In this document: piece by piece, positions 1 to 40,731 of the stretch
How positions within the stretch are numbered: the first letter of the stretch is position 1
Layout: every line of letters begins with the position of its first letter
DNA from: a virus
Strand: one strand, 5' to 3'
IMG/VR virus record: IMGVR_UViG_3300027833_000100
Location: 1 to 40,731 of that record
DNA length: 40,731 nucleotides
Made by a program: the position numbers and the translations under genes
The notes under the pieces: generated by a model
Told to the model about the DNA's origin: nothing
Databases searched by the model: none
Seen by the model: only the letters and a program-made list of their open reading frames with translations

Positions 1-52
1 CACCCGCATCAACGATAGTGTCTAGCCAGTCTTGAAAGTCTTCTTTTCTCAT
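1..52 (-). CDS. Unknown protein, 5' end only (runs off the left edge)
   Basis: Only the first 17 codons are inside the window, reading MRKEDFQDWLDTIVDAG. The ATG overlaps the TGA of the gene before it (ATGA), and an AGGAAG purine run lies about 8 bases upstream, so this looks like a translationally coupled gene in the same leftward operon. Too little is visible to suggest a function. Confidence 0.55.
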   Translation of the reverse strand, partial: MRKEDFQDWLDTIVDAG

Positions 53-204
53 AATACTTCTTCCTGTAATAGTTCTATAAATGTTTCTAAGTTGTGATTA
101 AACCTGTCGTTAAACGTCCAATCATCGTCGTTAGCATGAAATTCTTCTTCTGCCCAACCAAGGACATTCTTCATAACGATATGTTTTAATTTTTCTTCAG
201 TCAT
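49..204 (-). CDS. Small acidic hypothetical protein (51 aa)
   Basis: A 51-residue acidic protein beginning MTEEKLKHIVMKNVLGW. The start at 204 is chosen because AAGGAA precedes it at good spacing; the longer reading to 234 has no ribosome binding site and would run into the terminator hairpin. It follows the ssDNA-binding protein gene and its terminator, and its stop overlaps the next start, so it belongs to the early/replication side of the phage. I do not recognise a family. It has no membrane segment and no cysteines. Confidence 0.7.
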   Translation of the reverse strand: MTEEKLKHIVMKNVLGWAEEEFHANDDDWTFNDRFNHNLETFIELLQEEVL

Positions 205-223
205 AATAGTTTCCTTTTCGGTT

Positions 224-250
224 AAAAAGGCCACCCCCGAAGGGATGACC
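224..250 (-). terminator. Rho-independent terminator after the ssDNA-binding protein
   Basis: On the minus strand a 9-bp stem (GGTCATCCC with GGGGTGGCC, two G-U pairs) closes a TTCG tetraloop and is followed by TTTTTAA. The hairpin core is repeated base for base after the tape measure gene (6054-6075). It lies just past the stop of the ssDNA-binding protein and just ahead of the next gene. Confidence 0.85.
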
Positions 251-266
251 GATGTTGTTAATTTGT

Positions 267-809
267 TTAGAAGTCTAAATCGTCGTCAGGAGTATCACCA
301 GCAACCATGTCAGCATCAACATCTTGGTTGTCTGCAACCTTGTTAACTTTGAACTCAGTTGGGGCGAACCCTCCTTGGTTAGGTCTGGCTTTATATTCAT
401 TAAGTGTAGTAATTTGTACACCCATCAACATTGAAGCAATTCCTTCTTTTCCAGCCATGTTATAGTCGTACTGGAATACTGAAAGGTTAGCAATAGAACC
501 GTTACCTACTGTTGCAGGGTCGATAGGTGATAAGTCACCAGCAACCACATTAACAGGAGCCATGTCAGTTCCGTCACGCTTCTTTGATTTCTTTTTTAAG
601 TTAGCACGATAGAATACACCATCGTCGTTCTCGTCAGGAGTAACACGTAAGTTTTGTTCTTTCCAACCTTTAGCTACTGCCTTTTCCTTAGTCCGAATTT
701 GAACTTCCCATGTTGGGTTCTCTTTATCAAAGCGAGAATTGGGATTTGCTGGGTCTAATTTCGCAAAGAATAGTTCAACGTTGCTTAAGATTACTGTATT
801 GTTAGCCAT
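267..809 (-). CDS. gp2.5-like single-stranded DNA-binding protein
   Basis: This 180-residue protein resembles the T7 gp2.5 type of ssDNA-binding protein. It has a beta-rich OB-fold-like body with a basic patch (KKKSKKRDG, about 72-80) and a long acidic C-terminal tail ending DDDLDF. An acidic tail with a terminal Phe is the hallmark of gp2.5, where it contacts polymerase and helicase. The start at 809 (MANNTVIL) has AAAGGAAG upstream; the in-frame extension to 875 has no ribosome site and reads back into the promoter-like element at 872-890, so it is leader. The gene should coat ssDNA during replication and recombination. It follows the RNA polymerase and a 77-residue gene, and a strong terminator follows it. 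Confidence 0.8.
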   Translation of the reverse strand: MANNTVILSNVELFFAKLDPANPNSRFDKENPTWEVQIRTKEKAVAKGWKEQNLRVTPDENDDGVFYRANLKKKSKKRDGTDMAPVNVVAGDLSPIDPATVGNGSIANLSVFQYDYNMAGKEGIASMLMGVQITTLNEYKARPNQGGFAPTEFKVNKVADNQDVDADMVAGDTPDDDLDF

Positions 810-871
810 TTTATTTCTTCCTTTATGGGTAAATTTATTTGAGATTTGTTTTGAGTTTGGACTAGTTATAG

Positions 872-890
872 TCATTATTCCGCCCTATTT
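872..890 (-). promoter_or_regulatory. Candidate phage promoter, copy 1 (AAATAGGGCGGAATAATGA)
   Basis: This is one of three exact copies of a 19-bp sequence in the window, all on the coding strand. It lies in the spacer before the ssDNA-binding protein gene, about 60 bases upstream of that start. The ATAGGG core resembles the initiation end of T7-type promoters, and the phage encodes a T7-type RNAP. If initiation is at the GGG, the leader would start near 885. The promoter role is inferred from position, repetition and the core sequence. Confidence 0.65.
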
Positions 891-901
891 TGGGCCTTAT
901 T

Positions 902-1135
902 TTAATCGTCGTAAACACAAACACACCAGTGTCCGTAATCTTCGAGATATAGTTCTGCGTAGTAAGGACTCTCACTATCAGGGTCTGCCATAACACCTAT
1001 GGCCTCTGCTTCACCGTCCTCATCTAGAACAACTGAATGAACTTCAACAGGTAATATTTCGTCTTCAAAATCGATATATAATCTGTTACCTACTTTAAGC
1101 AAAGGCGTAGTCACTGTCAATAATTTCCTTAACAT
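902..1135 (-). CDS. Small acidic hypothetical protein (77 aa)
   Basis: A 77-residue protein whose first 41 bases overlap the 3' end of the RNA polymerase gene in another frame. The ATG at 1135 has AAAGGGA about 8 bases upstream, so translation probably starts inside the polymerase gene. After a short basic N-terminus it is very acidic and aromatic (ending in a YGHWCVCVYDD tail). The segment KVGNRLYIDFEDEILPVEV suggests a small beta-barrel. I do not recognise a family. Its place between RNAP and the ssDNA-binding protein suggests a role in early takeover or replication, but nothing shows this directly. Confidence 0.65.
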   Translation of the reverse strand: MLRKLLTVTTPLLKVGNRLYIDFEDEILPVEVHSVVLDEDGEAEAIGVMADPDSESPYYAELYLEDYGHWCVCVYDD

Positions 1136-3317
1136 CTAGATTCCCTTTCTGTGGGATTAATTGTAAAGCATTCATTTGTGAAAATATGTGTTCTAGAGGA
1201 TTCATATCATAAAGCTCTACAAACTTATTTCTTACATCAACAAATGCCTTGTCCATGTTACCTGCATGACAGCCGAACGAGTCGTGTACAACTGTAACAG
1301 GGTAGTCTGTGTCATGTACATACATGCTTAAATGAACTGCATCTACACTATGCACAATGTTAGGTGGTGCTGATTGTTTCTGCTTATCTTTGTCTAAAGT
1401 GGCCTCTGCCCACAAGGTAAAGTCTAATTCCATACGATTATTGTTATAGTTAAGTTTGACAGTCTTTGTTAAACCCTTACGGTATGCATGAACGAAGGGT
1501 AACCCTGTAACAATCTGACGAAAGTTTATAGGCTTATTTTTCCCATTTTCTTGTGCACCTAAGTTTTCAAACATACGCAACATAGCGGCAGGGCCTTTAA
1601 GCTCCGCATAACATGTTCTGTATATCATTTGACCCAAGTAGGCTGACCACGCCTTGTGCTTGTCTCTTAGATAGAGGTTTAAGCTACGTGTGTCATCGTG
1701 AACCATGTCTACCATACCGTATTGAACAGCACCGTAACCCAAAGTCATAACAGGTCGCTTAACTGTTTTACGCCATATCTTCCTGTCTTTAATATTGTAC
1801 CAGTATATTGGGGCATACTTTGTTAACAGGTGTCTATTTAAGTTGCCAAACTCTGAACGCCTTTTCATAGCCTCTGAGAACAAGTCTGATTTAGAATTAG
1901 AAGAATAGTTGTTAACAGATTTTTCTAACTTAACAAACTCATTGTATATAACAGTATACTTCTCAACCGCATCTGAGTCTTCTGATATAAGAGCATCATA
2001 GTCCTTAGTAACATTGTCTATTACTTTGTCGGCAATAAACATGTATACGTCACCGGGGAGTTCTTGTGGTACTAGGTTAACTAGCGGAGCTACTTCTTCG
2101 TCTTTAGACATAGCAACAAGGTGTTGAACGCCGTTATTAGAGCCGTCTACATATACAGGTAAATTTGATGGGAACTCTTCTACAGCAAGCCCACGGTCAT
2201 TTACCCAGTTATCTATCATGTAGATTTCATAACAACAAGCAAGAAAGCAGAAAGGTTTATCTGCACTCATCCAAGAGTTATTTCCCATAGGGTCTTCAAC
2301 ATAACTAATAAACTTGTTCCAGTTGTCAATCACAAACTGAGAACGTTCATCGAGTGTTACTTTGTCGTTACCGAACATGTTAGCCGTATGGACCATAAGC
2401 CAGTATAAACCCTCTTGACCCAACTTGACCGGTTCATCGAGTAAAAGCAAACCTTTCGCATTGTCACTGGATTGCTCATGGAGGAACGCAGTGTTAGGAT
2501 ATATGCGACCTCTGAAGTCCACATTATACAAGTGATAGAACGCATTTTCTTTGTTCCTTTCTGCTATTGCTTCGATAGCTTCTGCCTCTATTAATAATGA
2601 AGCTTTCTTTTTTGGGTCAACTTCTTTTTGGAATTTAAAAGGGGTTTGAATACTGTCTAAGTACTTACAAGATTTGAACACATTAAAGATGAAATGATTA
2701 ATTCTCCAACCAACATCTCCTAATTTGTTTAGTGTATCAACTAAGTATTCTGTACCGCCTTCTTTACAAGCCTTAATCGCATCTTCATGGGGGCTTTTCT
2801 TTATGAGAGGGAAGCCCGTATCGTGATTAAACTCACCGACAATCCAGTGTGCCGGTCTAATAGGAGAGGGAAACATTTCTACTTTTTCTATTTGTTCCAG
2901 TTCTTCTAAAACAGAGTTAAGCGACTTTACATCATCTACTTGTATATGATATGATGAATGTTTTTTTAACTTTCCATTTTTCTTCTTACTTCTTTTCTTT
3001 TTAATAGATAGTATGCCAGTGTCTAGATAAGATATGAATACAAACCAACCAAGGTGAATTGAGTTTACTTCATCTAATTTTAACTTTAATTTTCTATTAA
3101 CGCTGTTACCTATGCTTGATAACATGTTGGTTAGTTCTGATAGTATCTCTATCTTAGCCAAAACATGCCCATAGGTGTGTAATATTAATTCACGACAATC
3201 AGCGTCATGCAGATGCCATGCCTTGTTTCTTTTATCGGGTTTTTCCCCTTTAATGTCTAGTAAGAACTTTTGTCGTTCCTCCATGTTCTGAACGAGTAAG
3301 TCTAGTGTTTTTGTCAT
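1095..3317 (-). CDS. T7-type single-subunit DNA-directed RNA polymerase
   Basis: A 740-residue phage RNA polymerase that should transcribe phage genes from phage-specific promoters. All core motifs are visible: VDFRGRIY (about 266-273), motif A VDGSNNGVQH with catalytic Asp391, motif B RKTVKRPVMTLGYG with Arg516, Lys520 and Tyr528, PPNIVHSVDAVH (about 651-662), and motif C VVHDSFG with Asp679. It ends in DSDYAFA, like the T7 C-terminal foot. T7 RNAP is 883 residues; the shortfall is mostly N-terminal (DFRGR comes about 155 residues earlier), so the promoter-melting and lysozyme-contact region is reduced. The likely specificity loop lies near 600-625. The start at 3317 has GAGGAA upstream. It is downstream of a cluster of tiny genes and two coding genes upstream of the ssDNA-binding protein. 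Confidence 0.97.
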   Translation of the reverse strand: MTKTLDLLVQNMEERQKFLLDIKGEKPDKRNKAWHLHDADCRELILHTYGHVLAKIEILSELTNMLSSIGNSVNRKLKLKLDEVNSIHLGWFVFISYLDTGILSIKKKRSKKKNGKLKKHSSYHIQVDDVKSLNSVLEELEQIEKVEMFPSPIRPAHWIVGEFNHDTGFPLIKKSPHEDAIKACKEGGTEYLVDTLNKLGDVGWRINHFIFNVFKSCKYLDSIQTPFKFQKEVDPKKKASLLIEAEAIEAIAERNKENAFYHLYNVDFRGRIYPNTAFLHEQSSDNAKGLLLLDEPVKLGQEGLYWLMVHTANMFGNDKVTLDERSQFVIDNWNKFISYVEDPMGNNSWMSADKPFCFLACCYEIYMIDNWVNDRGLAVEEFPSNLPVYVDGSNNGVQHLVAMSKDEEVAPLVNLVPQELPGDVYMFIADKVIDNVTKDYDALISEDSDAVEKYTVIYNEFVKLEKSVNNYSSNSKSDLFSEAMKRRSEFGNLNRHLLTKYAPIYWYNIKDRKIWRKTVKRPVMTLGYGAVQYGMVDMVHDDTRSLNLYLRDKHKAWSAYLGQMIYRTCYAELKGPAAMLRMFENLGAQENGKNKPINFRQIVTGLPFVHAYRKGLTKTVKLNYNNNRMELDFTLWAEATLDKDKQKQSAPPNIVHSVDAVHLSMYVHDTDYPVTVVHDSFGCHAGNMDKAFVDVRNKFVELYDMNPLEHIFSQMNALQLIPQKGNLDVKEIIDSDYAFA

Positions 3318-3384
3318 ATAGTTATTCCTCGTTGTGGACTGGATAACCTTCTTGATTATTCCACTTTGTTAGGATATAATAACT

Positions 3385-3447
3385 TTAATCGTTAGTGATA
3401 TAGCCTTTCCATAAAAGGATAAGAGCTATAATTACGAATAAAGTCAT
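3385..3447 (-). CDS. Putative 20-residue membrane peptide
   Basis: A tiny reading frame, MTLFVIIALILLWKGYITND, preceded by AAAAGGAAA at normal spacing. It has one hydrophobic stretch (residues 3-13) followed by a charged tail, so it could be a single-pass membrane peptide. It lies between a terminator-like hairpin and the RNA polymerase gene. The good ribosome site and a second similar mini-gene at 5883-5978 argue that it is real, but at this size chance cannot be excluded. Confidence 0.4.
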   Translation of the reverse strand: MTLFVIIALILLWKGYITND

Positions 3448-3465
3448 GTGGGTTGTTTCCTTTTC

Positions 3466-3517
3466 AAAAAAAAATTAGTTTAAGTTAGCCCCCACTAACC
3501 CTTAAGGGCTAGCAGGG
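3466..3517 (-). terminator. Hairpin with distal T tract after the 59-aa gene
   Basis: On the minus strand the 12-base arms at 3490-3501 and 3506-3517 pair completely if G-U pairs are allowed, around a TTAA loop; nine T residues (3466-3474) follow some 15 bases later. An alternative smaller hairpin (GTTAG/CTAAC, 3484-3499) lies nearer the T tract. The plus strand also has a T run next to the hairpin but mismatched arms. Termination of the leftward transcript just before the RNAP cluster is likely but may be partial. Confidence 0.55.
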
Positions 3518-3524
3518 TTTTTTT

Positions 3525-3704
3525 TTATTTAGTTTTGCCGAATCCGTTACGAGCAACATAGCCCGCAAGATAACGACCTTTCTTAGTGCTTGTATCATAG
3601 TTAAATACACGACCAGAGCCGTCTAACCAAGTTTGTTGTACTACTTTTGAGCCTACTGTGTATGTGTAAGCGGCGGATGTTGTTGCGTGTGTTAAAACAG
3701 TCAT
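3525..3704 (-). CDS. Small basic hypothetical protein (59 aa)
   Basis: A 59-residue protein starting MTVLTHATTSAAYTYTVG and ending ARNGFGKTK. It has a clear TGGAGAA ribosome site about 6 bases before the ATG and is followed directly by a terminator-like hairpin. The composition (many T, Y, G, V, a basic tail) suggests a small beta-rich protein. It has no membrane segment or recognisable motif. It lies in the run of small genes upstream of the RNA polymerase. Confidence 0.65.
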   Translation of the reverse strand: MTVLTHATTSAAYTYTVGSKVVQQTWLDGSGRVFNYDTSTKKGRYLAGYVARNGFGKTK

Positions 3705-3728
3705 GTTATATTCTCCATATGGGGTTTA

Positions 3729-3772
3729 AGAGCAGAACGCTCTGGATGACTAACCGCTTGAGATTAGCCACC
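3729..3772 (-). other. Pair of hairpins between two small genes
   Basis: The 88-base spacer between the 51-aa and 59-aa genes has two stems on the minus strand: a 9-bp stem (3764-3772 with 3745-3753, two G-U pairs) and a 5-bp stem AGAGC/GCTCT (3729-3743). No T tract follows the second, so this looks like mRNA structure or a processing site. It shows no tRNA features. Confidence 0.35.
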
Positions 3773-3792
3773 AGAATACTCTACTATTCTAC

Positions 3793-3948
3793 TTATTCTT
3801 CTTCGAAAAGTTTATGAGCTTCTCGAATTTCTTCCATGATTTCTTCAATAGAGGGTTCTTCTACAGAAGGTTGTTCTGCAACAATATCAATATATGTGTG
3901 TTCCCACTTAGCATTGATTTCATCAACTAGTTGTTTAAATGTAAACAT
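3793..3948 (-). CDS. Small acidic helical protein (51 aa)
   Basis: A 51-residue protein, MFTFKQLVDEINAKW..., with a run of acidic residues and heptad-like spacing in the C-terminal half (SIEEIMEEIREAHKLFEEE). It is probably mostly helical. It starts right after the duplicated leader (CGGAGAACAAAATG), whose other copy serves the gene at 5558-5866. Acidic mini-proteins in phage early regions often inhibit host enzymes, but nothing here shows a target. Confidence 0.65.
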   Translation of the reverse strand: MFTFKQLVDEINAKWEHTYIDIVAEQPSVEEPSIEEIMEEIREAHKLFEEE

Positions 3949-3966
3949 TTTGTTCTCCGTTAGGTT
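3942..3966 (-). repeat. Duplicated leader/ribosome-site cassette, copy 1
   Basis: These 25 bases are identical to 5860-5884. The cassette covers the upstream AACC, the CGGAGAAC ribosome site and the first codons (ATG TTT A) of the gene. Here it lies directly downstream of promoter-like element A. Confidence 0.8.
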
Positions 3967-3996
3967 TCTTTATATAGAGGGCGTAAAATCCCCAGT
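3963..3996 (-). promoter_or_regulatory. Promoter-like element A (GC hairpin then CTATATAAAGAAACC)
   Basis: The minus strand reads CCCTCTATATAAAGAAACC at 3963-3981, identical over 19 bases to 5994-6012. A weak GGG...CCC hairpin lies immediately upstream. It sits in the 48-base gap after the SleB-like gene and feeds the 51-aa, 59-aa, 20-aa and RNAP genes. There is no good -35 box at the right distance from TATATA, so a promoter for a phage-encoded polymerase is the more likely reading. This is inferred from position and repetition. Confidence 0.45.
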
Positions 3997-4383
3997 TTAT
4001 TTGTAAAAAATGTGAGTACCGACTACTGCTACTTCGTTGTAACCGTTAATCCAATAAGGACTAACGTAGTCAGCGTGGTACATAGTTGCACCGGTAGAGG
4101 GGACGTCTGCTGTTCCTGTGATAACGTCCCAAGCTAAGTCTTGTATAGACTCCCAAACCTGACGGTCTAAGTAGCTTAATCTATCTGGATTGTCCGACTT
4201 ACCGTCATGTGTCCAAGAAAATTGTTTTCGTTGCCATACAACATCACAAACATTGTCAGGGTAGCGGTTAGACTCAACACGGTTAAGTGTTACTTCTGCT
4301 ACCATTAATTGCCCTAGTGTAGACTCGTTACGAGCCTCATAGAACATATTCATTGCTAGGCATGTTGCCGCTGTTAGTATCAT
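3997..4383 (-). CDS. SleB/CwlJ-type cell wall hydrolase
   Basis: A 128-residue protein of the Hydrolase_2 (SleB/CwlJ) type, which cuts peptidoglycan. Visible features are NMFYEARNE with the expected catalytic Glu16, GQLMVAEVTLNRVESNRYPDNV, QFSWTHDG, and a C-terminal ATMYHADYVSPYW...GTHIFY block. I place the start at 4383 (MILTAATCLAM) because AAGGAT precedes it and it overlaps the stop of the gene before; an upstream in-frame ATG at 4398 is possible. The domain begins almost at the first residue, so there is no room for a cleavable signal peptide and export would need a holin. It lies away from the M15/holin pair at 21-22 kb, so the phage has two wall-degrading enzymes. Confidence 0.85.
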   Translation of the reverse strand: MILTAATCLAMNMFYEARNESTLGQLMVAEVTLNRVESNRYPDNVCDVVWQRKQFSWTHDGKSDNPDRLSYLDRQVWESIQDLAWDVITGTADVPSTGATMYHADYVSPYWINGYNEVAVVGTHIFYK

Positions 4384-4384
4384 T

Positions 4385-4702
4385 TTAGTATCCTTCATTT
4401 GGATGGTGAATGTATTCGAAGTTATCTCTAACTTCATCTTCGTGAGCTTCAATTAAGTTAGCTAAAGCTTGTTTATACAAGTTGTCACCGGGGTTTAAAT
4501 TTATTTGATGTCCGAATACATCATCAAAATAATGAATGTCTTCGATTATTGCGTCATCCATAAACTCTACTTGTAAGTAACCACCCTCATCATAAGTAGA
4601 CCAAGGTGATGGCATGTGTAGTGTTCCGAATACTTCATATTCAGTAGCATAACCTGTTAAGATGTAAGCACTGATTTCATTTGGGTTTGATTGATTAGTC
4701 AT
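4385..4702 (-). CDS. Hypothetical acidic protein (105 aa)
   Basis: A 105-residue acidic protein with no family I can name. The C-terminal part (DNLYKQALANLIEAHEDEVRD) looks helical; the N-terminal part is aromatic and probably beta-rich. It overlaps the 60-residue gene upstream by 8 bases and abuts the SleB-like hydrolase start downstream, so it is in the same transcript and probably translationally coupled. It has no membrane segment or cysteine pair. Confidence 0.75.
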   Translation of the reverse strand: MTNQSNPNEISAYILTGYATEYEVFGTLHMPSPWSTYDEGGYLQVEFMDDAIIEDIHYFDDVFGHQINLNPGDNLYKQALANLIEAHEDEVRDNFEYIHHPNEGY

Positions 4703-4877
4703 CGTCTTCCGTTCCTTCCTCTATGTGGGTTATATACATGTCTCCGATTGCCTTCCAGCTAACCTTGCTGTGGCCCCAGTCATGTAATTTATTTGCTTCG
4801 TCAATACTAGTAGCTTCTACATAGTAGCATTTTTGAATCTCTTCAGTCTGGTAAATCCAGTATGTTTTGGTTTCCAT
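4695..4877 (-). CDS. Hypothetical protein (60 aa)
   Basis: A 60-residue protein, METKTYWIYQTEEIQKCYYVEATSIDEANK..., ending EEGTEDDD. The beta-strand, YYVEATSIDEAxxL and acidic-tail pattern is common in small phage proteins of ferredoxin-like fold, but I cannot assign a function. Its start shares a base with the stop of the nuclease-like gene, and it overlaps the next gene, so it is the middle member of a coupled cluster. Confidence 0.7.
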   Translation of the reverse strand: METKTYWIYQTEEIQKCYYVEATSIDEANKLHDWGHSKVSWKAIGDMYITHIEEGTEDDD

Positions 4878-5284
4878 TATTTTACTCCATGTTTCTTTTC
4901 AATATAGTTAACAACTTGTTTAACAGTGTGATTATTAAAATTCTTAACAATCGATTTCCCATCTCGACCTTTTGTTCTAACTTCTCTAACAATACAATCT
5001 TTTAAAATTATATCACTATCGGAATCATCCCAAGCTGTGATAGCGTAAACAGGCTTCTGGCACCACATAACAAGTCTATCAAATAATATTTTTTGACCCG
5101 TGGTTATTGCACAATCTTTACGTTTAACTTCTACTAAAATTAATGCTTTTCCTTTTACATCATAACAAGCATCTATATCTGTAAATCCACCGGCAGAAGA
5201 ACAACCTTTAAATATTATTGCCCTGTCAAAGTATTCACGATTACGAATTATTTGGTCGTCGGTACTTTTAATTGGTAGTGGCAT
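4877..5284 (-). CDS. PD-(D/E)XK-type nuclease, VRR-NUC-like
   Basis: A 135-residue protein with the signature of a small PD-(D/E)XK nuclease: an N-terminal helix (QIIRNREYFDRA), GGFTDIDA with Asp36 and Asp38, then VEVKRKD with Glu52 and Lys54, and a following helix (GQKILFDRL). The spacing fits the catalytic D...ExK arrangement of restriction-fold enzymes such as VRR-NUC and resolvases. It may process branched DNA or degrade host DNA. It overlaps the membrane-protein gene upstream by 17 bases. The nuclease fold is fairly secure; the substrate is not. Confidence 0.75.
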   Translation of the reverse strand: MPLPIKSTDDQIIRNREYFDRAIIFKGCSSAGGFTDIDACYDVKGKALILVEVKRKDCAITTGQKILFDRLVMWCQKPVYAITAWDDSDSDIILKDCIVREVRTKGRDGKSIVKNFNNHTVKQVVNYIEKKHGVK

Positions 5285-5561
5285 CTTTATTCTCCTTATT
5301 GGTTTTGTTTTTATTATTAAACAAGTTTTTGAAAAGCTCTATCGTAGCTACAAAATCGATTAAGTAAAAACCTAAAGTATTTAACAACCCTAGCTCTGTG
5401 GGAAATGCAAAGAAAGCCACGGGACCAAGTATAGGTATTCCTGAGAATAGTATTCTGATTTTAAAGAACGCTTCAAATAGCATTGCTATAAACATTCTTA
5501 AGGAAAATCCAATTAGAATATCTAATAAAGGAATCCCTATAGTCTCTAGTATGTTAATCAT
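5268..5561 (-). CDS. Small multi-pass membrane protein
   Basis: A 97-residue hydrophobic protein with three or four membrane-spanning stretches: about 5-21 (LETIGIPLLDILIGFSL), 24-34, 40-56 (LFSGIPILGPVAFFAFP) and 59-75. It ends in a hydrophilic Lys/Asn-rich tail (NNKNKTNKENKDATTN). The size, several segments and charged tail fit a holin, and it is four genes from the SleB-like hydrolase, but no specific holin family is recognisable. Its ATG overlaps the previous stop (TAATG). Confidence 0.75.
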   Translation of the reverse strand: MINILETIGIPLLDILIGFSLRMFIAMLFEAFFKIRILFSGIPILGPVAFFAFPTELGLLNTLGFYLIDFVATIELFKNLFNNKNKTNKENKDATTN

Positions 5562-5866
5562 TTTAATCTCCAGTAATGGTTATGTACTCGTACTTTTTCA
5601 ACGAAGTTACAAGCAGTAGTTTCAAAGTATGCACGAGGTAATACCCACTGTGCGAAAGTCCCATGTATAGCGTCACCCTCACAGATGCTTCTATACTGGT
5701 TAAAATGAGGTGGTAGTTCGTCCATCTCAACTTCGATAACAGCGCCCTTAGAATATTTAGCGGCGTTGTCGTATGAATCAGTCCAGTGTGATACTTCACG
5801 AGTCTGAACGTCTTGTGCTAATTCATTAGCTTCTCTTTGGCATGTGCCTCTGTAAAATTTAAACAT
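5558..5866 (-). CDS. ADP-ribosyltransferase-like small protein, possibly inactive
   Basis: A 102-residue protein with a pattern like the R-S-E class of ADP-ribosyltransferases: FYRG (Arg6), then EVSHWTDSYDNAAKYS (Ser-x-Thr motif plus helix), then a strand GAVIEVEMDELPP. Where active enzymes have E-x-E followed by VLLP, this protein reads AQWVLPRAYF, so the expected catalytic Glu seems to be lost. It may be a degenerate ART fold used for binding, or the resemblance may be accidental. The start at 5866 is set by CGGAGAAC in the duplicated leader. T4-type phages use ARTs to modify host RNA polymerase, which makes this worth testing here. Confidence 0.6.
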   Translation of the reverse strand: MFKFYRGTCQREANELAQDVQTREVSHWTDSYDNAAKYSKGAVIEVEMDELPPHFNQYRSICEGDAIHGTFAQWVLPRAYFETTACNFVEKVRVHNHYWRLK

Positions 5867-5884
5867 TTTGTTCTCCGTTAGGTT
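5860..5884 (-). repeat. Duplicated leader/ribosome-site cassette, copy 2
   Basis: Identical over 25 bases to 3942-3966. It includes CGGAGAAC and ATG TTT, and it overlaps the stop codon of the 31-residue mini-gene. The coding sequences behind the two copies are unrelated, which suggests cassette-like duplication of an expression signal. Confidence 0.8.
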
Positions 5885-5978
5885 ATGGTCTATCTGACCT
5901 GTAAGTTTCATATAGTGTTAATACTAATACATATAGTAGGTAAAAGTAAGTTAGTGCAATTAAAGTTGCGATTATCAT
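5883..5978 (-). CDS. 31-residue single-pass membrane peptide
   Basis: A small reading frame starting MIIATLIALTYFYLLYVLVL and ending YETYRSDRP, with a strong AAAAGGAGAAC ribosome site. Residues 2-22 form one membrane span; the tail is hydrophilic and charged. It is the first gene after the tape-measure terminator and promoter-like element B. Its position and strong ribosome site make it credible; function is unknown, and a lysis or superinfection role is only a guess. Confidence 0.6.
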   Translation of the reverse strand: MIIATLIALTYFYLLYVLVLTLYETYRSDRP

Positions 5979-5993
5979 TGTGTTCTCCTTTTG

Positions 5994-6024
5994 GGTTTCT
6001 TTATATAGAGGGGCAAAAAACCCC
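5994..6024 (-). promoter_or_regulatory. Promoter-like element B (GGGG/CCCC hairpin then CTATATAAAGAAACC)
   Basis: Second copy of the 19-base element at 3963-3981. A 4-bp GGGG/CCCC hairpin with a 7-base loop (6010-6024) lies immediately upstream on the minus strand. It sits between the tape-measure terminator and the first small gene, where a new transcript would have to begin. No matching -35 box is seen. The use of hairpins by N4 virion RNAP makes this a candidate site for the MuF-RNAP. Confidence 0.5.
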
Positions 6025-6047
6025 ACTTTTTTAGTCGGTGTTTTGGT

Positions 6048-6075
6048 AAAAAAGGCCACCCCCGAAGGGATGACC
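6048..6075 (-). terminator. Rho-independent terminator after the tape measure gene
   Basis: The stem GGTCATCCC/GGGGTGGCC with a TTCG loop is identical to the terminator at 229-250 and is followed by TTTTTTACC. It lies 8 bases past the tape-measure stop and closes the late tail transcript. Confidence 0.88.
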
Positions 6076-6082
6076 GTTGTAG

Positions 6083-9000
6083 TTATCTTTTAAAATTGTT
6101 TTCTTTGTTCTGCGCATTAACACCACCAGCAATTTGAGGCATCATCTTAACAATCTCAATTCGAGTTTGTCGTGATACATCGCCTTGTACGTTGATGTTG
6201 AAAGACTGTTGTGAAGCGCCACCAGAAGTGTTGTCCATGTTTCTTAACTGATTCTTAGACAATACAACTTCGCCCGGCATTAACATTGCTGGGACAGAGT
6301 CTTTTCCTGCCTGTGAGAAACTAGTAGAAGGAACAGTACCGCCTTGAGACATTAGCTTCGGACCACCAAATAGTGAGCTACCAAAGTTAAGTGCCATACC
6401 GAGCCAGTCTGTACCGCCTCCGCCTCCAGCTTTTCCACCTATGCCCCCAATACCTTTGAAAAGGTCTGTTAGCATTGGTGTTACATTCTTGAAAGCACTT
6501 TCTGTAAAGCTACTTGCAAAGGAGTCTATTACTGAAGATGTAAAGTTATCTAGTAAACCGCCTAATACGTCTTTCAAATCTCCACCATGTAACAACTCTG
6601 ATAGGCCATTCTTAAATGCGTTTTGGAAGTTCTCTGCGTAACCTTGAGCCGCTTTTGTAGCACCCTCATCGTTACCTTCAAGTGCTTCACCAACGTTATC
6701 TTTACCGCCCTCTTCTAACAAACTAACCTGAGTTTGGTTTAAGTTGTTAAGTAGTGTAAGCTGTGCAATAATGTCCGCTGAGTCTTGAGTACGATTCTCT
6801 TCTTGTGCCATCATCAGTTCTAGGGCTAGTCTATTACTTTGACCTGTTACCCCAAAGCCGGTAAATGCGGCAGTTCCTATTGGACCACCTTTATTTCTAA
6901 ACGCCGGAACAATACCTTTGTTAATAGAACTCATAAACCCGCTACCGAACTTTTGTACAGCAGACTGCTTCATAACATACTCACCATTAGATAACATCGC
7001 TGGGATGTCGTCTGATGTACCTGTACCCGCCCCATTAACTGGACCACCTGTAGAAAATCCCGGAGGTGTTGCGTTACCAAAGCCTTGTTTAGATTGGACT
7101 TCTAACTGTAGTCCACGTTTTTCTATTACTTTTTCAAGCTTTTCTATTGCATACTGTAAATCACTTTTACCAGTAAGGCTAAATAAAGATTTCAAAGTAG
7201 GTACAAGAGGGGTTTCTTCTAAAGAAGTAATAGAAGCCGCTAACTCTCTTAAAGTCGCTTCAGACGCAGAATCTAAATCAATAATTCCTCCATCAGAAAG
7301 AGTACTAATTAAATTACCTTGTTGTTTAAACTCGGCTATCTGTCTATCTGCTTGTTCTGTTCTGTCTTCACCGTTATTAGCGGCTCTTCCAAAGAAGTTA
7401 AAAGCGCCTTTAGTTGCATTTCTAACTGACTCGCTAACAATTCTACCTAATGCTATAACTAGACCCGCCGCTAAACCGACTAATAATCCTTTTTGCATAG
7501 CAGTACCAAGAGTAAGTCCAAGAGACTTTACTTTAGTTAGTAGCGACTGGACAACAGCCAGCTTAATAAATGCCGCACCTAGTTTGGTTGCCAATGTGGT
7601 TACAAACTTTGAACCAAATATGTATCCTGCAGTCTTAGCACCTATTGCTACAAATGCTTTTCTTGCTGTAGCACTAAATACAAAAGCACCCGCCATTATA
7701 GTAAGTGCAGTTCCTAGCTTAGTTAATGCTTCATTTTCAAATTCTGGACCATATAAACCTTCAAGGAATCCTTCGCTTATTGACCTAGCAAAAGTAGCAA
7801 TACCACTTGCTATACTGCTTATAAGGTCTCCATCACCACTAGCAAAGAAATCACCAAGTAACTTACCGAAACCACGAGCAGTAGACTTTGCTGACTCTTG
7901 GAATTCTTCGTTATCTTGTAGGCTCACAACAGAGGAAATTAATGCTACCCCAATTGCTTTTCTAAATAGCGCTCCAGCTAAACCTTTTCTGAAACCAACA
8001 AACAAAGCTGTTGCAAACAATGCACCCGCTACGTCTCCTTGTTCCCCCAAATAAGCTTTAAAGTCCGTAAGCTTTGTGGAGAAGTCTTCTCTTAAAGTAG
8101 AAGTAACACCTTTAGCACCAACAACAAGGGTTGTATTGGATAGTAGGTCAACAAACGTGTTAAACGTTTTAGTCATCCCGTCTATGCCTTTGTTGAAATT
8201 TTCAGATACCTTGGTTGTAGAAGGAAGTACGTCTTTTTCTTTACCGGTTGCTTTAGTTAAGCTTGCGTTAAAGTTGTCGTAAGCAGTAGTCATGCCAGTT
8301 AGCATGTTGCTCCAAAGAGTCTCTACTTCTAAACTAACAGTGGGTTTAATTCCATTTTTCTCAATATCAGAAGATAGTGTAGTCCACTTAGAGGACATAG
8401 AGGTAGTTGCTTTTTCAAACTTATCAACAATAGTATCTAAGTTTACACCAACTTTATCAGCTTCTATTTTAAGAGCATTTCCAAAACCAACTTCTTTAAC
8501 AGAAGTAATAGTAGACAACCATAAGTCATAAATCTCAAAGTTTAAATCTGAGAATAACTGTTGTAACTTACCTGACCAAGTTCTTATTTCTGTCAAGGGG
8601 TTGTCTAAAAATTTCTTTAAACTACTACCAACAGCAATAGTTTGCCCGTCCTCCATATGAGAAGGGTCAAATATTCCTGTCCAATAAGAGTCGCCTACAA
8701 CTGCTTTCCACAAACCTTTGAACAAGTCCGCTACCGCTGTAGTAAATGTTTTAATAGTTGCTTTAGCTGTATCCATGCTAGGTAACATCTCAGCTAGTAA
8801 GTCTATTTTTTTAGCACTAAATTTAATTGCTATACTAGTCTTGTCTCCTAGAGTTTTCTTAGCAGAGTTAAATCCTTTTACGATACTGTCTGCCATGTCT
8901 TTACCACTGATATCACCAGTAAAAATTCCTGTGACAAACCCACCAATATCTCTAGCAAATCTTTGAACTTTTAGTTTAGCCAATAGTAGCTCACCACCGA

Positions 9001-9844
9001 CTAATACAGAAAATCCAATAATGTTTTCACCAAAAGATTTAACCGCAATAGTAGCAAGCCTAATACCGTCCGCAATACCTTCAGAGGTGCCTATAGCTTT
9101 GTCGAGGTTGGCAATAGCTCTAGTCCATTCGTTACCGAATACCGTAGCCAGACCGCTTACTGTAGCGTTAAGAGTGTTATACTCATCGTCTATTTCTTGA
9201 GCGCCTTCTAGTATAGCTTTGTAAACAGCTTCAGCGGTGATTTTACCCGCCATAGCCTCTTCACGTAGCTTACCAAAGGGTATTCCCATACCATCAGCAA
9301 TAGCTTTAGCCAATCTTGGCATCTGTTCTAACACTGAGTTTAATTCTTGTCCACGTAACTGACCAGAAGCTAAACCCTGACCTAACTGTACGATAGCGGC
9401 TTTAGCTGATTGAGCGCCGGAACCGGATATAACAGCGGCTTTTTGGACTGCTTCAGTTACCTTTAATAACTCACCTACAGGTTTATTAGCATCTTGTAGA
9501 GCTAAACCAAACCTATTAAATGTCTCAGCGGCGGCATCAACACTACCGCGTGACCTTGCGGCTATCTTGAACAACTCGTCCATAACCACTTTTGTCTTTT
9601 GTACGTCTCTAGTAACCAGATTAACTCTGTTACCAAAATCTGTCATTGAATCTGCGCTTCTTGTTATGCTCTTTGTTAAAGCACCACCAGTAAACGCCGC
9701 TGTTATGCCTACAGCAAGGTTTCGGAATGACTTAGAAACTGCTGTTGCTCGTTTGTCTAAACTAACAACTGATTTCTCTAGTTTTCCTATTTCTCTTGAG
9801 GCTTGAGCCGCATCAGCTCTTACCCGAATCTTTACACCACTCAT
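6083..9844 (-). CDS. Tail tape measure protein
   Basis: A 1253-residue tape measure protein that sets tail length and is ejected at infection. The N-terminal 260 residues carry the tape-measure domain (GALTKSITRSADSMTDFGNRVNLVTRD, GQLRGQELNSVLEQMPRLAKAI). The middle has coiled-coil and hydrophobic stretches (for example 630-660, 740-790 and 795-820). The C-terminal third has two GG-x-V...IPAML-x-GE-(Y/V)-V blocks, near 960-1000 and 1190-1230, typical of long-tailed phage tape measures. The start at 9844 has AAGGAGAC upstream. By the usual rule of about 0.15 nm per residue, a tail near 190 nm is expected. A terminator precedes the gene and another follows it. Confidence 0.95.
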   Translation of the reverse strand: MSGVKIRVRADAAQASREIGKLEKSVVSLDKRATAVSKSFRNLAVGITAAFTGGALTKSITRSADSMTDFGNRVNLVTRDVQKTKVVMDELFKIAARSRGSVDAAAETFNRFGLALQDANKPVGELLKVTEAVQKAAVISGSGAQSAKAAIVQLGQGLASGQLRGQELNSVLEQMPRLAKAIADGMGIPFGKLREEAMAGKITAEAVYKAILEGAQEIDDEYNTLNATVSGLATVFGNEWTRAIANLDKAIGTSEGIADGIRLATIAVKSFGENIIGFSVLVGGELLLAKLKVQRFARDIGGFVTGIFTGDISGKDMADSIVKGFNSAKKTLGDKTSIAIKFSAKKIDLLAEMLPSMDTAKATIKTFTTAVADLFKGLWKAVVGDSYWTGIFDPSHMEDGQTIAVGSSLKKFLDNPLTEIRTWSGKLQQLFSDLNFEIYDLWLSTITSVKEVGFGNALKIEADKVGVNLDTIVDKFEKATTSMSSKWTTLSSDIEKNGIKPTVSLEVETLWSNMLTGMTTAYDNFNASLTKATGKEKDVLPSTTKVSENFNKGIDGMTKTFNTFVDLLSNTTLVVGAKGVTSTLREDFSTKLTDFKAYLGEQGDVAGALFATALFVGFRKGLAGALFRKAIGVALISSVVSLQDNEEFQESAKSTARGFGKLLGDFFASGDGDLISSIASGIATFARSISEGFLEGLYGPEFENEALTKLGTALTIMAGAFVFSATARKAFVAIGAKTAGYIFGSKFVTTLATKLGAAFIKLAVVQSLLTKVKSLGLTLGTAMQKGLLVGLAAGLVIALGRIVSESVRNATKGAFNFFGRAANNGEDRTEQADRQIAEFKQQGNLISTLSDGGIIDLDSASEATLRELAASITSLEETPLVPTLKSLFSLTGKSDLQYAIEKLEKVIEKRGLQLEVQSKQGFGNATPPGFSTGGPVNGAGTGTSDDIPAMLSNGEYVMKQSAVQKFGSGFMSSINKGIVPAFRNKGGPIGTAAFTGFGVTGQSNRLALELMMAQEENRTQDSADIIAQLTLLNNLNQTQVSLLEEGGKDNVGEALEGNDEGATKAAQGYAENFQNAFKNGLSELLHGGDLKDVLGGLLDNFTSSVIDSFASSFTESAFKNVTPMLTDLFKGIGGIGGKAGGGGGTDWLGMALNFGSSLFGGPKLMSQGGTVPSTSFSQAGKDSVPAMLMPGEVVLSKNQLRNMDNTSGGASQQSFNINVQGDVSRQTRIEIVKMMPQIAGGVNAQNKENNFKR

Positions 9845-9861
9845 CTGTGTGTCTCCTTAAT

Positions 9862-9909
9862 AAAAAAGCCCCCGATAATTTCTCGCATTTCGGAGAAGCC
9901 ATCGAGGGC
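9862..9909 (-). terminator. Strong terminator or attenuator just before the tape measure gene
   Basis: The minus strand has a GC-rich 9-bp outer stem (9901-9909 with 9868-9876), an imperfect inner stem, then TTTTTTA. It lies between the gp10-like gene and the tape measure, with no promoter visible downstream of it, so partial readthrough would lower tape-measure expression relative to the tube protein. Confidence 0.85.
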
Positions 9910-9915
9910 ATTATA

Positions 9916-10260
9916 TTAATCAGCTGGGGTAATAACGCCGATTTTAACTAGTGTTTGTTCTATGAAGTAACTAGGAGCTTGTTGACTCCACCCACGATTT
10001 AGTCGGCCTATGTATTCTACTTCGTTTATGATATTGCCACCACTAAAGCCGCCATATCTGTTTCTTTCTATTTCATCAAACCAACCCATACGAGCAGTAC
10101 CTTCGTCTACCGGAGTTACTACCTTAAGTTGTGCTGTTCCATAGTGTATTAATTCTTCTATTTCTTTGTTAGCAAGTTCTTTGAATTCTCGGTCTAACCG
10201 TTCCATCTCTTGCTTAAAGTTAATCACTTCCAAAGATACTAAGCTATTGTTTTTTGCCAT
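9916..10260 (-). CDS. HK97 gp10-like tail completion protein
   Basis: A 114-residue protein matching the HK97-gp10-like pattern: an N-terminal helix (FKQEMERLDREFKELANKEIEEL), then KVVTPVDEGTARMGWF, an NEVEYIGRLNRGWSQQAPSYFIEQT block and a short tail. Members join or complete the head-tail interface. Its position next to the tape measure, instead of among the connector genes, is unusual. It overlaps the end of the G-T chaperone frame by 17 bases, so translation is coupled. Confidence 0.75.
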   Translation of the reverse strand: MAKNNSLVSLEVINFKQEMERLDREFKELANKEIEELIHYGTAQLKVVTPVDEGTARMGWFDEIERNRYGGFSGGNIINEVEYIGRLNRGWSQQAPSYFIEQTLVKIGVITPAD

Positions 10261-10893
10261 TTTCCATCCAAGGTGGGGTCCATCCCGAGTTGTCTTTATC
10301 TTTAGACTGCATCATCATTTCAAGGAATTTACCTTTAGGCAATGCTTTTACTTCAGCTGGAGTATTATCTTTCATCTGCTTTAGTGAAGCAAATACGTCT
10401 TCAGGTTTACCTTTAAAACCCTGTGCTTGTAGACTTAAGAAAGTACGTTGATCTTCCTTATAGCCTATAGGCCGTCGTCTAAAATAATTAACCCACTGCA
10501 AAAGCTCTGTATAAGGCATTTCTTCTCTTAGCTTATATACAGGAGTCCTCAATTCATGAGCGACTTCAAATAGCGTTTCTTCGGAAGGGGTTAGTTTCCC
10601 TCATTCCCTCCACTAAGACCAGACAAAGACATAACTTTGTTTGATAGTTTGTTTAGTTCTTCTATTGGGAACGTGTTAAAGTCTTCGTCTGATAATTCAT
10701 CAGCACCTAATACTGCTACTTTAATAATGTCACGAAGGAGTCCAATTTGCTTTTTAGCGTCTTCACTGTCGCCTACTTCAGCAATAACTGTTTGTAGTTC
10801 TAATATTTCACCTACAGTTAATTTCTTGACTTCTACTTCATCGCCCATAAATGGGACTTTTTCTGTTATTGATTTTCCAACGAGATGTTTCAT
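10244..10893 (-). CDS. Tail assembly chaperone G-T fusion made by -1 frameshift
   Basis: The downstream frame has no ATG and no upstream ribosome site, but it is open back to 10600 and lies in the -1 frame of the 100-residue G protein. The frames meet at the slippery heptamer GGGAAAC (10594-10600), immediately before the G stop. A -1 slip gives a protein of about 216 residues: all of G, then LTPSEETLFEVAHEL and the T part (RTPVYKLREEMPYTELLQW...). In lambda the rare GT product binds the tape measure and recruits tube protein. The T part is rich in W/Y and ends basic, as expected. Its stop overlaps the start of the gp10-like gene. Confidence 0.9.
10591..10893 (-). CDS. Tail assembly chaperone G
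   Basis: A 100-residue acidic protein (MKHLVGKSITEKVPFMGDEVEVKKL...) ending GLSGGNEGN. Its place between tail tube and tape measure, its size and the slippery site at its 3' end identify it as the gpG-type chaperone made in excess over the G-T fusion. It should coat the tape measure before tail assembly and is not expected in the finished virion. AGGAAAC precedes the ATG. Confidence 0.88.
   Translation of the reverse strand: MKHLVGKSITEKVPFMGDEVEVKKLTVGEILELQTVIAEVGDSEDAKKQIGLLRDIIKVAVLGADELSDEDFNTFPIEELNKLSNKVMSLSGLSGGNEGN
10594..10600 (-). other. Programmed -1 ribosomal frameshift site GGGAAAC
   Basis: The G reading frame is GAG-GGA-AAC-TAA. The last G with the next two codons forms the X XXY YYZ heptamer G-GGA-AAC, directly before the stop. 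Lambda uses GGGAAAG in the same gene. The -1 frame has a stop at 10601-10603 just upstream, so the slip must happen in this short interval, which contains exactly this site. Confidence 0.92.
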
Positions 10894-10910
10894 TGTTTTG
10901 TTTCCTATGA

Positions 10911-11147
10911 TTAATTTAACTTATCTTTTTCTGAAAATAGTTCTGGGTTGTTCGCTTGAAAGTCATCTAGCAATTTTCTCACTGTATGTAAAACACTTAA
11001 TGTTTCCATAATCTCACGACCTGTTGTTGACTCATTATCAAAGTCTTTAAATCTTTCAAACGATTTTCTAATACTTATATCTACACTTCTGCGCATGTGG
11101 CGAAAGGTTGTCCTCATGACAAAAGCTTTACTAAATGGTTTGTCCAT
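10911..11147 (-). CDS. Small basic tail-region protein (78 aa)
   Basis: A 78-residue, largely helical and basic protein (RTTFRHMRRSVDISIRKSFERFKDF) located between the tail tube and chaperone G genes. It has AGAGAG before the ATG. I do not recognise a family; position suggests a tail-assembly accessory role. It has no membrane segment. Confidence 0.7.
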   Translation of the reverse strand: MDKPFSKAFVMRTTFRHMRRSVDISIRKSFERFKDFDNESTTGREIMETLSVLHTVRKLLDDFQANNPELFSEKDKLN

Positions 11148-11168
11148 TGTTAACTCTCTTTTTAGTGA

Positions 11169-11188
11169 GGCTCCTCCGAAGAGGAACC
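11169..11188 (-). terminator. UUCG-capped hairpin after the tail tube gene
   Basis: An 8-bp stem GGTTCCTC/GAGGAGCC with a TTCG loop lies just past the tail tube stop on the minus strand. Only ACTAAAAAG follows, with no T tract, so it is more likely a 3' stabiliser or weak attenuator of the abundant tube mRNA than a full terminator. Confidence 0.6.
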
Positions 11189-11198
11189 CCTTTATTCA

Positions 11199-11738
11199 TT
11201 AAGCCGCCGCTAGCGTAGCAGGACCAAAGAAATCTGATTGTGCTGACAAAGTAACAGTTGCAGTGTTTGCGTCTGTTAATGCAGGGTTAACCAAGATAGC
11301 TTCGATTTTACCTAAGAAGTAGAACTCTGTATTGTCTACTGCTAAAGTTGTGTCTGCGCCTTCGTTCTCTGTAACAGCTTGGTTAGCCATCATAAAGCGG
11401 AAAACACAATTAGTGCCGATGATTGCGTGGATGTCGTCCATTTCAGAAGGAACGTAGTTTACAGTTACTTCTAAAGTAGGAGCATCTGCTTGACCTTGAA
11501 CCTGTGAAGATGTCTTCTGACCGTAAACAGGAACGTTAACGATGTTTGCAGGTGTACCGATTGAAGGAAATTCACGTACTGAAGGCATACGAACGTGGTC
11601 TGCGTCTACAGTCCCCGGTGTTGTGCCCACAAACAAAGCCGCGCATTCTGCAACTGTGTCGGTGTCTGATGGGATTGTGCCTTTAAAGATGTCGAGGTAT
11701 GTAAAAATACCCGCACCTAGGCTTGAAATATGTGCCAT
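11199..11738 (-). CDS. Major tail (tube) protein
   Basis: A 179-residue tail tube protein. The beta-rich sequence, with a conserved-looking APTLEVTVNYVPSEMDDIHA core and a NTEFYFLGKIEAILVNPALTDA strand pair, fits the tube-forming fold of long-tailed phages. It has a strong CGGAGAAT ribosome site and a stable hairpin after the stop, both expected for a high-copy virion protein. It lies between the tail terminator and chaperone genes. Confidence 0.88.
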   Translation of the reverse strand: MAHISSLGAGIFTYLDIFKGTIPSDTDTVAECAALFVGTTPGTVDADHVRMPSVREFPSIGTPANIVNVPVYGQKTSSQVQGQADAPTLEVTVNYVPSEMDDIHAIIGTNCVFRFMMANQAVTENEGADTTLAVDNTEFYFLGKIEAILVNPALTDANTATVTLSAQSDFFGPATLAAA

Positions 11739-11740
11739 TT

Positions 11741-12142
11741 TTATTCTCCGTAATGTGTAAATGGAATTATGTAAGATGCACTATAAAGTGCTTTGTTCGA
11801 AGGGTCTAACCCCTCCACTGTTAAATATGATGTTCCTAGCTTTGTACCGTTAGATAGTGTTTTATTGTCGAGTACGGTGTCAAGTAAGTTGGCTATTGCC
11901 ATCAATCTTCCTTGACCGTCACCGGCCTTAACAAATATTTTTACAGCTACTAGACCTGTGGTCTCTTTCTTTACGCCATACGCATAGTTTTTACTAGATG
12001 ATGGAAGTACATTAATCAGGACGTATTCAGTATTAGAGTCTTTATTACCTAAGTAGTTCATAGGATAAGTCTTAATATTGTTTACTGTCCATGTTGATGA
12101 ACCAAATACTGTTTCAACATCTCTAAGTATTAAGTCATACAT
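11741..12142 (-). CDS. Tail terminator protein
   Basis: A 133-residue protein of the gpU/tail-terminator type: an N-terminal helix (MYDLILRDVETVFG), a YVLINVLPSSS strand, a VKIFVKAGDGQGRLMAIANLLDTVLDNK strand-helix, and a C-terminal SASYIIPFTHYGE strand. It should cap the tube and join it to the head. It overlaps the head-closure gene upstream by one base and is followed by the tube gene after two bases. Confidence 0.75.
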   Translation of the reverse strand: MYDLILRDVETVFGSSTWTVNNIKTYPMNYLGNKDSNTEYVLINVLPSSSKNYAYGVKKETTGLVAVKIFVKAGDGQGRLMAIANLLDTVLDNKTLSNGTKLGTSYLTVEGLDPSNKALYSASYIIPFTHYGE

Positions 12143-12480
12143 TATAATTTCTCCTTTGTCAACTGCAATGTTATTACAAAACCGTCGTCTTGGAAGTCTG
12201 TTATACTGTATACTGAAGTACCTATTGTTATAGTATCATAACCGTCAACAACAACGTTAGACTTCATCAAGGCTTTCGATTGAAAGGCTCCGTCAGAAGA
12301 TTTATCGGTTGTTTCTAGAAATACTTTAACTGTTTTACTAGTTGTAGTAGCTACTGCTTGCCCTGTGGCAAAGTCATAACTACTTGCGTTTTTATTGGAT
12401 AAAGTTCCAGAGACCGCTAAGTCTCCGATAGCCGCAAAAGCCTTATCTACTGCCGCATTAACTTTAGCCTTAAGTGACAT
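12142..12480 (-). CDS. Head-closure/neck protein
   Basis: A 112-residue protein with an N-terminal helix (LKAKVNAAVDKAFAAIGDL) and a beta-barrel-like body (VKVFLETTDKSS..., DGYDTITIGTSVYSITDFQDDGFVITLQL). This layout is usual for stopper or gpFII-like neck proteins that close the filled capsid. Position between the Ad1-type adaptor and the tail terminator supports it. The ATG overlaps the previous stop region and GGAGG precedes it. Confidence 0.7.
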   Translation of the reverse strand: MSLKAKVNAAVDKAFAAIGDLAVSGTLSNKNASSYDFATGQAVATTTSKTVKVFLETTDKSSDGAFQSKALMKSNVVVDGYDTITIGTSVYSITDFQDDGFVITLQLTKEKL

Positions 12481-12986
12481 TAGTTAGACCTCCACCAACT
12501 AGCTCCCTGACCTAATGAACCCTTAACAATTAAAGGTCTTATAGATTTAGTTGCTTGTGTTGACTTAATTGGAGTTCTAGTAACGTCATTATTGCTATCT
12601 GATATGCTGATTGAACCAACAGAAATGCTCTCAAAGGTTTGAGTTTGTCCCATTAGTATATCTTCATTATCAATTAAGTGTAATGCTTGCTCGTAGACAG
12701 CCACTTTAACACGACTCGGTATCTCGGTATTAGTGAACGTCACCGACAACCCTAAACGATTGTCGATGTACGTAGCATTTTTCCGAGGCCAAGCCAAAGC
12801 TTGTGAGGAACTAACAGCAGACCCAATCCAAGAGTGGTCATCAACAATTTGTGTTGCTGTAACCAAAGCTTGTTCTTGAATCTCGTCTGTAGCGTTAAAC
12901 CAGTTAGCACTATCAATACGAGTCTCAAGGTAGTCATCAGCATCTGCAATTTCTACATAGCTGTTCGTATTAAGAACTAGAGCCAT
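12480..12986 (-). CDS. Head-tail connector (Ad1-type adaptor)
   Basis: A 168-residue helical protein typical of the first gene after the capsid in long-tailed phages: SYVEIADADDYLETRIDSANWFNATDEIQEQALVTATQIVDDHSWIG, ALAWPRKNA, and a helix VKVAVYEQALHLID. Related proteins are sometimes labelled DnaT-like because of family naming, but the gene order indicates an adaptor docking on the portal ring. AGGAGG precedes the ATG. Confidence 0.78.
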   Translation of the reverse strand: MALVLNTNSYVEIADADDYLETRIDSANWFNATDEIQEQALVTATQIVDDHSWIGSAVSSSQALAWPRKNATYIDNRLGLSVTFTNTEIPSRVKVAVYEQALHLIDNEDILMGQTQTFESISVGSISISDSNNDVTRTPIKSTQATKSIRPLIVKGSLGQGASWWRSN

Positions 12987-13003
12987 TAGTTCCTCCTATC
13001 TGA

Positions 13004-14122
13004 TTAAGCGTGGAATATTGGTAAGATACCTAAGTTCAAGCTATCCATTTTACGTGTGTATGATGCACCAGCACCTAGTACGCTGTTAGAAGCAAACGCA
13101 TTAGTTGCGCCAGCCCAGTCGTAACCCATTGGGTGGTTGATGTAACCCCAACGATACCATACGTTTGTTGAACCACCACCTAAGTAAGAAGCCGCCGCAC
13201 GGTCTACTTCTACTGGAGTTGGCATGTTGATTGCTGTTGCCGCAACTGAACCCGGCTTGATGATGTATGAACACTTAGTTGATTGTGCATTCAAGTCGCC
13301 TGAAGCCGCACCTGAAATCATTTGGTTTGCACGAGTCATAACTAGACGGAATTTTCCACCAAATACTGTTGAGAACTCAAGGTTTCCATCAGTTACACGG
13401 TCTTCGTCTACTAGGTTAGCCGCACGCATTTCAGCCATTACTTCTGGTGAAGTTACCATGTACATGAAATCTGGTTCGTAGTCTTTGAACGCCGCTCCAA
13501 CAGAACGGAATAAACGCTCACCACGAGCCGCACCCATTGCTGATGAATCAAATAATTTACGTGCATCTGAAGAACCAGTTGCCGCCGCCCCGTGTAGACC
13601 TAGTGCGTTTACGTCACAGAAGAATCCTGTATTAGCCGCATCTGCGTCTGTATCGAAATCGATGATTCCGCCGTTACCTGAACCGCCTAAGTCACCTAAA
13701 GTAACTTCTGAAAGTGTTACACCTTTAAGAACTGACAATAATGCGTCATGCTCGTCTTGTGCACGTACTTCAGCAAAGTCACGAGCGATTTTCGCTAGAC
13801 CGTCTTGCTTTGATACTACTTCTTGCATGTTAACTTGCTCTGCACCGAATGTACGAACAGTTTTCACGAAGTTAGCAACGTCTGTTGCGATGTCTGTGTA
13901 TGTACCATCTGTAGCTGATGACAATGAAGCAACGTTTACAGTTGATGATAGTGGTTTGTACCATCTGAACTGACCTACGAAAGACTCACCTGAAGCGTCA
14001 ATTCTTTGGTCTGCGGCAACAATACCTGTGCCGTTTAATTTCTTAGCGCTTGTATAAGCTTCGTCTGAGTAAGCAGAGATTGCTAAAGCAATGTTCTGAA
14101 AATCTGTGTTTGTAATAGCCAT
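13004..14122 (-). CDS. Major capsid protein of block 1
   Basis: A 372-residue major capsid protein, probably of HK97 fold. It starts MAITNTDFQNIALAISAYSDEAYTSAKK, has a central FVKTVRTFGAEQVNMQEVVSKQDGLAKIARDFAEVRAQDEHDALL spine-like helix, a MYMVTSPEVMAEMRAANLVD segment and a Gly/Ser-rich C-terminal half ending NLGILPIFHA. It resembles the Mcp13-like group. It follows a scaffold gene and precedes the connector genes, the standard head-module order. It is unrelated in sequence to the second capsid protein at 38924-39997. AAGGAAAAATAAAATG gives a clear start. Confidence 0.88.
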   Translation of the reverse strand: MAITNTDFQNIALAISAYSDEAYTSAKKLNGTGIVAADQRIDASGESFVGQFRWYKPLSSTVNVASLSSATDGTYTDIATDVANFVKTVRTFGAEQVNMQEVVSKQDGLAKIARDFAEVRAQDEHDALLSVLKGVTLSEVTLGDLGGSGNGGIIDFDTDADAANTGFFCDVNALGLHGAAATGSSDARKLFDSSAMGAARGERLFRSVGAAFKDYEPDFMYMVTSPEVMAEMRAANLVDEDRVTDGNLEFSTVFGGKFRLVMTRANQMISGAASGDLNAQSTKCSYIIKPGSVAATAINMPTPVEVDRAAASYLGGGSTNVWYRWGYINHPMGYDWAGATNAFASNSVLGAGASYTRKMDSLNLGILPIFHA

Positions 14123-14161
14123 TTTATTTTTCCTTATGTGCTAATTATAGCGTTTTTTGTT

Positions 14162-14836
14162 TTAGATATTAAAATTACCTAGTTTACCTTTTTGGGCAAG
14201 AGCTAGTATTTCTTGAGTTGACATTTCTGATATTGATTTAGAAACATCAGTCGAAGGCGCACCAGCTGGATTGCCTGTACCTGCACCTGTGTTAGATTTA
14301 ACACGGAACAAGAATGAGTTATCTTCGGACTTAGAATAAGCTTCTACGTAGTCACGAATGTTTGAACCTGTTGAATGGACCCATTGTCCTTCTTCATTTT
14401 GAACCAATTGGTCAACAATCTCTCTGCGAGCCATGTCGCGAGATTTATCGTTGCGGAATTCCATGCCGGATAGGGCATCATTTAAGACACCGTCACGCTT
14501 GAGTTGAGTTGTCTCTTTTGCATAGACATCTAACTTAGCACGAGCCTCGGCAAGTTCCATTTCAAGAGCTTCTTGTAATTTACCTTCTTCTTTCATTCGA
14601 GCAATAGTGTCTTCTTTTTGTTTAGACTCCATCTCGACTTTAAGCTTTAAGGCTTCATCACGCTCACTAGCCATACGGTCCATATTAGCTTTCATCTTGG
14701 CTAATCGTTCTTCAACAATTGCTTCGACATCATCTTTAGGAGCTTCTGGTGTAGCTGGTTCTTCATTAATTACTTCTTCAACAACTGGTTCTTCCACTTG
14801 TGTTACATTTTCTTCGATTTGATTATCTTCGCTCAT
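14162..14836 (-). CDS. Capsid scaffolding protein
   Basis: A 224-residue, highly charged, mostly helical protein: acidic N-terminus (SEDNQIEENVTQVEEPVVEEV), a long coiled coil (about 40-120), then MSTQEILALAQKGKLGNFNI at the end. Composition and position just before the major capsid gene identify it as the scaffold that guides procapsid assembly. The start at 14836 has GAAAGGAAATAAA upstream; the extension to 14851 uses a TTG overlapping that ribosome site. Confidence 0.85.
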   Translation of the reverse strand: MSEDNQIEENVTQVEEPVVEEVINEEPATPEAPKDDVEAIVEERLAKMKANMDRMASERDEALKLKVEMESKQKEDTIARMKEEGKLQEALEMELAEARAKLDVYAKETTQLKRDGVLNDALSGMEFRNDKSRDMARREIVDQLVQNEEGQWVHSTGSNIRDYVEAYSKSEDNSFLFRVKSNTGAGTGNPAGAPSTDVSKSISEMSTQEILALAQKGKLGNFNI

Positions 14837-14879
14837 TTTATTTCCTTTCAAGCACAGCTTGGGTTGATATATTAATTAT

Positions 14880-14892
14880 GTGTCACAGACAC
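14880..14892 (-). promoter_or_regulatory. Perfect 5-bp hairpin with 3-base loop upstream of the scaffold gene
   Basis: The minus strand reads GTGTC-TGT-GACAC in an AT-rich 91-base spacer between the MuF-RNAP gene and the scaffold gene. N4 virion RNAP recognises 5-7 bp hairpins with 3-base loops and a central purine; this one has that shape, with a central G. It could be a virion RNAP promoter or only local mRNA structure. No other perfect example was seen. Confidence 0.25.
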
Positions 14893-14927
14893 GTTTATTT
14901 ATTTAGTCATATAGCTATTACAAATAT

Positions 14928-17900
14928 CTATGGACCGATACCATACCAATCGTTTCCTTTTCGTATGGGTTCGAGTAATTCTTTCGGAGTAATTTTATTA
15001 TCAGGGTCTATTAATCCGTCTTCTTTAGCTCTTCTTAAGTATTTATTATATGTCGCCCTTGACATACCTGACTTTCGCATCTCTGCAAGAGTCTGTTTAA
15101 TCGTCCCTTGTTTTAACGAATCTGCATAGATTTGTCTTAAGGCCGATTTAGCGGGAACCGCTTCACCAAGGTTCGAGAAGAAAGCATCGTGGATTGTTCC
15201 AGTGTCTACTTTATTCTTCCTCCCCCAAAGGTGGAATTGTCTAACAATCGAAGCGTCATTGCTATGATTGCCATTAACACCAAGACCTATTGAAGCATCC
15301 TGTATACTGGATTGCGACATTAGTTTACCGTCTTTTGATGGTGATTCATAAATATTGAAGACTTTCTTTCCGGTAACAGGGTCTTTAAAGTCTATTCTTG
15401 TCTGTTCTTTTACTCGATATCTTTGCATCATTTTCTTACCGTCAAATGTCACCCACGGGATGTCAACTGACCCTGACTCTGCAACATAGTCTTTTGCAAC
15501 GTCTTTCCAGAATTTGATAAATTTACCAGTAACAGGAACCTCTTGTTCGAGTTTAGCACTCATAATCTTAGATATCTTATCAAACAAACGAGTACCGATT
15601 AGGTCACCTGTTTCGTCTTTAAGTTTAGCTAAGAACATGTGCATGTCCTCGGAATTCTTTACACCGTCTCTGAACTCTGCACGAGCAGTTTCATATAACG
15701 AGTCAGTGATGGAAGTACCTTCTTTAGAAGATAATACCACTTTCTTTTTGATTTCTCGTAATTCATCGATTCGAGACCAATTCTTTCTATCCATTTCAAA
15801 GCTTATCTTAGCGTCTATAGCCTTCTTAAACTTGTCAACCTCTTTAGTAGATATAGCTATCTTGCCTTTCTTAGCAAGAACTTTAGCAAACTGATTAGCA
15901 ACGTTAGCAGACTTAGTAGCATCCCCGGCACCGTAAAAGGCAACCATGTTTTGATTCTTTGCCGCTTTCATTAAGTCAGTCCAATCTAAATCCATATCGG
16001 CTAATTCAGGTATAGCTAAAAACTCAGCATCATCAACAGTGCGTTTCGCAATTTCATCATAGAGTCTTTGTTTCTTTGATGTTTGTAATACATTAGATAA
16101 CTCGGCGGAGGCCCTGTCACCTGTAGATAAAGATATAATCTGCGCTCCACTAGAGGAAGCATCGTTTTCTATCATCATCTTTGTTTTGTATTGTGCTAGT
16201 CGTTGTCGTTGTGCGTTAGTCCATAGAGACTTATTAGTAACCATTTCACCATTCATATGCCTGTGTATACGAGTATACTCAAGAGCTAGTCTAGCTAACT
16301 TACCAACTTCCTTATCTTCAGTAACCGCTACAAGAGGGTTAGATAAGAATTCTTTGATACGCCTATCTGGTTGTGTTGGAGACATCATAGCCTCACCAAT
16401 TTGAAGTAAGTTCTTTTCTTGGTCTTTAAAAGCTTTTATTCTACCTTGATTAGTTAATGTGTTTAAAGGATTACCTATAAGAGCGCCAATTTGAACTTGT
16501 AGTTCTTCTACCGCATCCGCATTGATAGCTATTTCTCTAGCAGTGTTTAAGAAGGGCCTAACAGCCTCTCCTTTAGTAGGTGTAAGCAAACCACGATGAT
16601 AAACACGTCCACGAAAGTCTATTGAAGCATCAACAGAGAAAGACTGTCCTTTTTGTCTATAATACTTAGCTGTAGCCATAACGCCACGACCATCATTACC
16701 ACGACCAATAAAGAGTTTCTTCATTTCGTTAAGTTCATCCCACTTCTTAGCTTCCCCTCTTTTATCTTTAAAGTAGACGAGCCGTTCTGTAAAGTCGAAA
16801 AATTCAGGGTCAACCTCATATTTAACTGAGTTAGCATGATTAAGCATTTTAGCCATGTCGCGGTCAATTTGTGTTGGGTCATAGTCTCTATAAACCTTCT
16901 CAGATACAACCGGCATCTTAGTCTTTCTACCACGAGCATCATAGAACTCTTTAGAGCCAGCTTTAGCATAAACTTTGTTCTTGTTATCGTGATAACCGAA
17001 TCGTCTAGCTGTACGAGCCTTCTCTGAAGCAATCTGTAGCTGTCTCATTGGACCATTAACAATAGTGAGCTGTCTAGTAACATTAACACCACGCATAGCG
17101 GTATTACTAGAAGGCCTACCTGTCATTAGGTCAATAGGAGAGGACGTACCAATGTCTCTGATTGTAGTTGTTCTTATCATTCCTTGTTGTTCAAAGGACT
17201 TGATTATCTTACTACCATCTCTGTGGAAATCTTTAAGACTTTTAGAACGAAATAAATTTAAATCACCCAGTTCATCATCAAACAACTGTCCGATTTTAAT
17301 AGCTAACATGTCATAGTCAGCACCATCCGCAGTAGCAATAGCTTCCATAGCTTTGGCAGTAGCATTAATAGATTTGTCTTTTAAGGCAACTTTAGCTTTA
17401 GCCCTACGTCTTGCGTATAAGAATTCTAAATCAAGTAGCTCTCGAGTATTACCTCTTAACTTCGCTAGTTGGCTTGTAAACCAAGAATCACTTGGAGGCT
17501 TCTTGGCAAATAAAGCTTGTAGCTTTCTCTTTTGCTTAACGCCCGGAATGTTATCAATAAGTTTGTTCTTAAGGTTAGTTATAGAAGGATAACGATTAAT
17601 AATAGGTTGTGTATAAGCCGCTATAGGAGCCTTACCACTAAAGTAAGCTTTCTTAGCAAGCCTTGCACCCTCTCTGCCACGCCATAATTCAATGTATCTG
17701 TTGTCGGCAATCTGAGAATCAATTAATTCACCAATAGTATACTTTTTATTAAAGATGAATACGGCAGGGTCATTATCGAGTGCTTGGTTTAAACCACCAA
17801 ATAACTTACCTCTATCGGCAGACCTATTAAACATAAGTGTACCTAAGTCTTGTACGGAGTTAAGTGTAAACTTTCTGAATACAGAAGTAGGTTTACCCCA

Positions 17901-19367
17901 AGCTTCACCAGAAGTATTGTATCTAGTAAATGTTTGTCGCATAACATCTGTAATAACAGAACGTTGATTGATTGATATGTCTTTGCCCAAGTCTTCAACG
18001 AAGTTTGTGATATAGTTCTTTTGAAAGTCTGTAAGACTGTCACTAGCGGTTACTCTTGCTAAACGCTCAGTAAGTATTTCAGGCTCTTGAATCTGCAGAT
18101 GTCTACCGGCACCACTTGTATAATTAGCACCTTCTGCGTTCATTACAGCACCGTCACGGTTATTCTTAAAAGCTCTACGACTGCCTTGTTTCTGAGATAA
18201 AGAGTTACCCTTGAAATCTGTTAAGGCGAGTGCTTGAGCATTTTCTGCCGCATCGTTTTTAAAGTGAGCTTTTAAAGCCGCAGTATTAGATTTGGATTTC
18301 ATTAATTCATCTGGAGTATTAAAGTCCAAACTTACAACACTATCATTTTTGGCTGTAGGTCTTTTAACTGTTTTATTACCTCGTCTCATTAAACCTTGTA
18401 AAGACAAAGCCTTGCCTAAAGGTGAAACAAATTCAGAAGCTTTAAGCCTACCTGATTGGAATAGTTTTGCTTGACGCTCACCGCCGAGTTGTTTAACTTG
18501 TACATCAGTGCCTTGTCGCCTTAACCAAGTCGTGTAATCTTTAATTTTACTAACCTTGCCATCAAGCTCTGCCGTTTTAATTTTCTTAAGGTTTCTAGAT
18601 TTAATATTCTTTGATTTAATCGCTTCAAGCTCGTCTTTAGCTTTAATAACTGGCACCATTGTACTACGGCAGTTCCAGTGTAAAGGAGGTTGATAACGCC
18701 TGTCATTGATATCATATAGTTGCCCATTGTGGTAAGAACAAATCGCACTTGTACGACCATCTAATATAGCAGTAAACATATAACCTTTGATTACTTCTGC
18801 ATTAGCTTCCATTACTTGATTCAACGCATTGGTTTGTGTTGTAGTAATAGATGTCCTTGTTAGTGTTTTAGCCTGATGTTCTGTTATTTTAGTTGTCTTC
18901 ATAACATCTTTAATAATTTCATTTTGGGTTAAACCCTTGGCTAGTCCACCTTTAACTTTTTGTTGTATACGAACCAATTCACCAGCGGCAATATTGCTAG
19001 TGTTCTTCTTAAGAGTTCTAACACCCTTAATTTGTGGTCCTGTTATTTCTGCTAGAAGCGCCTTAGTCTTGGGCTTCTGTATTCGATAGAACTTTTTTAG
19101 TTCAGCATCGAGGTTGTTCTTGTGAAAGACCCTTTGTGAGTTGGAGAACTCTTTTAGGCTTTTATCATTATGACCTAATAGTTCTTTTCCGAAGCGAGTT
19201 ACTTCAGGTTTCACATCAGCACGGATATCCCCTTTTAAAAGGTCTCTCAAATTCCGTTTGTGTTTCTTTATTATGACACGGTTCTGTTTCTGAACACCGT
19301 TTTCATATAGTCGGATGTCACCATTGTGGTCAACTATCCTATCAAAAATCTTTTCGTTAATCGACAT
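14928..19367 (-). CDS. MuF/SPP1 gp7-type minor head protein fused to a single-subunit RNA polymerase
   Basis: A 1479-residue protein. Residues about 85-245 are a MuF-like domain: TRTSITTTQTNALNQVMEAN, FTAILDGRTSAICSYHNGQ, then PPLHWNCRSTMVPV. Residues about 245-830 are Lys/Arg-rich and unrecognised. Residues about 835-1440 carry the T7/N4-type polymerase motifs: NHANSVKYEV, DFRGRVYHRG (917-926), motif A NDASSSGAQ (Asp1069), motif B KNQNMVAFYG (Lys1137, Tyr1145), WVTFDG...Y...TR (1305-1324), HSNDASIVR (His1368) and motif C TIHDAFF (Asp1394). All three catalytic positions are present; the T7 Arg627 position is Met. MuF proteins sit inside the capsid at the portal, so this should be a virion RNAP ejected with the DNA. 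The start at 19367 has GGAG 8 bases upstream; a GTG at 19412 would begin inside a hairpin. Portal lies upstream, scaffold downstream. Confidence 0.93.
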   Translation of the reverse strand: MSINEKIFDRIVDHNGDIRLYENGVQKQNRVIIKKHKRNLRDLLKGDIRADVKPEVTRFGKELLGHNDKSLKEFSNSQRVFHKNNLDAELKKFYRIQKPKTKALLAEITGPQIKGVRTLKKNTSNIAAGELVRIQQKVKGGLAKGLTQNEIIKDVMKTTKITEHQAKTLTRTSITTTQTNALNQVMEANAEVIKGYMFTAILDGRTSAICSYHNGQLYDINDRRYQPPLHWNCRSTMVPVIKAKDELEAIKSKNIKSRNLKKIKTAELDGKVSKIKDYTTWLRRQGTDVQVKQLGGERQAKLFQSGRLKASEFVSPLGKALSLQGLMRRGNKTVKRPTAKNDSVVSLDFNTPDELMKSKSNTAALKAHFKNDAAENAQALALTDFKGNSLSQKQGSRRAFKNNRDGAVMNAEGANYTSGAGRHLQIQEPEILTERLARVTASDSLTDFQKNYITNFVEDLGKDISINQRSVITDVMRQTFTRYNTSGEAWGKPTSVFRKFTLNSVQDLGTLMFNRSADRGKLFGGLNQALDNDPAVFIFNKKYTIGELIDSQIADNRYIELWRGREGARLAKKAYFSGKAPIAAYTQPIINRYPSITNLKNKLIDNIPGVKQKRKLQALFAKKPPSDSWFTSQLAKLRGNTRELLDLEFLYARRRAKAKVALKDKSINATAKAMEAIATADGADYDMLAIKIGQLFDDELGDLNLFRSKSLKDFHRDGSKIIKSFEQQGMIRTTTIRDIGTSSPIDLMTGRPSSNTAMRGVNVTRQLTIVNGPMRQLQIASEKARTARRFGYHDNKNKVYAKAGSKEFYDARGRKTKMPVVSEKVYRDYDPTQIDRDMAKMLNHANSVKYEVDPEFFDFTERLVYFKDKRGEAKKWDELNEMKKLFIGRGNDGRGVMATAKYYRQKGQSFSVDASIDFRGRVYHRGLLTPTKGEAVRPFLNTAREIAINADAVEELQVQIGALIGNPLNTLTNQGRIKAFKDQEKNLLQIGEAMMSPTQPDRRIKEFLSNPLVAVTEDKEVGKLARLALEYTRIHRHMNGEMVTNKSLWTNAQRQRLAQYKTKMMIENDASSSGAQIISLSTGDRASAELSNVLQTSKKQRLYDEIAKRTVDDAEFLAIPELADMDLDWTDLMKAAKNQNMVAFYGAGDATKSANVANQFAKVLAKKGKIAISTKEVDKFKKAIDAKISFEMDRKNWSRIDELREIKKKVVLSSKEGTSITDSLYETARAEFRDGVKNSEDMHMFLAKLKDETGDLIGTRLFDKISKIMSAKLEQEVPVTGKFIKFWKDVAKDYVAESGSVDIPWVTFDGKKMMQRYRVKEQTRIDFKDPVTGKKVFNIYESPSKDGKLMSQSSIQDASIGLGVNGNHSNDASIVRQFHLWGRKNKVDTGTIHDAFFSNLGEAVPAKSALRQIYADSLKQGTIKQTLAEMRKSGMSRATYNKYLRRAKEDGLIDPDNKITPKELLEPIRKGNDWYGIGP

Positions 19368-19406
19368 AGTATCTTCTCCATTACTATAATTCGTGGATGT
19401 GTAGTC

Positions 19407-19426
19407 GGCCACCCCTAAGGGTGACC
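19407..19426 (-). other. Hairpin between portal and MuF-RNAP genes
   Basis: The minus strand forms an 8-bp stem GGTCACCC/GGGTGGCC with a TTAG loop. The arms closely match those of the two terminators at 229-250 and 6054-6075, but there is no T tract. It may reduce readthrough from portal into the MuF-RNAP gene or act as an mRNA processing or stability element. Confidence 0.5.
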
Positions 19427-19433
19427 TAAGAAT

Positions 19434-21005
19434 TTATTCTTCGTCTAGATTGATGTCTTCGTCACTAGGCGTATTTGTCAAAGGGTCTGTCTGTATAGCT
19501 TGAATAGCTTCTTCATCGTCATAATCAGCAGGAAGAAAGTCATTATACTTCGCAATGTTGATAAATGTATCACGAGAAATAATACCACTTTGGTACCATT
19601 CTGATACTAGACGCATAGAGCCTTCTCCACCTACAGTAGCGGCAAAGTCGGCAGACAGTTGGAATTCAATATCATTACCTGTATAGGCAGTGTCGTATTT
19701 CCAGTTAATCATAAAGGCTAGTATTTCTTGCATAGTGCCAGATATCTTAGCGTTCATTGTTCCTAATTGAGCAGTCTGAGAAGCATTACGAATCTCTAAA
19801 GCAACACCAGAAGCGGCTTGTTCGGGGGATAACATACGTATTCCCATTTTGGCCATTTCAGTAACAGTAGCTTCAATAGCTCTGTCCATGTCTGATAATG
19901 CGCCAGTAGGTGTTTCTAATACAGTAATGCTTTCATCTTTACGAACACGTAACCAAGTACCTAAACCTGCCCCTACTAGTTCTTCAAACTCTTCGTCAGT
20001 CATGTCAGATTGTACAACAGGGGTATAAGTAGCCGCACCCATTAAAAGGTGGTTTCTACGAGATACTTTATTATACAAAGCAACTTCACGGTCTATCAAA
20101 GGCATTAACACTGGTTCAACGGGTTCTAACTGTCCATTTAAAGGAAAGGCGGGTATTCTAGTCAAACGTTCACCAAACTTCATTGGATAAACTGTATCAT
20201 ATAATTGGAATCCACCATCAGCAGAGTCTTCGTACTCTTGTTGTATAACACCATTTAGTGATTCTACTTCATGTGAGCCGTGAGCCTTTTTGTAGTAGTC
20301 TAGTACTAAGTAACCTTGCTCATCTAAGTAATGGTCACAAACAGTATCAATATAGTTGGGGTGCCAAGGATTATCTTGAGTATACTCTTCTGTTATGTAT
20401 CGGGTAGTCCAACGTGAGAGAGACTTAACACGAGTAACTGGATGTGTCTTTACCTGTACGTTAATAACGTTTTCAGCCTTAATCAAAACAGGATAAGGAG
20501 AAATCATCATTCTTTCTTCAGGTGTCATCATTTCTAATTCTATATCAGAAATAGTAGGTCTATCAATATAAACCCAAGCACGAGAAGTTTGTAATTCCTC
20601 CCAAATAGCGGCATCTAAAAAGTTAAATAAAGAAGCACCGTCCAGTGTAATATCTTTTGTAACCCAATCATACGCTTCATCAGGCAGTTCCTCTGGAAGA
20701 GTTAAGGAAGAAGGTTTTCGTAATAAAGCACTAATAAGAACACGAGCATACTGGGTTGTTAGGCCCGGCAGTTCGCCTTCTGATTTGTAAAAATCGTATT
20801 GTGCTTGTGACATACTGGGGCTAAAAGGCAACAATAAGTTTGAGTAATCGTGTTCAATATATTCATCATGGGCTTTAGCGTGAGCCTCACCTTGAAGTAC
20901 CGCACGAGCCTTTTTCCATAGTGGTTTAAGTGACAAATAAGAAGCACTTGGAGTCTCAACACCACGTTTCTGCGTATTAGCCGCAGTCTTAATAAGAGCC
21001 ATCAT
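19434..21005 (-). CDS. Portal protein (DUF4055 type)
   Basis: A 523-residue portal protein, the dodecameric ring through which DNA is packaged and ejected. The sequence fits the DUF4055 portal family: PSASYLSLKPLWKKARAVLQGE near the start, YARVLISALLRKPSSL, a wing and stem rich in charged strands, and NHLLMGAATYTPVVQSDMTDEE with a downstream EQAASGVALEIRNASQTAQLG helix, then an acidic tail (PSDEDINLDEE). Two adjacent ATGs follow AAGGAG; the second (21002) has the better spacing. It is the first head gene after the tandem promoter-like elements, and the MuF partner is next. No terminase gene is seen in the window. Confidence 0.88.
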   Translation of the reverse strand: MMALIKTAANTQKRGVETPSASYLSLKPLWKKARAVLQGEAHAKAHDEYIEHDYSNLLLPFSPSMSQAQYDFYKSEGELPGLTTQYARVLISALLRKPSSLTLPEELPDEAYDWVTKDITLDGASLFNFLDAAIWEELQTSRAWVYIDRPTISDIELEMMTPEERMMISPYPVLIKAENVINVQVKTHPVTRVKSLSRWTTRYITEEYTQDNPWHPNYIDTVCDHYLDEQGYLVLDYYKKAHGSHEVESLNGVIQQEYEDSADGGFQLYDTVYPMKFGERLTRIPAFPLNGQLEPVEPVLMPLIDREVALYNKVSRRNHLLMGAATYTPVVQSDMTDEEFEELVGAGLGTWLRVRKDESITVLETPTGALSDMDRAIEATVTEMAKMGIRMLSPEQAASGVALEIRNASQTAQLGTMNAKISGTMQEILAFMINWKYDTAYTGNDIEFQLSADFAATVGGEGSMRLVSEWYQSGIISRDTFINIAKYNDFLPADYDDEEAIQAIQTDPLTNTPSDEDINLDEE

Positions 21006-21044
21006 AGTTCTCCTTTGTTGTTATTGTTTAATTAATTATAACTA

Positions 21045-21071
21045 AAAACACCTAATCAAGAGGGGTGTCTT
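21045..21071 (-). other. Leader hairpin before the portal gene
   Basis: The minus strand pairs AAGACACC with GGTGTTTT (one G-U) across an 11-base loop, about 40 bases before the portal ATG and downstream of promoter copy 2. The stem runs into a short T stretch, so weak attenuation is possible. Confidence 0.4.
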
Positions 21072-21131
21072 AAGGTATACTTAAAGATTAACCTTGTAGT
21101 AGTATTAGTATTAGTTAGGGGCGGCTGTGGG

Positions 21132-21150
21132 TCATTATTCCGCCCTATTT
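21132..21150 (-). promoter_or_regulatory. Candidate phage promoter, copy 2 (AAATAGGGCGGAATAATGA)
   Basis: Exact copy of the 19-bp element at 872-890. It lies about 130 bases upstream of the portal start, at the head of the long head-and-tail gene run. It follows a GAGAGA/TCTCTC hairpin, so the order on the transcribed strand is promoter copy 3, hairpin, promoter copy 2, leader, portal. Confidence 0.68.
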
Positions 21151-21169
21151 TCTACCATATAATTAAGTA

Positions 21170-21197
21170 AGAGAGAAAGGTTTTAACCCCCCTCTCT
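21170..21197 (-). terminator. Weak terminator-like hairpin between the tandem promoters
   Basis: AGAGAG pairs with CTCTCT on the minus strand, with an inner GG/CC pair and an A/T-rich loop; TACTTAATTATAT follows. It may end transcripts coming from the lysis genes just before the portal promoter. The T tract is poor. Confidence 0.4.
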
Positions 21198-21238
21198 TTG
21201 ATAGGACTGTCAGACACTTGAGAGCCTGTCCTTTATTA

Positions 21239-21257
21239 TCATTATTCCGCCCTATTT
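21239..21257 (-). promoter_or_regulatory. Candidate phage promoter, copy 3 (AAATAGGGCGGAATAATGA)
   Basis: Third exact copy of the 19-bp element, 107 bases upstream of copy 2 and 17 bases past the M15 peptidase stop. The flanking bases differ from the other copies, so the conserved unit really is about 19 bp. Tandem copies would raise expression of the head genes. Confidence 0.66.
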
Positions 21258-21273
21258 ATTATTTTCCAACAAG

Positions 21274-21681
21274 TTAACCTTGCCAACGTGCTTTGCCATC
21301 TCTGACATCAACATGTGTAAATGTTTTATAGCGTCCTAGGCCACCTTTGTGGAATACGTTTAAATAGTTATATACCTTACTTGCGGGAACACCCTTCACA
21401 ACTATGTCCGCCGCCATCCCCTTTACATGGTAAGAGCCTTTAGCACCACCTACAGCGGCGTTATGTTTTGGGCTTCTGTAACCACTGTTGATTGTTATAG
21501 GGGCATCAAAGTGTGTTCTAATAGATTCTAGCAATTCTAATAGCCTTGGATCTATTCCGTTTTCAGGCATGGTTTGGCTTCCCTTACAAGAAAATTCAGA
21601 TACTTTAAAGTTTTCAGAAAGATATCCTCTTTTTAGAGTAGGTTTAAATATATTAGATAATTTCATTTTACTAAATTTCAT
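21274..21681 (-). CDS. M15-family peptidase endolysin
   Basis: A 135-residue zinc peptidase of the M15 (D-Ala-D-Ala carboxypeptidase/endolysin) type: LSENFKVSEFSCKG, ITINSGYRSPKHNAAVGG, then the metal motif YHVKGMAADI (His85, Asp92) and FTHVDVR (His123). It cuts peptide bridges of peptidoglycan at lysis. The ATG at 21681 overlaps the holin stop (ATGA). It has no signal peptide, so it should depend on the holin just upstream. It belongs to the late transcript that precedes the portal. Confidence 0.9.
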   Translation of the reverse strand: MKFSKMKLSNIFKPTLKRGYLSENFKVSEFSCKGSQTMPENGIDPRLLELLESIRTHFDAPITINSGYRSPKHNAAVGGAKGSYHVKGMAADIVVKGVPASKVYNYLNVFHKGGLGRYKTFTHVDVRDGKARWQG

Positions 21682-22070
21682 TGTTTCCACTTATCCACCA
21701 TTTTCTCGCCAGACCGGCCTACGATGTAACCACCTACACCAATCTGTAATAAGCTCCATAGCTCCGAAGGTAAGTCGATAGAGTAAGTTGTACCTAAAAA
21801 CATGTTTGTTACTGGGAAGAACAAATAGTTAAGAGCAACTATTGCGATGATAACCATCATCAACAAAGGCCTCCATGAGGCTGTTAGCCAGTTAGTTGAC
21901 TTTGCCTCTTCTAAAACAATCTGTCCACGCAGTGCCTCTAGGCTGTCTGTGTGTTCTAATAGTGCAAGTTTAATTTCTTTCTCGACTTGTTTTGACTTAT
22001 CCCCATCTGGAATAAGTCTTTTAACTAGGTCACCCATAATAGGCGCTAATGCTGTAATTAATGGTGTCAT
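21678..22070 (-). CDS. Holin, GTA three-TM type
   Basis: A 130-residue protein with an N-terminal amphipathic part (MTPLITALAPIMGDLVKRLI), a charged helix, the NWLTASWRPLLMMVIIAIVALNYLFFP signature segment, and a final hydrophobic stretch LWSLLQIGVGGYIVGRSGEK. This matches the 3TM holin family first known from gene-transfer agents. It should open the inner membrane for the M15 peptidase encoded directly after it with a 4-base overlap. Confidence 0.88.
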   Translation of the reverse strand: MTPLITALAPIMGDLVKRLIPDGDKSKQVEKEIKLALLEHTDSLEALRGQIVLEEAKSTNWLTASWRPLLMMVIIAIVALNYLFFPVTNMFLGTTYSIDLPSELWSLLQIGVGGYIVGRSGEKMVDKWKQ

Positions 22071-22071
22071 T

Positions 22072-22677
22072 TTATAATCCTTGACTAATGCTAAATTTAT
22101 AGGCGTTAAGCCATTTAGCTTGTTCAGGAGTGTGGTAGCAGTATTGTTTAACTCTACCTACTTCTCCATTTATTTCTGTAACACCATATAATGTGTTATA
22201 ATCACCCCGTTTGTATTCCAAACCGAAGTGTTCTTCTACTACGTCAGGATCTGCTGAAAAGTAATAATCTACAAAGCTTGTAGCTTTTTCAGGACAAGGT
22301 CTTCCGTATTCTGCGTAATTTTCTGCATAGAAATACACTTCACATCCTTCTGGTAAATAAGAAGGGTCTTCACCTTTATGCAGATAATATGCCCTTAAGT
22401 AGCTTTCTGCAGAAGTTAAAGAGAATTTTCTGGCAGTTAGTAATGCGTGATTACCTAACAGTCTTCTAGAAAAACCCCTAGGTAAACAACAGGTTACCAT
22501 TTCTTCTTCTACTACTTCATGCCATACGGGTGAAGATATGGATATGTAGTTTCTTCTTTTAGCCCAAGGAAATACTGCTTGTAGCGTATCGTATATTTCT
22601 TGAGGCTGTTCTGAGTGAAAGTAAGTTTGCCTTACGTTTTCCCCACTTACACATTCTTCTGAAGGAGAGCCTATCAT
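22072..22677 (-). CDS. Hypothetical protein (201 aa)
   Basis: A 201-residue protein rich in aromatic and acidic residues, with six cysteines (including a CC pair at about residues 63-64). It has no membrane segment, and I do not recognise the family. It lies between the predicted tail-tip/fibre genes and the holin, overlapping the 65-residue gene by 4 bases (ATGA). The segment VDYYFSADPDVVEEHFGLEY may form part of a globular fold. A fibre-associated or accessory lysis role is possible from position only. Confidence 0.72.
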   Translation of the reverse strand: MIGSPSEECVSGENVRQTYFHSEQPQEIYDTLQAVFPWAKRRNYISISSPVWHEVVEEEMVTCCLPRGFSRRLLGNHALLTARKFSLTSAESYLRAYYLHKGEDPSYLPEGCEVYFYAENYAEYGRPCPEKATSFVDYYFSADPDVVEEHFGLEYKRGDYNTLYGVTEINGEVGRVKQYCYHTPEQAKWLNAYKFSISQGL

Positions 22678-22871
22678 GTCCAGTCATCCTTTATAAGTGC
22701 AAATATTTCTGCTTCAATATCAGAATCCGGAGGTAAAGAAAGATATCCTCTCATTTCTTCTATTCCATCAGGTTTCTCATCGTTTACACTGCCTTGGAAC
22801 GCGCAGAAGTCTACACCCAAATTACCGTCGGCTTCTTCGATAACTCTTAATACTTCAAAATTCTTAATCAT
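22674..22871 (-). CDS. Small acidic hypothetical protein (65 aa)
   Basis: A 65-residue acidic protein (MIKNFEVLRVIEEADGNLGVDF...) with a good GGAG ribosome site. It overlaps both neighbours by a few bases, so it is translated with the fibre/tail-tip group. The N-terminal strand-rich part and the C-terminal helix EAEIFALIKDDW suggest a small folded protein. Tail-fibre chaperones are often this size and position, but that is a guess. Confidence 0.68.
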   Translation of the reverse strand: MIKNFEVLRVIEEADGNLGVDFCAFQGSVNDEKPDGIEEMRGYLSLPPDSDIEAEIFALIKDDWT

Positions 22872-23823
22872 ATCTCGCTCCGTTCGCTATAATAGCTGTG
22901 TTGTTAGCTGTGTTAATAGTTTCGTTAGAGTAAGGCCAGTTACCGCCTGTACCACTATCTCCTCCGGTGCCGATTCCTAAGAAATCATTATACTTATCGT
23001 AAGTCCAGTTGCATCCTTTTTCAGTTATAATCCAACCGGCTTTTAAAGTGCCGCTATTCCAACTTATACCGCCCCTATAAAAAGCAAAGTAAGTAGAAGT
23101 AAAATAATAAGTACGTTCAAAACCAATGCAACCCAAATAATCGTCACTAATACCGTCACACTCTACTTCTGTTTCTGTAACAGTTAATTCTCTTTCTGCT
23201 TGAGCTAAACTCAAATAAGAAAATATAGGCTTAGAAGGTTGATTTGATAGGCTGTAGCTGTTATACTGGTCAGGATTAAAGTTTGATATATCTAACTCAG
23301 TACCCCCTTGACCATCACCTGTCTCTACACTACGGCAGTATCTTGCATTTAATCCAGAACTACTATAGCTAGACTTGGGGTTAGTGGGGTGTGACACAGC
23401 TTGTCCACCTGTTACAGCGAGAGGCTTTTTACGGCTATCAAAGGAAGCAGTACCATCGTCTCTATAAACTATCATGCCGTAAGCATCTGTAGCTGTCCCT
23501 GCCCTTGGGTCTGCAAACAAATATACTTCAGGAACAGTTGAAGAAGTTCCAGAACGAATTACTTCGATTGTCCAGTTACTACCACCGGTGTTAGCTACCC
23601 TAGTTACTGCATAGTAGTCTGGGGTAGGTGTTGAAAAGAAAGGAACAGGTGGAATACTTACGTTTGTAAAGTTATAAACCCAGTGTCTCATTCCTCCGAA
23701 AAGGTTTGTTGTGTAAGTCACCGAAGACGGTGAAGTTCTCTTTTGTAGAAAATGCAAGTTCCTAGTCTCACTAGAAACAAGCACCTCACTGTTATTGTTT
23801 GTGGCTAAAAATCCATAGCTCAT
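22864..23823 (-). CDS. Predicted tail tip or receptor-binding protein (319 aa)
   Basis: A 319-residue beta-rich protein (MSYGFLATNNNSEVLVSSETRNLHF...) with FADPRAGTATDAYGMIVYRDDGTASFDSRKKPL in the middle and a Gly/Ser/Asn/Tyr-rich C-terminal half. This style is common in proteins encoded after gpJ in marine siphoviruses. It lies two genes after the hub protein and shares its MSxG-FL/FG-LE start pattern with the 93-residue neighbour. A tip or receptor-contact role is inferred from position and composition. Confidence 0.62.
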   Translation of the reverse strand: MSYGFLATNNNSEVLVSSETRNLHFLQKRTSPSSVTYTTNLFGGMRHWVYNFTNVSIPPVPFFSTPTPDYYAVTRVANTGGSNWTIEVIRSGTSSTVPEVYLFADPRAGTATDAYGMIVYRDDGTASFDSRKKPLAVTGGQAVSHPTNPKSSYSSSGLNARYCRSVETGDGQGGTELDISNFNPDQYNSYSLSNQPSKPIFSYLSLAQAERELTVTETEVECDGISDDYLGCIGFERTYYFTSTYFAFYRGGISWNSGTLKAGWIITEKGCNWTYDKYNDFLGIGTGGDSGTGGNWPYSNETINTANNTAIIANGARYD

Positions 23824-23830
23824 AATTTTC

Positions 23831-24112
23831 TCATTTCATTAATACTAATATATACGCATCTTCTGAACCACCACTAACCGAAACTGTAGTTCCACTTACT
23901 GTGATTGTATGCGATATTGCCTTCCTTGTTAAGGGTGGGCTGTTAATTTGAACTTGTTGTACAAGAACATCTCGACCCGATAATGCATTATAGGAATTAG
24001 AGGCAGACCCCCCTCCGCTAACGGAGAAGAAGTCCACCTGATTCCATGTAACATCGTCTGAATCGTAAGTAATAGAACCATTACTGGCGTGTATCTCCAA
24101 TCCAAAACTCAT
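23831..24112 (-). CDS. Predicted small tail-tip protein (93 aa)
   Basis: A 93-residue Ser/Gly/Val-rich beta protein (MSFGLEIHASNGSITYDSDDVTW...VSVSGGSEDAYILVLMK). Its first 4 bases overlap the gpJ-like stop, so it is co-translated with the hub. It looks like a short version of the first domain of the next gene, and may pair with it at the tail tip. No enzyme motif is seen. Confidence 0.62.
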   Translation of the reverse strand: MSFGLEIHASNGSITYDSDDVTWNQVDFFSVSGGGSASNSYNALSGRDVLVQQVQINSPPLTRKAISHTITVSGTTVSVSGGSEDAYILVLMK

Positions 24113-26649
24113 GACAAATTCCCTAATTTAACTCTGACTGTGCCACTGCTGTCATAAACAGTTATGCCATCGTCCTTAATTACAGTTCTTTGACCACTAG
24201 CCGCACTTGATAAGGTACCAATAGTCATACCTAAAGTTGATAACTCATCACTTACAAGTTTGGTTGCGGTGATTGTGCCGTTAACTAATAAGTCACCGTC
24301 CAAAAAGTCTGCTTGTTGAACCCAAGCGGTATTTGCTGAGTTTCTTAAGTAACCTACAGCGTCATCATTTGAGTTAACAATAATAAACCGGTCTCCCGGT
24401 GTAACTGCTAGACCTACTGCCGCTGAAAAGAAGTTGTTTATTGCAGTTTCAGAAAGACCAGTTACAGCCGCTGTTGTACCTGTTTCGTAACGCCACCAGC
24501 CCGCACCCCTGTCTCCGTCAACACCTATAGCACCGTCTGCACCAATAAATCCTGCAAAAGTTATACCTGTTCTAATAGGTAACGTTGGCAAATCACCTTC
24601 ATAACTATAGTAAGCCACAAATTCATTACTACCTAGAGTGTAAGACTGTGTGTTAGTCGTCTCATCTATAGTATCGCCGTAAATGATAGCTACACGGCCT
24701 ACTGTCTGTAATTGTATAGTTTGATTAGAAGACACAAGCCTATCAGACAACACCCCTGATTCAGAATAACCTCTAACAGAGAATTTATAAACGCCTGTTT
24801 GTAAACCCACTACATCAAATGTAGTATTACGGGTCGTGCCTAAGTTTTTATAAGTAACTCCGTTGTCTGCACTCACCTCTACAAGGTACTTTGTTACTGC
24901 TATATCATCAGAAGCAACCCAAGAAAGTTTTCCCGGAGAAGTGCCTAGTATTTCTGCGCTACCCGCTGTAAAAGTTAAAGCTGTCGGTGCCGCTAAAGTA
25001 AAGTCAAATGTAGGTGGAGTAGCATAAGCTATATCATCATCTATATTCCAAGCTAAAACTTCGTGGTCAAACTTATAGAGTTTAAGCTTACAAGAAAAGT
25101 CTGAATTAATTGATACTTCTTCTACTCTAAAGATTTCATTAGAAATATTTGCGACATCAGAGTCTATAGAGACAAAGTCTCCCGGCTCTAAGTTTAAGCC
25201 TTTCTTACTGACTGTAATCTCAACAACAAACATTGTACGGGCTTTTCTTACAGCTTGCTCCGCCATTGCTAAAGCATGATAGGGGTCTGTAACACCCGGA
25301 GGTGCCATTGTTGCTTGGAAGGGTTGATTATTATCTTCAGTTAAATATTGATTATGAACTGTAGAGTAAGTCTCAGGCCAAGTTACTGTATCGTCTTTAA
25401 AGTCTTCATGTTCATTAGAAAAAGTAACTGTTGCTTGATTTAGCCTTTCGTTAGCAGAAGCCCAAGAGATACTTATATCGTCTCTTATTATATCGTCATC
25501 TGTAAAGAAGTGGCTAGAATCTACTAATGCTACAAGCTCACTGCCCGTGGTTGGGTGTTCTAGTAATAGTTTATATTTACCTTCAGAAGTCCAAGTTAAT
25601 TCTGCTAAACCCATGCAGTCCAATATTTTCTCAATATTATCTCTAACTGTAGAATTAGTATCTAATACAAGGTTACACTCATATAAAGGAATAGGTCTAG
25701 TTGCAGTTAATGTTGTTTCTACCCATGTTGTTTTATTCCAATACCAGTATTTACCACTATCAGTAGTATACCATAGTTCATTTTCAAACGTAACTTCAGG
25801 TAAGTTAGTGGGTCTTGACCCGTTGTCTGCAACTGTTGTTACTGATTTTTGACCGTTTACTTTACCCGCTACCAGCCTGTCTGTGGCAACAATAATGTCA
25901 CAAACATTAGCTGAATCATAAAATGATTTCAAGTCTACGTTATCTGCAGGAATACCTCTTCCGTCCACTGTATCTAATAAGTAATCTAATAGACAAAGCG
26001 CAGGGTTATTTGAATAAGTCTTAGTTGAACTTAAAGAATAAACACCACCTGATTCTTCTACCCAGTGAACTTTTTGACCCTTAATAAGGAATTCTATTGT
26101 AGGAACTCCACTATAGTTTTGGTCATCCCTGTTTAATCGATAAGTAGCAGACGCAAAGGAGGTGCCTGTAAAGGTATTTGTGCTAGGTATTCCGTTTGCT
26201 GTAGCAATAGGGTCTGCAGTCCCACCATTAGAGAAAGTTCTTATTATATGTTGAAACTTGGGGTCAGGTGCATTGTAGTGGCTTCCGTTAACCTTAACCC
26301 ATTGAACACCTTCAATGCCCTCTGTAGAAAGCGCGTACTGTACATGTAAAAACTCATTCTTATTTCCATTAGCAGTTAGTGTGCTAAAGTTTTCTGAAAA
26401 TGTTTTATCAGAGGTGTCTGTAGCTGAGTAGTACCCGTTTGTTACCTTATGCTTAGTAGCGATACCGCCCAAAACGTTCTTACCGTAGCAAATAGGCAAA
26501 GAAGTTGCTTCACCGCTAGTAGTAATAGCAAAGCCTTTTCTTTTGTCTGCTTCTGCCGCCGCCGCCGCCTTCATCTTCTTTTGTTTATTTATCTGGTAAG
26601 CCGTGGAGGCCACTGTTATAATAATTTGTACAATTACGCCTATGCCCAT
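24109..26649 (-). CDS. gpJ-like tail tip hub / host-specificity protein
   Basis: An 846-residue central tail-tip protein. A short hydrophobic N-terminus is followed by the J-type pattern TSLPICYGKNVLGGI, IEFLIKGQKVHWVE, YSNNPALCLLDYLLD and GRGIPADNVDLKSFYD, a domain with LEPGDFVSIDSD (about 490), and a fibronectin-III-like domain near 560-650 (APTALTFTAGSAEILGTSPGKLSWVASDD). The C-terminus ends KDDGITVYDSSGTVRVKLGNLS, as in many J relatives. In lambda, J forms the hub and binds the receptor. The start overlaps the previous stop (TAATG). The gene lies upstream of the portal instead of downstream of the tape measure. Confidence 0.88.
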   Translation of the reverse strand: MGIGVIVQIIITVASTAYQINKQKKMKAAAAAEADKRKGFAITTSGEATSLPICYGKNVLGGIATKHKVTNGYYSATDTSDKTFSENFSTLTANGNKNEFLHVQYALSTEGIEGVQWVKVNGSHYNAPDPKFQHIIRTFSNGGTADPIATANGIPSTNTFTGTSFASATYRLNRDDQNYSGVPTIEFLIKGQKVHWVEESGGVYSLSSTKTYSNNPALCLLDYLLDTVDGRGIPADNVDLKSFYDSANVCDIIVATDRLVAGKVNGQKSVTTVADNGSRPTNLPEVTFENELWYTTDSGKYWYWNKTTWVETTLTATRPIPLYECNLVLDTNSTVRDNIEKILDCMGLAELTWTSEGKYKLLLEHPTTGSELVALVDSSHFFTDDDIIRDDISISWASANERLNQATVTFSNEHEDFKDDTVTWPETYSTVHNQYLTEDNNQPFQATMAPPGVTDPYHALAMAEQAVRKARTMFVVEITVSKKGLNLEPGDFVSIDSDVANISNEIFRVEEVSINSDFSCKLKLYKFDHEVLAWNIDDDIAYATPPTFDFTLAAPTALTFTAGSAEILGTSPGKLSWVASDDIAVTKYLVEVSADNGVTYKNLGTTRNTTFDVVGLQTGVYKFSVRGYSESGVLSDRLVSSNQTIQLQTVGRVAIIYGDTIDETTNTQSYTLGSNEFVAYYSYEGDLPTLPIRTGITFAGFIGADGAIGVDGDRGAGWWRYETGTTAAVTGLSETAINNFFSAAVGLAVTPGDRFIIVNSNDDAVGYLRNSANTAWVQQADFLDGDLLVNGTITATKLVSDELSTLGMTIGTLSSAASGQRTVIKDDGITVYDSSGTVRVKLGNLS

Positions 26650-27209
26650 TAGACTTTACCCCACTTAACTGTTATTTGTTTATCATCAAATATCTCATCG
26701 AAAGAGGTATCTGAAGCACTTCTTTGGTCCATCCCTGCTTTAGAAGTCATAAAAGATCTAACCATGTCTAAATCAGACATAGGTGAAGTCCCTTCTATAA
26801 CCGCAAGCCTTTCCTCAAAGTTATTTGTAATGCTAGGTCTGTCTACAAAACCACTATAAACATCTATAATGTCTCCTGCACTCAACATGAGATCCCCGTT
26901 AATATCCATTAAGGCTACTTTAACGTCGATTGGTTTACCTATAACATTGTATCTAAACTCTGCTGACATGTTTCCTACTAAGTCAGCTATTATCACCTTG
27001 TATGCTTCTCTATCTACTACAGAGGAAAACTTTGGTGAATCAAACTCAAATAAACCACCGTCAGCGATATAGGTGTTACCACCATAAACAACGTCTGAGT
27101 TGTGAGATGTGTATCGGTATGTGGTATTGAATTGTAACTCTATAAGAAAGACAAAACGTATTAAGTCGCTGTTAAGTACTGTTTGTACATTAGTTGAAAA
27201 GCTTCTCAT
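26649..27209 (-). CDS. Tail tip assembly protein (gpL/DUF2163-like)
   Basis: A 186-residue protein with the layout of distal tail assembly proteins: FVFLIELQFNTTYRYTSHNSDVVYGGNTY, a PKFSSVVDREAYKVIIADL strand pair, PIDVKVALMDINGD, DIIDVYSGFVDRPSI, and a C-terminal DMVRSFMTSKAGMDQRSASDTSFDEIFD segment that resembles DUF2163/DUF1833-type proteins. It sits immediately before the J-like gene with a TAATG overlap, as gpL and gpK do in lambda. The exact family is not certain. Confidence 0.7.
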   Translation of the reverse strand: MRSFSTNVQTVLNSDLIRFVFLIELQFNTTYRYTSHNSDVVYGGNTYIADGGLFEFDSPKFSSVVDREAYKVIIADLVGNMSAEFRYNVIGKPIDVKVALMDINGDLMLSAGDIIDVYSGFVDRPSITNNFEERLAVIEGTSPMSDLDMVRSFMTSKAGMDQRSASDTSFDEIFDDKQITVKWGKV

Positions 27210-27814
27210 TATAAAGCCTCTACCAAGTCTATTGTACCATTACTGGCCAGCACTCCGTCCGAGAAAGTAATTCCCGCCGCATTGTCTATGCTTCTGTAAT
27301 AAGTAAAGTTAGCGTTAGAAGCTAACATAAAGCTGTTGCTTGTTGAAACAGAGCTAGTTAGTGTTGGATGAAAGTTAACTGTAGTTGGTCCGTTGGTAAA
27401 AACAGCATCTGCTGTAGTCATATAAAGTTTGTCATGGTTAGAAAACTTAAAGAAAGAACCTTTAGGTAAAGTGCCTGTAACACCAACCCCATTAGCAATA
27501 ACAGAACTGTTACCTATACTACCCGGAGTGCCAACAACAACAGAATCAGAAGTAACAGAGTAATTGCTGTCTACAACAGGAAGTTGTGGAAAAACCATAG
27601 TAGCTGTTGAATTTAAATCAACAACAGAGCCAACAAGCATGTCTTGCATGGTGTCTGGTGTACCTACTGTGCTAAAGGATATTTCCCATCGATGAGCATT
27701 TTGTGAGGCCCTTTGCTTCCTTAAGGAAACAGTATCAACATCAAATATAGGTTCGTTTGAGGTGATAGTAAAAGGCGCTAGTATCTGCGCACCTTTATAA
27801 TAATAAACTGACAT
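27209..27814 (-). CDS. Distal tail/tip protein (201 aa)
   Basis: A 201-residue Ser/Thr/Val-rich beta protein (MSVYYYKGAQILAPFTITSNEPIFD...). The KQRASQNAHRWEISFST segment, a basic stretch followed by a W-x-I strand, is often seen in gpM-like or Dit-like tip proteins. It is between the DUF6950-like peptidase and the gpL-like protein, with AGGAG at good spacing. Structural assignment rests on context and fold-like features. Confidence 0.65.
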   Translation of the reverse strand: MSVYYYKGAQILAPFTITSNEPIFDVDTVSLRKQRASQNAHRWEISFSTVGTPDTMQDMLVGSVVDLNSTATMVFPQLPVVDSNYSVTSDSVVVGTPGSIGNSSVIANGVGVTGTLPKGSFFKFSNHDKLYMTTADAVFTNGPTTVNFHPTLTSSVSTSNSFMLASNANFTYYRSIDNAAGITFSDGVLASNGTIDLVEAL

Positions 27815-27816
27815 AA

Positions 27817-28257
27817 TTAGCTCCTAATAGGTCTAGCTAGAACTTTTAATTTTCGTTCTAAGAATAAAGTTTGACTCACATTGCGAGTCCCGGTGTTATC
27901 TTCATTTGTTGAGACCCAGAAAATACCATCATTAATCATAGCACTATCCCCAAAAGCGATATCTCCAAGCAGGGGTCTCTTACTGCTAATCACTTCATAA
28001 CCGCATTCAACGGCGTAATCTTCAAGTGTTAACCCTGCCTTTGCAAGGTTAACCATAAATTCTCTTGTGGACTTCCAACGGAAGTTAATCAAGTCTCTAG
28101 CCCTTGAGTCTTTTCTTAGCTCTTCATCATAAGCGATGAGAAGGGCGAAACAATCGTTTGTTCCTCGTGTGTATTCACTAGTACGCTCAGTAATCTTATC
28201 TATTTTTACTCTTGCACGTTCTAGGGCTTTTGTAAGTTCTTCTTGTTCATAGTACAC
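27817..28257 (-). CDS. DUF6950/NlpC-P60-like tail-tip peptidase
   Basis: A 146-residue protein with RGTNDCFALLIAYDEELR (candidate nucleophile Cys36), a central KSTREFMVNLAKAGLTLEDYA helix, RPLLGDIAFGDSAMINDGIFWV and a short tail. This is the DUF6950 pattern, related to papain-like NlpC/P60 tail peptidases such as lambda gpK, which may open the wall during DNA entry. I choose GTG at 28257 because TGGAGG lies exactly 8 bases upstream; the TTG at 28272 has no ribosome site. The frame is also open upstream as far as the end of phoH, but without a start codon. Confidence 0.75.
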   Translation of the reverse strand: MYYEQEELTKALERARVKIDKITERTSEYTRGTNDCFALLIAYDEELRKDSRARDLINFRWKSTREFMVNLAKAGLTLEDYAVECGYEVISSKRPLLGDIAFGDSAMINDGIFWVSTNEDNTGTRNVSQTLFLERKLKVLARPIRS

Positions 28258-28286
28258 AACATAGTCCTCCAAAGTGGCACGAGGAC

Positions 28287-28337
28287 AGCCTCTGGCAACG
28301 TCTGGATAATAGTCCCCATCAAACGATACCAGAGGCT
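28287..28337 (-). repeat. Inverted repeat between phoH and the tip peptidase
   Basis: Perfect 9-base arms AGCCTCTGG and CCAGAGGCT are separated by 33 bases. They could form an mRNA stem with a large loop, or be a protein-binding site. The repeat covers most of the 91-base spacer and lies just before the GTG start at 28257. Confidence 0.6.
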
Positions 28338-28348
28338 CTCTGTGCGTG

Positions 28349-29092
28349 TTACATGTCTTCTTCTATAAATAGTCTTACTAGGTCAGCTACGATATCGCTT
28401 CTAACAATATCATCAACACTAAATTCAATTACAGGTATATCTAAACCCGCCCCGTTAACTTTGCGACAAAAAGTCACAAGGTCTCGACCATCTTTAACAT
28501 CGGACTGAGCAGGGTCACCCATAAGCACTAACTTAGAGTTTTCACCTAAACGGGTTGTAATCGCCTTTAGCTCATCCATACATAAATTCTGTGCTTCATC
28601 TACAAGCACAAGAGCGTTTTCATAGGAACGCCCTCTTATTGTTTCGATAGGTTGTATCTCTATCTCACCTTTAGCAAGCATGTATTCATACTTACCTTGC
28701 CCAAAAGATTTACTCAAAACTTCTAGCATTGGCATTAGCCAAGGTGTCATCTTCTCTTCTACAGTTCCCGGAAAGTGTCCGAGTGATTTGCCTGTGGGTA
28801 CATTTGCCCTTGTTAGAACAATTTTTTTATACTTACCCCACATAAACAGTTGCCCTACTGTTCCTGCGCTACAGTACGTTTTCCCGGTACCTGCACAGCC
28901 TATAGTGACCGTTATTGGAGAGTGTTTTATAGCATTAATCAAGTCATCTTGTTTTTCATTCTTTGGTAATACGTGAAAATTAGTATTAAATTTCTTATAC
29001 TTACCCGGATTTTTCCGTTCATCTTCTTCTTTCATGTATTTAGGCATACGTGAGTCTTTTTTAGGTTGAAAACGAGAATTCTTTTTTGGCAT
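28349..29092 (-). CDS. phoH: PhoH-like ATPase
   Basis: A 247-residue PhoH-family P-loop ATPase. After a basic, probably flexible N-terminus (about 1-40) come the Q-motif-like NEKQDDLINAI, Walker A GCAGTGKT (65-72), LTRANVPTGKSLGHFPGT, Walker B LVLVDEAQN (162-169), and MGDPAQSD. This is a helicase superfamily-like ATPase widespread in marine phages. Its role there is unknown; a link to phosphate stress is often assumed but not shown. It is the first gene of block 1, just past a terminator, with AAGGA before the ATG. Confidence 0.93.
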   Translation of the reverse strand: MPKKNSRFQPKKDSRMPKYMKEEDERKNPGKYKKFNTNFHVLPKNEKQDDLINAIKHSPITVTIGCAGTGKTYCSAGTVGQLFMWGKYKKIVLTRANVPTGKSLGHFPGTVEEKMTPWLMPMLEVLSKSFGQGKYEYMLAKGEIEIQPIETIRGRSYENALVLVDEAQNLCMDELKAITTRLGENSKLVLMGDPAQSDVKDGRDLVTFCRKVNGAGLDIPVIEFSVDDIVRSDIVADLVRLFIEEDM

Positions 29093-29114
29093 TAATAGTC
29101 CTTATTTTTTGAGT

Positions 29115-29144
29115 AAAAATAACAAGGCTAATCAAAGCCCTGTT
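29115..29144 (-). terminator. Rho-independent terminator at the block 1/block 2 junction
   Basis: A 9-bp stem AACAGGGCT/AGCCTTGTT (one G-U) with a TTGATT loop, then ATTTTTAC on the minus strand. It lies directly after the 81-residue gene that ends block 2 and before phoH. The GATC frequency changes at this point. Confidence 0.85.
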
Positions 29145-29157
29145 GTTATAGTGCAGT

Positions 29158-29403
29158 TTACTCTGCGGTGTATCCGTTCCCTGCTGTGATAGCCGCATTA
29201 GTTGCTGTCATACTTTCTGATGTCCAGTAATCTTTAGCAACCATTAATTCTAGGTGCTGAGTATTACGATCCACACAGTCTTGTCGATCTGCCACATCAT
29301 CATCTGCCATAGCATTACCTGCTATCACGTCATTGATAAGTGCAACTGAGTCACCCATTGCTGAGTAGTTCTGTGCGATTTGTTCTGCTGTTAAGTCATC
29401 CAT
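29158..29403 (-). CDS. Small acidic fibre-associated protein (81 aa)
   Basis: An 81-residue acidic, helical protein (MDDLTAEQIAQNYSAMGDSVALINDVIAGN...). Small proteins like this often follow S74-type fibre genes in marine phages. AAGGAG precedes the ATG, and the gene is separated from the fibre stop by only three bases. It contains two GATC sites, which places it with block 2. No function is known to me. Confidence 0.72.
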   Translation of the reverse strand: MDDLTAEQIAQNYSAMGDSVALINDVIAGNAMADDDVADRQDCVDRNTQHLELMVAKDYWTSESMTATNAAITAGNGYTAE

Positions 29404-29406
29404 GGG

Positions 29407-32082
29407 TTATGCTCCTTCTAAAGCTGTAATACGAGCCTCTAGCTCTTGGATTGTTTTTACTAATAGTGGTACAAGTTTAGACTGATCTATGCCTTGCATT
29501 ACTGGGATGGTATTACCATCATCGTCTAGCTTGTTATCGCCAACAGAAACACCATCTGGTAACTCGTCGTCTTCTTTCCAAACTTCAACTTCGTTGTGTG
29601 TTCCATGTACTGCTTCTGGTACAACTGCTTGTGCTTCGTGAGCCAAGAAACCATCGACTGTAGTGTCAGCATCAGCTATAAAGTTAAACCTTGCTGGTTT
29701 GAGTTGCTTTAATCGAGTTGTTGCATCCCATGTGTAACTTACGTTTTCTTTTAGGCGGTGATCTGATGATGTGTTGAAAGAAGTGCTAGAACCATTTGTT
29801 GTAATGCCCCCTACGTTAATTTCAGGATCGCCAACTAAAAAATAATGGAAGTAACGAGTGCCTGAAGTTGCCTGATTTATTGCAGTAAAGCCTTGGTGTC
29901 CTGCACTTAGTGTTGAACTAACTACACCAGCGTGACCAGTATAACGCTGTGTTCCTTGATTGAAGAAAGCTTTACCAGCACTATCAACGAATAATCTAGG
30001 ATTACCATCCCCATCAGACAGCACGATGCGGTTGCTTGAGGTGCGGATGTCCAAGCCGCTTTGGTTGCCGTTGTAGCGTCCAAGGATGGTGTTCTTGGAG
30101 CCTGATGTTACAAGATCACCAGAATTGACACCCAAGAAGGTGTTGAGTCCGCTAGTGGTATTTTGGCCTGCAGCTTGCCCAATAAAGACATTTGCATTAC
30201 CAGTAGTATTAGCATACCCAGCCCGATACCCAACGGCAGTGTTGTTGCTAGCGGTGGTGTTGGCTTGTAGTGCATCAAACCCAACTGCCACATTGTTATT
30301 ACCTGTTGTAGTGCTACCTAAAGTTGACCTTCCCATAGAACTATTTTTGGAGCCTGTTGTAAGGCTATTTAAACTATAGCTTCCTATACCTGTATTGTAT
30401 TGTCCACTTGTGATATTTCTTCCAGCTATATAACCAAGTAAATTATTTTCTGAACCTGTCATAGTTGCACTACCACCAGCACCACTACCCACTAAAGTAT
30501 TAAGTGTGCCTGTTGTTACACTTAGACCTGCTTGATACCCAACAGCAGTGTTGTTGGATGCGGTGGTGTTGGAGAACAAAGAGCTATGCCCTAAAGCTAG
30601 ATTATTACTTCCTGTAGTATTATTAAAAAGAGCATTACGTCCTAATACTGAGTTATCATTGCCAGTAGTAGTGTTGTATAAAGCATTCATACCAACTACA
30701 GTATTGTTTGTACCTGTAGTATTGCTATACCCTGCACCTTTACCTACTAAAACAACTTCACCAGTAGTATTACTATACCCAGCCTGATAGCCAACCGCAG
30801 TGTTGTAGCTTGCGGTGGTGTTGAGGCGTAGTGCTTCTCTACCTATAGCTACGTTAAAGCTACCGCTAGTATTATCACCCAATGAATTTACACCCAGTGC
30901 TATATTAGATGCACCTGTGGTATTGTCGTAAAAAGAACCTTTACCCAACGTAACATTATTATCGCCTGTAGTAGTGCTGTATGCTGATAAGTACCCAACA
31001 GCAGTGTTGTAGCTTGCGGTGGTGTTTGAGTAGAGGGCTTCACGTCCAATAGCAGTATTACTTGCGCCAGTTGTATTACTAAAAAGCGCACGATATGAAC
31101 CCATAGCCGTGTTACTACTGCCAGTAGATTGATAACCTACTTCATACCCAACAAAAGCGTTATCACTGTTACCTGCGTAGCCAGCTTTGTATCCAATAGC
31201 TGTCATATATCCGTTAGTCGTGTGACTAAACCCAGCCTGAAAGCCTACAGCTGTGCTTCCAATGCCAGTGGTGTTTGCACTAAGTGACTGCATACCAACA
31301 GCCGTGTTTCCCCCACCAGTAGTGTTGGCATCTAATGAAAGGCCACCAACAGCGGTGTTGTTAGATGCTGTTGTGTTAGAAATTAGCGCAGAGTGGCCTA
31401 TTGCAACATTGTACTCACCAGTGGTTGTACCTCCTGCCGCAGATGATCCAAGCCCCACGTTGAACTGACCAGAAGTAAGAGACTCCATTGCGGCAGAACC
31501 AACGGCTGAATTGTTTGAGCCTGTTGTCAGTGCAGTTAATGCATCTCTACCAATAGCAACGTTTTGACTACCCGTAGTAACACTATCTAACGCCGCATTA
31601 CCCAAAGCTACGTTATTAGAACCCGTAGGATAGTTTCCGTCTAGCTTGATTGTGCCGCCGTCTACTGAAAGATTACCTGCAACTGTAAGGCCGTCTGTTA
31701 CGGCTGTGCCAGTTACGTCTATGCCTGTTGATGTTGTGGCTAGTTTAAGTGCGTTGTCGTAGTAAAGCTGTGCCGCACCCCCATCTTGAAACAAAGCCAT
31801 CTTATGATTGTTTAGATCAGTAATCCTTACATTATATGACCCCCGAAGATATAAATCACCAGCCCCTTGATCACTAACGAAGCTATCAGACCCATCATGG
31901 TATAGCTGTAAATCATCTGAATCACCTAGACGTATCTTTACGTTATCACCTGCGTCTATGTTACCAGTGAATGTGGGACTAGCCGTAGGTGCTGCACCAA
32001 CGACTTCCGCAACTGAAATCTGACCATCTGCTAGTTCAGCATTATCAGATATTAAATTGGCTAATGTACGTGCCTTACTCAT
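29407..32082 (-). CDS. Tail fibre with S74 intramolecular chaperone
   Basis: An 891-residue trimeric fibre. The N-terminus (MSKARTLANLISDNAELADGQ) is followed by a domain with LRLGDSDDLQLYHDG-type strands, then from about residue 155 to 690 many roughly 22-residue repeats of the form (N)NTAVGYxAGxxNTTG, a YadA/haemagglutinin-like beta-roll. At the end is a peptidase S74 domain, SSDHRLKENV with the SDxRxK signature (Ser773), FNFIADADTTVDGFLAHEAQAVVP, and a coiled coil (LLVKTIQELEARITALEG). S74 domains fold the trimer and then cut themselves off, so the mature fibre should end near residue 772. Confidence 0.92.
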   Translation of the reverse strand: MSKARTLANLISDNAELADGQISVAEVVGAAPTASPTFTGNIDAGDNVKIRLGDSDDLQLYHDGSDSFVSDQGAGDLYLRGSYNVRITDLNNHKMALFQDGGAAQLYYDNALKLATTSTGIDVTGTAVTDGLTVAGNLSVDGGTIKLDGNYPTGSNNVALGNAALDSVTTGSQNVAIGRDALTALTTGSNNSAVGSAAMESLTSGQFNVGLGSSAAGGTTTGEYNVAIGHSALISNTTASNNTAVGGLSLDANTTGGGNTAVGMQSLSANTTGIGSTAVGFQAGFSHTTNGYMTAIGYKAGYAGNSDNAFVGYEVGYQSTGSSNTAMGSYRALFSNTTGASNTAIGREALYSNTTASYNTAVGYLSAYSTTTGDNNVTLGKGSFYDNTTGASNIALGVNSLGDNTSGSFNVAIGREALRLNTTASYNTAVGYQAGYSNTTGEVVLVGKGAGYSNTTGTNNTVVGMNALYNTTTGNDNSVLGRNALFNNTTGSNNLALGHSSLFSNTTASNNTAVGYQAGLSVTTGTLNTLVGSGAGGSATMTGSENNLLGYIAGRNITSGQYNTGIGSYSLNSLTTGSKNSSMGRSTLGSTTTGNNNVAVGFDALQANTTASNNTAVGYRAGYANTTGNANVFIGQAAGQNTTSGLNTFLGVNSGDLVTSGSKNTILGRYNGNQSGLDIRTSSNRIVLSDGDGNPRLFVDSAGKAFFNQGTQRYTGHAGVVSSTLSAGHQGFTAINQATSGTRYFHYFLVGDPEINVGGITTNGSSTSFNTSSDHRLKENVSYTWDATTRLKQLKPARFNFIADADTTVDGFLAHEAQAVVPEAVHGTHNEVEVWKEDDELPDGVSVGDNKLDDDGNTIPVMQGIDQSKLVPLLVKTIQELEARITALEGA
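30060..31620 (-). repeat. Nested DNA repeats inside the S74 fibre gene
   Basis: The beta-roll region is repetitive in DNA as well as in protein. For example, the segment around 30803 and 31012 shares a long identical stretch (GTTGTAGCTTGCGGTGGTGT), with close variants near 30244, 30551 and 31360. The units encode the NTTASYNTAVGYxA(G) motif. Such repeats can expand or contract by recombination and also confuse short-read assembly. Confidence 0.8.
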
Positions 32083-32102
32083 GTTGGCTAATCCCTCTTA
32101 TG

Positions 32103-32381
32103 TTATATTTCTTGTGCATCCATAGCTGTCTGGTATGCAGTCTTAACTGCGTCTGACCAAACTGCATTGCATATTGCCTGTACTTCGGTGCTTTCACCTG
32201 AGATGTCAGTGTCTGCCCATGTATCATCTGATTTAGTTGAGCAAGATAAGACGTGACGATGGAAACCTGATGATAGTTCTACACCATCTTCCATAACCGA
32301 GGTTTTGGTTCTCACTTGCACTGCTTTGTGATCTCCAACGACTTCAATCTTATCTTCTGTTATTACTTTTGTTAGTGCCAT
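32103..32381 (-). CDS. Small fibre-region protein (92 aa)
   Basis: A 92-residue protein (MALTKVITEDKIEVVGDHKAVQVRTKTSVMEDG...) with an EDGVELSSGFHRHVLSC strand pair and a C-terminal helix (VQAICNAVWSDAVKTAYQTAM). This kind of protein recurs beside fibre genes in marine phages and may be an assembly factor or small virion protein. AGGAGG gives a clear start. It lies between the two fibre genes. Confidence 0.7.
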   Translation of the reverse strand: MALTKVITEDKIEVVGDHKAVQVRTKTSVMEDGVELSSGFHRHVLSCSTKSDDTWADTDISGESTEVQAICNAVWSDAVKTAYQTAMDAQEI

Positions 32382-32442
32382 GTTGGCCTCCTTTGTTTAT
32401 CGTGGCGTTATTGCCACCTGTCCGACCCAATCTCTGAGAGGG

Positions 32443-35400
32443 TTATGCTGTTGTATAGGATGTGGTACATCTCAAGTATCCGCCATTTGCCATTGCGTTT
32501 ACAGAGTGCGCACTATTAGTAGTATTCTGCAATACGAATAATTGGTTTCCTCCTGACCTTTGCTGTACAATTTCTGTTCCAGAAGCCGAGGCCATACTTA
32601 ACCATAAACCAACAGACCCACCTGTTTCGGCACATGCATCAGTGACAGTAAAGGGTAAGCCAGCTATCCTTAAATTCCCAGAGCCAGCACTAGAAATATT
32701 GCTTATTCGAAGTTTTATCCAAATAGTTACTAGGTTGCCTACTTTTACATATGTTCCTCCTTGGGTAGTGTAAGTTAAACTGGGAGCTGTACCAGATGAT
32801 GTAAAGGTAGGAGTGAACGAGCCAGATTCATAATCGTCCAACTTATTAGCCGACCCAGTGCCACCGAGGTATACACCGCCTGATAGGTAGAGGTCTTTGA
32901 AGCGGTTTGATGCACCGCCCCAATCAATAGCACCGTCTCTTGCGGCACCAGAGGCATTACGGGGATAAATAGCATCATTTGAATCCTTGAATAACAAGGT
33001 TGTATCACCTGTCCCTACGTATATATCAGTGTTCATTGTCCCAATACTACCTACGGTTGTGCCGTCTTTGCGGAACTCTTGAAGCGTTCCATCCACTCCT
33101 GTTTCGTTTAGTATTAGTAAGGGCTGTGTTGAGCCTGTAGATTGTCTTGCAATAGTTGTAGAGCCATTAGGTATTGCATAAATACCACCACCTGAAGTTG
33201 CTGAATATAGCGTTGTATTAGTAGTACCCACCAACAAGTTGCCTGACGAGTCGATGCGCATACGTTCTGCAAGTCCACCAGCTTCAGGCTTTGTAAATAT
33301 TACTAAATTAGAACCTGCGTCATCACCAGCATTATTATCACTTGTAACTGTTTCTGCTCTTATCTGTGCAACCATTTTAGAGTTTGCATTTTCTGGAGAG
33401 CTATTATTGGAATTAGCATTATTAACAAATGTTATAGCCCCAGCGTTATATCCGTTATTATTAGCTACAGCTCCAAGTTCAAGGTAGCCAGAGTTTGCAG
33501 AGCCATCGGGATCATAAACCGTTAGAGTTTTAGCGTTACCATCATAGCCACTCATAAGCCTTCCAGTAGAACCAATACCAACGTTGCCTGATGAGTCTAT
33601 GCGCATGGCTTCTGAAAAAGTAATATTGGTATCCGCAGTACCAGAGGCAGCATATTGCCATATGTGATTACCATTAGTATCTTGCACGTAAGATGTAGCT
33701 TCGTCTGTGCTTATGTACTGGAAGTTAGACCCATTAAACTTTACATTAGACGAAAGGTAAACGTAGTTAGCTGTTGCCCCTGCCCAAACAGCACCAGAAC
33801 GTCCTATCTGGAGGGCGTCAGTAGTGCTTCCCCAATAAGTTTCTGGAACCACCCCAATACCAACGTTGCCTGATGCATCGATGCGCATACGTTCTGTGTT
33901 GTTTAAAGTTCCAATTACACCATTAACACTTGTATTTCCTGTTAAAAACCTTACAACACCATTTCCTGATGTAGTTGCTAAAGTAAGGTCATTACCTGCA
34001 CCATCCGATGATGTCTGCTGAATAACAGGGAAGAACCCTTGAGAAGATGCTTCGGACTTGCCCAATATAATTTTATTATTTGCATCAACCGTTGCATCAC
34101 CAATCTGCAAATGCCCAAGTGGAGAACTCGTCCCAATACCAAGCGATTCAGCGGAACTGTCCCAGAAGAACTTAGCAGTTGTGCCTGTGTCCTCGTAGAA
34201 GCTGATGTCGCCGTTAAATCCTACTTTAAAACGGTCTGATAAAGAACCACTGCCTCCACGAATATAAACATCTGTTCTTCCAGCAGACCCGTCTGACTTT
34301 GCCATTATTTCAGCATTTGTTGCGGCAGAACTATCATCATTATTTTCAAAAACAAGTTTACCAATTACTGTATTACTATCTGTGCTTGTACTTGAGTTAC
34401 TTAATGTTGCTATTGCACCAGATGAGGTTTCCACAGTCAGCCCATCAGCCGTCACTGTGCCAGTAATATCAAGATTACCTGTATGCGTTGGCTGAACATA
34501 ACGTGCATCTGATGCAGTTCTTGTATAGTGATCTGCTAATACAAACGTACCATAAGCTACAATATCAACTACATCATTTACTGATGCACCTGATGCTAGT
34601 GTAATGCTTGTACCATTTGTAGCTGTGAAGTCTGTACCAGCTAATAGCTTAACACCGTTAAGGTACACATCAATGTAGCCAGTATCATATGCCGCAGCGA
34701 ATACAGTTTGACCTGCTGTAGCTGTGTATGTGTTACGTTCTGATGTACCATTGACTGATGAACCAGCGGCTTGCCAACCAGAACCACCATAGACATACAT
34801 GATGTTAGATGTACTGTTAAAATATAATGCACCTGTAATAAGTGCATCACCATCATTGTCTACTGTAGGAGCAGATGATTTAGCACCTAAGTATCTATCA
34901 TCAAATTGATCATAAGATGATGCGGCATTAGTAGCACTTGTAGCCGCATTAGTCTCTGAGGTTGCTGCATTAGTTGCTGAAGTAGCCGCATTGGTTTCAC
35001 TTGTAGCTGCATTCGTAGCTGATGTAGCGGCGACAGTAGCTGAACCTAATATGCCATCTACATAAGTTTTATTAGTGACATCAGTACCAGCAGTAGGTGT
35101 ACCAAGACCAGTGATCTTATTGTTACCCATTGCCAATGCACCAGACATTGTATCGCCTGTCTTAGCTACACGAGTATCTCTTTGTGCATCTGTATATGCT
35201 TTAGTTGCTACGTCTTGCGCTGATGTAGGATCACCTGCACCTGTAATCTTATTGGTACTCATTGCGATAGCACCTGTCATTGTACCACCAGCTTTTGGTA
35301 GTTTAGTCGCAATGGAGTTTGTTACTGTAGTGCTGAATGCATCGTCGTCATTAAGAGCATCAGCTAGTTCACCCAGGGTGTTAAGCCCAGCTCCAGCATC

Positions 35401-36624
35401 GCCTACAAGTGTGGAGATTTCATCATCTACATACTTTTTAGTGGCGGCATCAAGATCATTAGTTGGAGCAGTAAGATTTTGGATAGTAGCTGATGTACCA
35501 GCATTCATGTTTAACGTACCATCAATAGTAACGTTAGTGAATGTAGATGTACCAGAACCTGCGGTTACATTACCTGTTAGATTACCAGTGACATTACCTG
35601 TTACCGCACCAGTATGAACACCAGCAGTATTACCAGTTACGTTACCAGTAATGTTACCTGTGATACCACCTGATGAAGTCAGTGTAGTAAATGCACCAGT
35701 GGATGCTGAGGATGCACCTATTGTAGAACCGTCTATAGAGCCACCATTAATGTCAGCAGTAGCTAGGGTAGCCTGACCTGATGTAGATAGCGTTGTGAAG
35801 CTACCTGCGGCTATTACAGAAGCACCTATGATAGTACCATCTATGTTACCACCGTTAATGTCTACAGTAGCTAGTGTTGATGTACCTGATGCACCTAGTG
35901 TAGTGAATGAGCCTGTGCTTGGTACTGACGCACCTAGTGCTGCACCATCTATCGTACCGCCATTAATATCGGCTGTAGCGGCTACTAAGGAAGTGTTAGC
36001 ATTAAGTGTGGTAAAAGTACCTGCCGCTGGAGTAGCTGAACCTATAACCGCATTATCAATAGCACCAGAGTTTAGGTCTACTGAAGTAATAGTTGTAGTG
36101 CCTGTAAGTGTTGATGTACCTGTAACAGCTAAGTTATTGTTTAGTGTAGCACTTGTAAATGTAGCAGTTGTAGGTGAAGAAGCACCAATGATAGTTCCAT
36201 CAATATTACCTGCATTAATATCTACAGTAGCTAAAGTGGCAGTACCTTGTAAGTATAAGTCTTTAAACTTAGCTGAACTTGAACCTAAGTCAATATCATT
36301 AGTTGTAACTGGGAGTATAACACCATCCTGGAAACGTACTTGTTCTACAGCGGCTGAAGATACTTCTACGAATACACCAACAGTATTATTGTTAGTGTTT
36401 ATAACTACTTTGTTTAGTGCATCAACATCACCTATAAGCGGAATGTATCCACCTTCTCCTGTTGAGCCATCATGCTTGTGTCCACTTGATACAGCAAATG
36501 CATCACGGAGTTTGTTATACTCAGCGTTAATAGGTGCTGCACGAAGTGTAGCTGTTGGTACTATGTCTGCTATAGACTGTCTTACGTAACCTGCCAAAGT
36601 ATCATCTCCTGTCGGCTGTCTCAT
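32443..36624 (-). CDS. Large tail fibre with several repeat classes
   Basis: A 1393-residue fibre. The N-terminus (TLAGYVRQSIADIVPTATLRAAPINAEYNKLRDAFAVSSGHKHDG) looks like a virion anchor. Next come 25-30-residue repeats (ATVDINGGNIDGTIIGAS..GTFTTL) to about residue 330, a shaft with TSATNAATSETNA heptads (about 529-568) as in lambda Stf, a domain YIDVYLNGVKLLAGTDFTATNG (about 650), and a C-terminal DYESGSFTPTFTSSG...NLRIAGLPFTVT beta domain that probably contacts the host. ATG at 36624 lies in the end of the preceding gene without a ribosome site; TTG at 36597 has AGGAG 8 bases upstream and may be the true start. Confidence 0.88.
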   Translation of the reverse strand: MRQPTGDDTLAGYVRQSIADIVPTATLRAAPINAEYNKLRDAFAVSSGHKHDGSTGEGGYIPLIGDVDALNKVVINTNNNTVGVFVEVSSAAVEQVRFQDGVILPVTTNDIDLGSSSAKFKDLYLQGTATLATVDINAGNIDGTIIGASSPTTATFTSATLNNNLAVTGTSTLTGTTTITSVDLNSGAIDNAVIGSATPAAGTFTTLNANTSLVAATADINGGTIDGAALGASVPSTGSFTTLGASGTSTLATVDINGGNIDGTIIGASVIAAGSFTTLSTSGQATLATADINGGSIDGSTIGASSASTGAFTTLTSSGGITGNITGNVTGNTAGVHTGAVTGNVTGNLTGNVTAGSGTSTFTNVTIDGTLNMNAGTSATIQNLTAPTNDLDAATKKYVDDEISTLVGDAGAGLNTLGELADALNDDDAFSTTVTNSIATKLPKAGGTMTGAIAMSTNKITGAGDPTSAQDVATKAYTDAQRDTRVAKTGDTMSGALAMGNNKITGLGTPTAGTDVTNKTYVDGILGSATVAATSATNAATSETNAATSATNAATSETNAATSATNAASSYDQFDDRYLGAKSSAPTVDNDGDALITGALYFNSTSNIMYVYGGSGWQAAGSSVNGTSERNTYTATAGQTVFAAAYDTGYIDVYLNGVKLLAGTDFTATNGTSITLASGASVNDVVDIVAYGTFVLADHYTRTASDARYVQPTHTGNLDITGTVTADGLTVETSSGAIATLSNSSTSTDSNTVIGKLVFENNDDSSAATNAEIMAKSDGSAGRTDVYIRGGSGSLSDRFKVGFNGDISFYEDTGTTAKFFWDSSAESLGIGTSSPLGHLQIGDATVDANNKIILGKSEASSQGFFPVIQQTSSDGAGNDLTLATTSGNGVVRFLTGNTSVNGVIGTLNNTERMRIDASGNVGIGVVPETYWGSTTDALQIGRSGAVWAGATANYVYLSSNVKFNGSNFQYISTDEATSYVQDTNGNHIWQYAASGTADTNITFSEAMRIDSSGNVGIGSTGRLMSGYDGNAKTLTVYDPDGSANSGYLELGAVANNNGYNAGAITFVNNANSNNSSPENANSKMVAQIRAETVTSDNNAGDDAGSNLVIFTKPEAGGLAERMRIDSSGNLLVGTTNTTLYSATSGGGIYAIPNGSTTIARQSTGSTQPLLILNETGVDGTLQEFRKDGTTVGSIGTMNTDIYVGTGDTTLLFKDSNDAIYPRNASGAARDGAIDWGGASNRFKDLYLSGGVYLGGTGSANKLDDYESGSFTPTFTSSGTAPSLTYTTQGGTYVKVGNLVTIWIKLRISNISSAGSGNLRIAGLPFTVTDACAETGGSVGLWLSMASASGTEIVQQRSGGNQLFVLQNTTNSAHSVNAMANGGYLRCTTSYTTA
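34921..35040 (-). repeat. Short tandem repeats coding the TNAATSE heptads
   Basis: Tandem, slightly diverged 21-base units encode ATSATNA/ATSETNA heptads of a triple-stranded fibre shaft. The same design is seen in lambda side tail fibres. Copy number could vary between relatives. Confidence 0.75.
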
Positions 36625-38143
36625 ACGTCAAGGCTATTGCCTGTATAGTATGACTTGCATTTGTATTGTTTGTAACATAATTTACTGAAACAGAATTGCC
36701 TGATCCTGATATGTTTGTAAGAGTTTTAGGTGATGGATTACCATCGTATATACCACCTGCTCCATATATAGCTGTACCATAAACTGAAGCCGCACCCTCC
36801 GTACTAAACTCATAGTTTGTTGGGTTTACTGTATTTGTATCATCATAGTCGTAAGATACACCAACAAATACTTCTGTATTACCTTCGGACTTAAGATATG
36901 TATTTACTTTATGTACTATCTTACGTACCTCTGGGTCTTGCATATAAAAGTAAGGTGTTTGGTATAAACTAAATATATCTCCACCTTCAAAACTATTGCC
37001 TCTTTCTTGACGATGTACCTTACCAGAACCATCCCCATGTATTACATGTTCAAACTGTCCTATGTATCCACTATCAACACAATTAGCTTCTATACCAATT
37101 AACTGACTATACTCAAAGATACTCTGTTTGTTTTGACTCTTACGTATACCACCTATCAAAGATAGAGATGAGTCATTCTTAAAGAAGAATCTAAACTGTG
37201 ACTTCTTCCTGAGTACAACAATAGCAATATCTATAATCTGTTCTGATAAATAATAGTTATCGAAGATAGACTGTATTTCTTTAGACACAGTAGCTAGTTC
37301 AACATCACCAATTTTATCAGTACCAGAAATAGGACGTATACCGTCTGGTCCTAAGAAGAGTAAATCACCACCAAATTCTACCACAGAATCAGGAGCAAGG
37401 CAACCCATATTTGATGTAACATTCTCTAACACAAAGTTAGCCGCATTATTACCTGTTAATCTTTTAATATTATTAGCACCAAAGATATATAATTGGTTAC
37501 GGAATTTTTTAACTGCTGTTATAGTATAACCTACATTAATAACACCAGCACCATTAGCAGGACTAAAATCAGAATAGTTTAGTGGAGCACTAAAGTAGAG
37601 ATTATAAGGTTCAGAAGAATCACCACACAAGAATATATGAGATGCAAACTCTTCAGAGTACTTAGGATTATTCGGAGCTTGTGCATGAGTTATCTGTGCG
37701 TAAGCAGTACCATTATATGTAGATGCAGGGTTTACACCATCCGTTAGAAGTAGTACTTCGCCTGACCAGTTAAAGCTAGTAAACCTTATTCTACTAACAT
37801 TAGTCATATCAGGATTACCAGCTTCGGGTATAGCTACCCAAGAGGAGTTAGAGTTTTGCCATTTATATAGGTAGTCATGGCCTGATGTAGGTTTTCTACA
37901 TGCAAATATACCATCATCTAAGTTGCCATTTACTGCTACACCTAGTACAGCACCTGTACCTGGAACAGTACCATACTCATTAGCATATCCACTAATACGA
38001 CGATACCCACCAGCTAGGGCAGGTTCATAGTTTATCATACGTATAGCACTACCCGATAAGTTTGAAGCTTGGGTTAAAGGATCAACATTAGTGATCAACC
38101 CTCCAGCACAAACTGATAGGTATGTACTTAATTTATCTACCAT
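36602..38143 (-). CDS. Beta-propeller tail nozzle-like protein (P22 gp10 or T7 gp12 analogue)
   Basis: A 513-residue beta-rich protein. Repeating strand patterns (VLLLTDGVNPASTYNGTAY, HIFLCGDSSEPYNLYFS, LYIFGANNIKRLTG, LLFLGPDGIRPISG) suggest a propeller. Such proteins plug and extend the short tail of podovirus-type virions, as P22 gp10 does at about 470 residues. It lies directly after the gp4-like adaptor and before the fibre, as expected. Homology to either reference protein is not obvious in the sequence, so the family name is an inference. Confidence 0.68.
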   Translation of the reverse strand: MVDKLSTYLSVCAGGLITNVDPLTQASNLSGSAIRMINYEPALAGGYRRISGYANEYGTVPGTGAVLGVAVNGNLDDGIFACRKPTSGHDYLYKWQNSNSSWVAIPEAGNPDMTNVSRIRFTSFNWSGEVLLLTDGVNPASTYNGTAYAQITHAQAPNNPKYSEEFASHIFLCGDSSEPYNLYFSAPLNYSDFSPANGAGVINVGYTITAVKKFRNQLYIFGANNIKRLTGNNAANFVLENVTSNMGCLAPDSVVEFGGDLLFLGPDGIRPISGTDKIGDVELATVSKEIQSIFDNYYLSEQIIDIAIVVLRKKSQFRFFFKNDSSLSLIGGIRKSQNKQSIFEYSQLIGIEANCVDSGYIGQFEHVIHGDGSGKVHRQERGNSFEGGDIFSLYQTPYFYMQDPEVRKIVHKVNTYLKSEGNTEVFVGVSYDYDDTNTVNPTNYEFSTEGAASVYGTAIYGAGGIYDGNPSPKTLTNISGSGNSVSVNYVTNNTNASHTIQAIALTYETADRR

Positions 38144-38854
38144 TTAGCCAAAACTCTTATTTATAACATTAGAACCTTTTGATATTACAGTAGATAAAAG
38201 AGAATCTTTACTATCTACAACAAGTCTTCTCATAGACTTAATACCTACTTTAAACTTGTCCTTGTGTAGCTGTGCTGATTGTTCATTAGATCTGAAGTGC
38301 ATAAGGTACATCATAGCACCATCAATAATAACATGTTTAAATCTATCAGGTATTATACATACATCAGTACTAGTAACTAAATCATTTGGGAACTTCCAGT
38401 ATTTATACTCAATAACATAAGCTACGTCAGGCACTGGAGTAACACCAAACTTTTCTTCTTGTGTCTTATAAATATTTAAAGGTTTAGTATAGCCAGCTGT
38501 ACCAGAAGTATCATCATCAGCTCTACGTGTTGATAAATACTGTTCATACGATAATGGTTTTAAAACGCCTGGATCTGTTGTATTAGTGTTGTTTAAATAA
38601 AAAGATTCCCAATCAGCTTTTGAATAGTCTGACGGGAAATCGTAAGTCTTCGTACCTACTGCTAGTGTTTGTTCATAGGTTACTAACGTGAAGGGCCACT
38701 CTTGAGCCTCTTGTAATATTTCACGTATAGAAGAATTAATAGAATCTTTTGCTAGTGACTGTACGTTCTTAGTTGTAGTAAAATCAACTTCACTAATCTC
38801 AACCTCGTTAAGACGACGAAGTAATTCATTTACTAGATTTATATAAGTCGCCAT
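38144..38854 (-). CDS. Head-to-tail adaptor (P22 gp4 / T7 gp11-like)
   Basis: A 236-residue protein. MATYINLVNELLRRLNEVEISEVDF opens with the helix typical of short-tail adaptor proteins, followed by KNVQSLAKDSINSSIREILQEAQEWPFTLVTYEQTL, TKTYDFPSDYSKADWESFYL and a later helix DRFKHVIIDGAMMYLMHFRSNEQ. Such adaptors bind below the portal ring and carry the nozzle and fibres. The gene follows the block 2 capsid gene; TAGGAA precedes the ATG. Confidence 0.8.
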   Translation of the reverse strand: MATYINLVNELLRRLNEVEISEVDFTTTKNVQSLAKDSINSSIREILQEAQEWPFTLVTYEQTLAVGTKTYDFPSDYSKADWESFYLNNTNTTDPGVLKPLSYEQYLSTRRADDDTSGTAGYTKPLNIYKTQEEKFGVTPVPDVAYVIEYKYWKFPNDLVTSTDVCIIPDRFKHVIIDGAMMYLMHFRSNEQSAQLHKDKFKVGIKSMRRLVVDSKDSLLSTVISKGSNVINKSFG

Positions 38855-38886
38855 ATTTAATTCCTACGAGATTTTAAATGTATATA

Positions 38887-38912
38887 AAGGGGCTAACACA
38901 AGCCAGCCCCTT
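38887..38912 (-). terminator. Hairpin after the block 2 capsid gene
   Basis: An 8-bp stem AAGGGGCT/AGCCCCTT with a 10-base loop lies 12 bases past the capsid stop, followed by TATATACATTTAA. It has a GC stem but only a short T run, so partial termination is likely; adaptor genes downstream are needed in fewer copies. Confidence 0.7.
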
Positions 38913-38923
38913 TAAGTTATTTA

Positions 38924-39997
38924 TTAAGCTAAGTTATATTTAGCTGTGATCAACGCTTCTGGACGTAAGATCTTGCGTCCGTATAGATGCATACCACGGC
39001 AGATGTCAGCGAATGAATCTGGGTCACGATATGTTTCTGTTTTGTTGATTTGTTCTGCAGTTGCTACAGCTGAGTCATGTCCAGCTACGATAGCACCGTA
39101 GTTAGCATTTTGGTTAGCTGTACCTGTTGTACCTGCACCAGTACCTACTGAAGGTAAGTTACTTGAAGTATATACACGGAAACCGTGGAAGTTATTCAAG
39201 ACTAAACCATTACGTAGTCCACCTGATTCACCGAAGTCTGCGTTAAATAGGCGAGAATCTTCATCACGAAGAACTTCCATAAACACAGGATCAATTACAA
39301 GCCATCTACCTGCAGTATCTACTTGGTTCTGATCTAACAAACGACCCATACGTGCTATCAACATTGCTGGTGATACGTATGCTGTTGGTAGAGCAGTTGC
39401 TCCTGGTAAACGTGCTGCAACTGGAATTGCGTGATCTCCAGCTGAAGTTGTAGTAATGTTTCCGAAGTCACCTTTCTTCAGCTTGTTAGCTGCAAGTAAT
39501 TCGTCTGTACCAGCAGCTGTATTAGCTTTAGTACCATTCACTACGTTGTTTACTGTACCTGCGTTAGCATGTAATGCAGCTTGCTTGTAACCAGTTAAGT
39601 AGCCCAATACTTCTTGGTCATGCTGGTCAGCCAAGCGGAAAGCCGCACGGTTTGTAGCAAGATCCATGAAGTTTACATGGGAGTGTGCTTCTTCGATGTC
39701 GTCGATTTTAAATGCAAAATAGTTTGCTTTATCTACAACTAGAGAGAAGTCTGCGTCTGCTAAATCTTGAGCAGCAATGGTTGTACCACGAGCATAAGCT
39801 GATACGCTTACCTCAGGTTCTTTGATAATTTTAACTGTATCACCTTGTGATGAAATTTCACCAAAGTAATCAGAGTTAGTGATGTCGCCACATACTGTGG
39901 ACTTGCGGAATGCAAGTTGTACTTTTTTAGAATAAATTACGGAACTAAAGTTACCATTCGGTAAGTTTGTATATCCGCTTGCGACTGCAAATGCCAT
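38924..39997 (-). CDS. Second major capsid protein (P22 coat-like)
   Basis: A 357-residue capsid protein of the P22-coat type: SSVIYSKKVQLAFRKSTVCGDITNSDYFGEIS, GDTVKIIKEPEVSVSAYARGTTI, LVVDKANYFAFKIDDIEEAHSHVNFMDLATNRAAFRLADQHDQEVLGYL, a GRWLVIDPVFMEVLRD strand, NNFHGFRVYTSSNLP, and RDPDSFADICRGMHLYGRKILRPEAL near the end. It follows a scaffold-like gene and precedes the gp4-like adaptor. It has no evident similarity to the block 1 capsid protein. AAGGAGAATTATAATG marks the start. Confidence 0.9.
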   Translation of the reverse strand: MAFAVASGYTNLPNGNFSSVIYSKKVQLAFRKSTVCGDITNSDYFGEISSQGDTVKIIKEPEVSVSAYARGTTIAAQDLADADFSLVVDKANYFAFKIDDIEEAHSHVNFMDLATNRAAFRLADQHDQEVLGYLTGYKQAALHANAGTVNNVVNGTKANTAAGTDELLAANKLKKGDFGNITTTSAGDHAIPVAARLPGATALPTAYVSPAMLIARMGRLLDQNQVDTAGRWLVIDPVFMEVLRDEDSRLFNADFGESGGLRNGLVLNNFHGFRVYTSSNLPSVGTGAGTTGTANQNANYGAIVAGHDSAVATAEQINKTETYRDPDSFADICRGMHLYGRKILRPEALITAKYNLA

Positions 39998-40279
39998 TAT
40001 AATTCTCCTTGAATGTTTGGCTTATGATAGAGAGGTAAGTACGAGTTAAAGGTACATACCTCAACTCAGAGAAACTAAACGTAAAGCAAAGAGGCTGATG
40101 GTTTTCTAGGGTGCGTTATAATAACAGTCGGCCAACCATTATTTAAACGGGCCTGTACTTAATCAGGTAGTTCTTATTTGTAGTTTAAGTTTTATTGGTT
40201 GTAGGCAAGAGAGGTAGTCCACAAGGGAGGCTCTTGTTCCTGCCGATAGTTATACTTCAGATAAACGTAATGTCAACAC
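39998..40279 (-). other. 282-base untranslated leader region of the second capsid gene
   Basis: No convincing gene is found on either strand. The region holds a sigma-70-like promoter at its upstream end (40249-40276), several short imperfect stems (for example GGCAGGAACAAGAG with CTCTCTTGCC) and the capsid ribosome site at the end. The long leader may stabilise an abundant capsid mRNA. Confidence 0.6.
40249..40276 (-). promoter_or_regulatory. Sigma-70-like promoter for the second capsid gene
   Basis: The minus strand has TTGACA, a 16-base spacer, then TATAAC, close to the bacterial consensus. It lies about 250 bases upstream of the capsid ATG, overlapping only the 3' end of the scaffold gene region. 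Block 1 late genes show no such host-type promoter near the portal, which suggests the two blocks are controlled differently. Confidence 0.7.
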
Positions 40280-40731
40280 TTATCGTGCTTTTCCTGAAAT
40301 ATCATAGACAAATTTACCATTACGCATTGCGAGGTTAATGTTGTCTTGGTTTTCTTCAAATTCTTTACTAGACATTCTTGCTACATCAGACTCACGGATT
40401 TGTCCATTAGCCTCATCAGCGTCTACTTTAGTCTTCGAAGTTCTACTAACCATAGAAGCAGCAGCCTTTTTACCAGCTTTCTTATCTTCTTTAGTTAATC
40501 CTTTGTCGACCTTATAAAGGTCAATAACTCTAACTACAGAACGAGGATCGTCTGCATTTTCATAAACAGCATCTTGAACCCATTTAGGTTGTTCTTCTGC
40601 CCAGTCATGAAAACTATCTGATTCACGTATTGTAATAAAATCCGAATGAGATTGTAAGATAGTAGCTTCTGCTGACTTACGCATAGTCTCATTGTTTACT
40701 TCATCTAGTTGCTGTAGTCTTGTTTCAGCTT
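40280..40731 (-). CDS. Scaffold-like protein, 5' end cut by the window
   Basis: The C-terminal 150 residues of a charged, helical protein. The frame stays open to the right edge; an internal ATG at 40684 is not necessarily the start. It contains ITIRESDSFHDWAEEQPKWVQDAVYE, a basic KEDKKAGKKAAASMVSR stretch and a final NLAMRNGKFVYDISGKAR. Position directly before a P22-like coat gene and the composition suggest a scaffolding protein. A portal gene would be expected further upstream, outside the window. Confidence 0.72.
   Translation of the reverse strand, partial: AETRLQQLDEVNNETMRKSAEATILQSHSDFITIRESDSFHDWAEEQPKWVQDAVYENADDPRSVVRVIDLYKVDKGLTKEDKKAGKKAAASMVSRTSKTKVDADEANGQIRESDVARMSSKEFEENQDNINLAMRNGKFVYDISGKAR

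Follow-up and report, generated by a model that had tools for sequence, protein, structure and literature searches.

The window analysed here is the whole 40,731-nucleotide stretch of the IMG/VR record IMGVR_UViG_3300027833_000100. On its minus strand, a single open frame (14928-19412) joins a MuF/SPP1-gp7 head protein module to an RNA polymerase (RNAP). The frame would encode 1494 amino acids if a GTG at 19412 were used as the start. We preferred the ATG at 19367, the start given in an earlier, sequence-only reading of this DNA, because nearly all relatives start at this position. The resulting product (MSINEK...), which we term MuF-RNAP, has 1479 residues and a mass of about 165 kDa, and all residue numbers are counted from this ATG. 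The gene, its parts and its structural neighbours are as follows:

14928..19367, minus strand: MuF-RNAP fusion gene (open reading frame, relatives, independent contig L006)
18390..19367, minus strand: MuF / SPP1 gp7-like module, residues 1-326 (PF04233 at 18657-18968, phrog_241, tblastn)
17739..18389, minus strand: linker, residues 327-543 (AF2 models)
14931..17738, minus strand: complete T7-type single-subunit RNAP with a T7-like N-terminal domain, residues 544-1479 (PF00940, phrog_414, Foldseek, VIA)
19434..21005, minus strand: portal protein, directly upstream of the MuF-RNAP gene (phrog_145, E 1.1e-47)
14162..14851, minus strand: scaffolding protein, directly downstream of the MuF-RNAP gene (phrog_206, E 4.1e-10)
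13004..14122, minus strand: major capsid protein (phrog_247, E 1e-25)
6083..9844, minus strand: tail tape measure protein, a gene of its own without an RNAP match (PF20155 (TMP_3), E 1.2e-54)

An assembly error cannot account for the fusion, since the independent contig L006 carries the same region at 99.9% identity (window positions 6931-23257). Past about 29 kb the window is possibly chimeric. The order portal, MuF-RNAP, scaffold and capsid is common to the window and to the phages DSS3_PM1 and DSS3_VP1, and the phrog matches place the gene beside that of the portal protein. The virus that carries MuF-RNAP is a tailed, siphovirus-like phage.

The N-terminal part of the protein matches Phage_Mu_F (PF04233) with an E-value of 3.5e-14 (53.9 bits against a gathering cut-off of 29.6), as do all 66 of the aligned relatives, and it matches phrog_241, 'head morphogenesis', at E 1.1e-55. 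These profiles agree with the MuF/SPP1 gp7 assignment made from the letters of the sequence. Matches of other phages in tblastn stop near residue 326-341, and by these comparisons residues 1-326 are the part common to ordinary phage head-morphogenesis proteins. A fold search of the PDB with residues 1-560 returned no phage head protein and no interpretable match, just generic helical bundles (Z ≤9.6). In the AF2 models the linker is mainly helical, with low-confidence stretches at 333-343, 402-414 and 524-530. It is much shorter than the roughly 590 unassigned residues first reported between the modules, at about 220, because the RNAP fold begins near residue 544.

The C-terminal 935 residues (about 105 kDa) were identified as an RNAP by both profile and structure. 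Profile searches gave significant matches to PF00940 (E 1.3e-7, 31.2 bits against a cut-off of 22), to the phrog_414 RNA polymerase family (E 5.2e-24) and to T7 RNAP chains in the PDB (E 4.5e-5), while hhalign against T7 RNAP and against the second RNAPs described below returned probabilities of 96-98%. The AlphaFold model matches T7 RNAP in Foldseek at E 1.8e-18 and superposes on nearly the whole enzyme in VIA (Z 27.6 over 612 residues, rmsd 8.8; Z 27.1 over 502 residues, rmsd 3.4). Residues ~544-1478 of the model correspond to T7 residues ~34-883, so that the extent of 835-1440 proposed previously was too short; in VIA the match extends to the C-terminus. The same comparison with the N4 virion RNAP (vRNAP) gave a Z of 15.2, and hhalign gave 0.1% against one single N4 sequence. 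Both enzymes have the fold of one superfamily, but for the original T7/N4 call the comparison favours the T7 type over the N4 type (Z 27.6 against 15.2); on the model, the polymerase is nearer to T7 and mitochondrial RNAPs than to the N4 virion RNAP. The following polymerase motifs of the sequence-only reading were borne out by alignment:

16605..16619, minus strand: DFRGR motif, D917-R921 (T7 DWRGR); D, R and R conserved in 66/66
16140..16163, minus strand: motif A, D1069-ASSSGAQ (T7 D537); 66/66, T7 alignment
15930..15959, minus strand: motif B, K1137...Y1145-G1146 (T7 K631/Y639); 66/66, group I intron site in L027 and ESV1
15255..15266, minus strand: HSND motif, H1368 (T7 H784); H and D 66/66, group I intron site in L177
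15186..15191, minus strand: motif C, H1393-D1394 (T7 H811-D812); 66/66, T7 alignment

Conservation was assessed in 66 diverse full-length MuF-RNAPs that share 28-97% identity. Residues D917, R919, R921, D1069, S1073, Q1076, K1137, M1141, Y1145, G1146, H1368, D1371, H1393 and D1394 are invariant in all 66, and at such divergence the motifs cannot be due to chance. The position of T7 R627 is M or A in clade A and R in most of clade B. From this alignment and the predicted fold, we infer that the C-terminal region is an active T7-type RNAP. Family matches, fold and alignment together confirm that one protein consists of a MuF/SPP1-gp7 module followed by a complete T7-type single-subunit RNAP, as the uninterrupted frame had suggested. 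Neither of two outcomes that the sequence-only reading had named as refuting it, a C-terminal region with no significant RNAP match or one with no RNAP fold, came about.

A database search found at least 546 IMG/VR stretches that encode relatives. The group is widespread among marine and freshwater phages and falls into two clades, A and B, with about 30% identity between them. Every full-length relative retrieved, even at 28% identity, has the two parts fused in this way, and the fusion recurs at more than 100 other loci. The cultured, complete Ruegeria phages DSS3_VP1 (whose DNA contains uracil; locus DSS3VP1_00028) and DSS3_PM1 also encode it, annotated as 'minor head protein-like'. The only split copies of the fusion found across both clades are split by introns: a group I intron interrupts the gene at the motif B codons in EBPR siphovirus 1 (ESV1) and likewise in L027, and at the HSND codons in L177.

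The window encodes a second polymerase and carries two classes of promoter-like motif:

1095..3317, minus strand: second, stand-alone T7-like RNAP, putative non-virion RNAP (PF00940, E 6.1e-77; phrog_414, E 1.7e-120)
6054..6075, minus strand: terminator-like hairpin that follows the tape measure gene and is conserved in relatives
6002..6032, minus strand: early-class promoter-like motif, copy 1, AAAAAAGTGGGG...CCCCTCTATATAAAG
3971..4001, minus strand: early-class promoter-like motif, copy 2, lying 5' of the second RNAP gene
21239..21255, minus strand: SP6-like (middle/late) promoter-like motif, ATAGGGCGGAATAATGA, upstream of the portal and MuF-RNAP genes
21132..21148, minus strand: SP6-like motif, second copy, upstream of portal
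872..888, minus strand: SP6-like motif, third copy, downstream of the second RNAP gene

The second RNAP is present in 16 of the 18 long relative records searched, both exceptions being fragments. The early motif is bipartite, with a fixed 13-base spacing and without a recognisable -35 box, and this layout is common to clades A and B. Clade A has 2-4 sense copies between the tape measure and second RNAP genes, and the whole DSS3_VP1 genome contains only two, against two matches in three shuffles of all sequences. The clade B counterpart occurs 26 times in the sense orientation in 10 genomes, with no antisense and no control matches. A scan for sigma-70 promoters gave no match at the motif, which makes this identity less likely; several copies contain TATAAT and could therefore be read by host RNAP, and others have TATAAC, TATGAC or TATATA. 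As to an N4-like hairpin promoter, a GGGG/CCCC stem can be drawn by eye in the window's clade, but it is not kept in DSS3_VP1. In DSS3_VP1 the SP6-like motif has 14 sense and no antisense copies, and three of the 14 lie immediately before the portal and MuF-RNAP genes. The two classes would fit a cascade from the early motif to the second RNAP and on to the SP6-like motif. The early motif was not found in the Pelagibacter phage Kolga, which has a related stand-alone RNAP and a MuF protein without RNAP; given how distant Kolga is, this is weakly consistent with a pairing of motif and MuF-RNAP.

These data allow us to propose that MuF-RNAP is a virion RNAP whose MuF domain mediates its loading and which is injected so that early transcription can begin, a reading to which we assign a probability of roughly 80%. 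It is supported by hundreds of contigs in which the two modules have stayed fused, by the stand-alone second RNAP that these genomes also encode, an arrangement with the same logic as in N4 and in P23-45, and by a conserved class of motif in front of the gene for this second RNAP. To judge from the family, the MuF/gp7 module would bind the portal during procapsid assembly, and a few copies of MuF-RNAP would enter the head. At infection the protein would enter alongside the DNA, perhaps threading the tail in a partly unfolded state. One has to assume that it is unfolded or processed, since the tube of a siphovirus tail is probably too narrow for a folded RNAP of ~105 kDa. Once injected, it may transcribe the early region from the bipartite motif just past the tape measure gene. 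This region includes the gene of the second RNAP, which would in turn read the SP6-like promoters of the middle and late genes, portal and MuF-RNAP among them, and MuF-RNAP would be produced late and packaged for the next cycle.

T7 RNAP pulls DNA into the cell during internalisation, and MuF-RNAP could likewise be injected mainly to pull DNA in or to shield its ends, with host RNAP reading the early genes. This alternative gains from the TATAAT in several early-motif copies and from the protection of genome ends by 80alpha gp44 (PMC7290940). It is nevertheless unlikely, given a motif of fixed 13-base spacing that has no -35 box and was missed by the sigma-70 scan, the retention of TATAAC, TATGAC and TATATA copies, and a layout common to both clades. 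The strict catalytic conservation also favours RNA synthesis, though pulling needs the same residues. Quite improbable, too, is a polyprotein cleaved in the linker, whose MuF part goes to the head while the RNAP part acts in the cytosol late in infection. A linker of ~220 residues with low-confidence stretches is compatible with such cleavage, which could take place in the procapsid, but a non-exhaustive search recognised no prohead protease among the genes adjoining portal and capsid, a cytosolic RNAP acting late would duplicate the role of the second RNAP, and the fusion is kept in two clades ~30% identical with only intron-split copies. That the RNAP domain is degenerate structural cargo without activity seems very doubtful: although clade A does not conserve the residue equivalent to T7 R627, every key catalytic residue checked is invariant (66/66) and homing group I introns sit in active-site codons. 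An assembly or gene-calling artefact, for which one could cite the possible chimerism past ~29 kb, is a negligible prospect, already refuted by the cultured complete phages, contig L006 (99.9%) and more than 100 other loci.

Virion RNAPs have been described from N4-like phages, from jumbo phages and from P23-45; the architecture of MuF-RNAP, as a proposed virion RNAP, is new among them. The sequence-only reading knew of no described MuF-RNAP fusion, and our literature search found none. With the T7/SP6/mitochondrial RNAPs (PF00940) MuF-RNAP shares the whole fold, including the N-terminal domain, and the key catalytic residues, whereas T7 RNAP has no structural protein as a fusion partner and is an early product of the DNA once this has been injected. 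The N4 virion RNAP (Schitoviridae gp50) offers the parallel of an expected virion single-subunit RNAP, with later genes left to another RNAP of the phage. It has ~3500 residues, N- and C-terminal domains of its own and hairpin promoters (PMC12633501, PMC5512222). MuF-RNAP has 1479 residues, a MuF N-terminus, a T7-type polymerase with no large C-terminal region beyond it, and a long-tailed-phage gene order; fold, size and domain layout all point to the T7 type and speak against N4 membership. In the Thermus phage P23-45 a virion RNAP, gp96, is also fused to a structural protein, alongside a separate non-virion RNAP and an AT-rich early motif (PMC10770324). The P23-45 enzymes, however, are two-barrel RNAPs related to cellular RNAP and the fusion partner is the tape measure, which here is separate and without an RNAP match; MuF-RNAP places a T7-type enzyme on a head/portal-associated protein.

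The closest parallels for the N-terminal module are head proteins. SPP1 gp7 binds the portal, which brings a few copies into the procapsid, and toxins are found fused to gp7-like proteins (PMC6316719). The gene of 80alpha gp44 occupies the corresponding position, and its product, present at about two copies, is ejected and binds DNA ends (PMC7290940). Like MuF-RNAP, both are encoded next to the portal; they are low-copy proteins and, unlike it, lack a polymerase. MuF polymorphic toxins likewise combine MuF with an enzyme as C-terminal cargo, which is expected to reach the cell together with the DNA (PMC5512222, PMC6316719), but in MuF-RNAP the cargo is a whole RNAP for the virus's own transcription and the next gene encodes a scaffolding protein rather than an immunity protein.

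We think it likely that a large family of long-tailed phages carries a T7-type RNAP on a portal-associated MuF protein, uses a dedicated bipartite early promoter without host RNAP and makes a second T7-type RNAP as an early product. If so, a large environmental family would have a different loading device for its virion RNAP, and the principle of MuF-borne cargo, which is known from toxins, would extend to the virus's own transcription machinery. A gene labelled just 'minor head protein-like' in cultured phages gains a functional reading, the enzyme becomes a candidate T7-type RNAP with a new promoter class, and the question arises of how a 165 kDa protein passes through a long, narrow tail. 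In a tree with few outgroups, the fused RNAPs form one clade (support 100/100), and a long branch of 3.54 changes per column separates it both from T7 and from the second RNAPs that these phages encode.

MuF-RNAP, the fusion of a MuF module with a T7-like RNA polymerase (RNAP), is encoded in a single frame of the window. Nearly all relatives begin at the equivalent of MSINEK when their sequences are compared, so the ATG at 19367, the start chosen in the sequence-only reading, is favoured over the GTG, and residues are numbered from it.

14928-19412, minus strand: longest MuF-RNAP frame, uninterrupted, 1494 codons from GTG
14928-19367, minus strand: MuF-RNAP frame from ATG, 1479 codons

The MuF/SPP1 gp7-like N-terminus of that reading was recovered by profile searches (PF04233, E 3.5e-14; phrog_241, E 1.1e-55), and the module comprises residues 1-326. 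Among the tblastn matches listed, 4 of 60 phage records carry the fusion; in the remaining 56 the MuF part alone matched and the match ends near residue 326-341, which indicates that an ordinary MuF protein ends there. The neighbours of the MuF-RNAP gene are the portal gene (phrog_145) on one side and the genes of the scaffold (phrog_206) and the major capsid protein (phrog_247) on the other.

Comparison of the C-terminal part with T7 RNAP, by profile search and by predicted structure, had been proposed from the sequence, and both gave a match. Profile searches identified PF00940 (E 1.3e-7) and the RNA polymerase family phrog_414 (E 5.2e-24), and a profile from nine sequences matched T7 RNAP chains alone in the PDB (E 4.5e-5), with the motifs in register. 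An AlphaFold2 model of residues 290-1479 (66 sequences as input; pLDDT 79, pTM 0.73) had T7 RNAP as its top Foldseek match (E 1.8e-18). VIA-align Z scores of this model were 27.6 to T7 RNAP and 24.9 to yeast mitochondrial RNAP, compared with 15.2 and 13.7 to the N4 enzymes mini-vRNAP and RNAPII. Given that Z is highest to T7 RNAP and that model residues ~255-1189 correspond to T7 residues ~34-883, the model indicates a T7-type polymerase with the whole T7 architecture, beginning about residue 544. Profile-profile comparison appears to agree with this fold-based assignment, giving probabilities of 97.7% to the second RNAPs (stand-alone enzymes of the same phages), 96.3% to T7 and 0.1% to N4 vRNAP, where the N4 side was one single sequence. 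In 66 of 66 full-length sequences (identity 28-97%), D917, R919, R921, D1069, S1073, Q1076, K1137, M1141, Y1145, G1146, H1368, D1371, H1393 and D1394 are invariant.

The search for other long MuF proteins, likewise suggested by the sequence-only reading, yielded at least 546 relatives in IMG/VR scans. MuF and all RNAP motifs share one frame in 105 fetched loci under a strict pattern, and 36 further loci are full length with small departures from it; a few contigs are included twice in these counts. The relatives form two clades with ~30% identity between them: the marine clade A, which holds the window, and clade B, one member of which is a contig of 74 kb assigned to the same bin as a Gammaproteobacterium. 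Cultured carriers are DSS3_VP1 and DSS3_PM1 (Naomviridae), whose MuF-RNAPs (44% identity over 99% of the protein) are annotated as 'minor head protein-like protein' or 'head morphogenesis'. Between portal and MuF-RNAP, both have a tRNA-Asn gene (L048, the DSS3_VP1 locus, 21063-21138; L001, the DSS3_PM1 locus, 11822-11897); a whole-window search found no tRNA gene in the window.

Homology of the relatives to the window stops at ~29.1 kb, after PhoH. Positions 29200-40731 contain genes for tail fibres and, in addition, a second module of capsid type, found in no relative searched.

38144-38854: SU10-like adaptor of the second module
38924-39997: P22-like coat of the second module

The contig may be chimeric beyond ~29 kb, or the phage recombinant; this stretch was left out of the MuF-RNAP argument.

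Both polymerases were present in 16 of 18 long records searched; the two without both are EBPR siphovirus 1 (ESV1), whose sequence is partial, and a contig of 38.6 kb.

1095-3317, minus strand: second, T7-like RNAP of the window (PF00940, E 6e-77)

A tree places the fused RNAPs in a single clade with full support, separate from the stand-alone RNAPs. Since both sets split into the same two clades, their sequences suggest that the two polymerases were inherited together over a long time. Kolga and Aegir, two Pelagibacter phages with a MuF protein that is without the RNAP part, also have a stand-alone RNAP similar to that of the window.

Two classes of promoter-like motif were found, the functions of both being predictions. 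The first, ATAGG(G/T)(T/G)(A/G)CGTTAAAGA, resembles the SP6 promoter. DSS3_VP1 has 14 sense-strand and 0 antisense sites, 9 of the 14 between annotated genes and 3 directly upstream of portal/MuF-RNAP; none lies at 29.4-45.9 kb, the stretch with the second RNAP gene.

21255, 21148 and 888: counterparts of the SP6-like motif in the window

The second, bipartite class, the early motif (AAAAA(G/C)TGRG...C(A/C)TCTATAAY), has 2-4 sense copies in every clade A genome looked at, located between the conserved tape measure terminator and the second RNAP. The whole of DSS3_VP1 contains two copies only, and three shuffles of all sequences gave two matches. A sigma-70 scan did not pick out the clade A motif. 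Its clade B counterpart, GCGG-AAA...GTATCTTATATGA, lies mostly at the same place; the core has 26 matches in ten genomes, all sense, with 0 antisense and 0 in the control. Some clade B genomes carry a CTGAACATGGCTCTAAACTGTTC-like sequence, repeated in tandem, directly before the second RNAP gene (L209, 10022-10130; L208, 9655-9735); the repeats are possibly operators or an additional promoter class. Two near-identical terminator-like hairpins, GGTCATCCCTTCGGGGGTGGCC plus a T run, lie at window 6054-6075 and about 224-250, the former being conserved in several relatives of clade A, where it follows the tape measure gene.

What the analysis shows is the fusion, with its predicted fold, its catalytic residues and the position of its gene, as well as the second RNAP and the two motif classes with their placement. 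From this a model is proposed. The polymerase would be loaded through its MuF part, injected, and would then read the early motif. The second RNAP would thus be made, and would read the SP6-like motif to transcribe middle and late genes, MuF-RNAP among them. Virion presence, ejection and RNAP activity of MuF-RNAP are putative. The portal brings a few copies of SPP1 gp7 into the procapsid, and delivery has been proposed for toxins fused to gp7-like proteins (PMC6316719). The gene for 80alpha gp44, a low-copy ejection protein, has the same position as the MuF-RNAP gene (PMC7290940), and the virion RNAP of N4 is carried at about 4 copies (PMC12633501). DSS3_VP1 DNA contains uracil (PMC12697855); speculatively, entering with a polymerase of its own might also allow the phage to have promoters recognised in DNA of this kind. 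Virion RNAPs and MuF cargo fusions are known separately, and the fusion partners named in the accessible parts of the literature are RNases, RelA/SpoT and similar domains. A full-text search, with the Naomviridae paper outside its reach, found no description of MuF-RNAP, and the combination of MuF cargo and virion RNAP, with a T7-type enzyme, appears undescribed so far.

Among the fetched loci, the only interrupted MuF-RNAP genes are those bearing group I introns.

L002 (ESV1), 11190-12039: group I intron in RNAP motif B codons
L027 (marine relative), 11421-12284: group I intron in RNAP motif B codons
L177, ~14234-14965: group I intron in RNAP HSND codons

In ESV1, the annotation divides the gene into 'head protein' gp47, HNH endonuclease gp48 and gp49, which represent two exons and an intron that breaks motif B between KAQNMV and TFYG; its Rfam match (40.5 bits) is below the family gathering score of 50. 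The intron of L027, at the same codon boundary, is clear (91.8 bits), and that of L177 scores 56.3 bits. The second RNAP match is also interrupted in the records behind L131 (G010), L139 (G012) and L180 (G015). It is divided between two frames in G015; in G010 and G012 a gap of at least 600 bases lies within one long frame and could be an intron or intein.
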